From: Leisingera sp. ANG1 | Lineage (GTDB): Bacteria; Pseudomonadota; Alphaproteobacteria; Rhodobacterales; Rhodobacteraceae | Direction: 5' to 3' | DNA: 64,000 bases | Assembly: GCF_000203975.2 (NCBI RefSeq) | Contig: NZ_AFCF02000016.1 | Span: 1 to 64,000, forward strand | Shown here: positions 1 through 64,000 of the stretch, in pieces | Layout: every line of letters starts with the position of its first letter | How positions within the stretch are numbered: the stretch's first letter is position 1 | Made by a program: the position numbers and the translations under genes | The notes under the pieces: generated by a model | Told to the model about the DNA's origin: nothing | What the model saw: only the letters and a program-made list of their open reading frames with translations | Database searches by the model: none

Positions 1-1
1 C

Positions 2-1963
2 GTCACCATGGCCTATGCCGCCGGCGCCCGCGCCATGGGCGCCCAGATTGAACGCTTCTGCCCGGTCATTGGCACCGAACAGCAGCCCGACGGCAGCTGG
101 ATTGTGAAAACCGAAAAGGGCGACATCCACACCCAATGGGTGGTGAACGCAGGCGGCCTTTGGGGCCGCGAGGTGGCGGCGATGGCCGGCCTCACCCTGC
201 CCTTGCAGCCGACCGAGCATCAGTATTTCGTTACTGAGTCCATCGACGAGGTCGCCAATCTGGGCCGCCGCCTGCCCTCAATCGCCGACCGCGACGGCGA
301 ATACTACTTCCGTCAGGAGGGCAACGGCTTCCTGATCGGCGCCTATGAAAAGGACATGCGCTTCTGGGCCGAAAACGGCACGCCGCTGGACTTCGCGCAT
401 GAGCTGTTCCCCGACGATCTGGACCGGATCATGGAAAACGTGATCCGCGCCACCGAGCGGGTGCCCTGCGCCGAAACCGCCGGCGTCAAGCGCGTCATCA
501 ACGGTCCGATGATCTGGTCGCCGGATTCAAACGCCATCTGGGGCCCGGTGCCGGAGCTGAAAAACTACTTCTGCTGCACCGGCATCATCCCCGGCTTCTC
601 CCAGTCCGGCGGCCTCGGCCTGCTGGCGGCGCAGTGGATGATCGAGGGCGAGCCGCAGTACGACATGTTCGCCTGGGACCTGGCGCGCTTTGGCGACTGG
701 GCCGACAAGAAATTCACCAAGGCCCGTGTCGAGGATCAATACGCGCACCGCTTTGCCATCCATTTCCCGAATGAGGAACGCAGCGCCGGCCGCCCGGCCC
801 GTGTGCGCCCCGCTTATGAGATGCAAAAGGAAATGGGCTGCGTCTTTGGCCTCAACTGCGGCTGGGAGCATCCCCTGTGGTTCTCCGGCACCCCCGGCAC
901 CACCGATACCAACAGCTTCACCCGCCAGAATTGGTGGGAGCCGGTGGGACGCGAAGTGAAGATGCTGCGCGAGAACGTCGGGGTGATCGACATCTCCAAC
1001 TTCGCCAACTACGTGATCAAAGGCCCGGGCGCGTTTGAGTGGCTGGACAAGCTGGTCGCCAACAAGGTGCCAACCGAGGTCGGCCGCTCCTGCCTCACCC
1101 CGCTGATTTCCGTGCGCGGCGGCGTTGCCGGCGACTTCACCATCACCAAGGTGGCGGATGATGAGTACATGATGGTCGGTTCCGGCATGGCGGAACGCTA
1201 TCACCAGCGCTTCTTCAACATGGTCGAACTGCCGGAAGGCTCCACCTTTGAAGTCGCCACCAACCGCATCGCGGGCTTCAACGTGGCCGGTCCGAAGTCG
1301 CGCGACATGCTGCAGCGGATGACCAACGCGGATCTGTCGAACGAGGCTTTCCGCTTCATGCGCTCCCGCACCATCGACGTGGCAGGTGTGGAATGCCTGG
1401 CAATCCGTGTCTCCTTCACCGGCGATTTGGGCTGGGAACTGCACTGCGCTGAAGAAGACCAGGTCAAACTGTACTCTGCCCTGCTGGCCGCAGCGGCAGA
1501 GTTCGATGGCGGCCCGGTCGGCGGCCGCGCGCTGGGGAGCTTGCGGATCGAAAAGGGCTACGGCTCCTGGGGCCGCGAATACAGCCAGGAATACTGGCCG
1601 CAGGAGGTTGGCCTGGCCGGTCTGATCAAGCTGGACAAGGACTTCCTGAACAAGGACGCCTATCTGAAGGTCAAGGACAACGCCCCGCGCGAAATGCTAT
1701 CCGCCTTTGAAATCGACGCGGTGAACGATGCCGACGCCTCCGGCGGCGAGCCGGTCTTTACTCCGGACGGCAAACCGGTGGGCCGTGTCACCTCAGGCGC
1801 TTATGGCTACTCGGTCGGCAAATCGCTGGCGCTGGGGTACGCCAACCCGGCCTTTGCCAAGCCAGGAGATGAGGTTGAGGTCTATATCCTCGGCAAGCCG
1901 CACAAGGCGCGCATCCTGGAAGCGGCAGCCTTTGACCCATCGGGCGCGCGGCTGCGGGCATGA
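2..1963 (+). CDS. Dimethylglycine/sarcosine dehydrogenase-like GcvT-fused FAD enzyme (5' end outside window)
   Basis: The reading frame is open from base 2, so the start lies upstream; about 653 residues are present where full-length relatives have about 800, so most of the N-terminal FAD-binding domain is missing. The visible part has the end of the DAO domain (VVNAGGLWGREVAAMAG), then the folate-binding GcvT domain with LRENVGVIDIS and SFTGDLGWELH, and the C-terminal GCV_T barrel (GGEPVFTPDGKPVGRVTSGAYGYSVGKSLALGY). The family removes N-methyl groups from dimethylglycine or sarcosine and passes formaldehyde to tetrahydrofolate in the cytoplasm. The real substrate cannot be told. A strong hairpin follows the stop codon. 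Confidence 0.85.
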   Translation, partial: VTMAYAAGARAMGAQIERFCPVIGTEQQPDGSWIVKTEKGDIHTQWVVNAGGLWGREVAAMAGLTLPLQPTEHQYFVTESIDEVANLGRRLPSIADRDGEYYFRQEGNGFLIGAYEKDMRFWAENGTPLDFAHELFPDDLDRIMENVIRATERVPCAETAGVKRVINGPMIWSPDSNAIWGPVPELKNYFCCTGIIPGFSQSGGLGLLAAQWMIEGEPQYDMFAWDLARFGDWADKKFTKARVEDQYAHRFAIHFPNEERSAGRPARVRPAYEMQKEMGCVFGLNCGWEHPLWFSGTPGTTDTNSFTRQNWWEPVGREVKMLRENVGVIDISNFANYVIKGPGAFEWLDKLVANKVPTEVGRSCLTPLISVRGGVAGDFTITKVADDEYMMVGSGMAERYHQRFFNMVELPEGSTFEVATNRIAGFNVAGPKSRDMLQRMTNADLSNEAFRFMRSRTIDVAGVECLAIRVSFTGDLGWELHCAEEDQVKLYSALLAAAAEFDGGPVGGRALGSLRIEKGYGSWGREYSQEYWPQEVGLAGLIKLDKDFLNKDAYLKVKDNAPREMLSAFEIDAVNDADASGGEPVFTPDGKPVGRVTSGAYGYSVGKSLALGYANPAFAKPGDEVEVYILGKPHKARILEAAAFDPSGARLRA

Positions 1964-1987
1964 GCCCTAATATAGCCGAATGAACAC

Positions 1988-2019
1988 CTGCAGCCCCGGT
2001 CCAATGGCCGGGGCTGCAG
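1988..2019 (+). terminator. Strong hairpin, probable terminator of the GcvT-fused oxidoreductase
   Basis: A perfect 12-bp stem, CTGCAGCCCCGG at 1988-1999 and its complement at 2008-2019, with an 8-nt loop. It lies 25 bases after the stop codon at 1963. The T-rich tail is poor (GCTTTGG), so termination may be incomplete. It is bracketed by the inverted octamers TAATATAG (1968-1975) and CTATATTA (2044-2051). Confidence 0.6.
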
Positions 2020-2069
2020 GCTTTGGCCCGCCGGTAAGGTTGACTATATTATCCGGCAGGGAGCACAGC

Positions 2070-2603
2070 ATGATGCAAGATATCGAGATCATTCACTGCG
2101 ATGCATTGCCGCCAAAGCAGGAGCTGAACAGAATTCTGGCGCAGTATTACGACCTCATTGTCCAGCGGATGGGCGATATGGGCTTCGCCATCGACCCGGC
2201 GGCCCCGCAAAGCGCACTGGCGGAATTCTGGGCCAACGCCAGCGATTACCTGCCGCCGAACGGCTGCCTGCTGCTGGCGCGGAGCGAGACCGGCCAGATC
2301 GTCGGATGCGGCATGCTGAAACGGCTGGACCGGGAAACCGGAGAGCTGAAACGGGTCTTTGTCGTCGAGGCCGCGCGCGGCACCGGGACCGGGCGGCGGC
2401 TGATCGAGGCGCGCGAGGAGGCGGCTCGTAAAATGGGCCTCAAACGGCTGGTGGCCGACACGCTGACGCCAAATGTCGAAATGCGCAGTCTTTACCCCAA
2501 GCTGGGTTTCACAGAGGTGGAGACACCAATGGAAACAACGACCTATCTGGACCAGCCCATGCTGCGGCCACACCTGCATTTCTTTGTAAAAATCATCGGT
2601 TAA
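2070..2603 (+). CDS. GNAT-family N-acetyltransferase
   Basis: A 177-residue single-domain acetyltransferase. The acetyl-CoA loop is visible as VFVVEAARGTGTGRRLIEAREEAAR (R/Q-x-x-G-x-G/A type, here ARGTGTG), followed by a helix and the C-terminal strand region SLYPKLGFTEVE that is typical of GNAT folds. The start at 2070 follows a GGGAG ribosome site; a second ATG directly follows. It stands alone between the upstream terminator and the convergent toxin-antitoxin pair. The substrate (amino acid, amine or antibiotic) cannot be predicted. Confidence 0.8.
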   Translation: MMQDIEIIHCDALPPKQELNRILAQYYDLIVQRMGDMGFAIDPAAPQSALAEFWANASDYLPPNGCLLLARSETGQIVGCGMLKRLDRETGELKRVFVVEAARGTGTGRRLIEAREEAARKMGLKRLVADTLTPNVEMRSLYPKLGFTEVETPMETTTYLDQPMLRPHLHFFVKIIG

Positions 2604-2631
2604 CGCAGCACCCGGCCCCGGCGCACCGGCA

Positions 2632-3018
2632 TCAAAGCGGCTGCATCCCCGCCGTGAGCCATGCTGCAAATGCGGCCTCATCCACGTCCCCCGTGGCCAG
2701 ATCCTCCATCATCCGCACACCCTCCACCGGGTCCGGGCGGAACTGGTAGCCGTTGAGGCGCAGGAAGGTCAAAGCGGTCACAAAGGCCGTGCGCTTGTTG
2801 CCATCCACAAACGCATGCGCCTTGGCGATGCCGAAGGCATAAGCCGCGGCAACCTCCGCCACGCCTGCATCGGAATAGGCAGCCAGGTTCATTGCCCGCG
2901 CGCATCCCATTTCCAGAAGCGCCTTGTCACGCATCCCCGCCGCGCCGCCATGGCGCGAGATTTGCCGGTCATGGAAAATGGTTACCGCCGCCAGCGGCAC
3001 CCAGGTGTATGTGCTCAC
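2632..3018 (-). CDS. doc: Death-on-curing (Fic/Doc family) toxin
   Basis: A 128-residue protein with the Fic/Doc active-site motif HAFVDGNKRT (residues 68-77) and the following TAFVTALTFLRLNGYQF segment typical of Doc proteins. Doc toxins phosphorylate elongation factor EF-Tu and stop growth unless held by an antitoxin. The GTG start overlaps the antitoxin stop codon by four bases (GTGA), so the two are translated together. The partner is AbrB/MazE-like instead of the classical Phd. Stabilisation of the replicon is a reasonable inference, since repABC lies in the same window. Confidence 0.85.
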   Translation of the reverse strand: MSTYTWVPLAAVTIFHDRQISRHGGAAGMRDKALLEMGCARAMNLAAYSDAGVAEVAAAYAFGIAKAHAFVDGNKRTAFVTALTFLRLNGYQFRPDPVEGVRMMEDLATGDVDEAAFAAWLTAGMQPL

Positions 3019-3239
3019 GCCAGCGCCTGAAGCAGGTCGCGGTTTTCATCCATCACGACCTCAGCTGCTGCCAGCGCCTCGGCCACCGTTGGATCATGCG
3101 CCATCACCCGCAGGCTGCCATCATCGCCGCGCACCACAAACAGCGTGTCGCCTTCCTTGGCGTCCAGCATCGTCAGCATCTCTGTCGTCAGGGTGATGAC
3201 GGCAGAGTTCCCGACTTTCCTGATCTTGGTCTCAATCAT
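3015..3239 (-). CDS. AbrB/MazE-type antitoxin of the Doc pair
   Basis: A 74-residue protein beginning MIETKIRKVGNSAVITLT, the swapped-hairpin AbrB/SpoVT DNA-binding fold (ETKIRKVGNS). The C-terminal part (VAEALAAAEVVMDENRDLLQAL) is probably the toxin-neutralising helix. The ATG at 3239 is preferred to an upstream TTG because a GAGG ribosome site sits six bases before it. It is first in the operon and overlaps doc by four bases. The palindrome-rich promoter at 3252-3273 is the obvious site for its autorepression. Confidence 0.85.
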   Translation of the reverse strand: MIETKIRKVGNSAVITLTTEMLTMLDAKEGDTLFVVRGDDGSLRVMAHDPTVAEALAAAEVVMDENRDLLQALA

Positions 3240-3251
3240 TGGCAAGCCTCA

Positions 3252-3273
3252 CGTATATATACCCGTATATACG
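3252..3273. promoter_or_regulatory. Candidate operator of the AbrB-Doc operon
   Basis: CGTATATA (3252-3259) and TATATACG (3266-3273) form a perfect inverted repeat with a 6-nt spacer. Each half is also a small palindrome, GTATATATAC and GTATATAC. It lies 13 bases upstream of the antitoxin start, where toxin-antitoxin operons are usually autoregulated. The A/T-rich repeat may also hold the -10 element. Confidence 0.5.
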
Positions 3274-3320
3274 CGAAACACCGCCAGAATTCAATGCTGC
3301 CTGCGGCTCGCCTTGATGCC

Positions 3321-4208
3321 CTACAGTTCCATCTCCGCTGCCGCCTTTAGTAGCCATGCCTTGAAATGCTTGACCGAGGGCGTCGCCGCCTTGTCCTTGA
3401 AGGTGGCGAAATAGGTCCAGGGGCAATCCAGGTCGAAATCAAACGGTTCCACCAGCCGCCCGTCTGCCACATGGGACCGGACCAGTGTTTTCGGCAGAAC
3501 CGCACAGCCCATTCCATTGGCGGCAAACTCCAGCCCCATGTTGGAGGAATTGGTCTGCAAGCCGCCCTTCAGCTCGATCCCGGTAAGCCCGTAATGCTTG
3601 GCGATCTTCTCCCAATAGATCGGCCGCCCCAGAATGTGGATCAGTTTCGCCTGCACCAGCTGTTCCGGCCGGGTCAGCGTCTCTCCCGCAACCTGGAAAC
3701 CGGGCGCACAGACCAGCGCCAGCTTCTCGTCCCACAGCTTAACCGCCGGCCCCATCACATCATCCACGTGGTTGATAGTGATCGAAATGTCCGAGACATT
3801 TGTCTCCACATCCACCCAGATCGTGCTGTGAATGGTCAGGTCGATATCCGGATGCGCCGCGGAAAACCCCTCGATCACCTTCAGCAGCCAGCGCTCCGCC
3901 AGGCTGACCGGGCAGGAGATCACCACCTCCCGCTTGTGGCTTTGCGAGATCAACAGCTGGGTCGCGCTGTCGATTTCCTGCAGCGCATGGCGGACCGAAG
4001 GAAGATAGGCCTCCCCCACGTCAGTCAGCGACAAGGACCGCGGATGGCGCACGAACAGCGGGCGGCCGATGAACTCCTCCAGGCTGCGCACGTGGTTGGA
4101 CACCGCCGACTGGGTGCAGTTAAGCTCATCCGCCGCCGAGGTGAAGCTGAGATAGCGCGCCGCGGCCTCAAAAGAGCGCAGGAATGTCAGGTGGGGCAGG
4201 TTTTTCAT
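3321..4208 (-). CDS. LysR-family transcriptional regulator (GcvA-like)
   Basis: An N-terminal winged helix-turn-helix (LTFLRSFEAAARYLSFTSAADELNCTQSAVSNHVRSLEEFIGRPLF) is followed by a LysR substrate-binding domain. The start at MKNLPHL (4208) gives the usual short leader before the HTH; an in-frame ATG at 4238 (MAPKPP) is possible. The gene is divergent from MmgE/PrpD and the MttB homologue, so it probably controls that pair. Palindromes at 4316-4355 lie between the two. The inducer is unknown. Confidence 0.85.
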   Translation of the reverse strand: MKNLPHLTFLRSFEAAARYLSFTSAADELNCTQSAVSNHVRSLEEFIGRPLFVRHPRSLSLTDVGEAYLPSVRHALQEIDSATQLLISQSHKREVVISCPVSLAERWLLKVIEGFSAAHPDIDLTIHSTIWVDVETNVSDISITINHVDDVMGPAVKLWDEKLALVCAPGFQVAGETLTRPEQLVQAKLIHILGRPIYWEKIAKHYGLTGIELKGGLQTNSSNMGLEFAANGMGCAVLPKTLVRSHVADGRLVEPFDFDLDCPWTYFATFKDKAATPSVKHFKAWLLKAAAEMEL

Positions 4209-4315
4209 CAAGAGGTCCGCTGGCGGTTTCGGGGCCATGTTCCCATGCAATGGATTGGGCTGCAATTCCAAAGGGATCACGTCCCGAGAGGGGCGAAAAA
4301 CGACGTCTAGCACGC

Positions 4316-4355
4316 ATTTCGCGAAATAAAACGGCCCTATGACCCCGGTTTATTT
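4316..4355. promoter_or_regulatory. Nested palindromes between LysR and MmgE/PrpD
   Basis: A perfect 12-bp palindrome ATTTCGCGAAAT occupies 4316-4327. Overlapping it, AAATAAAACGG (4324-4334) and CCGGTTTATTT (4345-4355) form an 11-bp inverted repeat with one mismatch and a 10-nt spacer. This is the only A/T-rich stretch in the divergent promoter region and is a plausible LysR binding site. Confidence 0.4.
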
Positions 4356-4417
4356 GCGGGTCACCTGCGGCGGCGGAGCCTAGGCTTTGACCAACGCCCC
4401 CTTATGGACCGCTTGAC

Positions 4418-5770
4418 ATGACAGCCACATTCGACCGCGCCGCCGATTTCACCTTTGGCCTGACCCCCGGCGATTTGCCGGAAACCACCCGAAAGGCTGC
4501 GGCGCTGATGTTCCTGGACACCCTGGGCATCACTATCGGCGCCACCCCAATGGAGGCCGGGTGCATCGGCCGCGACACCGCCGTGGCGCTTTATGGCTGC
4601 GGTGAGGACGGCCTTGGCGCCCGGATGATGTTTGACGGCCGCCGGGTCAGCGTCGCAGGTGCCGCCTATGCCGCCGCCACCGCCACCGACAATCTGGACG
4701 GCCACGACGGCTATTACCCGACCAAGGGCCACATCGGCGTGGTGGTGATCCCGGCAATTGCGGCCTTGGCGGAAACGGTGCCGGATTTCTCAGGGCCGGA
4801 GGCGCTGGCGATCACCACGCTGGGCTATGAGCTGGCGGGCCGCGCCGCGCTGTCGCTGCATGCAACTGTCAGTGACTACCACACGTCGGGCGCCTGGAAC
4901 GCGCTGGGGGTGGCGGCAATGGCCGCCCGGATGCGCGGCCTCAGCCGCGGCCAGCTGCGCCAGGCGCTGGGGATCGCCGAATTCCACGGCCCCCGCAGCC
5001 AGATGATGCGCGAGATCGCCAACCCCTCGATGCTGCATGACGGTTCCGGCTGGGGCGCGATGGCAGGCATGTCAGCGGCTGTGCTGGCAGAAAAAGGCTT
5101 CACCGGCGCGCCCGCAATCACCATCGAGGAAGACCGGGTGGCGGAACATTGGGAGGACCTCGGCCGCTTCTGGCAGATGGAACACCAGTATGTGAAGCCA
5201 TACCCGATCTGCCGCTGGGCCCATGCGCCGATCGACGCCGTGCGGCAGGTGATGCTGGAACACGATCTGAGCCACGAGCAGATCGCCAAGATCCACATCA
5301 ACACTTTCCACGAAAGCGCCTGCCTCTATCCGGGTATCCCCTCGACCACCAGCCAGGCACAGTATTCGCTGGGCTTTGCCGTTGCCATTCAGGCCGCATA
5401 CGGGCGGATCGGGGTCGAGCATATCTCCGGAGCGGGCCTTGCCGACCCGCTAGTTGCATCAATCCACGAGCGCATCACCGTCTCTGAGGCCGCGCGCCAT
5501 TCCGTCCGCTTCCCGGCTTGCCGGGTTGCCGATGTGGTGGTGACGCTGACCGACGGACGGGTCATCGAATCCGGCGACGTCCATGCCCGCGGCGGCCCAG
5601 AAGCGCCGTTCTCGCAGGAGGACATCGAGCGGAAATTCATGGAGTTCGCCGCGCCTTCGCTGGGCGAGGCCCGCGCCGGTGCCATCCGCGATGCAGTGCT
5701 GGGCTTCACCAATGAAGGCAGCAATTTCTCCGATCTGGGGCGTCTCATCTATGACGCGCCCGAAAACTAA
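4418..5770 (+). CDS. MmgE/PrpD-family protein
   Basis: A 450-residue protein spanning the full MmgE/PrpD family length. Recognisable stretches are LMFLDTLGITIGA near the N-terminus, AAATATDNLDGHDGYYPTKGHIG, the HATVSDYHTSGAWNALGVAAMAARMRGLS helix region and YPICRWAHAPIDA. Members include 2-methylcitrate dehydratase, cis-aconitate decarboxylase and iminodisuccinate epimerase, so this is probably a hydro-lyase or isomerase of a polycarboxylate, but it cannot be assigned. It is followed 29 bases later by an MttB homologue on the same strand, so the two are probably one operon under the divergent LysR. No clear ribosome site precedes the ATG. Confidence 0.85.
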   Translation: MTATFDRAADFTFGLTPGDLPETTRKAAALMFLDTLGITIGATPMEAGCIGRDTAVALYGCGEDGLGARMMFDGRRVSVAGAAYAAATATDNLDGHDGYYPTKGHIGVVVIPAIAALAETVPDFSGPEALAITTLGYELAGRAALSLHATVSDYHTSGAWNALGVAAMAARMRGLSRGQLRQALGIAEFHGPRSQMMREIANPSMLHDGSGWGAMAGMSAAVLAEKGFTGAPAITIEEDRVAEHWEDLGRFWQMEHQYVKPYPICRWAHAPIDAVRQVMLEHDLSHEQIAKIHINTFHESACLYPGIPSTTSQAQYSLGFAVAIQAAYGRIGVEHISGAGLADPLVASIHERITVSEAARHSVRFPACRVADVVVTLTDGRVIESGDVHARGGPEAPFSQEDIERKFMEFAAPSLGEARAGAIRDAVLGFTNEGSNFSDLGRLIYDAPEN

Positions 5771-5799
5771 GCCACCAACCTGACCAGAAAGACAGACAC

Positions 5800-7338
5800 A
5801 TGGCACGCGACAGACGCGGCGGCGGGCGCCGCGGCAAATCCTCCCGCTCCGGCGGCAGTATCGACCAGCTCCCCTGGAGCCAGGTAAAAAACACTTACCC
5901 TGCGTTTGAGCTCCTGAACACGGAGCAGATGGACCAGCTGCACGCCACCTCAATGCGGATCCTGTCAGAGGCCGGCATCCGGGTGATGGGCGAGAACGTG
6001 ATGGGCATTTTCGAGGCCGCGGGCGCCATTGTCGACCGCGACACCAAGACCATCCGCATCGACGAAACCATCGTCACTGAAGCGTTGAAGACAGTCCCGG
6101 CGGAGTTCACCCTGACCGGCCGAAACCGGGACAAGCGGATCACGCTCGGCGGCAACAACGTGACCTTTGGCCTGGTGGCCGGCCCGCCCAACGTGCATGA
6201 CTGCATCAATGGGCGCCGCTCCGGCAACCTCCCCGACTACCAGAACTTCATCAAGCTGGCGCATCACTTCAACGCCATCCACCTGATCGGCAACCAGGTC
6301 ACCGCGCCGCTGGAGCTGCCCGCCAACAACCGCCACTTGGACACCTATCTGGCCAATATCACCTATGCCGACCTCAGCTTCCACTGCTCCGCCATCGGCC
6401 GCGGCCGGGCACTGGACGGGATCAACATGATGGCAATCTCCCGCGGCCAGACACCGGAGGAGATGAAGGGAGATCCGGGCGTGATCACCATCATCTCGGT
6501 CAACTCGCCGCGGCTGTTTGACGACGCGATGGGCGACGGGCTGATTGCCATGGCCGAATACGGCCAGCCGGTGACGGTGACGCCCTTTACCCTGATGGGG
6601 GCGATGACGCCGGTGACCCTGCCCGCGGCGCTGGCCCAGCAGAACGCTGAGGCGCTGTTCGGCGTGGTGCTGACACAACTTGTGAACCCCGGCACCCCGG
6701 TGATGTACGGCTCTTTCACCTCCAACGTCGACATGCGCAGCGGCGCCCCCGCCTTTGGCACGCCGGAAAACGCCAAGGCCAATATCGTCGGCGGCCAGCT
6801 GGCGCGGCGTTACGGCATCCCCTACCGGACCTCCAACGCCAATGCCTCCAACGCGGTGGACTTGCAGGCGGCTTATGAAACCATGATGGCGACCTGGGGC
6901 GCGGTGCTGGGCGGTGCCAATATCGTCTATCACGCGGCCGGCTGGCTGGAGGGCGGGCTGACCGCGTCCTATGAGAAGTTCATCCTGGATGTGGAGATCA
7001 TCCAGAACATGATCGAATTCCTGAAACCGATGAAGTTCGACACGGATGAACTGGGCTTTGATGCCATCCAGTCAGTCCCCACCGGCGGCCATTTCTTTGG
7101 CGCCGAACACACGATGGCGCGTTATGAGACCGCGTTCTACCGGCCGATGCTGTCGGACTGGCAGAACTACGAGAATTGGGAGGCGGCAGGTGCCAAGGAT
7201 GCACTGCAGCGCGCCACCGGCCTCTGGCAGCAGGCGCTGCAGGATTACGAGGAGCCCGCAATGGAGCCCGCCGTTCGCGAGGAGCTGGACGCCTATGTCG
7301 CCCGCCGGAAAGAAGAAATCGGCTCCGGCGAGCCTTGA
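5800..7338 (+). CDS. Trimethylamine methyltransferase (MttB) family protein, non-pyrrolysine, copy 1
   Basis: A 512-residue MttB-superfamily protein: a basic N-terminal tail (RRGGGRRGKSSRSGG), then LHATSMRILSEAGIRV, the TIM-barrel core with VNPGTPVMYGSFTSNVDMRSGAPAFGTPE, and C-terminal GGHFFGAEHTMARYETAFYRP. There is no in-frame amber codon, so it belongs with glycine-betaine-type (MtgB-like) members and not with pyrrolysine trimethylamine methyltransferases. Characterised relatives move a methyl group from a quaternary amine to a corrinoid protein; no corrinoid protein is seen here. It shares an operon with MmgE/PrpD. The substrate is unknown. Confidence 0.88.
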   Translation: MARDRRGGGRRGKSSRSGGSIDQLPWSQVKNTYPAFELLNTEQMDQLHATSMRILSEAGIRVMGENVMGIFEAAGAIVDRDTKTIRIDETIVTEALKTVPAEFTLTGRNRDKRITLGGNNVTFGLVAGPPNVHDCINGRRSGNLPDYQNFIKLAHHFNAIHLIGNQVTAPLELPANNRHLDTYLANITYADLSFHCSAIGRGRALDGINMMAISRGQTPEEMKGDPGVITIISVNSPRLFDDAMGDGLIAMAEYGQPVTVTPFTLMGAMTPVTLPAALAQQNAEALFGVVLTQLVNPGTPVMYGSFTSNVDMRSGAPAFGTPENAKANIVGGQLARRYGIPYRTSNANASNAVDLQAAYETMMATWGAVLGGANIVYHAAGWLEGGLTASYEKFILDVEIIQNMIEFLKPMKFDTDELGFDAIQSVPTGGHFFGAEHTMARYETAFYRPMLSDWQNYENWEAAGAKDALQRATGLWQQALQDYEEPAMEPAVREELDAYVARRKEEIGSGEP

Positions 7339-7348
7339 TGGGACGGGT

Positions 7349-7394
7349 GCGAGGGGCCTGCCCCTCGCGCTCCCCGGAGTATTTTCGCAAAGAT
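7349..7394. repeat. GC hairpin followed by CTCCCCGGAGTATTTT element (copy A)
   Basis: GCGAGGGG (7349-7356) and CCCCTCGC (7361-7368) form a perfect stem between two convergent genes, followed by CTCCCCGGAGTATTTT and a purine-rich tail. A similar arrangement occurs at 53856-53910. It probably acts as a shared terminator, and its recurrence suggests a dispersed intergenic element. Confidence 0.45.
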
Positions 7395-7409
7395 GAAACA
7401 GACGCCAGT

Positions 7410-8150
7410 TTAGAGCCGATCAAACAGCCGCCCCGGCAGCCCGCGATGCCGCGGCAGGCCAAGCGCCCGCATCACGCAGAACATCATCGCCTGGTTGGAA
7501 GTGATAACCGGCTTGCCCAGATGCGCCTCGATCCGCTCCCCGGCCTCTACCGCGCGCATGTCGGTGCAGCTCAGCACGATGGCCTCTGCCTCCGGATGAT
7601 CCGCCTGGCAGGCCAGATCAAACACCTCCTGCGGCGTCAGCTCCCCCTGGCCGTAGTTGCCCAGCTCACGCCCGATGTCCGCGCATCTGACAGTTTCGAT
7701 GCCGTTCGCCGACAGGAACTCCATCGCCTGCCTGTTGATCTCCCCTAAATAGGGGGAGGAAAACCCAATCTTCACCGCCCCCAGCGCCCGAATTCCCGCC
7801 ACCAGAGAACCGGCGGCGGTCAGGCAAACCGCACCCGACCCCGCCTTGATCTGCGCCGCCAGATCCGCATCAAACTCCGGCCCGTGGGTCAGCGTCGCCG
7901 AGGTGCAGCCGTAAAGCACAACATCAGGCCGCACCCCTGCAATCATCCGCAGGTCATGGCTGATATCTGACGCCCCCAGCCCCGCCATCTGATCAGAACC
8001 GGGGATCTCCTCCACGTCATATCCGCCCATGCGCTGGAAATGCACCGTGGTGTCCGGGCAGCGCATCAGCATCATGTCGGCCTCAAGGTTGGTGTTGGTG
8101 AAAGGCACCAGAACGCCGATCTTCGCGCGGGTGCGCGTTTCATGTTTCAT
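7410..8150 (-). CDS. Asp/Glu racemase-superfamily enzyme (maleate isomerase/arylmalonate decarboxylase-like)
   Basis: A 246-residue protein from MKHETRTRAKIGVLVPFTNTNLE. Two catalytic-type cysteines are visible: Cys82 in LYGCTSAT and Cys195 in IVLSCTDMRA, the arrangement of maleate cis-trans isomerases and Asp/Glu/hydantoin racemases. The start at 8150 overlaps the aminotransferase stop codon by four bases (ATGA). It is last in an operon after HyuA, HyuB and the aminotransferase, so a racemase acting on a hydantoin or carbamoyl-amino-acid intermediate is an attractive but unproven role. Confidence 0.8.
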   Translation of the reverse strand: MKHETRTRAKIGVLVPFTNTNLEADMMLMRCPDTTVHFQRMGGYDVEEIPGSDQMAGLGASDISHDLRMIAGVRPDVVLYGCTSATLTHGPEFDADLAAQIKAGSGAVCLTAAGSLVAGIRALGAVKIGFSSPYLGEINRQAMEFLSANGIETVRCADIGRELGNYGQGELTPQEVFDLACQADHPEAEAIVLSCTDMRAVEAGERIEAHLGKPVITSNQAMMFCVMRALGLPRHRGLPGRLFDRL

Positions 8151-9214
8151 GCCAGCACTCCCTTCAGCACGTCCAGCGCCCGGTCCATCACGTCCCGCCC
8201 GCACATGGTGGCGCGCAGGCAATCGCCCAGCCCGTAACCGCCCATTCCACGCATCAGCAGGTTCTGCCCCCGCAGCGCCGCGTCCGCCGCCTGCGCCTGA
8301 CTGGCGGAGGCAAAGCGGATCAGCACAAAGTTGGTATGGCTCTGCGGCACCTCCAGCCCCAGCGCGCGGCAGTCTTCGGCAAACGTGTCCCGGATGGCAG
8401 CGGTTTGGGACACCACGTCCCGCATATGCGCCTGATCCCGCATCGCCGCCGCCGCCATCGCTTGCGAGGGAATGGAGATATTGTTGGGGTTCAATAGCTT
8501 GCGCACTTCCCCGGCAATCGCTGGCGGAAAATACCCCCAGCCGGCCCGCGCCCCCGCCAGCCCATAGGCCTTGGACAGCGTCCGCAGCACCACGGTATCG
8601 CCGCGCTCTGCCAGCGCAAAGATTTCGCCCGGATTGTTGTCCGCATCAGCAAATTCGGCATAGGCCTGATCGACCACCAGCAGCACATCCGCAGGCAAGT
8701 CTTGGCGCAGGCGCAGGAGGTCCGCGTTGGGGATCAGCGTGCCGGTCGGATTGCCTGGATTGCAGACAAACACAATCCGCACCTCAGGCGTCACCGCAGC
8801 AAGGATATCCTCCACTGAGACCGTCAGCTCCCGCTCCCGCGCCTTGACGTAATCCGCCTGCACTTGCGCCGCAGCGGTGGCCACGAAGGCATAGCCGTAA
8901 TCGGTCCCCAGCACGCGGTCCCCCGGTCCGGCAAAGGCGCGGATCAGGCAACCGATCAGCTCCATAGAGCCGGCCCCACACAGCACCTTGGCCGGGTCCA
9001 GCCCATGTACCTTTGCCACTGCGGCGCGCAAGTCCGGCCACTCCGGATCCGGATAGAGCGGCATCTGCTCCAGCACCGCCCGGCCCGCCGCAAGGGCCGC
9101 CGGGCTGGGTGGGAACGCACTTTCATTCTGCGCAAGCGAGACCGTCCCCGCCCCGCCCAAATCCGCCAGCGCATAAGACGCCATGGCCGCCACATGCGGC
9201 ACCGCACGGATCAT
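8147..9214 (-). CDS. HisC-like PLP aminotransferase (class I/II)
   Basis: A 355-residue fold-type I aminotransferase resembling histidinol-phosphate aminotransferase: CNPGNPTG (151-158), VVDQAYAEF with Asp182, and the PLP lysine at about residue 215 in RTLSKAYGLAGARAGW. The ATG at 9214 is preferred because it overlaps the HyuB stop codon (ATGA); an earlier in-frame start at 9223 is less likely. It lies in the HyuA-HyuB operon, not near histidine biosynthesis, so it probably deaminates an amino acid released by the hydantoinase. Confidence 0.85.
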   Translation of the reverse strand: MIRAVPHVAAMASYALADLGGAGTVSLAQNESAFPPSPAALAAGRAVLEQMPLYPDPEWPDLRAAVAKVHGLDPAKVLCGAGSMELIGCLIRAFAGPGDRVLGTDYGYAFVATAAAQVQADYVKARERELTVSVEDILAAVTPEVRIVFVCNPGNPTGTLIPNADLLRLRQDLPADVLLVVDQAYAEFADADNNPGEIFALAERGDTVVLRTLSKAYGLAGARAGWGYFPPAIAGEVRKLLNPNNISIPSQAMAAAAMRDQAHMRDVVSQTAAIRDTFAEDCRALGLEVPQSHTNFVLIRFASASQAQAADAALRGQNLLMRGMGGYGLGDCLRATMCGRDVMDRALDVLKGVLA

Positions 9215-10872
9215 TGGCCACACCCATAGGCGCGCGCGCCTTCTTCCGTCACCAGACCGCGCTCCATGTCCAGCGCCAGCGCCTCCGGGTCGCGCTGCAA
9301 GGGATCGCCAAACCCGCCGCCACCTGGGGTTTCAAAGATCAGATAATCGCCTGCCTCCACCCGCAGCTCGCCCTTGCCCGCAATGTCCTGTTCCCCATCG
9401 CGGAACCGGATACGCCCCGGCGCGCCGGGCAAGCCGCCCATGCGCCCCAAGGCCGGGAACTTCAGCCGCTCCACCGACAGGAACACGATAAATGGCGCGC
9501 CGTTGGAGGATGTCATCTCGATCCGCTGCCCCAGCCCGCCGCGGTATTTGCCTGCGCCGCCCGAGTCGGGCCGCAGCTCGCGCCGCCACATAACGACAGG
9601 CGCCACCGCCTCGGTGATCTCCACCTGGCTGCCATAAACGCCCGAGGGATAGGCGGTTGCCGACAACCCGTCCGCATGGGGCCGGGCGCCGGTGCCGCCG
9701 TTGTGGACCGGCTCGATGGCAAACTCCCGCCCACCGTCGCGGGCCACTTCCGGCGCGTGCCGCATCGGCAGGTCAAACATGCAGCTGGCACCCTCCGCCG
9801 GAACCTGGTCCGGCAGCGCCTGATGCAGGCAGCCCAGCACCAGATCCGGCGCTACCTGCCCCAGCGTATGCCGCATCGCCACCGGCACCGGGCGCTGCGC
9901 ATTCAGGATGCAGCCTTTGGGGCCATCCACGGTAAAGGGCGCCAAACTCCCCGCATTGTTTGGAATATCCGGCCCCACAATGCAGCGCAGCGCAAACACC
10001 GTATAGGCGGTGGCATAGTTCAGCGGCACGTTGATGCCCTTGCTGGAACAGCCCGAGGTGCCGGTGAAATCCACATGCATACCGCCCTTGGAAACGGTCA
10101 GCGCCGCGTGCAGCTCCAGCTCATTCTCATAGCCGTCCATTTTCAGCACATTGCGGTAGACCCCTTCCGGCACCTCCGCGATGGCCTGCAATGTGCCCCG
10201 GCGGGAGGTCTCGATGATATAGGCCCCGAGCGCATTCAGATCGCTGAGGCCAAACTCCTCCATCATCCCTGCCAGCCGTGCCGCCCCGGCCTCGCAGCAG
10301 GCAATCAGCGCATATATGTCCCCCTCATTGGCAATCGGCTCGCGGCTGTTGGCGCGGACAATGTCCAGCAGAAGCGCGTTCGGTTCGCCTTCCGCCACCA
10401 GTTTGCAGGGCGGGATCAGCAGCCCCTCGTCATAGATGTCAGACCCCTCCGGCCCCATGCCCAGCCCGCCCAGGTCCACCAGATGAGAGGTGCAGGAGGT
10501 GAAGCCGACCACTCTGCCCCCTTTGAACACCGGCATCATCAAGAGGAAATCGTTCAGATGCCCCGAGGCCAGCCAGGGATCGTTGGTCATGTAGATATCG
10601 CCGGGCTTCATGGTCTCCGCCGGGAAGCGTTCGCGCAGGTGCATCACCGCCTCTGCCATGGTGTTGATATGGCCCGGCGTGCCAGTGACCGCCTGCGCCA
10701 GCATCTGCCCCATTGCGTCGAAAATCCCGGCAGAGATATCGCCGCATTCGCGCACGATCGGGGAAAATGCGGCGCGGATCAGGGTCTGCCCTTGCTCCTC
10801 GACCACGGCCAGCAACCGGTTCCACATAACTTGCAGGCGGGCTGGCGACAGGTCCTGTGACAAGGCGGTCAT
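9211..10872 (-). CDS. hyuB: Hydantoinase/oxoprolinase subunit B (HyuB)
   Basis: A 553-residue HyuB-family protein: GDISAGIFDAMGQMLAQAVTGTPGHINTM near the start, DIYMTNDPWLASGHLNDFLL, and the glycine-rich C-terminus RYFIFETPGGGGFGDP-like (DYLIFETPGGGGFGDPLQRDPE). HyuB pairs with HyuA in ATP-dependent N-methylhydantoinases, 5-oxoprolinases and acetone or acetophenone carboxylases. The start overlaps the hyuA stop by four bases. With the downstream aminotransferase and racemase it suggests ring opening of a hydantoin or lactam, possibly N-methylated like creatinine-derived N-methylhydantoin; this is inference. Confidence 0.88.
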   Translation of the reverse strand: MTALSQDLSPARLQVMWNRLLAVVEEQGQTLIRAAFSPIVRECGDISAGIFDAMGQMLAQAVTGTPGHINTMAEAVMHLRERFPAETMKPGDIYMTNDPWLASGHLNDFLLMMPVFKGGRVVGFTSCTSHLVDLGGLGMGPEGSDIYDEGLLIPPCKLVAEGEPNALLLDIVRANSREPIANEGDIYALIACCEAGAARLAGMMEEFGLSDLNALGAYIIETSRRGTLQAIAEVPEGVYRNVLKMDGYENELELHAALTVSKGGMHVDFTGTSGCSSKGINVPLNYATAYTVFALRCIVGPDIPNNAGSLAPFTVDGPKGCILNAQRPVPVAMRHTLGQVAPDLVLGCLHQALPDQVPAEGASCMFDLPMRHAPEVARDGGREFAIEPVHNGGTGARPHADGLSATAYPSGVYGSQVEITEAVAPVVMWRRELRPDSGGAGKYRGGLGQRIEMTSSNGAPFIVFLSVERLKFPALGRMGGLPGAPGRIRFRDGEQDIAGKGELRVEAGDYLIFETPGGGGFGDPLQRDPEALALDMERGLVTEEGARAYGCGQ

Positions 10873-12971
10873 TGCTTATCTCCTTTTTGGTCCCGGATCA
10901 GGACAAGGTTGCCGATGGCATCCGCATGGGCGGAGAAATCCGCCGAGACCAGAGTGGTGGTCTGCGGCTCGGTGATCAGCGCCGGGCCTGGGATGCGGTC
11001 GCCGGGTTTCAGACTATCCCGCGGCACAAATGCCGCCTGCTTTTCGCGGCCATCCACATCGCAAATGATTGGCCGGAAGGCCCCGGGCGTGATTGTCCGC
11101 AGCGCCGGCACCTCCGGCACCGGCGGCACCTTCGCATCCGGTGTTGCCACCCGCACCGCCCAGTTCAGGATCTCGATCTTCATCCCTGGCACGGGACGCG
11201 AGAATTGCCGCGCGTACTCAGTTTCAAACGCCGCAATCAGCGGGCCAAGATCCTCCGCCGCCAGATCACGGTCCGGCAGGGCAATCTCGATCTCATGCCC
11301 CTGCCCGCTGTAGCGCATGAAGGCCGTCCGCTGCACCAGCGTTTCAGCATCGCCCGCGCCCTGCGCCACCACCGATTGCGCCTCGTCGATCATCTGGGCA
11401 AACAGTGTATTGATGCCGTCCAGATCCAGGTCCTCCAGCAGCGAATAACGCGAGCGCACGATTTCAAAACTGACCGGCGCAAACAGGAAGCCCACGGCTG
11501 AGCCAACACCCGGATTGGGCGGGATCACGATACGCGCCACCCCGGCGGAACGCGCGACCCGGGTTGCGTGCAGCGGCCCGTTGCCGCCAAAGGCAATCAT
11601 CGTGCGCGCGCCCAGATCCTTGCCCGACTCCACCGCGTGCATCCGTCCGGCGCTGGCCATGCTTTCATCGACAATCCGGCTGACGCCGTCGGCAGCGCCA
11701 GTGCCATCCAGTTCCAGCCGCGAACCAATCACCCGGCTCAGCGCTTCCTTAGAAGCCTCCAGGTCAATCCGGATATGCCCCTCGGCAAAGGTCTCCGGCA
11801 CGATATAGCCCAGCGTGATGTCGCTGTCGGTCACGGTCGGCTCCGTGCCGCCGCGCCCGAAGGCCACCGGACCCGGCTCCGACCCAGCCGATTTCGGCCC
11901 CACGGTCAGCCGGCCCAGCTGGTCCACCCCGGCGATGGAGCCGCCCCCGGCCCCGATCTCGATCATCTCGATCACCGGGATCCGCACCGGCATGCCCGAC
12001 CCTTTGATGAAGCGCGCGGCGCGGGCAATTTCGAACTGGCGCGAGGTCTGCGGCCGGGCGCCATCAATCAGGCACAGCTTGGCGGTGGTGCCGCCCACGT
12101 CAAAGGACAACACCTGTTCCAGCCCCGCCTGCGCCGCAATCCGCGCCGCTAGGATGGCGCCGCCGGCAGGCCCCGACTCCACCAGCCGGATCGGAAACCG
12201 CGCCGCGGTCTGAATGGTGCACATGCCGCCGCCCGCGGTCATCATCAGGATCGGGCAGGCAACGCCTTCCGCCGCGAACCGCCCGGCAAACTGCGCCAGA
12301 TAAGTCTCCATCAGCGGCTGAATATAGGCATTGGCAACCGTGGTGCAGAGCCGGTCGAACTCCCGCGCCTCGGGGCTGACCTCCGAGGAGATCGAGACCG
12401 TCAGCCCGGGCCGCCGCGCCGCCAGAATGTCCCGCAGCCGCCGCTCATGGTCCGGGTTGGAATAGGCGTGCATCAGGCAGACCGCCACCGCCTCTGCCCC
12501 GCTGGCATCCAGCTCCGCAATCAGCGCCTCTACCGCGCTGTCCTCCATGGGGATCAGCACTTCTCCTGTTGCCGACATCCGCTCCCGAATTGTCAGCGCG
12601 CGTTCCCGCGGCACCAGCAGGTCCGGCTTCTCCAGGTTGATGTCATACTGGGAATAGCGCCGCTCATAGGCGATCTCCAGAATGTCCCGGAACCCTTCAG
12701 TCGTCACCGTCGCCACCCGCGCCCCGCGCCGCTCGATCAGCGCATTGGTCGCCAGGGTGGTCCCGTGGATAAAACCGGTGACTTCGCCCAAAGACCGCCC
12801 CGCCTGCGCCATCACCCGCGCCGCGCCTTCCATCGCGCCAATGCCCGGGTTCTGATGCGTGGTCAGGGTCTTGGTTGAGGCCAGAATTCTGTCTTCGCCC
12901 GCCACCAGAACGGTGTCAGTGAATGTGCCGCCAATATCAATGGCAAGGCGCAGCGCTTGTGATGCTGTCAT
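10869..12971 (-). CDS. hyuA: Hydantoinase/oxoprolinase subunit A (HyuA)
   Basis: A 700-residue ATPase-like subunit. The N-terminal Hydant_A_N domain starts LRLAIDIGGTFTDTVLV with the phosphate loop DIGGTFTD, then GFIHGTTLATNALIERRGARVATVTTEGFRD; the Hydantoinase_A domain contains SFDVGGTTAKLCLIDG and FGGNGPLHATRVARSAGV. It is first of four coupled genes (hyuA-hyuB-aminotransferase-racemase). No strong ribosome site is seen before the ATG. The aldehyde dehydrogenase upstream on the same strand is separated by 256 bases containing a hairpin, so hyuA probably has its own promoter. Confidence 0.9.
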   Translation of the reverse strand: MTASQALRLAIDIGGTFTDTVLVAGEDRILASTKTLTTHQNPGIGAMEGAARVMAQAGRSLGEVTGFIHGTTLATNALIERRGARVATVTTEGFRDILEIAYERRYSQYDINLEKPDLLVPRERALTIRERMSATGEVLIPMEDSAVEALIAELDASGAEAVAVCLMHAYSNPDHERRLRDILAARRPGLTVSISSEVSPEAREFDRLCTTVANAYIQPLMETYLAQFAGRFAAEGVACPILMMTAGGGMCTIQTAARFPIRLVESGPAGGAILAARIAAQAGLEQVLSFDVGGTTAKLCLIDGARPQTSRQFEIARAARFIKGSGMPVRIPVIEMIEIGAGGGSIAGVDQLGRLTVGPKSAGSEPGPVAFGRGGTEPTVTDSDITLGYIVPETFAEGHIRIDLEASKEALSRVIGSRLELDGTGAADGVSRIVDESMASAGRMHAVESGKDLGARTMIAFGGNGPLHATRVARSAGVARIVIPPNPGVGSAVGFLFAPVSFEIVRSRYSLLEDLDLDGINTLFAQMIDEAQSVVAQGAGDAETLVQRTAFMRYSGQGHEIEIALPDRDLAAEDLGPLIAAFETEYARQFSRPVPGMKIEILNWAVRVATPDAKVPPVPEVPALRTITPGAFRPIICDVDGREKQAAFVPRDSLKPGDRIPGPALITEPQTTTLVSADFSAHADAIGNLVLIRDQKGDKQ

Positions 12972-13192
12972 GTGTCATTCCAATGTCCGCCGTTGAGAAA
13001 CCGTCAAAGCCCACCAGGGGCAGCGGAACTCAGGCAGCGACCAGGTTGCACCCGGTTGCGCGGCGGTCCATGCGTTTTGGAATGAAGCTTTGTGTCATGC
13101 CCCCATCCTGAGGCGCTGCCGGGCGGCACGCTTTGCGGATTGCGACACGCGCACAGTCAGATAACGGCATCTGACAGGCCAATGGCGGCACC

Positions 13193-13218
13193 CCTCCCGG
13201 CAGTTTCCCGCCGGGAGG
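13193..13218 (-). terminator. Hairpin after the aldehyde dehydrogenase
   Basis: CCTCCCGGC (13193-13201) and GCCGGGAGG (13210-13218) form a perfect 9-bp stem with an 8-nt loop, just downstream of the aldehyde dehydrogenase stop codon on the minus strand. There is no T-run, so termination is only probable. Nothing else is seen in 12972-13192. Confidence 0.45.
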
Positions 13219-13227
13219 AAGGGCTTC

Positions 13228-14649
13228 TCAGCCGAAATGCAGGGTTTTCACTTCCTGATAATCCTCCAGCCCCAGCATGCCGCCCTCGCGGCCGTTGCCG
13301 GACTGCTTGTAGCCGCCAAAGGGCGAGCCGTAGTTGAAGCCGCCGCCATTGATATGCACTGCGCCTGCGCGCAAACGGGCGGCAACACGCTCGGCCCGCT
13401 CCGGGTCGCCGGTCTGCAAATAGGCCGCCAGCCCGTAAGGCGTGTCATTGGCAATGCGGATGGCGTCTTCCTCGTCCTCGAACGGGATGATCACCAGCAC
13501 CGGGCCAAAGATCTCCTGCTGCGCGATGGCCATATCGTTAGTCACACCGGCAAAGACGGTGGGGCGCACATACCAGCCCTTGTCCAGCCCCTCGGGCCGG
13601 CCCAGACCACCCGCCAGCAGGGTGGCACCTTCGTCGATACCTTTCTGGATCATGGTCTGCACCCGGTCGTATTGGATGCGGTCGAACATCGGGCCGATGT
13701 GATCGCCCTCCTGGCTCGGGTCGCCAACGGCCTGGCCCTCCGCGGCGGCCCTGGCAATCTCCAGCACCTGATCGTAACAGCTGCGCTCCACCAGCATCCG
13801 GGTCGGCGCATCGCAGCTCTGGCCGGTGTTATACATGCACTCCAGCACCGAGGCAGTGACCTTCTCCTCAAGGTCAGCATCCGCGAACACCAGGTTCGGA
13901 GACTTGCCGCCCAGTTCCAGCGTCACCCGCTTCACCGTTTCGGCCGCATCCTTGGAGACCGCTATGCCGGCCCGGGTCGAGCCGGTGAAGGACATCATGT
14001 CAACGTCCACATGCCGCGACAGGCCCGCGCCCACCGTCGGCCCGTCGCCGTGGATCAGGTTGAAGACGCCTGCCGGATAGCCCGCGTCATGAATCATCTG
14101 CGCATAAACGGCGGCGGACATGGGCGTGTGCTCTGATGGCTTCAGCACGCAGGTGCTGCCCGTCGCCAGCGCCGGCAAAACCTTCAGCGCGATCTGGTTC
14201 ACCGGCCAGTTCCAAGGGGTGATCAGCCCGCAGACGCCGATAGGCTCGCGCACCAGAATATCGCCATTGGGCAGGGTTTCACGCAGCTCCTGCGTCTTCA
14301 GCGCCTCCAGAATGCCCTCCAGGTGCCCGATGCCCGAATCGGCCTGCGCGTCCCGCGCCATGGTAACCGGCGCCCCCATCTCTGCGCTCATCGCTTGCGC
14401 TAGCTCCTCTCGCCGGTCCCTGCTGATCTCCAGCAGGCGCTCCAGCAGCGCAATCCGTTCGGCGCGGGAGGTCTGCGAAAAACTCTCAAACGCCGCCTTG
14501 GCCGCTGCAACCGCGGCGTTCACATCCTGCTCATCCCCCAGGATGATGGTGCCGATCCGCTCTTCCGTGGCCGGGTTCAGCACCGGAAACTCGCGGGCCG
14601 AATGCGGCGTCACCCAGGCGCCGCCGATATAGAATTTTTGCAGGTCCAT
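13228..14649 (-). CDS. NAD(P)-dependent aldehyde dehydrogenase
   Basis: A 473-residue aldehyde dehydrogenase. Signatures: TPWNWPVNQIALKVLPALATG, the glutamate motif LELGGKSPN, the catalytic cysteine in YNTGQSCDAPTRMLV and EIFGPVLVIIPF. The start at 14649 (MDLQKFYIGGAW) matches family N-termini and is chosen over a longer frame. It resembles broad-range acetaldehyde/betaine-aldehyde-type enzymes; the substrate is unknown. It lies upstream of hyuA on the same strand but a hairpin separates them. Confidence 0.88.
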   Translation of the reverse strand: MDLQKFYIGGAWVTPHSAREFPVLNPATEERIGTIILGDEQDVNAAVAAAKAAFESFSQTSRAERIALLERLLEISRDRREELAQAMSAEMGAPVTMARDAQADSGIGHLEGILEALKTQELRETLPNGDILVREPIGVCGLITPWNWPVNQIALKVLPALATGSTCVLKPSEHTPMSAAVYAQMIHDAGYPAGVFNLIHGDGPTVGAGLSRHVDVDMMSFTGSTRAGIAVSKDAAETVKRVTLELGGKSPNLVFADADLEEKVTASVLECMYNTGQSCDAPTRMLVERSCYDQVLEIARAAAEGQAVGDPSQEGDHIGPMFDRIQYDRVQTMIQKGIDEGATLLAGGLGRPEGLDKGWYVRPTVFAGVTNDMAIAQQEIFGPVLVIIPFEDEEDAIRIANDTPYGLAAYLQTGDPERAERVAARLRAGAVHINGGGFNYGSPFGGYKQSGNGREGGMLGLEDYQEVKTLHFG

Positions 14650-14958
14650 CAGGTTGTTCTCACTGTTGCGTCGCATATGCGGTTGAGACCGGGGCAGAGG
14701 CGCGGACCATCTGCCTGCGGCGGATGCTGCCAGGAGTTCCAGACAGCGGCATTGATCCGGCAGCCTGCCCGGCTTCCCGCGTACAGGATAGGCCAAAACC
14801 GTCACCGGGCTGGCAATATTTCGACATTTTCAGGCTGTGGGATGCACGCATCAGTAGCCGGGAAAGACTCCATTGCAAGCCGGAACCGCTTCGCGGCCGG
14901 TTCCCGCCTTGGCTATGCTGTCCGAAAGCCCGCCAAAAAGGGCGCCCAGAGGCAGAAT
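14650..14958. other. 309-base divergent intergenic region
   Basis: Separates the minus-strand aldehyde dehydrogenase from the plus-strand outer-membrane lipoprotein. It contains one hairpin-forming inverted repeat, GGAACCG (14882-14888) with CGGTTCC (14898-14904). I see no convincing promoter hexamers and no small gene. Confidence 0.4.
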
Positions 14959-16368
14959 ATGAGCAAACCCCATTGGACAGCACGGTCCGTGCTGCTGGCA
15001 GGCACGTTCCTGTGCGGCTGTACCGTTGTCGGCATCGACTACCACCGCCCCGATTTCGCGGTGCCGGTCAGCTATTACCAATCCCGCAGCTATGCCACCG
15101 CGAAGGGGGCGTCTGAGACCTGGTGGCAGGGCTTGAACGACCCTGCGCTGAACCGGCTGGTTGCCGCAGGCCTGCAGCAGAACCTCGGCCTCAAGGCCGC
15201 CAAGGAACGGCTGATCGCAGCCGAAGCCCTGCGCCGGGGATCAGGCCGCCCGCAGCAGGTCAGCGGTGATCTGGAGGCCAGCTCGATCTTCTCGCGCCGC
15301 GAATCGCAGGACGGCTCCACCAGCACCGACACCGCCGCCATTGGCGCCACCTATGTCTTTGACCTGTTCGGCGAGTTCGAGCGCCGCTCCGAACGGGCCG
15401 TGGCTGACCGTGATGCCCAATTCTACCAGCTGGCCACCACCCGGCTGGCGGTGATCGACGCCATTACCCGCACCTATATCCAGGCCCGCTTCTTTCAGCG
15501 CGGTGCCGCGGTCACCCGCAAGACCATCCAGCTGCGCCAGCAGATCCTGCAAACGGTGGAGGAGCTGAAAGAAGCCCGTGCCGTGCTGGCACTGGACCTG
15601 GAACGCACCAAGCTGCAGGTCGCCAGCGCCAAGGCGGACCTGCCAGCCTTCATCGCCAGCTACGAATCCTCGGTCTATGCCCTGGCCACGCTGCTGGACC
15701 GCGATGCGTCAGAGGTTTTTGCGATGATGCAGGGCAGCTCCGGCCAGCCCTCCCCCGCTACCCAGCCGGAACTGGGCGTGCCCGCCACCCTGCTGCGCAA
15801 CCGCCCCGACGTGCTGCTGGCTGAGGCCCAGCTGCGCGGCGCCACCGCGAACATCGGCGTCACCGAGGCAGAACTCTATCCTTCGCTGGAAATCACCGGA
15901 TCGGTTCAGGCCATACGCGGCGTGGATGACCTTTATTCCATCGGCCCGGCGCTGAACCTGCCGCTGTTCAACCGCCCGGTTCTGCGCGCCTTCCACCAAA
16001 GCGCGATGGCTGAGGCCAAGGCCGCTCAGTACGACTACCGAACGTCCGTGCGCACTGCGGTTGAGGAGGTCCAGTCGCAGCAAAGCAACCTGCGCGCCGC
16101 CCGTGAACGCACCGCTGCCCAGGCGCGGGCGGTCAACCTCGGTTCCAAGGTCGCCGATCTGGCGCGTGAAACCTTCAAGGCCAATGAAATCACCCTGTTC
16201 GATCTGTTGAACACAGAAGAAGCCCTGCGCGACAATGAGCTGAGCCTGATCACAGCCCGGCGCGACCTGGCGCTGGCCTGGGCCCGCCTGCAGATCTCCC
16301 TGGGCAAGGGCTGGGCGCCGCACCAGGATCCGGACAGCGCGGTGGTTCTGGTTAAGAAGTCAGACTAG
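14959..16368 (+). CDS. TolC/NodT-family outer-membrane efflux lipoprotein
   Basis: A 469-residue outer-membrane factor. The N-terminus SVLLAGTFLCGCTVVGIDYHRP has a lipoprotein signal with the lipobox ending in Cys. The body carries the two OEP repeats, visible as WWQGLNDPALNRLVAAGLQQNLGLKAAKERL and LLRNRPDVLLAEAQLRGATANIGVTEAELYPSL (the second is highly typical of NodT proteins). It would form the outer-membrane channel of an RND or MFS efflux pump. No membrane-fusion or inner-membrane pump gene lies beside it, so it must pair with components elsewhere. An AGAGG-like ribosome site precedes the ATG. Confidence 0.9.
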   Translation: MSKPHWTARSVLLAGTFLCGCTVVGIDYHRPDFAVPVSYYQSRSYATAKGASETWWQGLNDPALNRLVAAGLQQNLGLKAAKERLIAAEALRRGSGRPQQVSGDLEASSIFSRRESQDGSTSTDTAAIGATYVFDLFGEFERRSERAVADRDAQFYQLATTRLAVIDAITRTYIQARFFQRGAAVTRKTIQLRQQILQTVEELKEARAVLALDLERTKLQVASAKADLPAFIASYESSVYALATLLDRDASEVFAMMQGSSGQPSPATQPELGVPATLLRNRPDVLLAEAQLRGATANIGVTEAELYPSLEITGSVQAIRGVDDLYSIGPALNLPLFNRPVLRAFHQSAMAEAKAAQYDYRTSVRTAVEEVQSQQSNLRAARERTAAQARAVNLGSKVADLARETFKANEITLFDLLNTEEALRDNELSLITARRDLALAWARLQISLGKGWAPHQDPDSAVVLVKKSD

Positions 16369-16401
16369 GCCAGCCCTGCAGCGCAGACGCGGCAGCCGGC
16401 C

Positions 16402-16647
16402 TCAGGCCTGCTGCGCTTCGCGTTCCATCTGCTCGACCATCTTGCGGGCGCGCTTGCACTGCAGCTTGTCACGCAGCGGGCTGTCGGGGTCGATGTCCTT
16501 GGAGCAGACCACGCATTTGTCGGCACCTGAAATCGCATTCAGGCCGCCGCAGCTGCCTTTGATCTTCTTGCCCATCAGAATGACCCCCAGCGACATGCCC
16601 AGGGTAACGATCAGCAGCAGGATAAAGGCCAGAAGAAAGGTGCTCAT
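16402..16647 (-). CDS. nqrM: NqrM, Na+-NQR maturation factor
   Basis: An 81-residue protein with one N-terminal membrane helix (FLLAFILLLIVTLGMSLGVILMG) followed by KKIKGSCGGL and cysteines at 33, 45, 48 and 64. This matches NqrM (formerly DUF539), which is thought to deliver iron for the metal centre between NqrD and NqrE. It follows apbE by 36 bases on the same strand, the usual apbE-nqrM order. The nqrABCDEF genes are 18 kb away on the same strand, an unusual separation. Confidence 0.85.
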   Translation of the reverse strand: MSTFLLAFILLLIVTLGMSLGVILMGKKIKGSCGGLNAISGADKCVVCSKDIDPDSPLRDKLQCKRARKMVEQMEREAQQA

Positions 16648-16683
16648 AAAGTGGTCCCTCGCAGGATGGCTTGGTGCGCGGTG

Positions 16684-17730
16684 TCAGTTGGCGGTTAACG
16701 CCTCAAAGGCGCTGCTTGCCGCTGTCATATAGGCATCCGGCCCGGCTTGCACGTCCCGATCAATGAAAAACACGGCAAGTTTATGCTGCTCGGCCAGCTT
16801 CAGCCCGTTTTCGCGGCCCAGAACCAGCATTGCGGTGGCCCAGGCATCGGCCAGCATGGCGTTTTCTGCAATCACTGTGACCGAAGTGGTCGCATGAGTC
16901 ACCGGCCGCCCGGCAACGGGATCGAGGATATGGGAATAACGGGTCCCCTCATACTCGAAGTAATTGCGGTAATCGCCGGAGGTCGCCAGCCCATGGTTGC
17001 TGACCGGCACGATCAGCTGCACGGTCTGCGCCGCCGCATCCGGTTTCTCGATGCCGATGCGCCAGGCTTCGCCCTTGGCGTTTTCGCCCTTGGTCACCAG
17101 ATCGCCGCCGATCTCGACCATGTAATGCTCGACGCCAAAACCCTGCAGCGCCTCTGCCACCGCATCCACGCCATAGCCCTTGGCGATGGCCGACAGGTTG
17201 ATGCCGGTTTCCGGCGCGGATTTTCTGAGCGTCCCGGCCTCAGCGTCCAGCATCAGCAGCCGCGCCTGCCCGACGCTCTCCAGCGCCTTGGCAATGGCCG
17301 CATCCGATGGCACCGGGTCTTCGGGTTTGCGCGGGCCAAAGCCCCACAGCTCGATCAGCGGGCCGAGGGTCACATCGAACTTGCCGCCGGTCTTGGCGTG
17401 CACATCATTCGCCGCCGCCAGCACATGGGCAAACTCCGGCGACACCCGCACCGGCGCGGTGCTGCGTTCGGCGGAAAAGGTGGAAACCTCCGAGGCCGGA
17501 TCCCAGTTCGACATCTTGGCATTGACCGACGCCAGGGTGCCCTCTACGGCTGAACCCAGCGCCTCCTGGTCCAGATCCTCGCCAATGGCAATCACGCTGT
17601 AGGTGGTGCCCATGGTTTCACCGGTCAGCCGCACCTCTTCCGGCGCGCTATCGAACCAGCAGCCGGACACGGCCAGCACCGCGGGCAGGGTCAGGGCGAT
17701 CAGGACCTTTCTGGGCATCAGGCTGGGCAT
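16684..17730 (-). CDS. apbE: FAD:protein FMN transferase (ApbE), lipoprotein
   Basis: A 348-residue ApbE with a lipoprotein signal (LTLPAVLAVSGC), the ETMGTTYSV start of the mature domain, NLSAIAKGYGVDAVAEAL, YMVEIGGDLVTKG and HILDPVAGRPV. ApbE attaches FMN to a threonine in the motif D-x-x-(S/A)-G-A-T; both NqrB (DGFSGAT, Thr229) and NqrC (DALAGAT, Thr236) in this window carry that target. It acts on the periplasmic side. It is upstream of nqrM and probably co-transcribed with it. Confidence 0.92.
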   Translation of the reverse strand: MPSLMPRKVLIALTLPAVLAVSGCWFDSAPEEVRLTGETMGTTYSVIAIGEDLDQEALGSAVEGTLASVNAKMSNWDPASEVSTFSAERSTAPVRVSPEFAHVLAAANDVHAKTGGKFDVTLGPLIELWGFGPRKPEDPVPSDAAIAKALESVGQARLLMLDAEAGTLRKSAPETGINLSAIAKGYGVDAVAEALQGFGVEHYMVEIGGDLVTKGENAKGEAWRIGIEKPDAAAQTVQLIVPVSNHGLATSGDYRNYFEYEGTRYSHILDPVAGRPVTHATTSVTVIAENAMLADAWATAMLVLGRENGLKLAEQHKLAVFFIDRDVQAGPDAYMTAASSAFEALTAN

Positions 17731-17809
17731 TCGGCAACCTCCGGCAGCAAAACTGGCGCAGCTATGCCCCTGCCCCGCGCCAGAGTCAAACGGAGCGCCA
17801 GGGCAGGCC

Positions 17810-17998
17810 TCAGAACTTCAAGGGCAGAAAGGCCAGTGCCAAGAGGCCCACCGCGGCAGGCAGCCCGTACAGCCAGGCCCGGAAGCGCGCGTTGGGTGCT
17901 TCACTCTTCCAGTTCTGCCGGTACAGGTGGCCGCAGACAACCACCAGGAACACGGTCAGCGCACCGGTCACGGGGGTCAGGTAGAGGCTTTCGAACAT
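17810..17998 (-). CDS. Small membrane protein, 62 residues, unknown
   Basis: Two hydrophobic segments are visible, TPVTGALTVFLVVVCGHLY (about residues 8-26) and WLYGLPAAVGLLALAFLPL (about 42-60), joined by a polar loop RQNWKSEAPNARFRA. I do not recognise the family. It is on the same strand as apbE-nqrM with a 79-base gap and could be part of that transcript. It sits at the boundary of the block that separates the nqr genes. Confidence 0.5.
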   Translation of the reverse strand: MFESLYLTPVTGALTVFLVVVCGHLYRQNWKSEAPNARFRAWLYGLPAAVGLLALAFLPLKF

Positions 17999-18110
17999 GT
18001 TGTTTTTCCGCTGTTGTTAGCGCTCGCGTCATTTCGCCCCTTTCCGGATCATAATCCGCCGCTAAGATGGGGGTATGACCTGATGCAGGATACAGGAGGA
18101 GACCCCGCGC

Positions 18111-18635
18111 ATGGCACCGTTCTCATACCAGCCTCCCACCCGGGGCGACAAGGCCGGGCAGGAAAGCCACAGCCAATCGCCCGAGTCGAATTTGTCGCAC
18201 GGCCAGTCGACCGTCGCCAGTTTGCTGGAGGCCAAGGGCGACGCGATCTTTGCGATCCGCCCCAACGATACGGTCGGCCACGCGGTCGAGGCGCTGAAGG
18301 CAAAGCGCATCGGCGCGTTGGTGGTCACCGACCAGAACGGCGCGCTGCAGGGCATCCTGTCGGAACGCGACATCGTGCGCCGCCTGGCAGACACCCCGGG
18401 CCACACCCTGCCGCAACTGGTTGAGGAGATCATGACCCGCGAGGTCAAGACCTGCGCGCCGGACGACCTGCTGATCGACGTCGCCAAGGTGATGAACGAG
18501 GGCCGCTTCCGCCACCTGCCGGTTCTGAAGGACGGCAAGCTGGCGGGCATGATCACCGTCGGCGACGTGGTGAACTTCCGTCTGAAAGAGCTGGAATACG
18601 AAGCCCTGCGCATGAAGCAGATGATCGTCGGCTGA
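18111..18635 (+). CDS. CBS-domain pair protein
   Basis: A 174-residue protein made of two CBS domains: the first contains AIRPNDTVGHAVEALKAKRIGALVVTDQNGALQGILSERDIV, the second TCAPDDLLIDVAKVMNEGRFRHLPVLKDGKLAGMITVGDVVNF. Stand-alone CBS pairs usually sense adenine nucleotides. The first 35 residues are polar and not typical of the family, so a later start is possible, but AGGAGGAG eleven bases before this ATG supports it. Confidence 0.8.
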   Translation: MAPFSYQPPTRGDKAGQESHSQSPESNLSHGQSTVASLLEAKGDAIFAIRPNDTVGHAVEALKAKRIGALVVTDQNGALQGILSERDIVRRLADTPGHTLPQLVEEIMTREVKTCAPDDLLIDVAKVMNEGRFRHLPVLKDGKLAGMITVGDVVNFRLKELEYEALRMKQMIVG

Positions 18636-19029
18636 GGCTCATACCAAATGGTCCGCCTTCGGGCGGATCACCTCTGGCGGCAGGCCTTGCTGCATCCTGC
18701 CGCCATTCACGCCTTGCGCAGCAATCACCGGTTTGAGCCCAAACTGAATATTCGAAATCCTCGCTGCGTGCGCACACAGCAACCGGAATGCTGCAAACGT
18801 GTGAAGTTCGGTGCCGCCACGCATTGGCAGAACCGGTCATTCATGCAGACCGCGGCGAAGACCCGTCGCTGAATTCACAAGAAACGAAGCAAAGTGGCCA
18901 TCGCCCGAAAGTGATTGAATGTCCGCAATACCAGCGTTTTTGCTTATGTTTTAAAAGAGTAGCTGGCATTGGGCGTTCGTCAGCCCATACAAACAAGCCG
19001 GCTTGGCCGAGGCAAATAACAAAAGGGTT
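18636..19029. other. 394-base intergenic region with a UUCG-capped hairpin
   Basis: Between the CBS protein and a convergent LysR gene. A 9-bp stem capped by TTCG (18649-18670, TCCGCC and GGCGGA core) lies 14 bases after the CBS stop codon and probably terminates or stabilises that transcript. The remainder has no recognisable gene, RNA or repeat and looks less G+C-rich than its surroundings. Confidence 0.4.
18649..18670 (+). terminator. UUCG-tetraloop hairpin after the CBS gene
   Basis: TCCGCC (18652-18657), loop TTCG, GGCGGA (18662-18667), extended by one G-U and two Watson-Crick pairs outward. There is no T-run on the plus strand. Confidence 0.45.
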
Positions 19030-19920
19030 TCAGCAGCGGGCAAAATCAGCCTGGGTGCTTTGGGCTGTCAGCCATTCAATGGCGAGCTGTGTCTTGCGGC
19101 GCGTATGGCTGCCTTTGCGCACGTCCAGGAAATACCCGTGGGTTGGTTTGATGTCTTCGCCGAACAAGCGCACCACTCTGTCTTCGGCCAGATCCTGATC
19201 AATCAGCGGCAGCCATCCGACGATCACGCCCTGGCCTTCGGCCGCGCCGCGCAGCAGAACATTGGCGTCTTCAAACACCGGCCCGCGCAAGGTGTCCGGA
19301 ACCCGCACGCCCATGGCTGAAAACCAGTCCAGCCAGCCCCAATGATTCCGTTGGTGCAGCAACGGCATGTGCAGGAGGTCTGCCGGTGTTTCCACGGGGC
19401 CGAACCGGGTGAGGAAAGCCTCTGAGGCAATCGCCACCGGGCTGAGTTCAAGCAGTTTGACGGCCCCCTCGGGCATCTCCGACATGCGTTCCCAGCGGAT
19501 CACGATATCCACGTTTTCGCGGTCCTGCGCGCCGGGCTGATACGTCGGCACCACTTCCAGCCCGGTTCCGGGGTGCTGTTCCCAGAAATTGCTGATCCGC
19601 GGCATCAGCCAGCGGGCGGTGAAAATGGGGCCGGCGGCAATGCGCACGGTCCTGCGGGTGGTGCGCCGGAGCGCGCGGACGGCATCCTCGAGCATGCCAA
19701 AGGCCTGAACCGCCGTTTCCGCCAGCCGCTGCCCGTCTTCGGTCAGCACCACATCGCGCCCGGAGCGTTTGAACAGCTTGGTGCCGAGCTGCTCCTCAAG
19801 GCCGCGGATGTGGTGGCTGATTGCGGTGGGGGTTACGGACAGAAGCTCCGCCGCAGCGCGGAAGCTGCCCGTGCTGGCGGCGGCTTCGAAGGCGCGCAGG
19901 GCGGAGAGAGACGGCAGCAT
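19030..19920 (-). CDS. LysR-family regulator of the 20-30.8 kb operon (GcvA-like)
   Basis: A 296-residue LysR protein: MLPSLSALRAFEAAASTGSFRAAAELLSVTPTAISHHIRGLEEQLGTKLFKR is the winged HTH, followed by the effector domain. It is divergent from the six-gene MttB operon with only a short gap that contains two LysR-like inverted repeats (19934-19962), so it is very likely the regulator of that operon, with the pathway substrate or an intermediate as inducer. Its GcvA-like type is shared with the LysR genes at 3321 and 47126. Confidence 0.88.
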   Translation of the reverse strand: MLPSLSALRAFEAAASTGSFRAAAELLSVTPTAISHHIRGLEEQLGTKLFKRSGRDVVLTEDGQRLAETAVQAFGMLEDAVRALRRTTRRTVRIAAGPIFTARWLMPRISNFWEQHPGTGLEVVPTYQPGAQDRENVDIVIRWERMSEMPEGAVKLLELSPVAIASEAFLTRFGPVETPADLLHMPLLHQRNHWGWLDWFSAMGVRVPDTLRGPVFEDANVLLRGAAEGQGVIVGWLPLIDQDLAEDRVVRLFGEDIKPTHGYFLDVRKGSHTRRKTQLAIEWLTAQSTQADFARC

Positions 19921-19933
19921 GCGGAATCCATAG

Positions 19934-19962
19934 ATGAGTACAGCTCATTAGTTGCTGAGCAA
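19934..19962. promoter_or_regulatory. LysR-type operator sites
   Basis: ATGAG-TACAG-CTCAT (19934-19948) is an inverted repeat of the LysR T-N11-A form. Four bases on, TTGCT-G-AGCAA (19952-19962) is a perfect second inverted repeat. Both lie in the gap between the LysR start (19920) and the MttB gene (20026). Confidence 0.5.
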
Positions 19963-20025
19963 TGACCATTTGTAAATGGGCGTTTCAAGGGGCACCGTTT
20001 GAAAGAAGTTAGCTGGGCTCATGAA

Positions 20026-21573
20026 ATGGCGGCATCCGGAAAACGAAGGCGGGGGCGTAAGGAACGCCTCCTTGAAGCTGAGGAAGCTGGCAGCGTTTCG
20101 CCGGTCTGGCCCGGCGTTGAAGGCGGGCGGCTGAAACCGCTTGCGCCGGAGGAGGTAGCGCTGGTGGAGGAAACCGCGCTGTCGCTTCTGGAAACGCTGG
20201 GGCTGAGCCAGGCCATTCCGTCCATGATTGACAAGGTCTGCAGCGCCGGCGGGCGGCTGACCGAAGACCGCAGGCTGCTGTTTCCGCGGGTGCTGGTGCA
20301 CTGGGCCGTGGAGGGCGCGCAGAAGGCGTTCACGCTGTGCGGCCAGGAGCCGGAAAACGATCTGCAGATCAGTGGTGCGCGGGTCCACATGTCGACGGGC
20401 GGGGCGGCACCGGGGGTGTTTGACCTCGACACCGGGGCCTATCGCGACTCCACGCTGGCGGACCTCTATGACGCAGCGCGGATTGTCGACCGGATGGAGA
20501 ACATCCATCATTTCAGCCGCTCGGTGGTGGCGCGCGACATCGAGGACAACGCGGTGATGGATCTGAACACCGCCTATGCCTGCCTGATGGGCACCTCCAA
20601 GCATGTTTCGATCTCAATCAGCGCACCGGAGAACGTGCGGCCAATCGCGGAGCTTTGCTACCAAATCGCCGGCGGCGAGGCCGCGTTCCGGGCGCGACCC
20701 TTCCTGACGGTGATGGTCTGCCATGTGGTGCCGCCGATGCGCTTTGCCGAGGAGGCCTGCGAGGTGCTGGAGGCCGCCATAAAGGCAGGGTTCCCGGTGC
20801 AGCTGATCAGCGCTGGCCAGGCCGGGGCAACCAGCCCCGCCACAATCGCCGGGTCGCTGGTGCAGGCGGTTGCCGAAACATTGGCCGGGCTGGTTTTTGC
20901 CCGGCTGGTGGACACGGAGGCCAAGGCGATCTTTGCCCCCAAACCCCTGGTGGCCGATCTGCGCACCGGATCGATGTGCGGCGGCGGCGGCGAGCAGGCA
21001 ATCCTGATGGCGGGCGCGGCGCAGATGGGGCGGCATTTCGGCCTGCCGGTTTCCTCCATCGCGGGGATCACCGATTCCAAATGCCTGGACGCGCAATACG
21101 GCGCCGAGAAATCGCTGGCCGTTGCGATGGCCGCCCATGCAGGGTCCAACATTGTGACCCAGGCAGCGGGCATGCAGGCGAGCCTGCTGGGCGTCAGCCA
21201 TGCGGCCTATGTCAGCGACAATGACCTGCTGGGCAACATCCTGCGCACAATCCGCGGGGTCGAGGCAACGCCGGAAAACACTGCCGCGGATGTGATCGCC
21301 CAGGTGTGCCGCGGCGAAGGTCACTATCTGGGGGAGCAGCACACGTTTGAGCGGATGAAATCAGACTACTTCTATCCGCACATCGGCGACCGCCGGTCTC
21401 CGCGCGAATGGCAGGAGGCTGGCGCCCGGCCGGTGGGCGACGCGGCGCGGGACACAGCCCGTGAAATTCTGGGCACGCATTTTCCGCAGCATGTCAGCGA
21501 TGAGACCGACCGCGCGCTGCGCGCGGTGTTTGATATCCGGCTTTCCCGTGAACAGATTGGCAGGCCCGCATGA
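20026..21573 (+). CDS. Trimethylamine methyltransferase (MttB) family protein, non-pyrrolysine, copy 2
   Basis: A 515-residue MttB-superfamily protein, diverged from the other two in the window. After a basic leader (SGKRRRGRKERL) come VALVEETALSLLETLGL, HMSTGGAAPGVFDLDTGAYR, KPLVADLRTGSMCGGGGEQAILMAGAAQMGRHFGLPVSSIAGITDSK and YLGEQHTFERMKSDYFYPHIGDR. No in-frame amber codon is present. The ATG at 20026 is preferred to a TTG at 19999. It is first of six coupled genes and overlaps the next by four bases. It probably takes a methyl group from the pathway substrate, but its methyl acceptor is not in the window. Confidence 0.85.
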   Translation: MAASGKRRRGRKERLLEAEEAGSVSPVWPGVEGGRLKPLAPEEVALVEETALSLLETLGLSQAIPSMIDKVCSAGGRLTEDRRLLFPRVLVHWAVEGAQKAFTLCGQEPENDLQISGARVHMSTGGAAPGVFDLDTGAYRDSTLADLYDAARIVDRMENIHHFSRSVVARDIEDNAVMDLNTAYACLMGTSKHVSISISAPENVRPIAELCYQIAGGEAAFRARPFLTVMVCHVVPPMRFAEEACEVLEAAIKAGFPVQLISAGQAGATSPATIAGSLVQAVAETLAGLVFARLVDTEAKAIFAPKPLVADLRTGSMCGGGGEQAILMAGAAQMGRHFGLPVSSIAGITDSKCLDAQYGAEKSLAVAMAAHAGSNIVTQAAGMQASLLGVSHAAYVSDNDLLGNILRTIRGVEATPENTAADVIAQVCRGEGHYLGEQHTFERMKSDYFYPHIGDRRSPREWQEAGARPVGDAARDTAREILGTHFPQHVSDETDRALRAVFDIRLSREQIGRPA

Positions 21574-22859
21574 GCAACAGCGAACTGAGCAGCCGCGCCC
21601 GGGCGGCGCTGCCGGGCGGGGTCAGCCACGAACTGCGCTACCGCGCGCCGCATCCGGTCTTCATCGAACGCGCCTCAGGTGCCGAGAAATGGGATGCGGA
21701 GGGGCGCCGCTACATCGATTTCAAGATGGGATCGGCCAGCCAGATGCTGGGCCACGGCCACCCCGCGGTTGTCGAGGCGCTGCAGCGGCAGGCCGACCAA
21801 GCGATTTTCAGCGCCGATTGCCACGCGGCCGAGACCGAATGGGCGGAATGGGTCAACCGGTTGTTTCCCTGCGCCGAACGCACCCGTTTCACCGCATCTG
21901 GCAGCGAGGCAACGATGCTGGCGATGCGGCTGGGCCGCGCCTGGTCCGGCAAGGATCGGGTTCTGAGGGTCGACGGCCACTATCACGGCTGGCACGACCA
22001 TGCGCTCAAAGGTGCCAAGGCGGGCAGTTTGCAGGCCGCGTCCCTGGGGGTGCCGGATGCGGTGAACGGCCTGGTGGAAGTCTGCGCGGCCGATCCACAG
22101 GCGATGCAAGCGGCCCTGCAGGACAACAGCATCGGCACCGTGATTATCGAGGCATCCGGAGCGAATTACGGTTCGGTGCCGCTGTCCGTGGAAACATTGC
22201 GCGCTTTGCATGATGCGGCCCGGGCTGCCGGGGCGGTGCTGATCTTTGATGAGATCATCACCGGCCTGCGCTGGTCGCCCGGCGGGCGGCAGGCGCGCGA
22301 CAGCATCGTGCCGGACCTGACAACGCTGGCCAAGGTGGTGACCGGCGGCCTGCCGGGCGGGGCCGTTTGCGGGCGTGCGGACCTCATGGAGCTGATGAAC
22401 AACGCAGCCGCGCGGGACGGGCTGTCGCCGCCGGTCAGCCACAAGGGAACGTTCAACGGCTCCCCGCTGATTGCCGCGGCCGCCTGTGCTGCGATGCCCT
22501 TGCTGGCCACCGGAGAGGTGCAGGCACAGGCCGATGCCATGGCAGAGCGCCTGAGGGACGGCCTTAATGCGCGGATGGCGCGGCACGGCATCGTGGGATG
22601 CGCCTATGGGGAGAGTTCAACCTGCCATCTTCTGTTTGGGGCAGCAAACCCAGAGGGGCTGAGCCCGGCTGCAATCCGCAACGTGCCGCCTGCCTTGGTG
22701 GCGGGCCTGCGCTGCGGCCTGCTGGCGCGCGGCGTGGATCTGATGAGCCATACCTCCTGCGTGACCTCCGCGGCGCATACCCCGGAGCTGATAGACGAGG
22801 CGCTGGACGCCTTTGATGCGGTGTTTGCCGCGCTTGTTCAGGACGGAGTGCTGCAATGA
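21570..22859 (+). CDS. Class III aminotransferase, glutamate-1-semialdehyde aminomutase-like
   Basis: A 429-residue PLP enzyme resembling glutamate-1-semialdehyde 2,1-aminomutase: LPGGVSHELRYRAPHPVF at the N-terminus, FTASGSEATMLAMRLGRAW, LIFDEIITGLRW with Asp227, and the PLP lysine at residue 255 in TTLAKVVTGGLPGGAVCGR. It overlaps the MttB gene upstream and the flavoenzyme downstream by four bases each. A housekeeping haem role is unlikely in this operon; an amino-transfer or 1,2-amino-shift in a catabolic route is more likely. Confidence 0.87.
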   Translation: MSNSELSSRARAALPGGVSHELRYRAPHPVFIERASGAEKWDAEGRRYIDFKMGSASQMLGHGHPAVVEALQRQADQAIFSADCHAAETEWAEWVNRLFPCAERTRFTASGSEATMLAMRLGRAWSGKDRVLRVDGHYHGWHDHALKGAKAGSLQAASLGVPDAVNGLVEVCAADPQAMQAALQDNSIGTVIIEASGANYGSVPLSVETLRALHDAARAAGAVLIFDEIITGLRWSPGGRQARDSIVPDLTTLAKVVTGGLPGGAVCGRADLMELMNNAAARDGLSPPVSHKGTFNGSPLIAAAACAAMPLLATGEVQAQADAMAERLRDGLNARMARHGIVGCAYGESSTCHLLFGAANPEGLSPAAIRNVPPALVAGLRCGLLARGVDLMSHTSCVTSAAHTPELIDEALDAFDAVFAALVQDGVLQ

Positions 22860-25261
22860 CCCTGCCATCCCGCGCCCGCACCGTGATCATCGGCGGCGGC
22901 GTCATCGGCTGTTCCATCGCATACCACCTGGCCCGCGAAGGGCGGACGGATATCGTGGTGCTGGAGCGCTCCAAACTGACCAGCGGCACCACTTGGCACG
23001 CGGCGGGGCTGGTGCGCCGGCTGCGGCCCTCGGCGACGCTGACCAGGCTGATCAACTACTCGATCGACCTGTATGGCGCGCTGGAAGTGGAGACCGGCCA
23101 GGCCACCGGCTGGACCCAGACAGGCTCGCTGACGCTGGCGACCAACCCGGACCGGCTGACCAATATCAAGCGCCAGGTGTCGCTGGGCCGTGCCTTTGGC
23201 CTGGAGGCCGAGGTGGTGGATGCAGCCCGCGCCAAGGAGCTATGGCCGCTGATCGAGACAAGCGATGTAATCGGCGCGGTCTGGTCGCCAGCGGACGGGC
23301 GGGTGAACCCCTCGGACGTGGCGCTGGCGCTGTCCAAGGGCGCGCGGGCGCGGGGAGTGCAGATCTTTGAGGATACTGCCGTTACGGGCCTGCAGAAAAC
23401 GGGGGGGCGGATTTCCGGCGTCGAGGTGGGTGAGCATCTGATCGAAGCCGACGAGGTGGTCATTGCCTGCGGCCTCTGGTCCCGTGAGGTTGCGGCGATG
23501 GCGGGGGCGCATATGCCGCTCTATGCCTGCGAGCATTTCTACATCCTGACCAAGCCGTTGCAGGAGGTGCAGGCGCTCGGCAAGGGCGCGCATCTGCCGA
23601 CGCTGAACGATCAGGACGCGTTTCTTTATGCCCGTGACGATGTGGAGGGGCTTCTAGTCGGCTGTTTCGAACCGCAGGCCAAGGGGCTGCCCTTGGACCG
23701 GCTGCCCAGGGACTTTTCCTTTGACCTCCTGGATGAGGACTGGGACCACTTCATGCCGATGATGGAAAACGCCCTGCGCCGCATTCCGGCCTTGGAGAAG
23801 GCCGAGGTGCGAATGCTGTTGAACGGGCCGGAAAGCTTCACCCTCGACAGCCAGTTCATGCTGGGTGAAAGCCCAGAGGTGCCGGGGTTGTTCCTGATGG
23901 GCGGCATGAATTCCACTGGCATCGCGCTGGCTGGCGGCGCAGGGCGCGCGATGGCGGAGTGGATCATCGCGGGCGAGCCAACGATGGATCTGAACGAGAC
24001 CGACATCCGCCGCTTCAGCCCGGAGATGAACGTGCTGGGCGCGCTGGAGGCCCGTATTCCCGAGGTGCTGGGCCGCCATTACGACAACCCCTATCCGGGC
24101 CGGTCCATGGAGACCGCCCGCGGCCAGCGCCGCTCGCCCATCCACGCGGGTCTGGTTGCGGCCGGGGCAAGGTTTGAAAGCCGCGGCGGCTGGGAGCGGG
24201 CGGTGCATTTCGGCGGCAAGGCCGCGCATCTGCCGCTGACCTTCGGGGTGCCTGCCTGGCGCGATCAGGTGGGCCGCGAGGTGGAGGCCTGCCGCAACGG
24301 CGCCGCCATCCTGGACCAAAGCGCCTTTGGCAAGATTTGGGTGCAGGGGCCGGATGCCTGCGCCTTCCTCAACCATCTCTGCGCGGCGCAGATGGATATT
24401 GCTGAGGGCCGTATCGCCTACAGTCAGATCCTGAACCGCAAGGGCGGCATCGAAAGCGATGTCACGGTGCAGCGGCACGGGCCGGAGACCTATCTGATGA
24501 TCGCCGGCGCCGGCGAAGTGGTGCGCGATCTGAAACGGATGCGGGAAACCAAGGGGGATTTCCGCGTGGAATTCACCGATGTGACCAGCGGTTATGCAAT
24601 CCTCGGCCTGGCGGGCGCTCAGGCCCGCGCGGTGCTACAGGCGACCTCCAACAGTCCTGTGCCGGACCTGAAACGCTTTCAGTTTGGCCCTGTCGAGATC
24701 GGCCTGGCGCGCGGCTGGGCCGGGCGGCTGAGCTTCACGGGGGAGGTGGGATATGAGCTTTACATCCCCGCCGACATGGCGATGGCGGCCTATGAGTCGC
24801 TGGTGGCAGCAGGGGCAAGCCACGCCGGGCTATACGCCAGCGGCTCGCTGCGAATCGAAAGCGGTTTCCGCGCCTTCGGCCATGAACTGGGCCCCGGCAC
24901 CACGCCGCAGGAGGCCGGGCTGGGGGCATTCTGCGCCTTTGGCACCGGGTTCGCGGGCGAGGAGGCCTTGAAGGACCATACCCCGGAACGCCGGATCGTC
25001 TCGATCCTGTTCGACGACCCGGCGGCGGTCCCGATCCATGACGAGCCGGTTTACTACGGCGGCCAGGTTGCGGGCCAGATCACCTCGGCGGCCTGGAGCT
25101 ACAAATACGGGCGTTCCGTCGCGCTGGCGATGATTGACACGCCGCTGGACCAGCTTGCCATAGACACCGTTGTCTCTGGCTTTGAGGTCGAAATCGCCTG
25201 CACGCGCTTTGCCGCCAAGGCATCGCTGAAACCCGCCAAAGAGGCCTTTTCCCATGACTGA
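22856..25261 (+). CDS. GcvT-fused FAD oxidoreductase (dimethylglycine dehydrogenase-like), copy 1 of the operon
   Basis: 801 residues, the full family length. Domains in order: FAD-binding DAO (TVIIGGGVIGCSIAYHLAREG at about 8-28), the SGTTWHAAGLV motif whose His carries covalent FAD in dimethylglycine dehydrogenase, the GcvT folate domain from about residue 440 (NGAAILDQSAFGKIWVQGPDA) and the GCV_T C-terminal barrel (PVYYGGQVAGQITSAAWSYKYGRSVALAMI). It probably oxidises an N-methyl amine and transfers the carbon to tetrahydrofolate. It overlaps its neighbours by 4 and 8 bases. The pair with the next gene is not an obvious recent duplication. Confidence 0.88.
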   Translation: MTLPSRARTVIIGGGVIGCSIAYHLAREGRTDIVVLERSKLTSGTTWHAAGLVRRLRPSATLTRLINYSIDLYGALEVETGQATGWTQTGSLTLATNPDRLTNIKRQVSLGRAFGLEAEVVDAARAKELWPLIETSDVIGAVWSPADGRVNPSDVALALSKGARARGVQIFEDTAVTGLQKTGGRISGVEVGEHLIEADEVVIACGLWSREVAAMAGAHMPLYACEHFYILTKPLQEVQALGKGAHLPTLNDQDAFLYARDDVEGLLVGCFEPQAKGLPLDRLPRDFSFDLLDEDWDHFMPMMENALRRIPALEKAEVRMLLNGPESFTLDSQFMLGESPEVPGLFLMGGMNSTGIALAGGAGRAMAEWIIAGEPTMDLNETDIRRFSPEMNVLGALEARIPEVLGRHYDNPYPGRSMETARGQRRSPIHAGLVAAGARFESRGGWERAVHFGGKAAHLPLTFGVPAWRDQVGREVEACRNGAAILDQSAFGKIWVQGPDACAFLNHLCAAQMDIAEGRIAYSQILNRKGGIESDVTVQRHGPETYLMIAGAGEVVRDLKRMRETKGDFRVEFTDVTSGYAILGLAGAQARAVLQATSNSPVPDLKRFQFGPVEIGLARGWAGRLSFTGEVGYELYIPADMAMAAYESLVAAGASHAGLYASGSLRIESGFRAFGHELGPGTTPQEAGLGAFCAFGTGFAGEEALKDHTPERRIVSILFDDPAAVPIHDEPVYYGGQVAGQITSAAWSYKYGRSVALAMIDTPLDQLAIDTVVSGFEVEIACTRFAAKASLKPAKEAFSHD

Positions 25262-27665
25262 CACTACCCGCACCACGCAGGTTGCCATCATCGGCGGCGG
25301 TATCATGGGCGTGGCGGCCCAGTTCCAGCTGGCCGAGAACGGCTGGACCGACACGATCCTGTTTGAGAAGGCGGAGCTCACCTCAGGCTCCACCTGGCAC
25401 GCAGCGGGACAGATCGCCCATGCGGTGGGATCGCGCCTGGCGGGCTGGATCAACAAGACCTCGATCGAAACCTACAAACGGGTCGAGCGGGAAACCGGCC
25501 AGAGCATCGGCTGGCATGAGGTGGGCGGATTCCGCATTGCCACCACGGACGATGAGGTCGACTGGATGAAGTCGATCATGGGCGTCGGCAAGCTGCTGGA
25601 CCTGCCGATGGATCTGGTCGGCCCCGAGGAGGTCGCCCGCGTGAACCCCTTCTACAGGGTGGACGGCGTCAAGGCGGCGGTGCGCACCTATGAGGACGGG
25701 CATATTGATCCGTCCTCCGTCACCATGGCATTGGCCGCCGCCACCCGCGCGCGCGGCGCAAGGATCGAGCGGCGCAACCAGGTGCTGGGCGCCTCCCGCA
25801 AGGGGGATATGTGGCTGTTGCGCACGGAAAAAGGCGATGTGCTGGCCGAGCATGTGGTGATCGCTGCGGGCTCTTATGCCAACCAGGTCGGGGCGTGGTT
25901 CGGGCTGAAAATTCCGTCTGTCAGCTGCCTGCACCATTATCTGGTGACAGATACCGTGCCCGAGTTCATGGACCGCCCCGAACTGCCGGTGATGCGCGAC
26001 AATGCCTATGGCGGCTATATTCGTCAGGAGCAGAAATCCGGCCTCATCGGCATTTACGAGGGTCATGTCTGCCCCACCGTCTGGGAGATGCCGCAGGGCG
26101 CGCCCTGGGCTGCGGAGAATGAGCTGTTTGAGGCCGATTACGACTCCATCGGCGATTTTCTGATGGTGGCGTTTGAGAAGATGCCGGTGCTGGCCGACCT
26201 CGGCATCAAACGCGTGGTGCGCGGGGCGATCACCCATACGCCGGACGGCGGCATGCTGGTGGGCCCCTCGGGTGCGCCCAATGTCTGGCTGTCCTGCGGG
26301 TCGTCCATCGGCCTTGCCTGGGGCGGCGGCGCGGGCAAGGTGCTGGCCGATTGGATGGTGCATGGCGAAACCCCGATCAACACCCGCGGTCTTGATCCGC
26401 GCCGGTATGGCAATTTCTCTACCGATCATTTCATTGTTGAGCGCACCAAGGATGAGTTCATGCGCCGCCATGACACCCCTTGCCCCGGCAAGCAGTTCCA
26501 GAGCCTGCGGCCGCTGAAGCGTCACCCGCTGTATGACCGGTTGGCCGCCAAGGGTGCGGTGTTCGGCGAAGTGGCTGGCTGGGAACGCCCGCGCTATTTC
26601 GGCGAGGTTGGCGAAGTAGAGCAGATCGGCTGGGGCCACCAGCCCTGGCACGCCAACGCCATGGCCGAGGCCAAGGCGACGCGTGAAGCGGCAGGTGTCA
26701 TCGACCTCTGTGCCTTTGCCCAGTTCGAGATCACCGGCAAGGACGCAGGCAAGCTGCTGGACCGCCTCTCGGCCAACAAGATCCCGGCCAAGGACGGCCG
26801 GATGAGCCTGAACCACCTGCTGACCGAAAAGGGCCGCTTCGAGACTGAGATCACCATCTGGCGCATAGCTGAGAACCGCTTTTTCACCGGCTCGCCCATC
26901 GCCCGCTGCAACCCGGACTTCGATTGGATCAAGTCGCACATCCGTGACGGCGAAGACGTGCAGATGATCAACCGCACCCACGACTGGGGCATGCTGGCGC
27001 TTTCCGGCCCGGCCTCGCGCCGGATCATGGCAGAGCTGACGGATGCGGACCTCACGAACCGGGCGTTCCCCTGGCTGTCCGGGCAGGAGATCACCGTGGC
27101 CGGCATCCCGTGCTATGCGCTGCGGGTCTCTTTCGTGGGCGAACTGGGGTGGGAGCTGCACGCGCCGTTGGAGCAGGCCGGCGAACTCTACGACGCGCTG
27201 TTTGCAGCTGGCGAAAAACACGGGCTGACCGATCTGGGGTCTTATGCCTTCAACGGCATGCGGATGGAGAAGGCCTACCGTGCCTCCGGCGAGCTGACCA
27301 CCGACGCGGGGCCGCTGGATGTGGGGCTGGAGCGGTTTGTGGCGGCGGAGGGCCGGGAGTTTCTGGGCAAGGAAGCCTTGCTGCCCCGCGATCCGGGCTG
27401 GGAGCTGTTCTACGCGGAACTGTATTCTGACGGCGTTGATATCCACGGCGGCGAGCCGGTGCTGCGGGAGGGAAAGCCCGTCGGCCTGACCACCTCCGGC
27501 GGTTATGGCTACACGGTTGGCAAATCGCTGGGCTGGCTGTTTGTCCGCAAGGGCACCCCGCGCGAAGGGCTGACCGTGCAGATCCTGAACCGGGAATTTC
27601 CCGTCACCATCCATGTTGAAGCAGTTTTTGACCCGCAGAACCTGCAGCCCCGATCCGAGGATTGA
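25254..27665 (+). CDS. GcvT-fused FAD oxidoreductase (dimethylglycine dehydrogenase-like), copy 2 of the operon
   Basis: 803 residues. VAIIGGGIMGVAAQFQLAENGWTDTILFEKAELTSGSTWHAAGQIAHA gives the FAD fold and the flavin-linking His. The GcvT half has MAEAKATREAAGVIDLCAFAQFEITGKDA, SFVGELGWELHAP, MEKAYRASGELTTDAGPLDVGLERFV and SGGYGYTVGKSLGWLFV. Its C-terminal half resembles the partial enzyme at the left edge of the window more than the preceding gene. Two such enzymes in series would fit stepwise removal of two N-methyl groups from one substrate; this is inference. Confidence 0.88.
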   Translation: MTDTTRTTQVAIIGGGIMGVAAQFQLAENGWTDTILFEKAELTSGSTWHAAGQIAHAVGSRLAGWINKTSIETYKRVERETGQSIGWHEVGGFRIATTDDEVDWMKSIMGVGKLLDLPMDLVGPEEVARVNPFYRVDGVKAAVRTYEDGHIDPSSVTMALAAATRARGARIERRNQVLGASRKGDMWLLRTEKGDVLAEHVVIAAGSYANQVGAWFGLKIPSVSCLHHYLVTDTVPEFMDRPELPVMRDNAYGGYIRQEQKSGLIGIYEGHVCPTVWEMPQGAPWAAENELFEADYDSIGDFLMVAFEKMPVLADLGIKRVVRGAITHTPDGGMLVGPSGAPNVWLSCGSSIGLAWGGGAGKVLADWMVHGETPINTRGLDPRRYGNFSTDHFIVERTKDEFMRRHDTPCPGKQFQSLRPLKRHPLYDRLAAKGAVFGEVAGWERPRYFGEVGEVEQIGWGHQPWHANAMAEAKATREAAGVIDLCAFAQFEITGKDAGKLLDRLSANKIPAKDGRMSLNHLLTEKGRFETEITIWRIAENRFFTGSPIARCNPDFDWIKSHIRDGEDVQMINRTHDWGMLALSGPASRRIMAELTDADLTNRAFPWLSGQEITVAGIPCYALRVSFVGELGWELHAPLEQAGELYDALFAAGEKHGLTDLGSYAFNGMRMEKAYRASGELTTDAGPLDVGLERFVAAEGREFLGKEALLPRDPGWELFYAELYSDGVDIHGGEPVLREGKPVGLTTSGGYGYTVGKSLGWLFVRKGTPREGLTVQILNREFPVTIHVEAVFDPQNLQPRSED

Positions 27666-27669
27666 GACC

Positions 27670-29364
27670 ATGACCAAAATCAACAGCATGATCACCGGAG
27701 GCGAGGCCGTCTACCGCGTTCTTAAGGCTAATGGCATCGACACCGTATTCGGCCTGCTGGGCGGGTCAATGCTGGAGCTGTACGACGCGATGCATCAGGG
27801 CGGCGAAATCGCCTATGTCGGTGCACGGGATGAGCGCGCGGCGGGCCATATGGCTGACGCCTGGGCGCGGATGACTGGCAACCCCGGAGTGGTGCTGGGG
27901 GCGCAGGCGGGACCGGGCGTGGTCAACATCGTGACCGCCGTGGCCGAGGCGCAGCTGGCCTATTCGCCGCTGGTAGTGATCGCTGGAGCCATCACCCGGG
28001 CCGATCAGGCCAAGGACACCTTTCAGGAGGTCGACCAAGTGGCGCTGTTTGCACCGGTCTCGAAACGCTCGGTCATGGTCAGCGATCCTTCGCGCCTGGC
28101 GCCGATGCTGGAGGACGCGATCCGGCTGGCCAATTCGGGCCGCCGCGGGCCGGTGGTGCTGCATGTGCCGCGTGACCTGTTTGCCGCCGAAGTTGCGCCC
28201 ATAGACCCCAAGCCAGTGAACATCGCCCGCCCGGGGCCTGCGGCGCCGGAAGACATCAGCGCCATTGCGGCCATGCTTTCCACCGCAAAACGTCCGGTAA
28301 TCTTCGCGGGCGGCGGGTTCAAATGGGGCCAGGGGCGCGAAGCGCTGACTGCCCTGGCCGAAACCCTGGAGGTGCCGGTGGTGGCCTCGACCGGCCATGC
28401 CGACGTGATGCGCCACGGCCATCCCTGGTTTGCAGGCCAGGCCGGGCCGCGGGGCAACCAGGTGGCCAGCCGCCTGACCAAGGAAGCCGATGTGATGGTG
28501 GTGCTGGGCGCGCGGCTGGGTTTCAACTCCACCTTTCACAGCAACGACTATGTCGGCGCGGAGACACGCATCGCCCATGTGGACATCGACGGCTCTGCCG
28601 TGGGCCGCTATTTCCCGGCGGAGATCGCGGTTCAGGCCGATGCCCGGCTGACAGCCGAAGCCTTGACCGCAGCGGCATCGAAACCGGCGGCGGATGAATG
28701 GCGGGCAGCCTTCAAGGCGGATATGGAAAGCCTTGCCGAAGAACGTGCGGAAGAAGCGCGGATCGCCACTCTGCCGATGCACCCGCGCCGGGCGCTGGCA
28801 GAGATCCGCGCCGCACTGCCGGAAAACGCTATCGTTACGCTCGACACCGGCAACACCTGCCTGCAGGCCGCCGACCGGCTGGCGCATTACGAGCCGATGA
28901 GCCTGATCACGCCGCTGGATTTCGGCCTGGTCGGCTTTGGCCTGGCGGCGGCCATCGGTGCCAAGGCGGCCGCACCGGAGCGCCCGGTGGTGGCGGTGAT
29001 GGGCGACGGTGCCTTGGGTTACACGATGATCGAGATCCAAACCGCCATTCAGCACAGGCTGCCGGTCATAGTAGTGGTCCTGGATAACGAGGCCTGGGGG
29101 GCCGAGAAGGCTTATCAGCAGGAGTTTTACGGCGGCCGCCTGCTCGGTGCGGAGATCACCTCGCCGCGCTATGACAAATTTGCCGAGCTGTGCGGGGGCA
29201 GGGGCATCTGGGTCGAGGGTCCCGGCGAAATGGGCCCGGCGCTGGAGGCGGCGCTGGCCAGCAATGAGACCACCATCATTCAAGGCAAGATTGATCCGGG
29301 TGCGCTGATGACGCTGCGCAAGGATCTGTTCAAGGCCCCGGAAAATACCCCGCAGGAGGACTGA
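27670..29364 (+). CDS. Thiamine-diphosphate enzyme (acetolactate synthase/sulfoacetaldehyde acetyltransferase-like)
   Basis: 564 residues with the three ThDP-family domains: N-terminal Pyr domain with the catalytic-type glutamate in GARDERAAGHMADAWAR, central domain (AAPEDISAIAAMLSTAKRPVIFAGGGFKWG) and C-terminal PP domain with the GDG motif MGDGALGYTMIEIQTAIQHRLPVIVVVLDNEAWG. The start at 27670 is set by GAGG nine bases upstream. It follows the second flavoenzyme by four bases. It may decarboxylate or ligate a 2-oxo acid produced earlier in the pathway; the exact reaction cannot be read from the sequence. Confidence 0.85.
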   Translation: MTKINSMITGGEAVYRVLKANGIDTVFGLLGGSMLELYDAMHQGGEIAYVGARDERAAGHMADAWARMTGNPGVVLGAQAGPGVVNIVTAVAEAQLAYSPLVVIAGAITRADQAKDTFQEVDQVALFAPVSKRSVMVSDPSRLAPMLEDAIRLANSGRRGPVVLHVPRDLFAAEVAPIDPKPVNIARPGPAAPEDISAIAAMLSTAKRPVIFAGGGFKWGQGREALTALAETLEVPVVASTGHADVMRHGHPWFAGQAGPRGNQVASRLTKEADVMVVLGARLGFNSTFHSNDYVGAETRIAHVDIDGSAVGRYFPAEIAVQADARLTAEALTAAASKPAADEWRAAFKADMESLAEERAEEARIATLPMHPRRALAEIRAALPENAIVTLDTGNTCLQAADRLAHYEPMSLITPLDFGLVGFGLAAAIGAKAAAPERPVVAVMGDGALGYTMIEIQTAIQHRLPVIVVVLDNEAWGAEKAYQQEFYGGRLLGAEITSPRYDKFAELCGGRGIWVEGPGEMGPALEAALASNETTIIQGKIDPGALMTLRKDLFKAPENTPQED

Positions 29365-29368
29365 GACC

Positions 29369-30844
29369 ATGACCACCTGGGACACGATCATCATCGGCGC
29401 CGGCAACGCGGCCTTTTGCGCCGCCCATGCCGCACGGGAAAAGGGGGCAAGCGTGCTGATGCTGGAATGCGCGCCCGAGGCGGAAAACGGCGGCAACTCC
29501 CGCTATACCGCAGGCGCCATCCGCTTTGCCTATGACGGGGTGGAGGACATCCGCGCGCTGTGCCCGGACCTGAGTGAAGAGCAGATCGCCATCACCGATT
29601 TCGGCACCTACACGCAGGAGCAGTTCTTTGACGACATGTTCCGCGTGACCCGCTACCGCACCGACCCGGCCCTGTGCGAACGGCTGGTAACAACCTCTCG
29701 CGAGACGATGCACTGGATGCGCGGCAAGGGCATCCGCTTCATGCCGATCTACGGGCGGCAAGCGTTCAAGGTCGACGGAAGGTTCAAGTTTTGGGGCGGG
29801 CTGACGCTTGAGGCCTGGGGCGGCGGCCCCGGCCTGGTGGATGCCCACACCAGAATCGCCAAAGAGGCCGGTGTCGAGATCCGTTATGAAACCCGTGCCG
29901 TGGAGATCTTGACCGACGGTTACGCGGTGACCGGCGTCAAGGTCCGCCACAGGGGGGAGCTTCAGGATTTGCGCGCGAATTCCGTGGTGATTGCTTCAGG
30001 CGGTTTTCAGGCCAGCCCGGAGATGCGCACCCGCTACCTCGGCCCCGGCTGGGAGATGGCCCGGGTGCGCGGCTCCCGCTTCAACACCGGCGAAGGCATC
30101 AGGATGGCGATGGCGGCGGGCGCCTCCACCTATGGCAACTGGTCGGGCTGCCACGCGGTCGGCTGGGACTACAATGCGCCGGAGTTCGGCGATCTGGATG
30201 TCGGCGACGGTTTCCAGAAGCATTCCTACCCCTGGGGGGTGATGGTGAACGCCACGGGCCGCCGGTTTGTCGATGAGGGCGCGGATTTCCGCAATTACAC
30301 CTATGCCAAATACGGCCGGGTGATCCTGAACCAGCCTGACCAGTTCGCCTGGCAGGTTTTCGACGCCAAGGTCACCCATCTGCTGCGTGACGAATACCGC
30401 ATCAAGCGGGTGACCAAGGTGACCGCGCCGACGCTGGAGGAGCTTGCGCACAAGCTGGAAGGCGTGGACCCGCAGGGCTTTCTCGATGAAATCCGCGCCT
30501 ACAATGCGGCAGTGGACACCACCACGCCGTTTGATCCGAACGTCAAGGATGGCCGCGGGGCGCGGGGGCTGGCGGTGCCGAAGTCCAATTGGGCCAACAC
30601 CATCGACGAAGGCCCGTTCGAAGCCTACCAGGTCGGTTGCGGCATCACCTTTACTTTCGGCGGCCTGAGGATCGACCCGGACAGCGCGCAGGTCCTGGAC
30701 AACGATCTTGCGCCGATCCCCGGCCTGTTCGCGGCAGGGGAACTGGTCGGCGGCATTTTCTATTTCAACTATCCTGGCGGGACCGGCCTGATCAGCGGAT
30801 CTGTTTTCGGCCGACTGGCGGGGGCGCATGCCTTTGGCGGATAG
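29369..30844 (+). CDS. FAD-dependent dehydrogenase, TcuA/fumarate-reductase flavoprotein-like
   Basis: 491 residues: TIIIGAGNAAFCAAHAAREKGASVLMLE (dinucleotide fold), NGGNSRYTAGAIRF, VIASGGFQASPEMRTRYLG, the RFVDEG motif and GLFAAGELVGGIFYFNYPGGTGLISGSVFGRLAGAHA at the C-terminus. This is the family of tricarballylate dehydrogenase TcuA and fumarate reductase flavoproteins, which act on a C-C bond next to a carboxylate. It is the last gene of the operon, four bases after the ThDP enzyme. No TcuB-type partner is present. Confidence 0.85.
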   Translation: MTTWDTIIIGAGNAAFCAAHAAREKGASVLMLECAPEAENGGNSRYTAGAIRFAYDGVEDIRALCPDLSEEQIAITDFGTYTQEQFFDDMFRVTRYRTDPALCERLVTTSRETMHWMRGKGIRFMPIYGRQAFKVDGRFKFWGGLTLEAWGGGPGLVDAHTRIAKEAGVEIRYETRAVEILTDGYAVTGVKVRHRGELQDLRANSVVIASGGFQASPEMRTRYLGPGWEMARVRGSRFNTGEGIRMAMAAGASTYGNWSGCHAVGWDYNAPEFGDLDVGDGFQKHSYPWGVMVNATGRRFVDEGADFRNYTYAKYGRVILNQPDQFAWQVFDAKVTHLLRDEYRIKRVTKVTAPTLEELAHKLEGVDPQGFLDEIRAYNAAVDTTTPFDPNVKDGRGARGLAVPKSNWANTIDEGPFEAYQVGCGITFTFGGLRIDPDSAQVLDNDLAPIPGLFAAGELVGGIFYFNYPGGTGLISGSVFGRLAGAHAFGG

Positions 30845-31376
30845 GGGCAGCTGGCTTGCTCAAACGGAGACGGCAAGCAACCGGACAACAGCCGCTCAAA
30901 CCGCCCGTTTGGCTCAGGTGTCAGCGCGGTGCTGATGTCTGGGTTTGGCGGGAGGACTGGAGGGAGACTATGCCAATAGTCCAACTTCCCGCTGTTGCCC
31001 AGCAACGAAAGGCCGGGAACGGCCACTGTTGCCGAAACAGGCCTGGGCGATCCGCGCGGCTGGAACTGGCGGGCAACCTGCGTGATCTTGCACTGTTCAA
31101 CGTGGCATTTGATAGCAAACTTCACGGATGCAATTTGGTCAAACTGGCCGTCAGTGACTTGGTAAGGGATGATCGCGTTTGCGACAGGGTGTCAGTGATC
31201 CAGAGCAAATCCTAGCGGCCCGTTCAGTTTGACCTCCCAGAAAACTCGCAGGATACCATTGCCCCGTGGGCCAAGCCGCCGAAAATGACCGGCCACTGTT
31301 TCACGCACCCCCGCGCCGCGAACTCCCTTTCATTGCAGTTGGTCTTCCGCATGAAATCTCGCGATCCCGTGCGCAA
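30845..31376. other. About 530 bases without a supportable gene
   Basis: Follows the end of the six-gene operon. Open frames on both strands are short, lack ribosome sites and have low-complexity Pro/Ser-rich translations with no recognised family. Its base composition looks less G+C-rich than the operon. I read it as decayed sequence at the junction between the operon and the MFS/MocR block, possibly once part of the broken ligase gene that ends beside it. Confidence 0.4.
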
Positions 31377-31499
31377 TCAGTTTCTCAATAAGCGTGCTGT
31401 CTCCAGAACATTGGTTGCCGGAAGTAGCGAAACCTCATGCTCTGCCGACCGGCCGCCAAACAGAACCATGACCCTAAGACGATCTCCCTTAGTACTCAT
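31377..31499 (-). pseudogene. N-terminal remnant of a D-alanine--D-alanine ligase-like gene
   Basis: Directly after the MFS stop codon (TGA then ATG) a 40-residue frame begins [16 protein letters not shown] and continues [17 protein letters not shown] before stopping. [14 protein letters not shown]-x-SA-x-NVL is the hallmark N-terminus of D-Ala-D-Ala ligases, which are over 300 residues long. Homology appears to end near residue 33; no continuation in another frame is recognisable. The gene was evidently co-transcribed with the MFS transporter and lost by deletion or rearrangement. Confidence 0.7.
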
Positions 31500-32678
31500 T
31501 CACACGCTCCTTTTGCTTGCCTCAAGTGCCTCGCCTGCAGGCCCAGATTTCCGGTTCCGCAATTTCATGATCAACAGTGTGGCCGACAATTGGACCACGG
31601 CAAAAATGGCCATGGCCGTCAGCAGCCCAAGCATATCAGCAAGCGCGCCGCTTGCGATGACAGGCAGTGAGAACCCTGAATAGGCATAAACGAACAGGCC
31701 TGCGGTGGCGCGTGCGCGGTCGTCAGGAGCGCGCAATGACACTTCTGCCAGTGATGCAAGATACGTGAAGCCATAACTCGCTGCGCTGGTGATGCAGGTT
31801 CCGGCAAGGACCAGGATCAGCAGTTTCAGCCAGACACCGGCCAAAAGCACGAGGAAGCCGAGCGGGATCAGGACGAACCCGAGGGTGAGCGCCTGATCGT
31901 TTGTCATTCGCCGGGCGATGGGCTGGCAAAGAAAGCCCACGAAAATGGCGAGGAAAATCACAAGACCGGTCCAACCGCCGAGGCCATTGGCCGCCAGTTG
32001 CAGAGGCACGACAGCAATGGTCATGCCGGTCGTGGACCAAGCCAGCGCCATCGCGGCACCAAACATCCATGTGCCCGGCGGAAAGACCGGCAGCCGCAGA
32101 AGCGAGACAGGTTTCGGGCGGTCCGCCTTGGGCAAGGCAAAGGCGGCCACCGCCAAGGCTGGCGCCGCTGCAAACAGAACAATATAGCTGACCGGCATCA
32201 GCGTCGCGCCCTGAACCGCCAAGCTTATACCGGTTGCGAGGGCGCCGCCGCCGAAACCAAGTGACGTTGCCGATGTCACAACCAAGGCCGCATTTCGTGC
32301 GCGGCCCGCACCGAGAATTTCAGCCATGTAAGCAGCCCCGGAAGTGGTCGCCAGACCAGTTCCGATACCTAAGAAAAACCGCGCGGCCACAAGACTTGCC
32401 CAGTTAGGGGATTGCACCAGTACTGCTGTTGCCGATGCGCCGAGGATCAGGGCCAGCGCAATGGGAATACGCCGCCCAATCCGGTCCGACAGTCCCCCTA
32501 GCAGCAACAGCGTTGGCATGAGACCGCCAGCATAGGCAGCAAATGCCACCGTCACAGCCGTGGCGCCGGCACCGCTCTCAGCCGCATATACATCGTAAAG
32601 CGGAGCTTGAAGGTTCACGGCAAAGGTGACGGTGAACAGGCTCGCGGCAAGCAGGCAGGAAGAGATGAAGCGCGGCAT
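31500..32678 (-). CDS. MFS transporter
   Basis: A 392-residue 12-helix major-facilitator protein. MPRFISSCLLAASLFTVTFAVNLQAPLYDVYA is helix 1; the loop 2-3 signature is GGLSDRIGRRIPIALALILGASA; a charged loop (PKADRPKPVSLLRLP) divides the halves. It is divergent from a MocR regulator and was once followed by a D-Ala-D-Ala-ligase-like gene, which suggests export or uptake of an amino acid or dipeptide-like compound. Codon use looks less G+C-biased than in neighbouring operons. Confidence 0.85.
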   Translation of the reverse strand: MPRFISSCLLAASLFTVTFAVNLQAPLYDVYAAESGAGATAVTVAFAAYAGGLMPTLLLLGGLSDRIGRRIPIALALILGASATAVLVQSPNWASLVAARFFLGIGTGLATTSGAAYMAEILGAGRARNAALVVTSATSLGFGGGALATGISLAVQGATLMPVSYIVLFAAAPALAVAAFALPKADRPKPVSLLRLPVFPPGTWMFGAAMALAWSTTGMTIAVVPLQLAANGLGGWTGLVIFLAIFVGFLCQPIARRMTNDQALTLGFVLIPLGFLVLLAGVWLKLLILVLAGTCITSAASYGFTYLASLAEVSLRAPDDRARATAGLFVYAYSGFSLPVIASGALADMLGLLTAMAIFAVVQLSATLLIMKLRNRKSGPAGEALEASKRSV

Positions 32679-32730
32679 CCGGTGACCCTTATGGATTGAC
32701 TTTGTTCCGGATTGCCATGAGGTTTCCTGT

Positions 32731-32759
32731 ATGACAATTTTTCTATTGTACTAATGACA
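32731..32759. promoter_or_regulatory. Candidate MocR binding site in the divergent promoter
   Basis: ATGACA occurs as a direct repeat at 32731-32736 and 32754-32759, 23 bases apart, and between them ACAAT (32734-32738) pairs with ATTGT (32745-32749). MocR regulators commonly bind direct repeats in the divergent promoter of their target. The site lies just before the MocR start at 32768. Confidence 0.4.
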
Positions 32760-32767
32760 GTGGGCGC

Positions 32768-34102
32768 ATGAAGAAGCCTCGATACGTGCGTCTTGCCGAC
32801 ATGCTCGCCAACGCGATCCAGGACGGGAAACTGGTCCCTGGCTCCAAACTGCCGACACACCGGGCATTTGCTGAAAAATCCGGTGTCGCTCTGGCGACGG
32901 CAACACGCGTTTACAAGGAACTGGAGCAGCGCGGCCTGGTTGCCGGCGAAGCCGGCCGCGGCACATTTGTGCGCGATCCCGGCCTGCCGGTGACGCTTGG
33001 CGTCCATCAGACCGCTGCCGAGGGCGTCACTGACCTTGTCTTCAACATGCCGGGGGATGCTGCCGACGCCGGCATGCTGCGCAGCGGATTGCGGCGGCTG
33101 GCAACTGCAGGTGATCTGGAAGCGATGCTGCGCTATCAGCCTCATGGCGGGCGGCTGCACGAACGCCGGATCATTGCCGAAAGCCTTGCCCCGGGCCTGG
33201 GCCGGGTTGACCCTGAATGCCTGCTGGTCACATCGGGCAGCCAGCATAGTTTGGCAGTCACTTGTTTGGGGCTTTTCCGGTATGGCGATTTGATTGCAGC
33301 AGATACACTCACCTACCCCGGTTTCAAATCCGCCGCGGCTTTACGCGGTCTTAACCTCCTCCCGGTCGAAGGATCGCAGGGAGTGATGGACCCTGATGAA
33401 CTTGAGCGGTTGTGCCGATTACGGGAGGTTCGCGCCGTTTACCTGATGCCGACGGTCCATAGCCCCTTGGGATCGGTCATGGATGAGGCAACACGCCGCC
33501 GCCTTCTCGACGTTGCACAGCGGAACGACCTGCTGATTATTGAAGACGCCGCCTATGCGTTCCTGGAGCGAGACCCGCCGCCCAGTTTCTATTCCCTGGC
33601 ACCTGACCGGACAGTTCACATCGGCGGGTTTTCAAAGAATCTCGCGACAGGGCTGCGTCTGGGATATGTGATAGCCCCTGCAAGCCAGACCCTGCCACTC
33701 CTGGAGGCCATCCGTGCGACGACTTGGAATGCTCCGGCGCTGATATCTGGTTTGGTCGCGGGCTGGATCGAAGACGGGACTCTGCAGGTGTCTGAAGAAA
33801 ACCGCAGGCGCGATGGAGCGGCGCGCCAGTCTGTCTTGCGGAAAGTTTTCGGTACGCTGCCCCTCCAGTCACATCCTAATGCGGGCTTCGCCTGGATGCC
33901 GCTCGAGAAAGGTGTTCGTGCTCAACCTATTGTCACGCGCTTGAAGGAGCACGGTCTCTCGGTGTCCGGCGCGGAGCCGTTCGCAACCACTACCGCAGCT
34001 CCGCAGGCGTTAAGGCTCGCCTTTGGCGGAATACCGAAGACTGAGCTGGAAGGCGTGCTGAACACGGTCCGGGATGCGGTATGCATTGACCAGGCCGGCT
34101 AG
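32768..34102 (+). CDS. MocR-type regulator (GntR HTH fused to aminotransferase domain)
   Basis: 444 residues. Residues 1-70 are a GntR winged helix (YVRLADMLANAIQDGKLVPGSKLPTHRAFAEKSGVALATATRVYKELEQRGLV). The rest is a fold-type I aminotransferase domain with the PLP lysine in HIGGFSKNLATGLRLGY and AYAFLERDPPPSF. Such proteins sense an amino acid or vitamin B6 through PLP. It is divergent from the MFS gene and the ligase remnant. A MocR regulator named DdlR controls ddl in Brevibacillus, which makes the ligase remnant here a sensible former target. Confidence 0.88.
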   Translation: MKKPRYVRLADMLANAIQDGKLVPGSKLPTHRAFAEKSGVALATATRVYKELEQRGLVAGEAGRGTFVRDPGLPVTLGVHQTAAEGVTDLVFNMPGDAADAGMLRSGLRRLATAGDLEAMLRYQPHGGRLHERRIIAESLAPGLGRVDPECLLVTSGSQHSLAVTCLGLFRYGDLIAADTLTYPGFKSAAALRGLNLLPVEGSQGVMDPDELERLCRLREVRAVYLMPTVHSPLGSVMDEATRRRLLDVAQRNDLLIIEDAAYAFLERDPPPSFYSLAPDRTVHIGGFSKNLATGLRLGYVIAPASQTLPLLEAIRATTWNAPALISGLVAGWIEDGTLQVSEENRRRDGAARQSVLRKVFGTLPLQSHPNAGFAWMPLEKGVRAQPIVTRLKEHGLSVSGAEPFATTTAAPQALRLAFGGIPKTELEGVLNTVRDAVCIDQAG

Positions 34103-34332
34103 GGTCAGGACCCTGCAATACGGGAATAGTGGGTCCAGAGCCTAAGATCGCTAGATGCTATCGTCGGCATATGTTGCAGCAAAGGACCGGAAAGTCCTGC
34201 TTTCCAACTTGCCGCATGTCCCGTTCTGAAGGCCCGGTTCGCCTCAGAACAGCCTGGCAGCCAGCGATCCAGTATTGTGTAAGGTCTGCTCCAGTCTACA
34301 GCGCAGGGCCTATTCAGCCCGGCGTCAGATGG

Positions 34333-34776
34333 TCACGGAAACGGCCCGCCGCCGGTCTTCTGCAGGCGTTCCAGAAACACCTCCAGATCCTCCGCACTGT
34401 CCAGCGGTTCCATCGCCTGTTTGATCGCAGCACCGTAGATCTGCCACATCTGCAGCCGCAGCGCAGCGCCGGCCTCTGTCAGATGCAACAGCTTGCCGCG
34501 GCGGTCCTGTTCGAACACGGTTTCGCGCACCAGCCCCTGTTTCACCATCTGCGCCAGAATGCGCGACAGGTTGGACTGCTCAAACAGCAGGTTGCGGGTC
34601 AGCTCATAGGCCCGCACACCCTCCGCCCCGGCCATCTCGATCCCCCACAGCACGTCATACCACCTGAGCGGCGGCAAACCCGCCGCCCGCAGCTTGGCCT
34701 CCATGTCACGGTGGGTCTGCCGGTGGGCGCGGTTCAGCAGGATCCAGATTGCGGTTTCGCGTGGGCTGGGCGTCAT
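34333..34776 (-). CDS. MarR-family transcriptional regulator
   Basis: About 147 residues from MTPSPRETAIWILLNRAHRQTHRDMEAKLRAAGLPPLRWYDVLWGIE; the winged HTH is LTRNLLFEQSNLSRILAQMVKQGLVRETVFEQDRRGKLLHLTEAG, with the DRRGK wing typical of MarR. The ATG at 34776 is preferred; an upstream in-frame ATG at 34857 would add 27 atypical residues. It is divergent from yceI and may control it. No strong terminator follows; nothing is seen in 34103-34332. Confidence 0.8.
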   Translation of the reverse strand: MTPSPRETAIWILLNRAHRQTHRDMEAKLRAAGLPPLRWYDVLWGIEMAGAEGVRAYELTRNLLFEQSNLSRILAQMVKQGLVRETVFEQDRRGKLLHLTEAGAALRLQMWQIYGAAIKQAMEPLDSAEDLEVFLERLQKTGGGPFP

Positions 34777-34927
34777 CACGTCTTCACGAGTTGGTGAACA
34801 GGGCTGCAGTTCCGCCGTTGCCGGTGGATGCGCCAAAATAGATGTCATAGCATCCATCCCGGATCAATCGCATCCTCACGTAACAAGAGCCGTTCCCGGC
34901 CCAACCCCATCCGACAGGAAAACTGCC

Positions 34928-35509
34928 ATGATGACCAGGATTGCCTCCCTCGCCGCCGCTGCGCTGCTGGCCGCCCCCGCTGCCTTTGCCGCCACCACCT
35001 ACAAGACCGATCAGGGCCATACCGAGGTCAAATTCAGCTGGAGCCACGCCGGCGTCTCAATGCAGAGCGGCGAGTTTACCGACGCCCAGGGCACTCTGGT
35101 GCTGGATCCGGAAAACCCCGAAGCCTCCACCCTGAATGTGACCATCAAGGCGGACAGCGTCGCCACCGGGTTCGGGCCGCTGGACGACCACCTGTCCAGT
35201 GCCGACTTCCTGGAGGTCGCAACCTACCCCGAGATCACTTTTGTCAGCACCGGGATCGAGAAGACCGGCGACAAGACCGCCAAGGTGACCGGCGATCTGA
35301 CCATTCACGGCACCACCCAGTCCGTGGTGCTGGATACCACCATGACCCACCTCGGCCCGCACCCGCTGGGCGGAGCGATCGAATACTACCAGGGCGACTG
35401 GGCGGCGTTTGAAGCCACCACAACAATCGACCACCAGTCCTTTGGTGTCGGCGGCTTCTCCACCGGGCCGATCACCATCCAGATCGTCAGCGAACTGAAG
35501 GCTGAGTGA
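34928..35509 (+). CDS. YceI-family periplasmic protein
   Basis: A 193-residue protein with a cleavable signal peptide (MMTRIASLAAAALLAAPAAFA) followed by the YceI lipocalin-like domain: YKTDQGHTEVKFSWSHAGVSMQSGEFTDAQGTLVLDP, SADFLEVATYPEITFVST and KVTGDLTIHGTTQSVVLDT. YceI proteins bind isoprenoid-type lipids in the periplasm and are often induced by base or osmotic stress. It is convergent with nqrF, sharing the terminator at 35605-35636. Confidence 0.9.
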   Translation: MMTRIASLAAAALLAAPAAFAATTYKTDQGHTEVKFSWSHAGVSMQSGEFTDAQGTLVLDPENPEASTLNVTIKADSVATGFGPLDDHLSSADFLEVATYPEITFVSTGIEKTGDKTAKVTGDLTIHGTTQSVVLDTTMTHLGPHPLGGAIEYYQGDWAAFEATTTIDHQSFGVGGFSTGPITIQIVSELKAE

Positions 35510-35604
35510 TTTCTGCCCAGCCAGTGCATCAGGCGGTGCACGGGGGGTGTACAGGGGGTGCATACATGTCACCCCCCTCCCCGGCTCGGATTTGAAGACA
35601 GCAA

Positions 35605-35636
35605 AAAAGCCCCGGATGTGTCCATCCGGGGCTTTT
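35605..35636. terminator. Bidirectional terminator between yceI and nqrF
   Basis: A 14-bp perfect stem: AAAAGCCCCGGATG (35605-35618), loop TGTC, complement at 35623-35636. With A and T runs on both sides it works for both the plus-strand yceI transcript and the minus-strand nqr operon. Confidence 0.85.
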
Positions 35637-35659
35637 GATTTTCTGCTCTGCGCTTCGGC

Positions 35660-36883
35660 TCAGCCGCCGAAGTCGTCCAGCATGATGTCCTCGCGGTCCA
35701 CACCCAGATCCAGCAGCATGTTGATCACCGACTGGTTCATGATCGGCGGGCCGCACATGTAGAATTCGCAGTCTTCCGGCGCCGGGTGGTTCTTGAGGTA
35801 CTCCTCGAACAGAACGTTATGGATAAAGCCGGTGTAGCCTTTCCAGTCGTCCTCCGGCTGCGCGTCGGACAGGGCGACGTGCCAGTCGAAGTTGTCGAAC
35901 TCCTCGGCCAGCTGGTCGAAGTCCTCGACAAAGAACATCTCCTTCTTCGACCGCGCACCGTACCAGAAGCTGATCTTGCGGTCGCGGTTCTCCAGCCGTT
36001 TCAGCTGGTCGAAGATGTGGCTGCGCATTGGCGCCATGCCGGCACCGCCGCCGATGAACACCATTTCCTTCTGGGTCTCGCGGGCAAAGAACTCGCCGAA
36101 GGGCCCCGAGATGGTGACTTCGTCGCCCGGCTTCAGGTTGAAGATGTAGGACGACATCTTGCCTGCCGGAATGTCGCTGCTGCCCGGCGGCGGCGAGGCG
36201 ACGCGGACGTTCAGCATGATGATGCCCTTCTCGTCCGGGTAGTTCGCCATCGAATAGGCGCGCTCGACCGGCTCATCCACAACGGATTTGTACTGCCACA
36301 GATTGAAACGATCCCAATCCTCCCGGTACTCCTCCTGAATGTCGAAGTCGGTATAGGCCAGCTGGTGCGCGGGCGCTTCGATCTGGATGTAGCCGCCGGC
36401 GCGGAAGTTCACATCCTCGCCTTCGGGCAGTTCCAGAACCAGCGCCTTGATGAAGGTCGCCACGTTGTCGTTCGACCGCACCTTGCAGCGCCATTTCTTG
36501 ACGCCGAAGACCTCTTCGGGAACCTCGACTTCCATATCCTGCTTGACCGCAACCTGACAGGACAGGCGGTCGCCGCAAGACGCCTCGCGCTTGGTGATGT
36601 GGCTTTCCTCGGTCGGCAGGATAGAGCCGCCGCCGGAATGCACACGCACCCGGCACTGGGCGCAGGTGCCGCCGCCGCCGCAGGCGGAGGGGACAAACAG
36701 TTTCTCAGCCGCCAGCGTCTGCAGCAGCTTGCCGCCCGCAGGCACCGAGATGGTTTTTTCACCGTTGATGGTGATGTTGACGTTGCCGGACGCGACCAGG
36801 CGGGAGCGGGCGGCCAGGATGATGGCCACCAGCGCCAGCACGATCAACGTGAACAGGACAACGCCGAGCGAGAAAGTTTCCAT
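35660..36883 (-). CDS. nqrF: Na+-translocating NADH-quinone reductase subunit F
   Basis: 407 residues. One N-terminal membrane helix, a plant-type [2Fe-2S] ferredoxin domain with cysteines 68, 74, 77 and 109 ([12 protein letters not shown] ... LSCQ), then the FAD domain ([11 protein letters not shown]) and the NADH domain ([21 protein letters not shown]). It is the electron entry subunit: NADH to FAD to the iron-sulfur cluster. Last gene of nqrABCDEF; a terminator follows directly, so apbE and nqrM are not in this transcript. Confidence 0.97.
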
Positions 36884-36899
36884 AACTTCAGACGCTCCC

Positions 36900-37508
36900 T
36901 TACAGTTTGACGCCGCTGAAGGACATGAAGGCCATCGCCATCAGACCCGCGGTGATAAAGGTGATGCCCAGGCCCTGCAGGCCGTCCGGCACGTCGGAAT
37001 ACTTCAGCTTCTCGCGCACGCCCGCCATCGCGGTGATCGCCAGCGCCCAGCCAAAGCCGGAGGAGAGGCCGTAAGTGGTTGCTTCCGCGAAGTTGTAGTC
37101 GCGTTCCACCATGAACAGCGAGCCGCCCAGGATGGCGCAGTTCACCGTGATCAGCGGCAGGAAGACCCCCAGCGCGTTGTAGAGCGGCGGGAAGTACTTA
37201 TCGAGGATCATCTCCAGGATCTGCACCATTGCCGCAATCACCCCGATATAGGAGATCAGACCGAGGAAGGTCAGATCCACATCCGGGAACCCCGCCCAGG
37301 CCAGCGCGCCGGGTTTCAGCAGGTAGGTCAGCAGCAGGTTGTTGGTCGGCACAGTGATCGCCTGCACCAGCATCACCGAAATCCCCAGACCCAGCGCGGT
37401 GGAAATCTTCTTGGACACCGCAATGAAGGTGCACATGCCCAGGAAGAAGGAGAGCGCGAGGTTCTCGACAAAGATGGCCTTAACGGCGAGTGAAATCAGC
37501 CCTTCCAT
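36900..37508 (-). CDS. nqrE: Na+-NQR subunit E
   Basis: 202 residues, six predicted helices, with the family start [31 protein letters not shown] and [31 protein letters not shown]. NqrE and NqrD form the inverted membrane pair that holds an intramembrane iron centre. The start overlaps the nqrD stop (TGATG). Confidence 0.97.
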
Positions 37509-38161
37509 CAGTGCGCCTCCACATTCTGGATTTTATATTCACGCTCTTCGACCTGGTTCGGCTTCCAGGTGCGGAACGCCCAGATCAGCAGGCCGATCAC
37601 GAAGAACGCCGAGGGCGGCAGCAGCAGCATACCGTTCGGCACATACCAGCCGCCGTTGTTCACGGTTTCCAGGATGGTGATACCAAACAGGGAGCCGGAG
37701 CCGAACAGCTCGCGGATGATGCCGACCAGCATCAGGATAAGGCCATAGCCCATGCCGTTGCCGAGGCCGTCTATGAAGGACGCGACCGGCGGGTTGCTCA
37801 TGGCGAACGCCTCGGCACGGCCCATCACGATGCAGTTGGTGATGATCAGGCCAACAAAGACCGACAGGGTCTTGGAGATCTCAAAGGCGTAGGCTTTGAG
37901 CACCTGATCCACCAGGATCACCAGCGAGGCGATGATGACCATCTGCACGATGATCCGGATCGACGAGGGGATCTGGTTCCGCAGCATCGAGATGAACATC
38001 GACGAGAACGCGGTCACGAAAGTCACCGCCAGGGTCATCACAAAGGCCACCTGCAGCGAGGAGGTCACCGCCAGCGCCGAGCAGATGCCCAGAACCTGCA
38101 GCGTGATCGGGTTGTTGTCGACCAATGGGTCGACCAGCATGTCTTTCTTGGTCTGCGCCAT
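37508..38161 (-). CDS. nqrD: Na+-NQR subunit D
   Basis: 217 residues with six helices; diagnostic stretches [41 protein letters not shown] and [17 protein letters not shown]. It is homologous to NqrE and shares the iron site with it. Its ends overlap nqrC and nqrE by one base each (TGATG). Confidence 0.97.
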
Positions 38162-38964
38162 CAGAGCTCTCCCGCTTTAAGGGCGGCCAGGAAGGGTGCG
38201 TAGCCCTCTTCGCCCATCCAGAATTTCACCAGGTTGTCCACGCCGACAGAGGTCAGCGTCGCACCAGCCAGCGCATCAATGTGATGCTCCGGCCCGGCGG
38301 GACCTTGTGCCTTGGCAACACTGATCTGCAGCTCGCCGCTTTCGTCATGCAGCTTCTTGCCGCTCCACAGGGACTTCCAGCGCGGGTTGTCCACCTCGGC
38401 GCCGAGGCCTGGGGTTTCGCCGTGCTGGTAGAACTGCAGGCCGAAGATGTCGTTGCCGTTTTCCTCAACCGCGATGAAGCCATAGAGGGTTGACCATAGG
38501 CCGTAGCCGTGGACCGGCAGGATCACCTTGTCCAGATCGCCGTTTTCCTCGCGCAGCAGGTACACGGTCTTGTAGCGCGACTGGCGGCCGATGCCCGCCG
38601 GATCATTGTCCAGCGCGCGGCTCAGTTCCGGATCCTGCGCGGCGGCCAGATCGTCGAAATTGGCAGCATCGAACTGGTCGGTGAACTCACCGGTTTCCAG
38701 ATCCAGCACCTGCGGTTCAAAGGCGGCGAAGGCCTCAGCCACTTTGATGCCCGGCTCATAGAGGCCGGCCACCTGCAGAACGTTCAGCTGCTTGTCGCGC
38801 TTGCGGTTCACTTCCTGCACCGGGCGCAGGGACACCGCGGCGGTGGACACGATCATCGAGGCCACCAGGCAGACGGCAACAGCGATGAACAAGGTCTTGC
38901 CGACGGAATCCGGCGATGCGGCCAGGAAGCGGCCAATCAGGCCCTTGCTTTGGGTATCAGCCAT
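38161..38964 (-). CDS. nqrC: Na+-NQR subunit C
   Basis: 267 residues: one N-terminal membrane helix ([21 protein letters not shown]), then the periplasmic FMN-binding domain. The flavinylation motif [10 protein letters not shown] puts covalent FMN on Thr236. The usual SGAT serine is replaced by alanine here, still within the accepted ApbE target pattern. It overlaps nqrB by eight bases. Confidence 0.96.
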
Positions 38965-40165
38965 GGCGGCGCGCCCTCCGTTTGATATTGGCCTGCACGA
39001 CGAAGTAGTCGATCAGCGGTGCAAAGACGTTGCCGAACAGGATCGCCAGCATCATGCCTTCGGGGAAGGCCGGGTTCAGCACCCGGATCAGCACCACCAT
39101 CACGCCGATGAGGGCACCGTAGATGTAGCGGCCTGCGTTGGTGTGGGATGCGGACACGGGTTCGGTCACCATGAACACCAGACCGAATGCATAGCCGCCC
39201 AGCACCAGGTGCCAGTACCACGGCATCGCAAACATCGGGTTGCTGTCGGAGCCAATCAGGTTCAGCAGCATCGAGAAAGCAATCATGCCCGCAAGGCAGC
39301 CCACGATTAGGCGCCAGTTGGCGATCTTGGTGAACAGCAGGAAGCAAAGCCCGATTGCGCAGGCCAGCGTCGAGGTCTCGCCAAAGCTGCCCTGGATGGT
39401 GCCAAAGAACGCATCCGACCATTCGATGCCCTTGGCGGCCAGCGCCTGCACGCCGTCGGCGGCTGTCACACCCAGCGCGGTCGCGCCGGAGAAGCCGTCA
39501 ACCGGGGTCCAGACAGCGTCGCCCGACATGTTCGCCGGATAGGCGAAATACAGGAACGCACGGCCCACCAGCGCCGGGTTCAGGAAGTTCTTGCCGGTGC
39601 CGCCAAAGACTTCCTTGCCGATCACCACGCCAAAAATGATGCCAAGCGCCACCTGCCACAGCGGCGCGGAGGCCGGCATGATCAGAGTGTAAAGCATCGA
39701 GGTCACCAGGAAGCCCTCGTTCACCTCGTGGCCTCGGACAGTGGCAAAGATCACCTCAAAGATGCCGCCCGCAACAAGCGTCACGATGTAGATCGGCAGG
39801 AAATACAGGAACCCGTGCGCGATGTTGGCCATCGGGTTCGCCGCATCCAGCGAGATGCCGAACATCTGCAGGATGGCGATCCGCCAGCCGGTGGCCGCGT
39901 CAGCCCCCAGCGCGGCAATTGCCGAGTTCGCCTGGTAGCCGGTGTTCCACATGCCCCACAAGATGCAGGGGATGGTGGCGATAACCACATAGGTCATGAT
40001 CCGCTTCATATCGACGTATGAACGGGCATGCGGCGCCACCGAGGTGACGGTTTTCGGGGTATAAAGGAAGGACTCCACCATCTCGTAGACGGGGAAGAGC
40101 TTTTCGTACTTGCCCCCCTTCTCGAAATGGGGCTCGATCCTGTCAAAGAAGCTGCGCAATCCCAT
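38957..40165 (-). CDS. nqrB: Na+-NQR subunit B
   Basis: 402 residues, ten helices. The FMN attachment motif is DGFSGATAL with Thr229. KEVFGGTGKNFLNPALVGRAFLYFAYPANMSGD and EPVSASHTNAGRYIYGALIG are typical NqrB segments. NqrB carries FMN and riboflavin and forms the sodium and quinone path. It follows nqrA by five bases. Confidence 0.97.
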   Translation of the reverse strand: MGLRSFFDRIEPHFEKGGKYEKLFPVYEMVESFLYTPKTVTSVAPHARSYVDMKRIMTYVVIATIPCILWGMWNTGYQANSAIAALGADAATGWRIAILQMFGISLDAANPMANIAHGFLYFLPIYIVTLVAGGIFEVIFATVRGHEVNEGFLVTSMLYTLIMPASAPLWQVALGIIFGVVIGKEVFGGTGKNFLNPALVGRAFLYFAYPANMSGDAVWTPVDGFSGATALGVTAADGVQALAAKGIEWSDAFFGTIQGSFGETSTLACAIGLCFLLFTKIANWRLIVGCLAGMIAFSMLLNLIGSDSNPMFAMPWYWHLVLGGYAFGLVFMVTEPVSASHTNAGRYIYGALIGVMVVLIRVLNPAFPEGMMLAILFGNVFAPLIDYFVVQANIKRRARRHG

Positions 40166-40170
40166 CCGGC

Positions 40171-41514
40171 TCAGCCCTCCTTTTCAATCTTGGTCAGGCA
40201 GTCGCGCAGCGCCAGCCCGTATTCGTACTTGGCCGGGCAGGCAAAGCCGACGAGGCCCATGTCCTCTTCGTCCAGCTCCAGCGCACCCAGTGCCTGTGCG
40301 GTGTCGGTGTCCATCACCAGCAGAGCACGCAAGAGCTGCGTCGGCAGGTAGTCCTGCGGCATCAGCTGCTCAAAGGTGCCGGTGGGCACCATCGCCCGGC
40401 GGCCGCCGTTGAGGTTGCTGGTGAGGTTGAACAGCTTGCGGCTGAGCGCCGAACCCAGCACCGGCTGCACCGCGTATTTTCCGCCCATCGGGCGGATCCA
40501 GCCCAGCGGGATCTGCTTGCGGTCTTCTTCGATGATCGCAACCTGGCGGGCAAAGCGGCCCAGGAACGCCAGCGAGCCAGCCGCGTGGCGGCCCGACAGG
40601 ATCGACCCGGAGATCACCCGCACCGGACCGTCCGAGGCGATCTCGCCGCGGGTCAGTTCATCGGTGGAGGCGCCTGTCACGGTGCGGACCAGACGGGGGC
40701 TGCGCGCAGCGGGACCGGAGATGGCAACCACGGTGGAGGGGTCCAGATGACCGGTCAGCAGCAGGCGGCCGATGGCGATCACGTCCTGATAGGACACGGT
40801 CCAGACTTGGTCGTTCGCGCGGACGGGATGCAGGAAGTGGATGTGGGTGCCCGCCAGACCCGAGGGATGCGGGCCGGAGAAACCCGCAGCCTCGACACCG
40901 GCAAGGTTCGCACCCGGAATGCTGTCGCCTGCCTTCTGGCACAGATAGGTGGTGCCGTCGGTCAGCAGGGTCACGGCCTTCAGGCCCGCCTCAAACGCCT
41001 CAGCCGCATCATTGATGATCACGGCGGCATCTGCGGCCAGCGGCTCGCTGTCCATCGCGGTTACAAAGATCGCGGCGGGCTTGCTGCCCGGCTGCGGCAT
41101 CTTGGAATAGGGACGGGTGCGGAAGGCGGTCCAGAGACCGGCGGCGCACAGCTTTTCGGTCAGGCCCTCGGCAGTGTCAGCATTGCCAGTGGCGGAGAAA
41201 TCAATGCCGGTATCCTCGGCATCGGAAATCGCGATCACCACGCTTTCCAGCACCCGGCGGGCGCCGCGGTTGATCGCCACGACCTTGCCGGTCATTGGCG
41301 CGACCATCATCGCGGCCTCGGCATCCTTGTGGCAGAACAGCGGAGTGCCGCGGCGGACCTCCTCTCCTTCCTGCACCAGCATGCGGGGTTTCAGGCCCAT
41401 GTAGTCGGGGCCCAGCACGGCCACCGAGGTGATGGAGGGGCCGTCGTGGATCACCTGCTCCGGTGCGCCTGTCACCGGCAGATCCAGCCCCTTTCTCAAG
41501 TTAAATGTCTTCAT
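40171..41514 (-). CDS. nqrA: Na+-NQR subunit A
   Basis: 447 residues from MKTFNLRKGLDLPVTGAPEQVI, a perfect NqrA N-terminus (GLDLP-x-x-GAPEQ). NqrA is the cytoplasmic subunit near the quinone site. The start at 41514 is chosen because the family begins here; an upstream extension would run through the GGAGG ribosome site, which is 14 bases from this ATG. It is first of six nqr genes on the minus strand. Confidence 0.96.
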   Translation of the reverse strand: MKTFNLRKGLDLPVTGAPEQVIHDGPSITSVAVLGPDYMGLKPRMLVQEGEEVRRGTPLFCHKDAEAAMMVAPMTGKVVAINRGARRVLESVVIAISDAEDTGIDFSATGNADTAEGLTEKLCAAGLWTAFRTRPYSKMPQPGSKPAAIFVTAMDSEPLAADAAVIINDAAEAFEAGLKAVTLLTDGTTYLCQKAGDSIPGANLAGVEAAGFSGPHPSGLAGTHIHFLHPVRANDQVWTVSYQDVIAIGRLLLTGHLDPSTVVAISGPAARSPRLVRTVTGASTDELTRGEIASDGPVRVISGSILSGRHAAGSLAFLGRFARQVAIIEEDRKQIPLGWIRPMGGKYAVQPVLGSALSRKLFNLTSNLNGGRRAMVPTGTFEQLMPQDYLPTQLLRALLVMDTDTAQALGALELDEEDMGLVGFACPAKYEYGLALRDCLTKIEKEG

Positions 41515-41871
41515 ATTTGCGCTACGTCCCTCCAAGGCCGAATCCCGTGGCGGTTCTTACCCCGTTCCGGCAGCGGCGGCAAAGAAAACGCACAAAACGC
41601 CGTTTTCCGCACATCCGCACAGCCTGTCCTGATTTCCGGCGCACTCGAATCAAATTCGGCGCCGATTGGCAAGGCTGTGCCCCTGCCAGTTTCCCGATTT
41701 CCTGTGTGTGCCGCGCTTTTATCAGACTGTTGGCGCTCACGCCCTTCGGGAAACCGTCAAAGCGGACAGGCGGAAACGGCAACGCCGTTCCCGCAGGCGC
41801 CGCCAGGGCGGGCCAGTCTGCCTGCCAGTCTCAACACGCGGTTGAAACTGATTCTACCAAATACTGCGTAT
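41515..41871 (-). promoter_or_regulatory. 357-base region upstream of nqrA (promoter region)
   Basis: No gene is seen. It must hold the nqr promoter, but no convincing hexamers stand out. At its far end AATAC (41860-41864) and GTATT (41868-41872) form an inverted repeat that abuts the stop codon of the enolase-superfamily gene. Confidence 0.4.
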
Positions 41872-42996
41872 TCAGGCCTCCCAAACGGCCTGCGGCGCGC
41901 CCATCAGGCCGCGGTCGACGGTGATCCCCAGCCCCGGCGCGTCGGGCACCAGCACGCCGCCGTCCTGCACTGGTGCGTCGAATTCTGCCGTTTTCAGCGT
42001 CACCATATCGCGGCAGTCCAGAATGCAGCGCAGGGACCGCTCCGGCACCGTCGCACCCAGATGGGCGATGGCGGAAAACGCGACCACGGACCCGACGGTA
42101 TCCTGCACGCTGACCGTCGCACCCGCGGACAGGCACATGTCCCGGTGCCGCCGCCCATGGGTCAGCCCCCCGGCCTTGGAGATCTTGAGGCCAATGCCAT
42201 CGGCCACATCCTCGGCCAGCATCAGAGCGATGTCCTCATCCTGCTGCACCAGCTCATCCAAGATGATCGGCACAGTGCAGCGTTTGCGCAGCGACATGGT
42301 CTCGCGCCAGGTCTTGCAGGGCGCCTCCAGCACGAAATCCAGCCCCTCCGGCAGCATCCGCAGCATCCGCAGCGCGGTTTCCGGCGTCAGCCCGCCGTTG
42401 GCATCGACCAGAAAGAACTCCCCCGGCTGCCGGTCGGCCAGCGACGCACGGATGCGCTCGGCATCCAGCGCCGGGCCGCCTTCGCCGTCCAGCGCGCCGA
42501 TCTTCACAGAATGACCCAGATACCCCATCTCCCGGTGCTGCGCGACGCGGGCGCGCATATCCTCGGGGCTGCCTGCATAGATCGAGGAGATCACCGGCAG
42601 GCGTTTGCCCGTCGAGCCGCCCAGCAGCTCGCAGACCGGCAGGTTGACCGATTTGCCGAACAGGTCCCAGCAGGCCAGATCAATTGCGGACTTGGCGTGG
42701 TTGTGGCCCAGCAGCGCCTCATCCATTGCCTCGTTGATGCGGTCCATCTGCCGCGGGTCGCGGCCCAGAAGATAGGGCGCGATCTCGGCAATGCCTGCCC
42801 TTACACCCAGGGCATGCGCAGCGATATAGGTGGAGCCGAACGGCGTGCTTTCGCCCCAGCCCTCCAGCCCCGTATCGGTGGTGATGCGCACGAAGGACGC
42901 ATCAAAGCTGCGGTACTCCCGCCCGCCCGACAGCATGTAGACGCCGCCGGAATAGGGCAGGTCCAGCTGATAAAGCTCGATCTTCCTGATCTTCAC
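41872..42996 (-). CDS. Enolase-superfamily (mandelate racemase/muconate lactonizing) enzyme
   Basis: 374 residues with an N-terminal capping domain (SFVRITTDTGLEGWGESTPFG) and the barrel. Likely catalytic and metal residues: Lys165 (HSVKIG), Asp198 and Asn200 (VDANGG), Glu224 (VLEAP), Asp247 (ILDEL), Lys271 (GLKISKAGG). The two lysines on opposite faces, and the sequence style, suggest the group of proline-betaine epimerases and cis-3-hydroxyproline dehydratases rather than true mandelate racemases. The operon partner is a Rieske demethylase candidate, which fits a betaine route. Start overlaps the upstream gene by four bases. Confidence 0.8.
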   Translation of the reverse strand: MKIRKIELYQLDLPYSGGVYMLSGGREYRSFDASFVRITTDTGLEGWGESTPFGSTYIAAHALGVRAGIAEIAPYLLGRDPRQMDRINEAMDEALLGHNHAKSAIDLACWDLFGKSVNLPVCELLGGSTGKRLPVISSIYAGSPEDMRARVAQHREMGYLGHSVKIGALDGEGGPALDAERIRASLADRQPGEFFLVDANGGLTPETALRMLRMLPEGLDFVLEAPCKTWRETMSLRKRCTVPIILDELVQQDEDIALMLAEDVADGIGLKISKAGGLTHGRRHRDMCLSAGATVSVQDTVGSVVAFSAIAHLGATVPERSLRCILDCRDMVTLKTAEFDAPVQDGGVLVPDAPGLGITVDRGLMGAPQAVWEA

Positions 42997-44087
42997 GCCT
43001 CGGCCTCCGGGATCATAAGCACCAGCTTGCCTGCGTGTTTCTTGCTCAGGAAGTCCTCCTGCGCGGCGGCAATGTCGCTCAGCGGATAGGTCTTGGCCAC
43101 CAGCGGCCGGATTTCTCCGGCTTCGATGTAAGAGATCAGATTGGCGAACACCTCATCCTCCTGGAAGGTGCAGCCCATCAGGGTCAGGTCCTTGAGGTAG
43201 AGCGTGCGCACGTCGATCTCGCTGATCGGCCCGGCGATAGCGCCGGCAGTCGTGTATCGCCCGCCGCGCCGTAAAACGTCCAGAAAAGCGGGCCATTGCG
43301 GCCCAGCAACCAGATCGACCACAACGTCGATGGAACCTTCACCCAGTTCCTTGACCAGATCCGCGTTGCGGTCCACCACCCGGTCGGCGCCAAGCGCCAG
43401 AACTTCATCCGCCTTGGCGGCAGAGGACAGCGCAATCACCGTGGCACCGCGGCGCTTGGCCAGCTGCACGGCGGCAGAGCCGACACCGCCGGAGGCGCCG
43501 GAAATCAGCACGGTTTCCGCGCCCAAGCCAACACGGTGCAGCATGTTCTCCGCGGTGGAATAGGCGCAGGGGATCGAGGCGAGTTCCGCATCGGACCAAT
43601 CGCAGTTCACCGCATGGGTTTCGCGCGCAGGCGCCACCGCAAACTGGGCAAAGCCGCCGTCGCATTCGCTGCCGAAAGTCCAGCATTCATAGGGGCGGTA
43701 GTCGACGTAAGTCCGCAGCATGTTGCGCACCAGCACCCGCTCGCCGATGCGGGCGGGATCGACCCCCTCCCCCACCGACGCGATTTGGCCGCAAGCGTCA
43801 GCGCCTTGGATGCGCGGGAATTCCAGCGGCTTGCCGGACCAGCTGGCGTCGTCGTCGTTGACACTGTCGAACCCGGTGGCGCCGCCTGCATTGGTGTCGG
43901 CGTCGACCGCCTTGGAATACCAGCCGATGCGGGTGTTGATATCGGTGTTGTTGATACCCGCCGCCGCCACGCGGATCAGCACTTCGCCCGTTCCGGGCTG
44001 CGGCACCGGCACATCGGTGCAGTACTCAAGCTTCTCGATACCACCATGACCAGTCAGCAGAACCGCCGCCATTTTCTCCGGAATCAT
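42993..44087 (-). CDS. Medium-chain alcohol dehydrogenase/quinone oxidoreductase-like
   Basis: 364 residues. GroES-like N-terminal domain (PVPQPGTGEVLIRVAAAGINNTDINTRIGWY), nucleotide-binding motif VLISGASGGVGSAAVQLAKRRGATVIALS and a C-terminal DFLSKKHAGKLVL. The structural zinc cysteine cluster of classical zinc alcohol dehydrogenases is not evident. It overlaps the enolase-superfamily gene and probably oxidises or reduces an intermediate of the same pathway. A pair of hairpins lies before it at 44115-44172. Confidence 0.82.
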   Translation of the reverse strand: MIPEKMAAVLLTGHGGIEKLEYCTDVPVPQPGTGEVLIRVAAAGINNTDINTRIGWYSKAVDADTNAGGATGFDSVNDDDASWSGKPLEFPRIQGADACGQIASVGEGVDPARIGERVLVRNMLRTYVDYRPYECWTFGSECDGGFAQFAVAPARETHAVNCDWSDAELASIPCAYSTAENMLHRVGLGAETVLISGASGGVGSAAVQLAKRRGATVIALSSAAKADEVLALGADRVVDRNADLVKELGEGSIDVVVDLVAGPQWPAFLDVLRRGGRYTTAGAIAGPISEIDVRTLYLKDLTLMGCTFQEDEVFANLISYIEAGEIRPLVAKTYPLSDIAAAQEDFLSKKHAGKLVLMIPEAEA

Positions 44088-44114
44088 GCTCGTGCCTCCC
44101 CTTTTAGAATTTGA

Positions 44115-44172
44115 TTGGCCGGCCCTCCCCTGCCGGCCAAAACAGGGCGCCGTCCCCCCGGGGACAGTGCCC
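44115..44172 (-). other. Two tandem intercistronic hairpins
   Basis: TTGGCCGGC (44115-44123) pairs perfectly with GCCGGCCAA (44132-44140). Next to it GTCCCC (44152-44157) pairs with GGGGAC (44160-44165), extended by an outer GGGC/GCCC arm over 44145-44172 with one mismatch. They lie inside a same-strand operon and could set differential expression or mRNA stability. Confidence 0.5.
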
Positions 44173-44183
44173 TGAAACTTGTC

Positions 44184-44423
44184 TCACAGCTCCAGCGGAT
44201 GCGCGCGGCCGCGCTCCGCCAGGCGGCGGTTCAGCTCCTTCGCTGCCGGCAATCCGGCCTCCAGCGCAAAGACAAAGGCGTGGGTCAGGTAGAAGCAGGC
44301 GGCGTCAATGTTGCCCGCCTCCTCCGCCTGACCCCCAGCCAGTGTGTACAGCCGGACCAGCTCTGCGCTGTCCTTGTCCTCATGCGCCTGCAGCAGCGCC
44401 TGGTCGAGCTCTGCGCGCTCCAT
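44184..44423 (-). CDS. Small helical protein of 79 residues in the Rieske operon, unknown
   Basis: MERAELDQALLQAHEDKDSAELVRLYTLAGG starts an all-helical, TPR-like sequence (RLYTLAGGQAEEAGNIDAACFYLTHAFVFALEAGLPAAKELNRRLAERG). It begins three bases after the aldehyde dehydrogenase stop codon, so it is tightly co-translated and very probably a real gene. I cannot assign a function; an accessory or assembly role for one of the operon enzymes is conceivable. Confidence 0.7.
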   Translation of the reverse strand: MERAELDQALLQAHEDKDSAELVRLYTLAGGQAEEAGNIDAACFYLTHAFVFALEAGLPAAKELNRRLAERGRAHPLEL

Positions 44424-44426
44424 GCC

Positions 44427-45878
44427 TCAGCCCTTCAGCGAGATCGCGATGTTCTTGGTGCGCACGTAGTTGTAGAGCGCCTCCAGTCCCTTTTCGCGGC
44501 CAAAGCCGGATTTGCCGACCCCGCCGAACGGGGTGGAGATGCCGCCCGCGAACCACTCGTTCACAAACACCTGACCCGCCCGCAGACGGTTCGCCACCCG
44601 GTGCGCGCGCGCCAGATCGCGGGTGAAGACACCGGCCACCAGCCCGAACTCGGTGCCGTTCGCCATGGCGATTGCCTCGGCTTCGGTGTCAAACGGCGTG
44701 AAACAGGTGACGGGGCCAAAGATCTCTTCCTGCGCGACGCGGGACGCGGGGTCCACATCCGCCAGGATGGTCGGCGCCATGAAATACCCCTCGCGCTCCA
44801 GCCGGGAACCGCCCGAGGCCGCGCGGGCGCCGCTTTGGCGGGCAGTGGCGGTCAGGGTTTCGATCCCGTCCAGCTGGCGGGCAGAGATCACCGGGGTCAG
44901 GCCGGGGTTTTCCAGCCCGTGGCCAACGCTGAGGCCATTTGCCAGCGCGGCGGCGCGTTCCACCGCCTCGTCATAGATCGAACGGTGCACCAGCACCCGC
45001 GACATCGCCGAACAAACCTGGCCTGCGTTGTAGAAGATACCGCTTTGCAAGCTGGACATCAGCGTGTCCAGATTGGCGTCCTCGAACGCCACCGCCGCGG
45101 ACTTGCCGCCCAGCTCCATCAGCGCGGGCGTGACCGGATTAGCGGCGGCGCGCAGGATCGCCTGGCCGGTCGGGACCGAGCCTGTGAAGACAATCTGATC
45201 CACCATCGGGCTTTCGACCAGCCGCGCACCCAGCTCAGCACCGATGCCGTTGAGGATCGACACTGCGCCTGCCGGTACCTCTGCGCGCTCCAGCGCAACG
45301 CCCAGCATCGCCAATGCCATCGGGTCCAGTTCCGGCGATTTGATAATTACAGAGTTGCCCGCAGCCATCGCAGGCGCCAGGGAGCGCGCCGCAATCGACA
45401 CCGGGAAGTTCCACGGCACGATCTGGGCGGAAACGCCGTAGGGCTCATAGACTGTATAATCAGCGTAATCGGGGCCGAGCGGGATCGACTTGCCTTCGAT
45501 CTTGTCGGCCATGCCGCCGTAGTATTCGAAATACTGCGCGGCCTCTTCGAATTCATCATGCGCAGCGCTCAGGCTCTTGCCGCTTTCCCGGCACAGCAAG
45601 TCTGCGCCCTCATCAGCAATTCCGCGGATCTCCGCCGCGATGCGCTGCATCAGCTGGCCGCGCTTGGCGGGCTTCATGGCGGCCAGATCGCCGCGCTCGA
45701 AACTTGCCCGCGCCGCTTCCAGCGCTTTCGCCAGGCTCTCCTCGCCCGCCAGCGCGCAGTCGCCCACGTGGCTGCCGTTGCCCGGATCCTCGACAGCCAT
45801 GCGTGCACCGCCGTCGCCCTCAACCCAGGCACCGGCCAGGAAGTTCCTGGCCAGCCCGTCTTTCAGGAAAGAACTCAT
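44427..45878 (-). CDS. NAD(P)-dependent aldehyde dehydrogenase
   Basis: 483 residues with VPWNFPVSIAARSLAPAMAAGN, LMELGGKSAAVAFEDANLD, the active-site cysteine in FYNAGQVCSAMSRVLVH and EIFGPVTCFTPFDTE. It overlaps the Rieske gene stop by four bases. Rieske demethylation releases formaldehyde and ring opening can yield semialdehydes; either could be its substrate. Betaine-aldehyde-dehydrogenase-like enzymes are the closest description that I can justify. Confidence 0.88.
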   Translation of the reverse strand: MSSFLKDGLARNFLAGAWVEGDGGARMAVEDPGNGSHVGDCALAGEESLAKALEAARASFERGDLAAMKPAKRGQLMQRIAAEIRGIADEGADLLCRESGKSLSAAHDEFEEAAQYFEYYGGMADKIEGKSIPLGPDYADYTVYEPYGVSAQIVPWNFPVSIAARSLAPAMAAGNSVIIKSPELDPMALAMLGVALERAEVPAGAVSILNGIGAELGARLVESPMVDQIVFTGSVPTGQAILRAAANPVTPALMELGGKSAAVAFEDANLDTLMSSLQSGIFYNAGQVCSAMSRVLVHRSIYDEAVERAAALANGLSVGHGLENPGLTPVISARQLDGIETLTATARQSGARAASGGSRLEREGYFMAPTILADVDPASRVAQEEIFGPVTCFTPFDTEAEAIAMANGTEFGLVAGVFTRDLARAHRVANRLRAGQVFVNEWFAGGISTPFGGVGKSGFGREKGLEALYNYVRTKNIAISLKG

Positions 45879-47029
45879 GCCTCGCGGCCCTTGGTCACCT
45901 GATCGGCCACCCAGGCATGGAAATTATGGGTCGGCCCGTCCATCGCCGGCGAGAAGCGCCCGCCGTCGAACAGCTCACCATGGCGGCCCTTCTGCATGCC
46001 CTCGACAACAAAGACGTCCTCTTCGAACACGGTTTTCCACAGCTTGGCGTTCTCGGTGCGCAGGTTTTCCAGCTCCGGCGTGTCCTCGTTGGACTTCGCG
46101 TAGTAGAGCTCGATGTGCTCAACGGTGTTTTCGGTGTCGACCGGTTCCAGGATGATCGCAAAGGCATGGTCGCGCTGCACACCCAACAGGACGTTCGGGT
46201 AAACGGCCACATATTCGCCGCCTTCGTCCCATTTGCTGGAAAGCCCTTCAAAGTCCGGGAACACCTTGCCGTCTTCGCCCTTCATCTGGCGGTAGACCAG
46301 GGTGCCCTGGCCGGAATAGTGGCCCGGCACTTCGATATTGTAGTGGTCTTCCAGGCGCGAATAGCTGTTCAGCCCCGGATGCACCCACGGCAGGTGATAG
46401 CTTTCACAGTAGTTTTCGACCGCCAGTTTCCAGTTGGTTTTGACTTCCAGCTTGAAGCCAGAGTCTTCGCCGCCGTGATGCACCGGGGTTTCGAACTCCT
46501 TCCAGCGCTCCAGCAGACCTGCATGGACTTCTTCGAACTCTGGCGCGGTGCCGTCAACGTTCACAAACACCACATCGCGCCAGACGTAAGAGCGGATGCG
46601 CACCAGGCCCAGCTCATCCAGCTTAATGTCTTCATGCTTGTTGTTGCCGGGGCCGCCCACATGCGGGGTGGAGACCAGACGGCCATCAAGGCCATAGCAC
46701 CAGCTGTGATAGGCGCAGCGGATGGCGCCGCGGATCTTGCCGGCCTTCTCGACCAGGATCATGCCGCGGTGGCGGCAGGTGTTCTGGAAGACGCCGATCT
46801 CGCCGTCCTTGTCGCGCACGATCAGCAGCGGCATGCCGAGGAAATCCACCGGCTTGGCATAACCCGGCTCCGGCACATCCTTGCCAAAACCGATGCCGGA
46901 CCAGTTCTTGAACAGGACCGAGCGTTTCTCTTCGGCAAAGACGGCGGGGTCGATGTAATGGGCGTTCGGCAGGCCGTTGGCCACGTTGACCGGAGCCATC
47001 ACCGGGGCAAGCGTGTCATGCTTGTTCAT
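45875..47029 (-). CDS. Rieske oxygenase alpha subunit (glycine-betaine/carnitine demethylase type)
   Basis: 384 residues. The Rieske [2Fe-2S] ligands are Cys85, His87, Cys105 and His108 (CRHRG ... CAYHSW). The catalytic domain has the mononuclear iron histidines 212 and 217 in NYCESYHLPWVHPGL. This is the GbcA/CntA type that demethylates quaternary amines with O2. Start at 47029 is set by GGAGAG upstream. It heads the operon, behind a LysR gene. No ferredoxin reductase partner (GbcB/CntB) is in the window, so electrons must come from elsewhere. Confidence 0.87.
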   Translation of the reverse strand: MNKHDTLAPVMAPVNVANGLPNAHYIDPAVFAEEKRSVLFKNWSGIGFGKDVPEPGYAKPVDFLGMPLLIVRDKDGEIGVFQNTCRHRGMILVEKAGKIRGAIRCAYHSWCYGLDGRLVSTPHVGGPGNNKHEDIKLDELGLVRIRSYVWRDVVFVNVDGTAPEFEEVHAGLLERWKEFETPVHHGGEDSGFKLEVKTNWKLAVENYCESYHLPWVHPGLNSYSRLEDHYNIEVPGHYSGQGTLVYRQMKGEDGKVFPDFEGLSSKWDEGGEYVAVYPNVLLGVQRDHAFAIILEPVDTENTVEHIELYYAKSNEDTPELENLRTENAKLWKTVFEEDVFVVEGMQKGRHGELFDGGRFSPAMDGPTHNFHAWVADQVTKGREA

Positions 47030-47125
47030 CTGGGGTCTCTCCAAGGCAGGAAAAAGATGTGCGCGTTTTGCGCCATTGAAGGCAGAGACCAGATTCACTC
47101 AATATCAGGAATTTTCGCGCTGGAG

Positions 47126-48040
47126 TTAGCTGAGCTCATCCGAGCTTCGATTGACCTCGCCAATCACCCATTTGCGAAGCAAACGGGCGGATTCCGACAA
47201 TTCCGCATCCGGGCGGCCCACCAGATGGAAACCATGCGGCGCTGCCAGAACATGCGGGCCGATCGGCACCAGCTGGCTGGTTGTCAGCAGGGGGTGCAGC
47301 AGCCGCTGCCAGCCCAGCACCAGCCCGACCCCATCCTGCGCCGCCTGCAGCGCCACCGCGTAATTGTTCACCCGCACGCCTGTTGCGATGGGACCGTCGT
47401 AGCCCAGCTGCTGAAACCAGTCGGCCCAGGTGGTCCAGCTTTTGTCATCGGACTCCAGATGCACAAGCCGCTCTTGCGCCAGCTCCTCCAGCGGGCAGCC
47501 GGTGAGCTTCTCCGCCAGTTCCGCATTGCCGACAGGCACCAAGTGATCGCGGTACAGTTCGGTCTGCTCCAGCCGCGTGTCCCGTTCGCGCCCGTAACGG
47601 ATATAGAAGTCCACATCCGGCATGCTGCGCAGGGGCCGGTCATTGACGATCTGGTTGACGTTAACATCCGGGTGCCGGCCCCAGAACCGCACCACCGAGG
47701 GTGACAGCCACAGCGAGGCAACGGCAGAGGTGGAGCCGATAGTCACGGTATCCCCGGTCTGGCGGTCGCGGATGGTCTTGAGGCTGAGGGAGATCTTTGA
47801 AAACGACGAGGCCAGGGTTTCAAACAGCGCTTCGCCCTCCTCAGTCAGCTCCACGCCACGGTGCTTGCGCTGAAACAGCGGCGCCTGCAACTCGGCCTCC
47901 AGCGCCTTGACCTGATGGCTGACCGCGCCGGGCGTGACCGACAGCTCCTGCGCCGCGTTCTTGAAGCTCAGATGCCGGGCTGCAGCCTCAAAGGCCGCAA
48001 GGGTGGTCAACGGCGGCAGGTTGTAGTGGCGGCGGGACAT
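47126..48040 (-). CDS. LysR-family regulator (GcvA-like) of the Rieske operon
   Basis: 304 residues; winged HTH NLPPLTTLAAFEAAARHLSFKNAAQELSVTPGAVSHQVKALEAELQAPLFQRKHRGVELTEEG, then the effector domain. It lies upstream of the Rieske gene on the same strand with a 96-base gap that may hold the operon promoter. An inverted repeat with LysR geometry lies just upstream of its own start at 48075-48092. Confidence 0.87.
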   Translation of the reverse strand: MSRRHYNLPPLTTLAAFEAAARHLSFKNAAQELSVTPGAVSHQVKALEAELQAPLFQRKHRGVELTEEGEALFETLASSFSKISLSLKTIRDRQTGDTVTIGSTSAVASLWLSPSVVRFWGRHPDVNVNQIVNDRPLRSMPDVDFYIRYGRERDTRLEQTELYRDHLVPVGNAELAEKLTGCPLEELAQERLVHLESDDKSWTTWADWFQQLGYDGPIATGVRVNNYAVALQAAQDGVGLVLGWQRLLHPLLTTSQLVPIGPHVLAAPHGFHLVGRPDAELSESARLLRKWVIGEVNRSSDELS

Positions 48041-48074
48041 CTGCGGCTCCTGGCATATGGCTCGGGTGAGTGAT

Positions 48075-48092
48075 CCTCATTTCAATATGAGG
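48075..48092. promoter_or_regulatory. LysR-type inverted repeat upstream of the LysR gene
   Basis: CCTCAT-TTCAAT-ATGAGG is a perfect 6-bp inverted repeat 35 bases upstream of the start at 48040. The half-site ATGAG/CTCAT is the same as in the operator at 19934-19948, which serves another GcvA-like LysR. Confidence 0.45.
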
Positions 48093-48132
48093 AAAACATC
48101 TTTGAAGGCCAGACCGGAAATTTCAGGCGCTC

Positions 48133-48179
48133 GCCGTTTTCATCCGATGAAAACGGCCATGAAAAATCGATTATTCATG
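48133..48179. promoter_or_regulatory. Large palindrome and adjoining inverted repeat between AraC and LysR genes
   Basis: GCCGTTTTCATC (48133-48144), one central base, GATGAAAACGGC (48146-48157): perfect 12-bp arms. Immediately after it CATGAA (48158-48163) and TTCATG (48174-48179) form a second repeat with a 10-base spacer. The first could be a terminator stem for the AraC-family gene, but the single-base loop and lack of a T-run favour a protein-binding site. Confidence 0.45.
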
Positions 48180-48208
48180 GCCGGCAACCGCGCCGGTTTC
48201 CGGCAGCC

Positions 48209-49159
48209 TCACTCAATCCGCCCGCGCTGCAGCATCGGGGTCACGTTGAAGGCCGCCTTGTAGACCCGGGAAAAATGCCCCGGGCTGTCGAACCCGCAGC
48301 TGAGCGCCACGTCGGTCACCGAGGCCTCAGTCTGGATCAGCAGATTGCGGGCGCGTTCCAGCCGCATCTCCATCGAGTATTTTTTCGGCGAGGTATTGAG
48401 GTATTTGCCGAACAGCCGCTCCAGCTGGCGGGTGGAGATGCCAATCTCCTCGGCAATGCGGGCGGGGGAGATGGGGTCGCTGATGTGGTCATGCATCATC
48501 TGAATCGCGCGGGCCAGATGCGCGTTGCGCATCCCGTTGCGCGACTGCAGCGACACCCGCTGCTCGGCGGTGGCATTGCGCACCGCGTTGTAAACCATCT
48601 GGTCGGCCACCGCGACCGCCAGGTCATAGCCGTGGTCCCGCTCGATCAGATGCAGCATAAGATCCGCCGTGGCGGTGCCGCCTGACGCTGTCACGTGCTT
48701 TTCGTCTGACACAAACACGTTGCGCACCAGGTTCACCTCCGGGAACGCCTCCATGAAGCTGTCGTGGTATTCCCAATGGATCGCCGCCTGCATGCCATCC
48801 AGAAACCCGGCCTCTGCCAGCACCCAGGCACCGGAGCACAGCGCGCCCACGGCAACGCCGCGCGCCTTCTCCCGGCGCAGCGCGGCCAGCAGCGGCTTGG
48901 TCACATGATTGCGCATATGGATGCCCGACAGGGCAAACAGCCGGTCGCATTTCGGGACCGCGTCAAAGCCGTAGTGCACCAGTGTCACCGAGCCGTTTGA
49001 GCAGGTCGCGGTCTCGCCATTCTCCGATCCGAGCGACCAGTCATAGAGATCCTGGCCGCTGACCAGGTTGGCGATCCGCAGCGGTTCCACCGCGCAGGAA
49101 AACGCCAGATGGGAAAACTCCTCGAGCAGGAGAAAGGCGAAATGCTGGGTTTTGGTCAT
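48209..49159 (-). CDS. GlxA/GbdR-type AraC-family regulator
   Basis: 316 residues. An N-terminal DJ-1/PfpI-like amidase-fold domain (HFAFLLLEEFSHLAFSCAVEPLRIANLVSG ... GVAVGALCSGAWVLAEAGFLDG) is followed by a C-terminal double HTH (RIAEEIGISTRQLERLFGKYLNTSPKKYSMEMRLERARNLL ... SVTDVALSCGFDSPGHFSRVYKAAFNVTP). GbdR and CdhR of this type respond to glycine betaine and carnitine. Its position between the Rieske operon and the DapA/aldehyde-dehydrogenase operon suggests control of one or both by a betaine. Confidence 0.87.
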   Translation of the reverse strand: MTKTQHFAFLLLEEFSHLAFSCAVEPLRIANLVSGQDLYDWSLGSENGETATCSNGSVTLVHYGFDAVPKCDRLFALSGIHMRNHVTKPLLAALRREKARGVAVGALCSGAWVLAEAGFLDGMQAAIHWEYHDSFMEAFPEVNLVRNVFVSDEKHVTASGGTATADLMLHLIERDHGYDLAVAVADQMVYNAVRNATAEQRVSLQSRNGMRNAHLARAIQMMHDHISDPISPARIAEEIGISTRQLERLFGKYLNTSPKKYSMEMRLERARNLLIQTEASVTDVALSCGFDSPGHFSRVYKAAFNVTPMLQRGRIE

Positions 49160-49269
49160 GGGTCAACCGCCTGACAAGTAACGCTGTGCGGGCCTGGCTG
49201 CATTGCCCTCGCGCCCGGACAGGCTAGGCCCCCTGCCCTGCCTGCTGCAAGCCGCGTTGCGCCCGCTGT

Positions 49270-49300
49270 TTGCACACACCATATTTTTTCTGTGTACACA
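49270..49300 (+). promoter_or_regulatory. Candidate promoter and GntR operator
   Basis: TTGCAC at 49270-49275, a 17-base gap, and TGTACA at 49293-49298 make a plausible promoter. The -10 lies inside the perfect palindrome TGTGTACACA (49291-49300), which resembles operators of FadR/FCD-type GntR proteins. It is 72 bases upstream of the GntR start, so autoregulation of the whole operon is likely. Confidence 0.45.
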
Positions 49301-49371
49301 ATATGTATTTTTGTGTCATAGAGCCCGCAAGCCAGAGAATCCCGTACCGCAAAGCGGCAGGAGAGAAGCCC

Positions 49372-50082
49372 GTGAAAGACGCCTCAAAGAACCGGAAGGC
49401 TGCGCTCTACAGCCGCCTGAAGACCGCAATCATGACGCTGGAGCTCCGCCCCGGCGCCGATCTGGACGAGGCCAAACTCTCTGAGGAGTCGGGCCTGTCG
49501 CGCACGCCCCTGCGCGAGGTGCTGCGCCAGCTTGCCGGCGAGGGCTATGTGGATTTGCGCGAAAACCGCGGTGCGCGGGTCAGCGAGATGTCGCACATGA
49601 CCCTGCGCGACTTCTTCCTGGCCGCACCGATGATCTATGGCGCGGTGATGCAACTGGCGGCAAAACACGCCACGCCCGCGCAAGTCTCGGCGCTGAAGTC
49701 CGCACAGGAGGATTTCAAGGCAGCGCTTCGCACCGGCTCCAGCGCCGACCGGGCGATGGCCAACAACCGTTTCCACGAGATCACCGGCGAGATGGCGGAC
49801 AACATCTATCTGCTGCCGTCCTTTCAGCGCCTGCTGATCGACCATGCCCGCATCGGCATGACCTTCTACCGCCCCCAGGACGCCCGGATGGCGGAAAACC
49901 TGGATGAGGCCAGCTCCCAGCACGACGCCATCATCGCCGCCATCGAGGCCGGCGACGAGGCGGCGGCGGGCCAGCTGGCGATTGAGCATTGGAACCTGTC
50001 GCGCGACCAGATTGAGCTGTTCGTCATGCCCGCCGGGCTGGACGTGCCCTTGGGAACCGTCGCACGCAAAACCCCTGCATGA
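49372..50082 (+). CDS. GntR-family regulator (FCD/FadR type)
   Basis: 236 residues from a GTG start supported by GGAGAG at 49360-49366; the longer upstream frame would run through the promoter palindrome. Winged HTH: YSRLKTAIMTLELRPGADLDEAKLSEESGLSRTPLREVLRQLAGEGYVDLRENRGARVSEM; the rest is the helical FCD ligand domain with metal-type residues (NNRFHEITGEMADN, AIEAGDEAAAGQLAIEHW). It is the first gene of the operon and eight bases before the DapA-like gene. Confidence 0.88.
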   Translation: MKDASKNRKAALYSRLKTAIMTLELRPGADLDEAKLSEESGLSRTPLREVLRQLAGEGYVDLRENRGARVSEMSHMTLRDFFLAAPMIYGAVMQLAAKHATPAQVSALKSAQEDFKAALRTGSSADRAMANNRFHEITGEMADNIYLLPSFQRLLIDHARIGMTFYRPQDARMAENLDEASSQHDAIIAAIEAGDEAAAGQLAIEHWNLSRDQIELFVMPAGLDVPLGTVARKTPA

Positions 50083-50089
50083 GGATGAT

Positions 50090-51007
50090 ATGACCCCGAT
50101 TTTCCGCTTTGAGGGGATATACACCCCTGTGGTGACACCCCATTTCGAGGACGGCAGCGTCAATTGGGACGCGCTGGCCGAGGTGATTGAATACCTGGTT
50201 GAGAACGGCGTGCACGGGCTGATCTCCGGCGGCTCAACGGGCGAGAACTATGCCCAGACCGTCGAGGAACGCATTGCACTTGCCCGCTTCACCCATGAAC
50301 GGCTGAAGGGCCGCCTGCCGCTGGTCGTCGGCACCGGGGCGATGCTGACCAGCGACTCCATCGCTCTGGCAACAGGCGCCAAGGAGATCGGTGCCGATAG
50401 CATCCTCTTAGCTTCGCCGCCCTACTCGGTCCCGACCGACCGCGAAAACGCACTGAACGCGCTGGCGATTGATAAGGCCGCCGATCTGCCAGTGATGCTC
50501 TACAACTACCCGCACCGCACCGGCACCATGATGGGGGAGGAGTTTCTCGACCGGGTCGGCCGTTCCCGCAATTTCTGCGGCATCAAGGAAAGCTCCGGCG
50601 ATATCAACCGGGTGCACCTTCTGGCCCGCGACTACCCGCATATCCAGCTGGGCTGCGGCATGGACGACCAGGCACTGGAATTCTTTGCCTGGGGCGCGCC
50701 CTTCTGGGTCTGCGGCGGCTCGAACTTCCTGCCCAAGGAACACGTTGCGCTCTACAATGCATGCGTGATCGAAGGCAACTTTGCCAAGGGCCGCCGCATC
50801 ATGTCGGCAATGATGCCCTTGATGCGCGTGCTGGAACAGGGCGGCAAGTTCATCCAGACCATCAAGCATGGCGTCACCATGAACGGCATCGAGGCCGGCG
50901 CCATGCGCGCGCCGCTGAAGGGGCTGAACAAGGACGACAAACGCGCGCTGGAACAGGTCGTGCGGGTGCTGAAACAGAAAATCGCAGATATTGAGGCGGA
51001 GGGTTAA
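50090..51007 (+). CDS. DapA/N-acetylneuraminate lyase-family aldolase
   Basis: 305 residues starting MTPIFRFEGIYTPVVTPHFEDGSVNW. GGSTGE (48-52 region), the tyrosines near 138-140 (LYNYP) and the Schiff-base lysine 166 (GIKESSGD) are all present. The family includes dihydrodipicolinate synthase, KDG-type aldolases and the deaminase of pyrroline-hydroxycarboxylate in hydroxyproline catabolism. With an aldehyde dehydrogenase and an FAD amine oxidase next to it, a catabolic role is more likely than lysine biosynthesis. GAGG precedes the start by six bases. Confidence 0.87.
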   Translation: MTPIFRFEGIYTPVVTPHFEDGSVNWDALAEVIEYLVENGVHGLISGGSTGENYAQTVEERIALARFTHERLKGRLPLVVGTGAMLTSDSIALATGAKEIGADSILLASPPYSVPTDRENALNALAIDKAADLPVMLYNYPHRTGTMMGEEFLDRVGRSRNFCGIKESSGDINRVHLLARDYPHIQLGCGMDDQALEFFAWGAPFWVCGGSNFLPKEHVALYNACVIEGNFAKGRRIMSAMMPLMRVLEQGGKFIQTIKHGVTMNGIEAGAMRAPLKGLNKDDKRALEQVVRVLKQKIADIEAEG

Positions 51008-51010
51008 GGA

Positions 51011-52510
51011 ATGACTTTGCTTACTCAAGACGAATACAAATCCATCGCCGCCAATCTGGACCTGCCCACGGCTGCGTTCATTGACGGCAAGTACTGCCCC
51101 GCGGCCTCTGGCAAAACCTTTGAAACCGTGAACCCGGCCACCGGCGAGAAGCTGGCGGATATCGCCGCCTGCGAGGCCGCGGATGTGGATGTTGCGGTTG
51201 AAAAGGCGCGCGAAGCCTTCGACGATGGCCGCTGGTCCCGCCTGCACCCGTCAGAGCGCAAGGACGTGATGATCCGGCTGTGCAAACTGATGACCCGCAA
51301 CGCCCATGAACTGGCGGTGATGGAAAGCCTGGATTCCGGCAAGACCATCTATGACTGCGAAACCGTCGATGTGCCGGAGACCATCCACTGCATCAAATGG
51401 CACGCGGAAGCGATCGACAAGATCTATGACCAGGTGTCGCCCGCCTCCGACGATCACATCGCGATGGTGGTGCGTGAACCCATCGGCGTGGTTGGCCTGG
51501 TATTGCCGTGGAATTTCCCGCTGCTGATGCTGGCGTGGAAGATCGGCCCGGCGCTGGCCGCAGGCTGCTCTGTGGTGGTGAAACCCGCCGCGGAAACCAC
51601 ATTGACCGCGCTGCGTGTCGCGGAACTGGCGATGGAAGCGGGCCTGCCGCGAGGCGTGCTGAACATCGTGCCCGGCGGCGGTGCTGATGTGGGAGAACCC
51701 ATCGGCCGCCACATGGATATCGACATGGTCTCCTTCACCGGCTCCACCGTGACCGGCAAGAAATTCCTAGCCTATTCGGCGGAAAGCAACGCCAAGGAAG
51801 TGGTGCTGGAGATGGGCGGCAAGAACCCCGCCATCGTCATGGACGACGCCGAGAACCTGGACCGCGTGGCCGCGCATATCGTCAACGGCGCGTTCTGGAA
51901 CATGGGCGAAAACTGCTCGGCTTCGTCACGCCTGATCGTGCACAAGGATGTGAAGGCTGAACTGCTGGAACGCATCGCACATCACGCCAAGGCCTGGAAC
52001 GTGGGCGATCCGCTGGACCCGGAAACCCGCATGGGCGCACTGGTGTCCCAGGCGCATTTCGACAAGGTCTGCAGCTACTTGGAACAGGCAGAAAACGTGG
52101 TGCTGGGCGGCAAGGCGCAGGGCGGCGCCTTTGTCGAGGCGACCGTGGTCGAGGTGCCGGGCAACGACGCGGTTCTGGCGCGTGAGGAGATCTTCGGCCC
52201 CGTCCTGTCGGTGATCGAGGTCAGCGGCTTTGACGAGGCGATCCGCATCGCCAATGACACCCAGTATGGCCTTTGCGCCTCGATCTTCACCGCCAACGCC
52301 AAACGCGCGATCCGTGGCGCCCGCGCCATCCGGGCAGGCACGGTGACCGTGAACAGCTTTGGCGAGGGCGATATCTCCACACCCTTCGGCGGCTACAAAC
52401 AGTCCGGCTTTGGCGGCCGCGACAACTCCGTCCATGCCCACGACCAGTACACCCAGCTGAAAACCATCTGGATCGACCTGGCCGACGACGCAGACGAGGC
52501 CGTGGATTGA
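51011..52510 (+). CDS. NAD(P)-dependent aldehyde dehydrogenase (PuuC-like)
   Basis: 499 residues: VNPATGEKLADIAACEAADVD, LPWNFPLLMLAWKIGPALAAGCSVVVKPA, VLEMGGKNPAIV, the catalytic cysteine in WNMGENCSASSRLIV and EIFGPVLSVIEV. The sequence style matches gamma-glutamyl-gamma-aminobutyraldehyde and betaine-aldehyde-type enzymes. It starts three bases after the aldolase and its stop overlaps the next start (TTGA). The substrate is probably a semialdehyde formed by the aldolase or the oxidase. Confidence 0.9.
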   Translation: MTLLTQDEYKSIAANLDLPTAAFIDGKYCPAASGKTFETVNPATGEKLADIAACEAADVDVAVEKAREAFDDGRWSRLHPSERKDVMIRLCKLMTRNAHELAVMESLDSGKTIYDCETVDVPETIHCIKWHAEAIDKIYDQVSPASDDHIAMVVREPIGVVGLVLPWNFPLLMLAWKIGPALAAGCSVVVKPAAETTLTALRVAELAMEAGLPRGVLNIVPGGGADVGEPIGRHMDIDMVSFTGSTVTGKKFLAYSAESNAKEVVLEMGGKNPAIVMDDAENLDRVAAHIVNGAFWNMGENCSASSRLIVHKDVKAELLERIAHHAKAWNVGDPLDPETRMGALVSQAHFDKVCSYLEQAENVVLGGKAQGGAFVEATVVEVPGNDAVLAREEIFGPVLSVIEVSGFDEAIRIANDTQYGLCASIFTANAKRAIRGARAIRAGTVTVNSFGEGDISTPFGGYKQSGFGGRDNSVHAHDQYTQLKTIWIDLADDADEAVD

Positions 52511-53847
52511 CCGCCTACACTGCCAAACGCCTGCCCCGGCAGACCGGTGCGGCGGGATGGAATGCCATCCTGCCGCAGCAAGCCCCCCTGCCGGTGCTAG
52601 CACACGACCTGACCGCCGATGTCACCATCATCGGCGGCGGGTTTGCGGGCCTGTCCGCCGCCCGCCGCCTGCACCAGCTGGACCCGTCGCTGAAGGTGGT
52701 CTTGCTGGAGGCCGGCCGCTTTGCCGAGGGCTCCGCCGGGCGCAATTCCGGTTTCATGATCGACCTGCCGCATGATCTGGCCTCCGACAACTACGCCGGA
52801 TCGGGGCTGGAGGCCGACAAGGCCGCGATTTCCATGAACCGCAAGGCCATCGCCTTCGCCACGGAGGTGGCGCAGGACTGCGCCCTGCCGCAGGAGATGT
52901 TCGACCCCGCAGGCAAGATCAACGCCGCCGCGACCAAGGCCGGCGACCAGCACAACCGCGATTTCGCCGCCCATCTGCAGCGGCTGGGCGAGCCGCATCA
53001 GCTGCTGAGCCAGCAGGACATGCAGGAGCGCACCGGCAGCCCGCACTACACCTCCGGCCTCTATGCGCCCGGTACGGTGATGATCCAGCCCGCCGCCTAT
53101 ATCCGCGCCCTGTCGGCCCATCTGGCGGGCCGGATCAGTGTCTTTGAAAACACTCCCGCCACCGGGTTTGAAAAACAGGCGGATGGCTGGCTCGTCAGCA
53201 CCCCCAGGGGGCGCCTCAGCACCGGCAAAATTATCCTCGCCAACAACGGCCACCTGGAAAGCTTCGGCTTCTACCAGCGCCGCTTGATGCACATCTGCCT
53301 TTACGCCTCGATGACCGAACGCCTGACTCCGGAGCAGGTCAAGCGGCTTGGCGGCACACCGCGCTGGTCAGTCACGCCTGCAGACCCGATGGGCACCTCC
53401 GTGCGGCGGATCTCAGGCTCCTATGGCGACCGGATCCTGGTCAGAACCTGCTCCAGCTTCCACCCCACCATCGAGACCAGCGAAATGCGCCTGCGCAACG
53501 CCGGCTGGGTGCAGGACCGCAAGTTCAAGGAACGCTTCCCGCATCTGGAAGGGGTCAAGATGGAACACCGCTGGGCCGGGATGCTCTGCCTCAGCCGCAA
53601 CGGTTCTGCCGCATTCGGAGAGCTGGACCAGGGGATCTATTCCGCCTGCTGCCAGAACGGCCTCGGCATCGCCCGCGGCACGTTGCAAGGCATGGGCATT
53701 GCCGAACTGGTGCTGCAGGGCGGCTCACAGATCGCCAGCCATTTCCTGGCCCAGCCGATGCCGCCCAAACTGCCGCCGGAGCCCTTTGCCTCGCTGGGCG
53801 CCAATACCTACCTGATGTGGAAGGAATGGCGGTCCGGCAAGGAGTAG
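52507..53847 (+). CDS. FAD-dependent amine/D-amino-acid oxidoreductase (PuuB/DadA-like)
   Basis: 446 residues. The start is a TTG at 52507 that overlaps the aldehyde dehydrogenase stop codon by four bases; no ATG exists nearby in this frame. VTIIGGGFAGLSAARRLHQLDPSLKVVLLEAGRFAEGSAGRNSGFM is the FAD fold in the form typical of gamma-glutamylputrescine oxidases, and GIYSACCQNGLGIARGTLQGMGIAELV is the C-terminal flavin loop. It probably oxidises an amine or imino acid and supplies the aldehyde for its neighbour. Confidence 0.86.
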   Translation: MTAYTAKRLPRQTGAAGWNAILPQQAPLPVLAHDLTADVTIIGGGFAGLSAARRLHQLDPSLKVVLLEAGRFAEGSAGRNSGFMIDLPHDLASDNYAGSGLEADKAAISMNRKAIAFATEVAQDCALPQEMFDPAGKINAAATKAGDQHNRDFAAHLQRLGEPHQLLSQQDMQERTGSPHYTSGLYAPGTVMIQPAAYIRALSAHLAGRISVFENTPATGFEKQADGWLVSTPRGRLSTGKIILANNGHLESFGFYQRRLMHICLYASMTERLTPEQVKRLGGTPRWSVTPADPMGTSVRRISGSYGDRILVRTCSSFHPTIETSEMRLRNAGWVQDRKFKERFPHLEGVKMEHRWAGMLCLSRNGSAAFGELDQGIYSACCQNGLGIARGTLQGMGIAELVLQGGSQIASHFLAQPMPPKLPPEPFASLGANTYLMWKEWRSGKE

Positions 53848-53855
53848 AGGACGGA

Positions 53856-53910
53856 GGGGGCGCTGCCCCCGGCCTGCGGCCTCCCCCGGGGTATTTCGGA
53901 CCAGAAAGAA
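53856..53910. repeat. GC hairpin followed by CTCCCCCGGGGTATTTC element (copy B)
   Basis: GGGGGC (53856-53861) pairs with GCCCCC (53865-53870); GGCC-TGC-GGCC follows, then CTCCCCCGGGGTATTTC and a purine tail. The order hairpin, CCCCGG(A/G)GTATTT, AAAGA(T)GAA matches copy A at 7349-7394. Both lie between convergent genes, where they may terminate both transcripts. Confidence 0.4.
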
Positions 53911-53917
53911 GCGGCTG

Positions 53918-54652
53918 TCAGGGCAGGCTCAGCTTGGCCATCCGGCCGCCGTCCACGGTATAGACCTGGCCGGTTATGAAGCCCGCGTCCTCTGACGCGA
54001 GGAAGGCCGCCAGCGCCGCCACTTCTTCCGGCTTGCCGGTGCGGGCAACCGGGTGGATGCCGGCAATATCCCGGCGGAAGGCCTCCGGATCCGGCATCCC
54101 CTCGATGAAATCCATGTTCAGTTCAGTGTCGATCCAGCCCGGCGCCACCGCGTTGCAGCGGATGCCCTCGTGCCCATGATCCACCGCCACCGCGCGGGTG
54201 AGCCCGTGCAGCCCCGCCTTGGAGGCGCAATAGGCGGCGTGGCCGGGATTGCTGCCCAGCCCCTCGATCGAGCCGGTGTTGACGATGCTGCCGCGGGATT
54301 TGCGCAAATGCGGCAGCGCCGCCTGGATCATCAGGAACGGCGCGGTCAGGTTCACCGTCAGATTGCGCTGCCAGTCGGCGAGGGTCATCTCCTCGACGCG
54401 TGCCTCCTGCATCATGCCGGCATTGTTGACCAGCACATCCAGCCCCCCTGCCCTGCTGGCAGCCTCGGCCACCACCTGCGCCGGGCTGTCCGGATCGGTG
54501 AAATCTGCCGGGATTGCCTCAAACTCCGCATCCGGCCCGCGCTGCGCGGTGAACACCCGCGCGCCTTCGTCCCGCAGCCGCCGGGCAATTGCCAAACCGA
54601 TGCCACTGCGGCCGCCGGTGACCAGCGCTACCTTGCCCTGAAACCGCATCAT
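53918..54652 (-). CDS. Short-chain dehydrogenase/reductase
   Basis: 244 residues, classical SDR: VALVTGGRSGIGLAIARRL for the cofactor, NNAG, and catalytic Tyr/Lys in YCASK with the serine in SIVNTGSIEG. It overlaps the preceding SDR by four bases (ATGA). The substrate is not predictable; ATGA-coupled SDR pairs often handle successive hydroxy/oxo steps. Confidence 0.87.
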   Translation of the reverse strand: MMRFQGKVALVTGGRSGIGLAIARRLRDEGARVFTAQRGPDAEFEAIPADFTDPDSPAQVVAEAASRAGGLDVLVNNAGMMQEARVEEMTLADWQRNLTVNLTAPFLMIQAALPHLRKSRGSIVNTGSIEGLGSNPGHAAYCASKAGLHGLTRAVAVDHGHEGIRCNAVAPGWIDTELNMDFIEGMPDPEAFRRDIAGIHPVARTGKPEEVAALAAFLASEDAGFITGQVYTVDGGRMAKLSLP

Positions 54653-55383
54653 GACACCGGTTTCCCGCCGTTGACCTCAACCAATGCGCCGCACATGTAG
54701 CGGGCCGCGTCTGACGCCAGGAACATCACCACATCGGCAATGTCCTCCGGCTCGGCAATCCGGCCCAGCGGCACCGTCTTGCCCAGCTCCGCAACGGCGC
54801 TGTCCGGATCAAAGCCGCGCTTGGCAAAACCGGTCCGCAGCATCGGCGTGTTCACCTCATTCGGGCAGACCGCATTGATGCGGATGCCCTGGTGGGCGTG
54901 ATCCATCCCCATGCATTGCGTCAGCGAGGCAATCGCCGCCTTGGTCATGCAGTAGAGCGCGTGGTTCGGTCCCGGGTTTTTGCCACCCCAGCAGGAGGAG
55001 GTATTGACGATGGCACCGCCGCCAGTTTGCGCCATGATCGGGATCGCTGCGCGGCAGATGCGGAACGGCGCCTCCACGTTCACACCCATCGACAGGTCCC
55101 AATCGGCGTCCGAGGTCTCGGTCACCGGGCCGCGGGTGATAACGCCGGCGTTGTTGATGACGATGTCCAGCCCGCCAAGCGCCTCTGCCGCTGCTTGCGG
55201 CAGCGTGTTGGCATATGCTGCGTCCAGCAGATTGCCGGGCAGATGCACCTCGGCCTCAATGCCGCTGGTATCGCGGTCGGCAACCGCCACGGTGGCGCCG
55301 GCGGCACGCAGGCGCTGAACGATGGAGGCGCCTATACCGCCCGCCGCGCCGGTGACCAGCGCACATTTTCCATGAAATTCCAT
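54649..55383 (-). CDS. Short-chain dehydrogenase/reductase
   Basis: 244 residues: CALVTGAAGGIGASIVQRLRAAGATVAVADRD (NAD-type, Asp after the second strand), NNAGV, active-site Ser in IVNTSSCWGG and YCMTK. It follows the MttB gene on the same strand after a terminator hairpin, and is coupled to the next SDR. It shares little beyond the fold with that neighbour. Confidence 0.87.
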   Translation of the reverse strand: MEFHGKCALVTGAAGGIGASIVQRLRAAGATVAVADRDTSGIEAEVHLPGNLLDAAYANTLPQAAAEALGGLDIVINNAGVITRGPVTETSDADWDLSMGVNVEAPFRICRAAIPIMAQTGGGAIVNTSSCWGGKNPGPNHALYCMTKAAIASLTQCMGMDHAHQGIRINAVCPNEVNTPMLRTGFAKRGFDPDSAVAELGKTVPLGRIAEPEDIADVVMFLASDAARYMCGALVEVNGGKPVS

Positions 55384-55403
55384 TACGTTCCCTTTCCTGT
55401 CAG

Positions 55404-55433
55404 AAAAAAAGCCCGCCCTATCGAAGGGCGGGC
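55404..55433 (-). terminator. Intrinsic terminator after the third MttB gene
   Basis: On the minus strand a perfect 9-bp GC stem (55425-55433 with 55411-55419, five-base loop) is followed by seven T residues (55410-55404). It separates the MttB gene from the two SDR genes, which would then need read-through or their own promoter. Confidence 0.85.
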
Positions 55434-55449
55434 CAGTCGGGGAGGAAGC

Positions 55450-57006
55450 CTAGTAGCTTTGGTTCAGCTCATCCGCCGCGGGGATCTCCCGCTCGCGCCG
55501 GGCGATGTAATCCAGCAGTTCTTCGTTCTTTGCCTCGTCCAGCTTCGGCTCCTGATACTCCGCCAGCAACTTCTTGGCGCGAGTCAGGGCACGTTCGGTA
55601 ATCTCGACGCTGCCCTCCGCCTGCCATTGCTCGATCGAGTTATTGTCGAACAGTTCCGGCATGAAGAACGCCTCCTGGAAGTTCTCCTGGGTGTGCGGGT
55701 GGCCGAGATAGTGGCCGCCGGGGCCGACATCCGGAACCGCGGCAATCGCCTGGTCGAAATCGTCCCATTTCGGGCCTTCCGCCATCCGGTAGGCCATCGC
55801 GCATTGCTCCGCATCGACGATGAATTTTGCAACCGAGCAGTGCATCCCGGCTTCGTTCCAGCCTGCCGAATGCCAGATATAGTTGGCGCCCGCGTGCATC
55901 ACTGCCGACAGTGTGGTGGCGGATTCATAACCCGCTTGCGCGTCAAACGTCTTGGCCCCGCCCAGGGTGTTGGAGGTCCGCCACGGCACATCGTAGTAGC
56001 GCGCCATCTGGCCGATCATGAAGTTCATCAGCGAAATCTCCGGCGTGCCCGCCATCGGCGCACCGGATTTCATGCTGACGGTCGACAGGTAGTGCCCGTA
56101 GATCGCCGGGGTGCCCGGGTTGCAGACCTGGGTATAGGCCAGCGCCGACAGCGCTTCTGCGTTCAGCTGCGCAACCGAGGCCGCGACCGAGGCCGGGGTG
56201 TTGGCACCGCCCAGAACAAACGGCGAGCACAGCACCGGCTGACGGCGCGCGCCAAAGGCGCGCATGGCGCCCAGCATGGTCTCATCCCAGACCAGCGGCG
56301 AGTTGCCGTTGCAGTTGCCGGTGGTGACCGGGTTATTCATGATGAACTCTTCCCCGAACAGGATGGCGCACATATCCATCACGTCCTCGGCGTTCTTGGG
56401 GCTGGTGGTCATGCCCATGAACGTCTTGTCGGAGTATTTCATCGACGAATAGGTGATGCGCAGATGGCGCTGGCTGATCGGATGGTCATACGGCTCCACG
56501 ATGTGGTGCGCCGAGGAGTGCAGGGCCGGCATCATATGCGCCAGCTTATGGAACATCGCCAGGTCGTCCAGCATCGGGTTGCGGCGCACATCCTCCAGGT
56601 CGCGCAGGAACGGCGCGCCGGTCATCGGCACAAAGATCGAATGCTTGCCGCCCAGGCGCACGTTCTTTTTCGGATCCCGCGCGTGATAGGTGAAATCGCT
56701 GGGAATGGTCTTGATCAATTCCCGCACCAGGCCGCGGTCGAGGTAAACCAGTTCTCCCACGACCTTGGCCCCTGCCCTCTTCCAGTCCTCCAGCGCGATG
56801 GGGTCGCGGAACTGGACGCCCACATTCTCCAGAATGTCCATCGAGGCGTTGTCGATCTTTTCGACCTGGCCGCCGTCCATCACCTCGCACAGCGGGATGT
56901 TGCGGGTCAGCCCCGGCAGCATGTCGAACTTGGGCGCGGTGCGCAGGGCGCGGCGGGCGTTGCGGCCGCCGGAGCGGGCGCGGGTGGCAGTGGCTTGCTC
57001 AGTCAT
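55450..57006 (-). CDS. Trimethylamine methyltransferase (MttB) family protein, non-pyrrolysine, copy 3
   Basis: 518 residues from MTEQATATRARSGGRNARRALRTA; GGAG before the ATG at 57006 supports this start. Core segments: DNASMDILENVGVQFRDP, VCNPGTPAIYGHYLSTVSMKSGAPMAGTPE, GGAKTFDAQAGYESATTLSAVMHAGANYIWHSAGWNEAG and PGGHYLGHPHTQENFQEAFFMPELFDNN. No in-frame amber codon. It is related to copy 1 at 5800 (same GTP-x-x-YG and GHF/YLG patterns) and more distant from copy 2. Substrate and methyl acceptor are unknown; no corrinoid protein is nearby. Confidence 0.88.
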   Translation of the reverse strand: MTEQATATRARSGGRNARRALRTAPKFDMLPGLTRNIPLCEVMDGGQVEKIDNASMDILENVGVQFRDPIALEDWKRAGAKVVGELVYLDRGLVRELIKTIPSDFTYHARDPKKNVRLGGKHSIFVPMTGAPFLRDLEDVRRNPMLDDLAMFHKLAHMMPALHSSAHHIVEPYDHPISQRHLRITYSSMKYSDKTFMGMTTSPKNAEDVMDMCAILFGEEFIMNNPVTTGNCNGNSPLVWDETMLGAMRAFGARRQPVLCSPFVLGGANTPASVAASVAQLNAEALSALAYTQVCNPGTPAIYGHYLSTVSMKSGAPMAGTPEISLMNFMIGQMARYYDVPWRTSNTLGGAKTFDAQAGYESATTLSAVMHAGANYIWHSAGWNEAGMHCSVAKFIVDAEQCAMAYRMAEGPKWDDFDQAIAAVPDVGPGGHYLGHPHTQENFQEAFFMPELFDNNSIEQWQAEGSVEITERALTRAKKLLAEYQEPKLDEAKNEELLDYIARREREIPAADELNQSY

Positions 57007-57253
57007 CGCAGGGGTCTCCTTTGACGGTGAGTTTCTCCAAATGAATCGGGTTTCACCTGCAGGATTGCGAAATCCGGTTGCAGAAACCGACACTCTGTCC
57101 GGCGGAACCGGCCTGGGGTCAGATCCGGTTTATTCCGCTCAAGGCTCAGAATGTGCATTTAGAGCCTATACCGGCTGTTTTCCGGGAATCTCTCTGCCTT
57201 GGCAACTCGCCAGCCGCGCCGGTCTTGCGCATCATGCATACCGCAGCGAAAAA

Positions 57254-57262
57254 TTATCCACA
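57254..57262 (+). promoter_or_regulatory. DnaA box
   Basis: TTATCCACA, a perfect match to the DnaA-box consensus TTATNCACA, 214 bases upstream of repA. A single box in a repABC control region may couple plasmid replication or rep expression to the host initiator. Confidence 0.6.
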
Positions 57263-57392
57263 GGCCGTGAGAGCTCATTTGACCTTTGGCAATTTTCATA
57301 ATTTCAATGAGTTACGGGAAATTCACCCGAAATGCACCGTGTATGGCGGAGAACCAAAACGCCCGGCTGCAACCTCTAACTGAAGGAATCTA

Positions 57393-57422
57393 TTGCACAA
57401 CTGCGTTCGCATTGCGTATAGA
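57393..57422 (+). promoter_or_regulatory. Candidate repABC promoter
   Basis: TTGCAC (57393-57398), 18-base spacer, TATAGA (57417-57422). It lies 54 bases upstream of the repA start and immediately before the inverted repeats at 57425-57463, where RepA or RepA-RepB would repress. Confidence 0.5.
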
Positions 57423-57424
57423 AA

Positions 57425-57463
57425 CGATAAATAAAGCGCTGACGCAAAACAGCGTTACTATCG
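57425..57463. promoter_or_regulatory. Nested inverted repeats in the repA leader (candidate RepA operator)
   Basis: Two pairs are nested around the same centre region: CGATA (57425-57429) with TATCG (57459-57463), and CGCTG (57437-57441) with CAGCG (57450-57454). Autoregulation of repABC by RepA from such sites is established for the family; the exact site here is inference. Confidence 0.4.
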
Positions 57464-57475
57464 AGAGGGCAGCAG

Positions 57476-58651
57476 GTGGCAGTAGCACTCCACATCAATC
57501 AGCGTATCCGCGAGAACGCGGAGAACCTCAGTGCGGCCCTCAACAGCCACATGCTGGCCAGTTTTGCGCCGGATGCAAGGAAGGAATTGCGCCTGTTCAG
57601 CGCGGGAGAGGCAGCTGAGATGCTGGGCATCTCTCCCAGCTTCCTGCGCAAGCTGCATTTTGACGGCAAATTCCCCGAGGTGCACACCACGCCCGGCGGG
57701 CGCCGCCATTATTCCGCCGCCGACCTGATGGAGATGCGCAAGATCCTGGATGCCGCGGCCAAGACGCCGGGCACCTACCTGCGCGGGCGGCGTGAAGGCG
57801 ACAAGGTGCAGGTGCTGTCGTTCCTGAACTTCAAGGGCGGCTCGGGCAAGACCACATCCTCCATTCACACCGCGCAGCGGCTGGCACTCAAGGGCTACCG
57901 GGTGCTGGCGGTGGACATCGACCCGCAGGCGTCGCTGACGACGCTTTTCGGCTACCAGCCGGAGGTCGATTTCCTCGAAACAGGGACGATTTATGACGCA
58001 ATCCGCTATGAAGACCCCCTGCCCCTGCGCGACATCATCCAGGAAACCTATTTCGCCAATCTGGATCTGGCCCCCGGCGGGCTGATCCTGCAGGAGTTTG
58101 AGCACGAGACCCCGCAAGCGCTGATCAATAACGTGCAGCCCGCGTTCTTCTCGCGCATGGCCGCGGCGCTGCAGGAGGTCGAGAAGGATTACGACGTGAT
58201 CATCTTCGACTGCCCGCCGCAGCTGGGCTATCTGACCATGTCAGCGCTCTGCGCCTCCACTGGTGTGATCATCACCGTGGTGCCGAATATGCTCGACATC
58301 GCCTCGATGTCGCAGTTCCTGCAGATGTCGGCCGAACTATTGGACGTGGTTTCCAACGCCGGCGCCACGCTGGAGTTCGATTTCCTGCGCTTTCTCATCA
58401 ACCGGTACGAGCCAAACGACGGCCCGCAGCAACAGGTGGTTGCATTCCTGCGGCAATTGTTCGGCGAGGAAGTGATGGTCGCGCCGATGCTGAAATCCAC
58501 CGCGATTTCCGATGCGGGCCTGACCCAGCAAACCGTCTATGAGGTCGAAAGGTCCATGTTTCACAGGTCAACCTACGACCGTGCGGTCGATTCACTAAAT
58601 CAAGTTAACGATGAAATAGAATCGCTCCTTCAACAAGCATGGAGGCGTTGA
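57476..58651 (+). CDS. repA: RepA, ParA-type partition ATPase of a repABC replicon
   Basis: 391 residues from a GTG start (GAGAGGG upstream). An N-terminal MerR-like HTH (FSAGEAAEMLGISPSFLRKLHFDGKFPEVHTTPGGRRHYSAADL, about 41-84) precedes the ParA ATPase with the deviant Walker A KGGSGKTT (120-127), DIDPQASLT and the Walker B VIIFDCPPQLG. RepA segregates the plasmid with RepB and represses the operon. First of repA-repB-repC. Confidence 0.96.
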   Translation: MAVALHINQRIRENAENLSAALNSHMLASFAPDARKELRLFSAGEAAEMLGISPSFLRKLHFDGKFPEVHTTPGGRRHYSAADLMEMRKILDAAAKTPGTYLRGRREGDKVQVLSFLNFKGGSGKTTSSIHTAQRLALKGYRVLAVDIDPQASLTTLFGYQPEVDFLETGTIYDAIRYEDPLPLRDIIQETYFANLDLAPGGLILQEFEHETPQALINNVQPAFFSRMAAALQEVEKDYDVIIFDCPPQLGYLTMSALCASTGVIITVVPNMLDIASMSQFLQMSAELLDVVSNAGATLEFDFLRFLINRYEPNDGPQQQVVAFLRQLFGEEVMVAPMLKSTAISDAGLTQQTVYEVERSMFHRSTYDRAVDSLNQVNDEIESLLQQAWRR

Positions 58652-59625
58652 TGGCACGCAAAGGCATTCTCAGCACGGCACTCAGCAGCCCCGCAGCATC
58701 CGCTCCGGGGCCGAAACCCAAGATGATGCCCCGCGGCGCGGTCGGGGCGCTGCAATCCTCGCTCAGCAAGCTGCAGGAAAGCGCGGTGCAGGAGATCGAC
58801 GCCGCGCTGATCGACGACGCGGGCTACGAGGACCGGCTGGGCCTGGACGGCGCCGCGCTTAACCAGCTGAAGGAGAGCCTGCGGACCTATGGCCAGCAGG
58901 TGCCGGTGCTGCTGCGTCCGCACCCCAAGGCGCCGGGGCGGTTCGAGATCGTCTATGGCCGCCGCCGTCTAATGGCGCTGCGGGAACTTGGCATGGCCGT
59001 AAAGGCGATGGTGCGCCAACTGGACGACCACGCGCTGGTGATGGCGCAGGGGCAGGAAAACACCTCGCGCCTGGACCTCAGTTTCATCGAGAAGGCATCT
59101 TTTGCGGCGCAGCTGCAGAACGACGGCTATGACCGGCCGACAATTGCCGCGGCGCTGTCGATCGACCTGCCGATGGTGTCGCGGATGCTGAAGGTCGGCA
59201 CCGCGTTTGAGCTTCCCTTCCTGCGGGCCATCGGCTCCGCCCCCGGCATCGGCCGCGACCGCTGGATGCAGATGGTCAAGCTGTTTGACGATCCCGCAGC
59301 GCGGGCCCGGGCAATTACCCGGACTAACCGGCCCGATTTCACCACTTTCGATTCCGACGGGCGGTTCGAGGCGGTTCTGACACATGCCCAGGGCGTGAGC
59401 CAGGAGGTGAAAGCCCCCCCTGCCCCGCCAAAGACCCGCGGCCTGCCCGGCAGCAACGGGACTGAGGTCGCAGGCATCAAGACAACCGCCAAGGGCATCA
59501 CCCTGACGATCTCCGGCAAGCACGCGCCCGGCTTTGACGCCTGGTTCGACGAAAACGCGGAAGAGATCATGGCAGAGCTTCACGGCCGCTGGCAGCAAGA
59601 CCAGCCCGAGCAGCCGGAAGACTGA
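58651..59625 (+). CDS. repB: RepB, ParB-type centromere-binding protein
   Basis: 324 residues. The ATG at 58651 overlaps the repA stop by one base (TGATG) and has GGAGG five bases before it, so it is preferred to an upstream ATG inside repA. ParB N-terminal domain: RFEIVYGRRRLMALRELG (GRRR box) and QGQENTSRLDLSFIEKASFAAQL; the HTH is YDRPTIAAALSIDLPMVSRMLKVG. The C-terminal part is a dimerisation domain. Its likely binding sites are the four palindromes at 60937-62884. Confidence 0.95.
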   Translation: MARKGILSTALSSPAASAPGPKPKMMPRGAVGALQSSLSKLQESAVQEIDAALIDDAGYEDRLGLDGAALNQLKESLRTYGQQVPVLLRPHPKAPGRFEIVYGRRRLMALRELGMAVKAMVRQLDDHALVMAQGQENTSRLDLSFIEKASFAAQLQNDGYDRPTIAAALSIDLPMVSRMLKVGTAFELPFLRAIGSAPGIGRDRWMQMVKLFDDPAARARAITRTNRPDFTTFDSDGRFEAVLTHAQGVSQEVKAPPAPPKTRGLPGSNGTEVAGIKTTAKGITLTISGKHAPGFDAWFDENAEEIMAELHGRWQQDQPEQPED

Positions 59626-59665
59626 GCAAGAGCAGAGAAAACAGGACAGGAGGCACGTAGCAGGC

Positions 59666-59720
59666 AAAAGAAAAGCCCCCCAGGACATTACATCCCAGAA
59701 GGCCGTTCTCAGATTTAGCA
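59666..59720 (-). ncRNA. Antisense countertranscribed RNA (ctRNA, inc-alpha) of repABC
   Basis: On the minus strand in the repB-repC gap, a promoter at 59755-59727 should start RNA near 59720. It ends in an 11-bp stem, 59693-59703 with 59675-59685 and loop 59686-59692, followed by TTTTCTTTT (59674-59666). Four of the 11 pairs are G-U, so the hairpin is stable in the antisense RNA but not in the repC mRNA. The length of about 55 nt fits known repABC ctRNAs, which inhibit repC expression and set copy number and incompatibility. The transcription start is inferred. Confidence 0.8.
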
Positions 59721-59726
59721 CCTTTG

Positions 59727-59755
59727 GAATAGCCTCTCAGACTCGTCAGTGTCAA
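59727..59755 (-). promoter_or_regulatory. Promoter of the antisense ctRNA
   Basis: Minus strand: perfect -35 TTGACA (59755-59750), a 17-base spacer and CTATTC (59732-59727) as -10. This is the best-matching promoter in the window and fits the strong constitutive expression known for ctRNAs. Confidence 0.7.
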
Positions 59756-59758
59756 CTC

Positions 59759-59788
59759 TGTGCGCCGCACAGGGGCGGGTATTTTTTG
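59759..59788 (+). promoter_or_regulatory. Hairpin and T-run in the repC leader
   Basis: TGTGCG-C-CGCACA (59759-59771) is a perfect inverted repeat followed after ten bases by six T residues. In repABC plasmids the ctRNA causes premature termination or blocks the repC ribosome site; this structure lies exactly where that would happen, 18-47 bases before the repC start. Confidence 0.45.
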
Positions 59789-59805
59789 TCTTTCGTGAAA
59801 AAATC

Positions 59806-60948
59806 ATGGAACAGGCGTCCCAAATCGCATTTGGGCGGCAGGATCCGTGCGGCCGGCTGGCGGGTACCCACGACAAGTGGGACCTTCTGGCTGCGCTGAC
59901 GCACGCCGCCGCGGAATTTGAACTGAGCCACCGCACCCTTGGCGTCCTGAAGGCGCTGCTGACTTTCTTCCCGGAGCGCGCCTTGCCTGCGGCGCCCGAC
60001 AGCGCCATCGTGTTCCCGTCGAACCGCAAGCTGATGGAGCGGCTCAACGGGATGCCCGAAAGCACCCTGCGCCGCCACCTGGCTGCCCTCACCCGGATTG
60101 GCATTGTCAGCCGGAAGAACAGCCCCAACCGTAAGCGGTATGCGCGCCGCAGCGGCGAAGACATGGCCCTTGCCTTTGGCTTCGATCTCTCCCCCCTCGC
60201 CCGCCATGCCAGCCAGATCTTTGATGCCGCGCTAGACGCCAAGGCCCGTGCCGAGCGCCTGGCCCTGCTGCGCGACCGGGTTGCCGTGCTGCGGCAAGAA
60301 CTGCTGGAGCTGGCGGAGGGCGGTGCTGACGTGCTGCTGGAAGCCGCCCGCAAACTGCTGCGCCGCAAACCTTGCGCCACCGAATTGACCGCAATGGCCA
60401 ACGCCCTGCAGGATGAAATTGCCAGCCGGACACCCGAAGAGCCTGCCCAGGAAACCAAACTTCCTGCACGCCAAATGAGCGGCCCTGACAGCCAAAATGA
60501 GCGGCACATACAGGATTCAGTAAAAAAAGATTCTGACTCTGAAGAGGCTCAGGTCTCAGCGCCATGCCCTTCGCCATTGCATTCAGATGCAGAGGACAGC
60601 ACAGCAGAGAAAAGCAGTGATCTGGCCAAGGTGCTGCGTGCCTGCCCAGAGGTTCAGACCTACTACCCTGGTGCATTGCGCAGCTGGCAGGATGCCGACC
60701 GCATTGCAGAAACCCTGTCGCCCATGATGGGGATCGAGATGCCGGTCCTAAGCGACGCACGCGCTGCCATGGGCCGCAAGGACGCGGCAACGGCAGTGAT
60801 GTGCATGCTGGAGAAACTCGGCACCATCCGCAGCCCCGGCGCCTACCTCAGACGCTTGGCGCAGAAGGCGCGCGCAGGCCAGTTTTCCACAGCGCCGATG
60901 CTGAACGCACTGCTGCAGGCGGGGAATCGGGCGGAGATTGCCAGCTGA
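59806..60948 (+). CDS. repC: RepC replication initiator
   Basis: 380 residues from MEQASQIAFGRQDPCGRLAG, the usual FGR start of RepC; an upstream in-frame GTG at 59749 lies in the leader and is rejected. RP-C N-terminal domain: KWDLLAALTHAAAEFELSHRTLGVLKALLTFFPE, winged HTH VFPSNRKLMERLNGMPESTLRRHLAALTRIGIVSRKNSPNRKRY; after a polar linker (about 225-280) comes the C-terminal domain. The linker DNA around 60500-60545 is A/T-rich and is where repABC origins are found in other plasmids. The stop codon lies inside the first parS-like palindrome. Confidence 0.95.
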   Translation: MEQASQIAFGRQDPCGRLAGTHDKWDLLAALTHAAAEFELSHRTLGVLKALLTFFPERALPAAPDSAIVFPSNRKLMERLNGMPESTLRRHLAALTRIGIVSRKNSPNRKRYARRSGEDMALAFGFDLSPLARHASQIFDAALDAKARAERLALLRDRVAVLRQELLELAEGGADVLLEAARKLLRRKPCATELTAMANALQDEIASRTPEEPAQETKLPARQMSGPDSQNERHIQDSVKKDSDSEEAQVSAPCPSPLHSDAEDSTAEKSSDLAKVLRACPEVQTYYPGALRSWQDADRIAETLSPMMGIEMPVLSDARAAMGRKDAATAVMCMLEKLGTIRSPGAYLRRLAQKARAGQFSTAPMLNALLQAGNRAEIAS

Positions 60949-60952
60949 CAAT
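60937..60952. promoter_or_regulatory. parS-like palindrome, site 1 (one mismatch)
   Basis: ATTGCCAGCTGACAAT; the left arm differs by one base from the perfect form. It fits the repABC parS pattern GTTNNCNGCNGNNAAC apart from A/T in the outermost pair. It contains the repC stop codon (TGA, 60946-60948). Confidence 0.65.
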
Positions 60953-61037
60953 TTTCACAAGCCGCCGGTCTTCAGTGACTGGTTTGACGCGGTGAACACT
61001 GGATTTCGGCTTCTCCAGTACAGGAGCCAGAAGTGAA

Positions 61038-61051
61038 TTGTCAGCTGACAA
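61038..61051. promoter_or_regulatory. parS-like palindrome, site 2
   Basis: A perfect 14-bp TTGTCAGCTGACAA in the non-coding region between repC and the MFS gene, 101 bases after site 1. Confidence 0.7.
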
Positions 61052-61181
61052 CTTTTGGGAATGCCGCGAAGCCCGCCCTGCGCGTGAAGCCGGTTTCCAC
61101 CGGGGAACGGATGTGGACCGGCGCAGAGTTTGAGGTTGAAAATCACCGGCGGCGCCTCCCGGCACCGGCTACTTTTGACTG

Positions 61182-61201
61182 AAATTGTCAGCTGACAATT
61201 T
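61182..61201. promoter_or_regulatory. parS-like palindrome, site 3 (longest)
   Basis: A perfect 20-bp palindrome, AAATTGTCAGCTGACAATTT, 144 bases after site 2. It is probably the strongest RepB site. Confidence 0.72.
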
Positions 61202-61302
61202 TCTACTTTTGCTTGGCGCTCCGGCTGCAGTGGACCATTGCTTTCCGCGCCGGGCCGCGGTCACAGTGGCGGGGATATTCCCAGCCAGAAGGCAAGGCCT
61301 GC

Positions 61303-62628
61303 ATGCTCTCTATCCTGAAGAACCGAACCTACCGGCACCTGTTCCTCGCCCAGATCGTGGCGCTCAGCGGCACCGGACTTGCGACCGTGGCGCTTGGCCT
61401 TTTGGCCTATGATCTGGCCGGGGAGCGCGCGGGTGTGGTGCTGGGCACAGCATTGACGATCAAGATGGTGGCCTATGTCACCGTGGCCCCGGTTGCCGCC
61501 GCCTGGGCTGAACAGGTGGACCGGCGCCGGATGCTGATCAGCCTGGACATGGTGCGGGTGGCAGTGGCCGTTTGCCTGCCGTTCGTCACCGAGGTCTGGC
61601 AGGTCTATCTGCTGATCTTTGTGCTGCAGTCTGCCTCAGCCGGGTTCACGCCCGCCTTCCAGGCCTCGATCCCCGATGTGCTGCCGGAGGAGAAGGACTA
61701 TACTCAGGCGCTGTCGCTGTCGCGGATGGCCTATGAACTGGAAAGCCTCATCAGTCCGATGCTGGCGGCGGCGCTCTTGGTGCTGGTCAGTTCCTCGACG
61801 CTGTTCTGGGGTACCGCGGCGGGGTTTGCGGCCTCAGCCTTGCTGCTCGTTTCAATCGTTCTGCCGTCGCCAGCGCCCAAGGCGCCCCGGCCCATCTGGC
61901 AGCGCACCACCCGCGGCATTCGCAACTATCTGCGCACCCCGCGGCTGCGCGGGCTGCTGGCAATGAACTGGGTGGTCTCGGCAATGGCCGCGATGGTGCT
62001 GGTCAACACCGTGGTGCTGGTGCGCGCCTGGCTGGGGCAGGGGGAAAGCGCGGTGGCGCTGGCACTGGCCTGTTTCGGCGGCGGTTCGATGCTGTCGGCA
62101 ATGCTGCTGCCGCGGCTGCTGGAGCGTGTTCCCGACCGCAGCGTGATGCTGGCGGGCGGCGCGCTGGGGACTGCTGCGCTGATGGTGCTGGCTTTGACCC
62201 TGCTGGCGCTGCCACTGGATTTTGCACGGCTGGCAATTGCCTGGTTCGTGATCGGCCTTGGCTATTCCGCCGTGATGACGCCTTCAGGGCGGCTGCTGGC
62301 ACGTTCTGCCCATGCAGCGGACCGGCCTGCGATCTTTGCCGCACAGTTCACCCTGTCGCATGCCTGCTGGCTGGTGTTCTATCCGCTGTCGGCCTGGCTG
62401 ATGGCGTCCTGGGGGGCAGGGGCCGCAATGCTGGTGCTGGCGCTGCTGGCCGCTGCCGGGCTGATCGCGGCGCAGCACCTGTGGCCTGCGGACAGCGCAG
62501 CGCCGGTTGCGCATGAGCACCCGGACCTGCCGCCCGATCATCCGCATCTGCAGGGCGGCCACCCGCATGCGCATCCGATCATCATTGACGATCTGCACCC
62601 GCGGATACCGCAGAAAGAGGGACCCTAG
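61303..62628 (+). CDS. MFS transporter with a histidine-rich C-terminal tail
   Basis: 441 residues from MLSILKNRTYRHLFLAQIVALSGTGLATVALGLLAYDLAGERAG, a 12-helix MFS protein; an upstream in-frame start at 61213 would add 30 residues of no transporter character. The last 42 residues are soluble and carry eight histidines (AHEHPDLPPDHPHLQGGHPHAHP ... DLHP). A similar His-rich end occurs in NreB-type nickel exporters, so metal export is a reasonable guess. It lies between the centromere sites and hutI. Confidence 0.82.
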   Translation: MLSILKNRTYRHLFLAQIVALSGTGLATVALGLLAYDLAGERAGVVLGTALTIKMVAYVTVAPVAAAWAEQVDRRRMLISLDMVRVAVAVCLPFVTEVWQVYLLIFVLQSASAGFTPAFQASIPDVLPEEKDYTQALSLSRMAYELESLISPMLAAALLVLVSSSTLFWGTAAGFAASALLLVSIVLPSPAPKAPRPIWQRTTRGIRNYLRTPRLRGLLAMNWVVSAMAAMVLVNTVVLVRAWLGQGESAVALALACFGGGSMLSAMLLPRLLERVPDRSVMLAGGALGTAALMVLALTLLALPLDFARLAIAWFVIGLGYSAVMTPSGRLLARSAHAADRPAIFAAQFTLSHACWLVFYPLSAWLMASWGAGAAMLVLALLAAAGLIAAQHLWPADSAAPVAHEHPDLPPDHPHLQGGHPHAHPIIIDDLHPRIPQKEGP

Positions 62629-62733
62629 CATCGCCGGGCAAAGGCGCCGCTTATTCATTTTATGACTAGACATAATGTCCTAAATGAGTAGCTTATTGCT
62701 AAACCGGCAACCAAGCGACTCGGGGAGATTTGC
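62629..62733 (+). promoter_or_regulatory. hutI promoter region
   Basis: A/T-rich gap before hutI. GACAT-A-ATGTC (62669-62679) is a perfect small inverted repeat and a candidate repressor site. No hutC gene is in the window, and I cannot fix the -35/-10 with confidence. GGGGAGA at 62722-62728 is the hutI ribosome site. Confidence 0.35.
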
Positions 62734-63942
62734 GTGACTGGCAACTACGTTCTGACAGGCGCTCGGCTGGCCACGATGGTCGGCTCAGACGCGCCTTACG
62801 GGCTGATTGAGGACGGGGCCGTTGCGGTGTCGGACGGGAAAATCGTCTGGGCCGGGCCGCGGCAGGAATTGTCAGCTGACAATTTTCCCTGGAAGCATGT
62901 TGATCTGGACGGGCGGCTGGTGACACCGGGGCTGATCGATTGCCACACCCATATTGTTTTCGGCGGAAACCGCGCGATGGAGTTTGAGATGCGCCTGAAT
63001 GGCGCGTCTTATGAGGAAGTCGCAAGGGCAGGGGGCGGAATTGTCTCCACCGTGTCCGCCACCCGCGAGGCATCGCTTGAACAGCTGGTGCAGGATGCGC
63101 TGCCCCGTCTGGATGCGCTGATCGCCGAGGGCGCAACGGTGGTGGAGGTGAAATCCGGCTACGGGCTGGACCTGAAGACCGAACTGAACATGCTGCGCGC
63201 CGCCCGCCGTCTGGGTGAACTGCGCCCGGTGACGGTGAAAACCACCTTCCTTGGCGCCCATGCCACGCCCGGCGAATTTAAGGGCCAGGACGACGACTAC
63301 ATCGACGAGGTCTGCATCCCCGCCCTGCGCGCCGCCCATGCGGAGGGGCTGGTGGATGCGGTCGACGGCTTCTGCGAGAACATCGCCTTTGCCCCGGCGC
63401 AGATCGAACGGGTGTTCAAGGTGGCGCGGGAGCTGGGTCTGCCGGTGAAACTGCACGCCGAGCAGCTGAGCCATCAGGGCGGCACCGCATTGGCGGCGCA
63501 GTACGGTGCATTGTCAGTTGATCACGTGGAATACGCCACCGAAGACGACGCCAGGGCGATGGCCGCGGCGGGTTCTGTTGCGGTGATCCTGCCGGGTGCG
63601 TTCTACACCATCCGAGAAACCCAAGCGCCGCCGATTGAGCACTTCCGCGCCCACGGCGTGCCGATGGCGCTGGCGACCGATTGCAACCCCGGCTCCTCAC
63701 CGCTGACCTCCTTGCTGCTGACCATGAACATGGGCTGCACCCTGTTCCGCATGACGCCGGAGGAGGCGCTGGCAGGTGTCACCCGCAACGCCGCCCGCGC
63801 GCTGGGACTGGCGGACCGCGGCCAGATCGCCGCCGGCATGCGCGCCGATCTGGCGGTCTGGGACGTGGAGACGCCCGCAGAGCTCGCCTACCGCATCGGC
63901 TTCAACCCGCTTTACACCCGTATCTATGAGGGAAAACGATGA
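62734..63942 (+). CDS. hutI: Imidazolonepropionase
   Basis: 402 residues, GTG start. Amidohydrolase fold with metal histidines 71 and 73 ([13 protein letters not shown]), [49 protein letters not shown] and [10 protein letters not shown]. It hydrolyses imidazolone-5-propionate to N-formimino-glutamate in histidine degradation. Codons 45-50 (ELSADN) are built from a perfect parS-like palindrome. The stop overlaps the hutH start (ATGA). Confidence 0.96.
62867..62884. promoter_or_regulatory. parS-like palindrome, site 4, inside hutI
   Basis: A perfect 18-bp palindrome, AATTGTCAGCTGACAATT, within the hutI coding sequence 1.67 kb from site 3. It encodes residues of the variable loop before the barrel, where the protein can tolerate the sequence. 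Confidence 0.68.
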
Positions 63943-64000
63943 TCGAGATGATCCCCGGCACCGTGACGCTGTCCACGCTGGAAGATATCTACCGCAACCT
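63939..64000 (+). CDS. hutH: Histidine ammonia-lyase, N-terminal fragment (runs off the window)
   Basis: Twenty residues, [20 protein letters not shown], match the PG-x-(V/L)-TL-x-x-L-x-x-IYR start of HutH. The ATG overlaps the hutI stop codon, the usual hutI-hutH coupling. The active-site MIO segment lies outside the window. An ATG at 63948 is an alternative start. Confidence 0.8.

Follow-up and report, generated by a model that had tools for sequence, protein, structure and literature searches.

A five-gene core encoding an MttB-superfamily methyltransferase (MttB), an aminotransferase (AT3), two DMGDH-like flavoproteins fused to GcvT domains (DGa and DGb), and a ThDP enzyme forms a conserved module in Leisingera sp. 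ANG1 and its relatives. The module lies in the window studied here, a 64,000-nucleotide stretch of DNA (contig NZ_AFCF02000016.1, positions 1 to 64,000) from a 4.59-Mb genome, where a TcuA-like flavoprotein gene completes an operon of six genes. We consider it moderately probable that the operon serves the aerobic catabolism of a trimethylammonium (betaine-type) compound in five enzyme steps. We infer every reaction, the reaction order, and the substrate from the gene families. One corrinoid-linked and two folate-linked demethylases together with a PLP transaminase suggest that three methyl groups are taken off and the nitrogen is then removed, so that MttB, DGa, and DGb could carry out three N-methyl removals ahead of transamination. 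All operon enzymes belong to known families. What the present analysis adds to the initial annotation of this DNA is the count of three methyl groups lost ahead of transamination, the presence of one B12-binding_2 protein in the genome, the exchange of a block of genes, and the Xsc-like nature of the ThDP enzyme.

Betaine-type osmolytes transfer nitrogen and one-carbon units between marine algae and bacteria, and the conserved module of five genes, whose middle block can be exchanged, delimits one MttB route well enough for testing. If the ThDP enzyme represents a new Xsc branch, the module would also open an as yet unassigned part of organosulfur cycling.

Gene content and organization of the operon

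Table 1. The LysR gene and the six operon genes, with positions numbered from the first letter of the window.
Feature	Coordinates	Strand	Remarks
LysR-family regulator, GcvA-like	19030..19920	-	NF008352 238.8 bits, below the cut-off of 288
MttB-superfamily methyltransferase (pfam06253)	20026..21573	+	PF06253 464.9 bits; without in-frame stop
AT3, class III PLP aminotransferase, GSAM / D-phenylglycine aminotransferase branch	21570..22859	+	
DGa, DMGDH-like FAD oxidoreductase fused to folate-binding GcvT domain	22856..25261	+	
DGb, second DMGDH-like FAD-GcvT protein	25254..27665	+	~28% identity to DGa type (cross-comparison of window DGb with R. pomeroyi DGa and of window DGa with R. pomeroyi DGb)
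ThDP enzyme, Xsc-like clade	27670..29364	+	orthologue of R. pomeroyi SPO_RS21380 (SPOA0309 judging from gene order)
TcuA-like FAD flavoprotein, fumarate reductase family, accessory	29369..30844	+	NF006130 578.8 bits, cut-off 369

The six genes are arranged head-to-tail on the plus strand from 20026 to 30844, with the LysR gene divergent from them in the ORF list (Table 1). MttB overlaps AT3 by 4 bases, AT3 overlaps DGa by 4, and DGa overlaps DGb by 8; 4-base gaps lie between DGb and the ThDP gene and between the ThDP gene and the TcuA-like gene. The MttB frame, which ends at 21573, has a possible TTG start at 19999, the ATG at 20026 being the likely one. These coordinates, overlaps, and gaps bear out the six-gene operon behind a divergent LysR gene that the initial annotation had described, and Pfam and NCBIfam profile searches confirmed the gene families it had named. 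Its "aminomutase-like" enzyme is better described as a class III aminotransferase, the best solved relative of AT3 being D-phenylglycine aminotransferase (255.5 bits). The LysR protein is a likely substrate-responsive regulator.

Closer identities were rejected on profile scores. MttB falls below the model for pyrrolysine MttB sensu stricto (TIGR02369, 320.4 bits against a cut-off of 525), and its open frame has no in-frame amber codon. An identity of AT3 as HemL was likewise set aside, with both models below cut-off (TIGR00713, 248.9 of 527.3 bits; NF000818, 265.7 of 398 bits).

Conservation of the five-gene core

A search with the MttB protein as bait and one genome per species returned 142 relatives; the analysis retained the best 80 (79 loci) and examined the 56 loci among them with an MttB identity of about 54% or higher (L009 to L064). 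Neighborhood counts are based on the 48 of these with at least 11.2 kb counted from the MttB start and on tblastn identity thresholds chosen gene by gene, from 35% to 60%. MttB is followed by AT3, DGa, DGb, and the ThDP gene, in the same order, in 37 of the 48 loci; many of these loci come from close relatives (Ruegeria), so the count does not represent 48 independent events. The co-occurrence of the operon parts in many genomes, which the initial annotation had anticipated, is thereby confirmed for the core, while its wider claim of co-conservation of all six genes fails for the TcuA-like gene, matched in at least 14 of the 37 core operons. Two further arrangements were observed that speak against the proposed route: the operon of L014, also among the 48 loci, has no AT3, and L056 and L057 keep MttB with a DMGDH-type protein and a TauD-like gene and without AT3 or ThDP. 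AT3 found no match in the 23 remaining loci (L065 to L087), where MttB identity is 40 to 45%.

The count for the TcuA-like gene is a lower bound because the locus ends inside the ThDP gene in 5 of the 37 core operons (L021, L039, L041, L045, and L046). The 14 matches include short remnants in L018 (8% of the query) and L053 (11%); in L012 and L040 the gene is cut by the locus end, in L038 it is encoded on the opposite strand, some 10 kb upstream, and in R. pomeroyi it appears as two tblastn pieces in different frames. The protein itself scores over the NF006130 cut-off (Table 1) but under that of TIGR02485 (260.3 against 372.55). Tricarballylate chemistry is doubtful because TcuB (TIGR02484) has no match in the genome, the positive control for this search being weak, as the control genomes yielded one ring and none over the cut-off. 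The gene lies outside the conserved core, and its product would have an accessory role in the route.

A LysR match (at least 35% identity) accompanies 34 of the 37 core loci and 6 of the 8 variant loci described below, and lies about 1 kb upstream in divergent orientation in the locus rows compared, with the exceptions of L045 and L046. An aldehyde dehydrogenase gene is inserted after MttB in 9 of the 37 core operons, and an amidase gene stands ahead of the ThDP gene in 7. Once these, the operon, and the variant genes were set aside, flanking ORFs of the 56 loci, called by a simple script that missed some genes, formed no other family present in more than 4 loci, and no conserved transporter was seen among them; Pfam scans of selected flanks found scattered genes. 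Since the other flanking clusters reach 4 loci at most, the module seems to be bounded by LysR on one side and by the ThDP or TcuA-like gene on the other.

The nearest named relatives of the window MttB are Leisingera strains (95% identity), in a list from which still nearer records may be absent. MttB at 60% identity or more occurs in 10 of 295 genomes of the family (own genome included), and a full-length ThDP ortholog of at least 84% identity in 13 of 292 genomes of the order (own included), with one partial match at 88%. Nine other order genomes have ThDP matches of 45 to 48% identity among those listed. With the ThDP protein as bait, a DGb or amidase gene was found immediately upstream in all 14 close orthologs (window included).

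Exchange of the middle block

In 8 of the 48 loci, a single OYE-type flavoprotein of 650 amino acids stands alone between MttB and the ThDP gene, replacing AT3, DGa, and DGb. A quick FastTree run placed the operon MttBs apart from the eight other MttB proteins sampled from the same genome (two paralogs, C1:414667 and C8:140605, lie outside the tree). The OYE-type loci fall at the base of the operon group, in a tree with some weak nodes, and one of them, L043, is nested among loci with the AT3-DGa-DGb arrangement, a position that suggests exchange of the middle block. Because MttB and the ThDP gene are kept while the block is swapped, both inserts should yield the same kind of ThDP substrate. 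This suggests that the AT3-DGa-DGb block converts a dimethylamino group to a carbonyl, which the ThDP enzyme then cleaves.

If it acts as histamine dehydrogenase does, the OYE-type insert would need a single step to form this carbonyl. Compared with solved structures, this protein matches 2,4-dienoyl-CoA reductase best (279 bits), with histamine dehydrogenase further down (192 bits), which makes an amine dehydrogenase function uncertain. It is also reminiscent of the demethylase of the stachydrine and hydroxyproline betaine pathways.

Predicted demethylation and transamination enzymes

The proposed route would begin with MttB passing the first methyl group to a shared MtgC-type corrinoid protein, from which an MtgD-like protein would deliver it to tetrahydrofolate. 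MttB far exceeds the pfam06253 gathering cut-off of 25, and among solved structures it is closest to the glycine betaine methyltransferases 9yce and 2qne. A Pfam scan found no corrinoid protein (B12-binding_2) among the operon proteins. The whole genome encodes 11 pfam06253 homologs, 14 FAO_M (DMGDH-type) matches, two pterin-binding matches, and, in a corrinoid-protein count that covers B12-binding_2 domain proteins only, one match (C1:168734), about 0.6 kb from a DUF1638 match at C1:167617. The many methyltransferase and FAO_M proteins beside one B12-binding_2 protein near DUF1638 fit the published MtgBCD model of a shared MtgC. The R. pomeroyi mutants described in PMC12478193 show that methionine synthesis and glycine betaine demethylation both make use of MtgC and MtgD; other pfam06253 proteins are suggested there to feed the same core, and its Discussion counts few marine-bacterial MttB homologs with a named substrate.

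In the second and third steps, DGa and DGb would oxidize the remaining N-methyl groups, and their GcvT domains would hand them to tetrahydrofolate. Dimethylglycine dehydrogenase is the best solved relative of both (424.5 and 510.4 bits, nearly whole length), and both have the DAO, FAO_M, GCV_T, and GCV_T_C architecture with a flavin-linking His. Alignments of called ORFs (more than 58% identity and 85% coverage, window included) show the flavin and active-site positions H48, H227, Y258, and D535 of DGa invariant in 35/35 rows and H49, H228, Y255, and E532 of DGb in 38/38 rows. In the fourth step, AT3 would convert the primary amine to an aldehyde or ketone by transamination, and its PLP lysine, K255, is invariant in 38/38 rows. 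A text-motif search did not pick up the lysine motif of AT3 in 10 of 37 sequences, nor some DGa and DGb motifs; the alignments show the residues in every row. The gene families thus support the serial N-demethylation, amino-group transfer, and ThDP chemistry that the initial annotation had proposed, with the reactions predicted from sequence.

Alternatively, the operon might be a general methyl-harvesting set in which MttB, DGa, and DGb act on different small methylamines, such as glycine betaine, dimethylglycine, and sarcosine, with AT3 and the ThDP enzyme otherwise employed under the same regulator. The numbers of FAO_M matches and MttB homologs make such overlapping function plausible, and the similarity of DGa and DGb to dimethylglycine dehydrogenase also speaks for it. 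We regard this as very unlikely, however, since AT3, DGa, and DGb are exchanged together, which argues for a single linear route, and since the R. pomeroyi pfam06253 proteins that rise on glycine betaine are SPO2108 and SPO2134 in the text of PMC12478193. No "SPOA" tag appears anywhere in the main text of that paper. Glycine betaine is a less likely operon substrate; it is disfavored, as are choline and carnitine, only because the main text of this proteomics paper names other MttB proteins.

The ThDP enzyme and candidate substrates

In the last step of the betaine route that we favor, the Xsc-like ThDP enzyme would add to the carbonyl and cut the bond to an adjacent anionic group; the product, a small acyl phosphate or an aldehyde, would enter central metabolism. 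Judged from its sequence, the enzyme probably catalyzes either an Xsc-type cleavage beside a carbonyl or the decarboxylation of a 2-oxo acid. The FQExxQ, HxD, GNxC, WGAEK, and RxD motifs are common to it and to the Xsc of the same genome in an alignment, at about 32% identity. Among the operon rows, L038 has M for K and L045 is cut. HxD and WGAEK, which were chosen in this analysis as marks of Xsc and are not an official definition, are missing from three other aligned ThDP rows (L120, L121, and L152b), and the LLM-linked ThDP relatives are without GNxC. The E-K of WGAEK is present in pyruvate decarboxylase too, so that this motif does not fix the ThDP reaction. For the LLM-monooxygenase clusters of related ThDP genes, homarine and trigonelline were considered on the basis of trigonelline genes, and a literature search lent them no support.

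A narrower form of the proposal, which we hold to be unlikely, takes an N-methylated sulfonate, such as taurine betaine (N,N,N-trimethyltaurine), as the substrate. Demethylation would then lead to taurine or an analog, AT3 would form a sulfo-aldehyde, and the ThDP enzyme would release sulfite and an acyl phosphate, a sequence to which we give a low probability. Xsc models are indeed the best NCBIfam hits of the ThDP enzyme, and the five motifs are shared with a true Xsc, but the scores stay below both cut-offs (NF005713, 409.2 of 620; TIGR03457, 386.7 of 676.4). For AT3, no taurine-pyruvate aminotransferase model is found among the best 25 of 68 models. True Xsc is encoded by the genome itself and by 41 of 50 carrier genomes (those of the 56 loci minus L022, L026, L031, L034, L037, and L051), compared with 182 of 290 family genomes. 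Most carriers would therefore have no need of another enzyme acting on plain sulfoacetaldehyde, and as a test of a sulfonate route this co-occurrence is modest, confounded by relatedness, and not decisive.

Related ThDP genes (about 44 to 48% identity) adjoin a TauD gene whose product, in the two loci aligned (L148 and L149), keeps five of the six E. coli TauD substrate-site residues H70, Y73, N95, F159, F206, and R270 (N95 is T), which favors a sulfonate. The TauD-like protein of L056 and L057, by contrast, keeps R270 alone, the equivalents of the other five being replaced, and this loss of taurine-site residues argues against taurine there. Arginines occupy two of its substrate-site positions, a feature compatible with a carboxylate; the "branched N-methyl dicarboxylate" substrate suggested in the initial annotation otherwise found no direct support.

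The compounds themselves occur in nature, as tri-, di-, and monomethyltaurine and taurine are described from the red alga Galaxaura rugosa in sections of PMC10538540, and the R. pomeroyi ThDP gene SPOA0309 was annotated as a sulphoacetaldehyde acetyltransferase in 2014 (PMC4334477, Table 4). Among the open-licence PMC papers listed, none on the bacterial breakdown of methyltaurines was found. We consider improbable a complete breakdown of a methylated taurine (taurine betaine or a close sulfonate analog) by three B12- and folate-dependent demethylations, transamination, and desulfonation by a new Xsc-like branch, with a second version in which the intact amine would be taken off by a single flavoprotein.

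A second narrower form of the betaine proposal, also rather unlikely, has an alpha- or beta-amino-acid betaine as the substrate. In this tentative scheme the free amino acid left by demethylation would be converted by AT3 to a 2-oxo (or 3-oxo) acid, which the ThDP enzyme would decarboxylate to an aldehyde for oxidation by an aldehyde dehydrogenase. The resemblance of AT3 to D-phenylglycine aminotransferase and the aldehyde dehydrogenase gene in 9 of 37 operons are in line with it, as is the region upstream of the OYE-type locus L049, which encodes a Rieske oxygenase, two MR_MLE proteins, a PhyH protein, and a solute-binding protein; the MR_MLE superfamily includes betaine racemases. Yet MR_MLE, Rieske, and aldehyde dehydrogenase genes are common and were seen in the selected flanks scanned, ordinary amino acids need no private transaminase, and the ThDP enzyme is nearer to Xsc than to any 2-oxo-acid decarboxylase among the best 25 of 53 models.

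The module in R. pomeroyi and in the literature

The five core genes and LysR occur in order on the R. pomeroyi DSS-3 megaplasmid NC_006569.1 (SPO_RS21405 to SPO_RS21380), which makes the betaine model testable in this organism; an arrayed mutant library is available according to PMC10130141. The tags are SPO_RS21400 for MttB, SPO_RS21395 for AT3, SPO_RS21390 and SPO_RS21385 for DGa and DGb, and SPO_RS21380 for the ThDP gene. By gene order, SPOA0309 would be the ThDP gene, and SPOA0310 to SPOA0314 would be DGb, DGa, AT3, MttB, and LysR; SPOA0318 is given as a methionine gamma-lyase in a passage of PMC9870897. SPOA0310 is higher in the late diatom growth phase, under the heading "Glycine," in Table 1 of PMC9723723. 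The initial annotation knew of no named pathway with the composition of the operon, and this held for the open-licence PMC papers listed, none of which describes the gene set in its title or the opening of its abstract; a description may exist elsewhere, in subscription papers or preprints.

Comparison with known systems

The closest parallel is MtgBCD of R. pomeroyi DSS-3, which likewise has a pfam06253 methyltransferase, no private corrinoid protein in the operon, and DMGDH-type enzymes acting afterward. The window genome, with its one B12-binding_2 match close to DUF1638, may share its corrinoid protein in the same manner, by analogy with that system. The operon differs in that its MttB groups apart from the own-genome MttBs sampled and in that it adds AT3 and the ThDP enzyme; glycine betaine is the methyl donor of MtgBCD, whereas it is a less likely substrate for the operon. 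Dimethylglycine dehydrogenase and oxidase share with DGa and DGb the DAO-FAO_M-GCV_T architecture and the invariant flavin-site positions, but the operon has two paralogs, for which folate-linked activity is predicted, in the company of a transaminase and a ThDP enzyme.

The ThDP enzyme has the five motifs of Xsc, and differs from it in its identity of about one-third to the own-genome protein and in scoring under both Xsc cut-offs. TcuA tricarballylate dehydrogenase resembles the TcuA-like gene in its NF006130 score; unlike in that system, TIGR02485 is under cut-off, the genome has no TcuB match, and the gene is accessory in the operon. In the stachydrine and hydroxyproline betaine pathways, a betaine is N-demethylated step by step. 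The same stepwise betaine N-demethylation is proposed for the operon, whose six genes, in contrast, include no Rieske demethylase and no proline steps.

Relatives of individual operon genes

At loci L148 to L156, a ThDP gene akin to that of the operon (∼44 to 48% identity) lies alongside an aldehyde dehydrogenase gene in each case. L149, the one locus of this group that was scanned, also encodes an LLM monooxygenase, a PcaD-like hydrolase, and TauD, with a glutamate-synthase-domain gene nearby. The TcuA-like gene of Ruegeria pomeroyi DSS-3 appears in two pieces in differing frames, which suggests that this copy is decaying or dispensable. The gene table of the R. pomeroyi DSS-3 record, which leaves out pseudogenes, has no entry for this interval.

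The record of L052 is titled Oceanobacillus; this title looks wrong, because the sulfoacetaldehyde acetyltransferase (Xsc) gene of its genome (G510) has the same contig and coordinates as that of G004, a member of the window's family.

Coordinates of the features discussed
Feature	Location	Strand
Additional pfam06253 gene plus DMGDH-type FAD-GcvT gene	window 8-1963 + 5800-7338	
Hydantoinase A/B pair and class I/II aminotransferase	window 8147-12971	-
Third pfam06253 gene of the window	window 55450-57093	
TcuA-like gene (two pieces), R. pomeroyi DSS-3	L145 23246-24710	
Xsc, G510 and G004	C832:506702-508432	

MttB superfamily genes in the window and genome

The first gene pair in the table, close to one LysR and one MmgE/PrpD gene, forms a set that is possibly a second demethylation cluster. 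Hydantoinase genes also occur near the operon in two loci with one OYE-type flavoprotein replacing AT3-DGa-DGb (HyuA in L059, HyuB in L060). Adjoining the third pfam06253 gene are two open reading frames of 244 amino acids each, whose starts, labeled by eye, read like short-chain dehydrogenases.

The window's own genome carries 11 pfam06253 genes and only one B12-binding_2 match, the candidate shared corrinoid protein (MtgC type); for marine bacteria, the R. pomeroyi paper (PMC12478193) reports up to seven pfam06253 genes.
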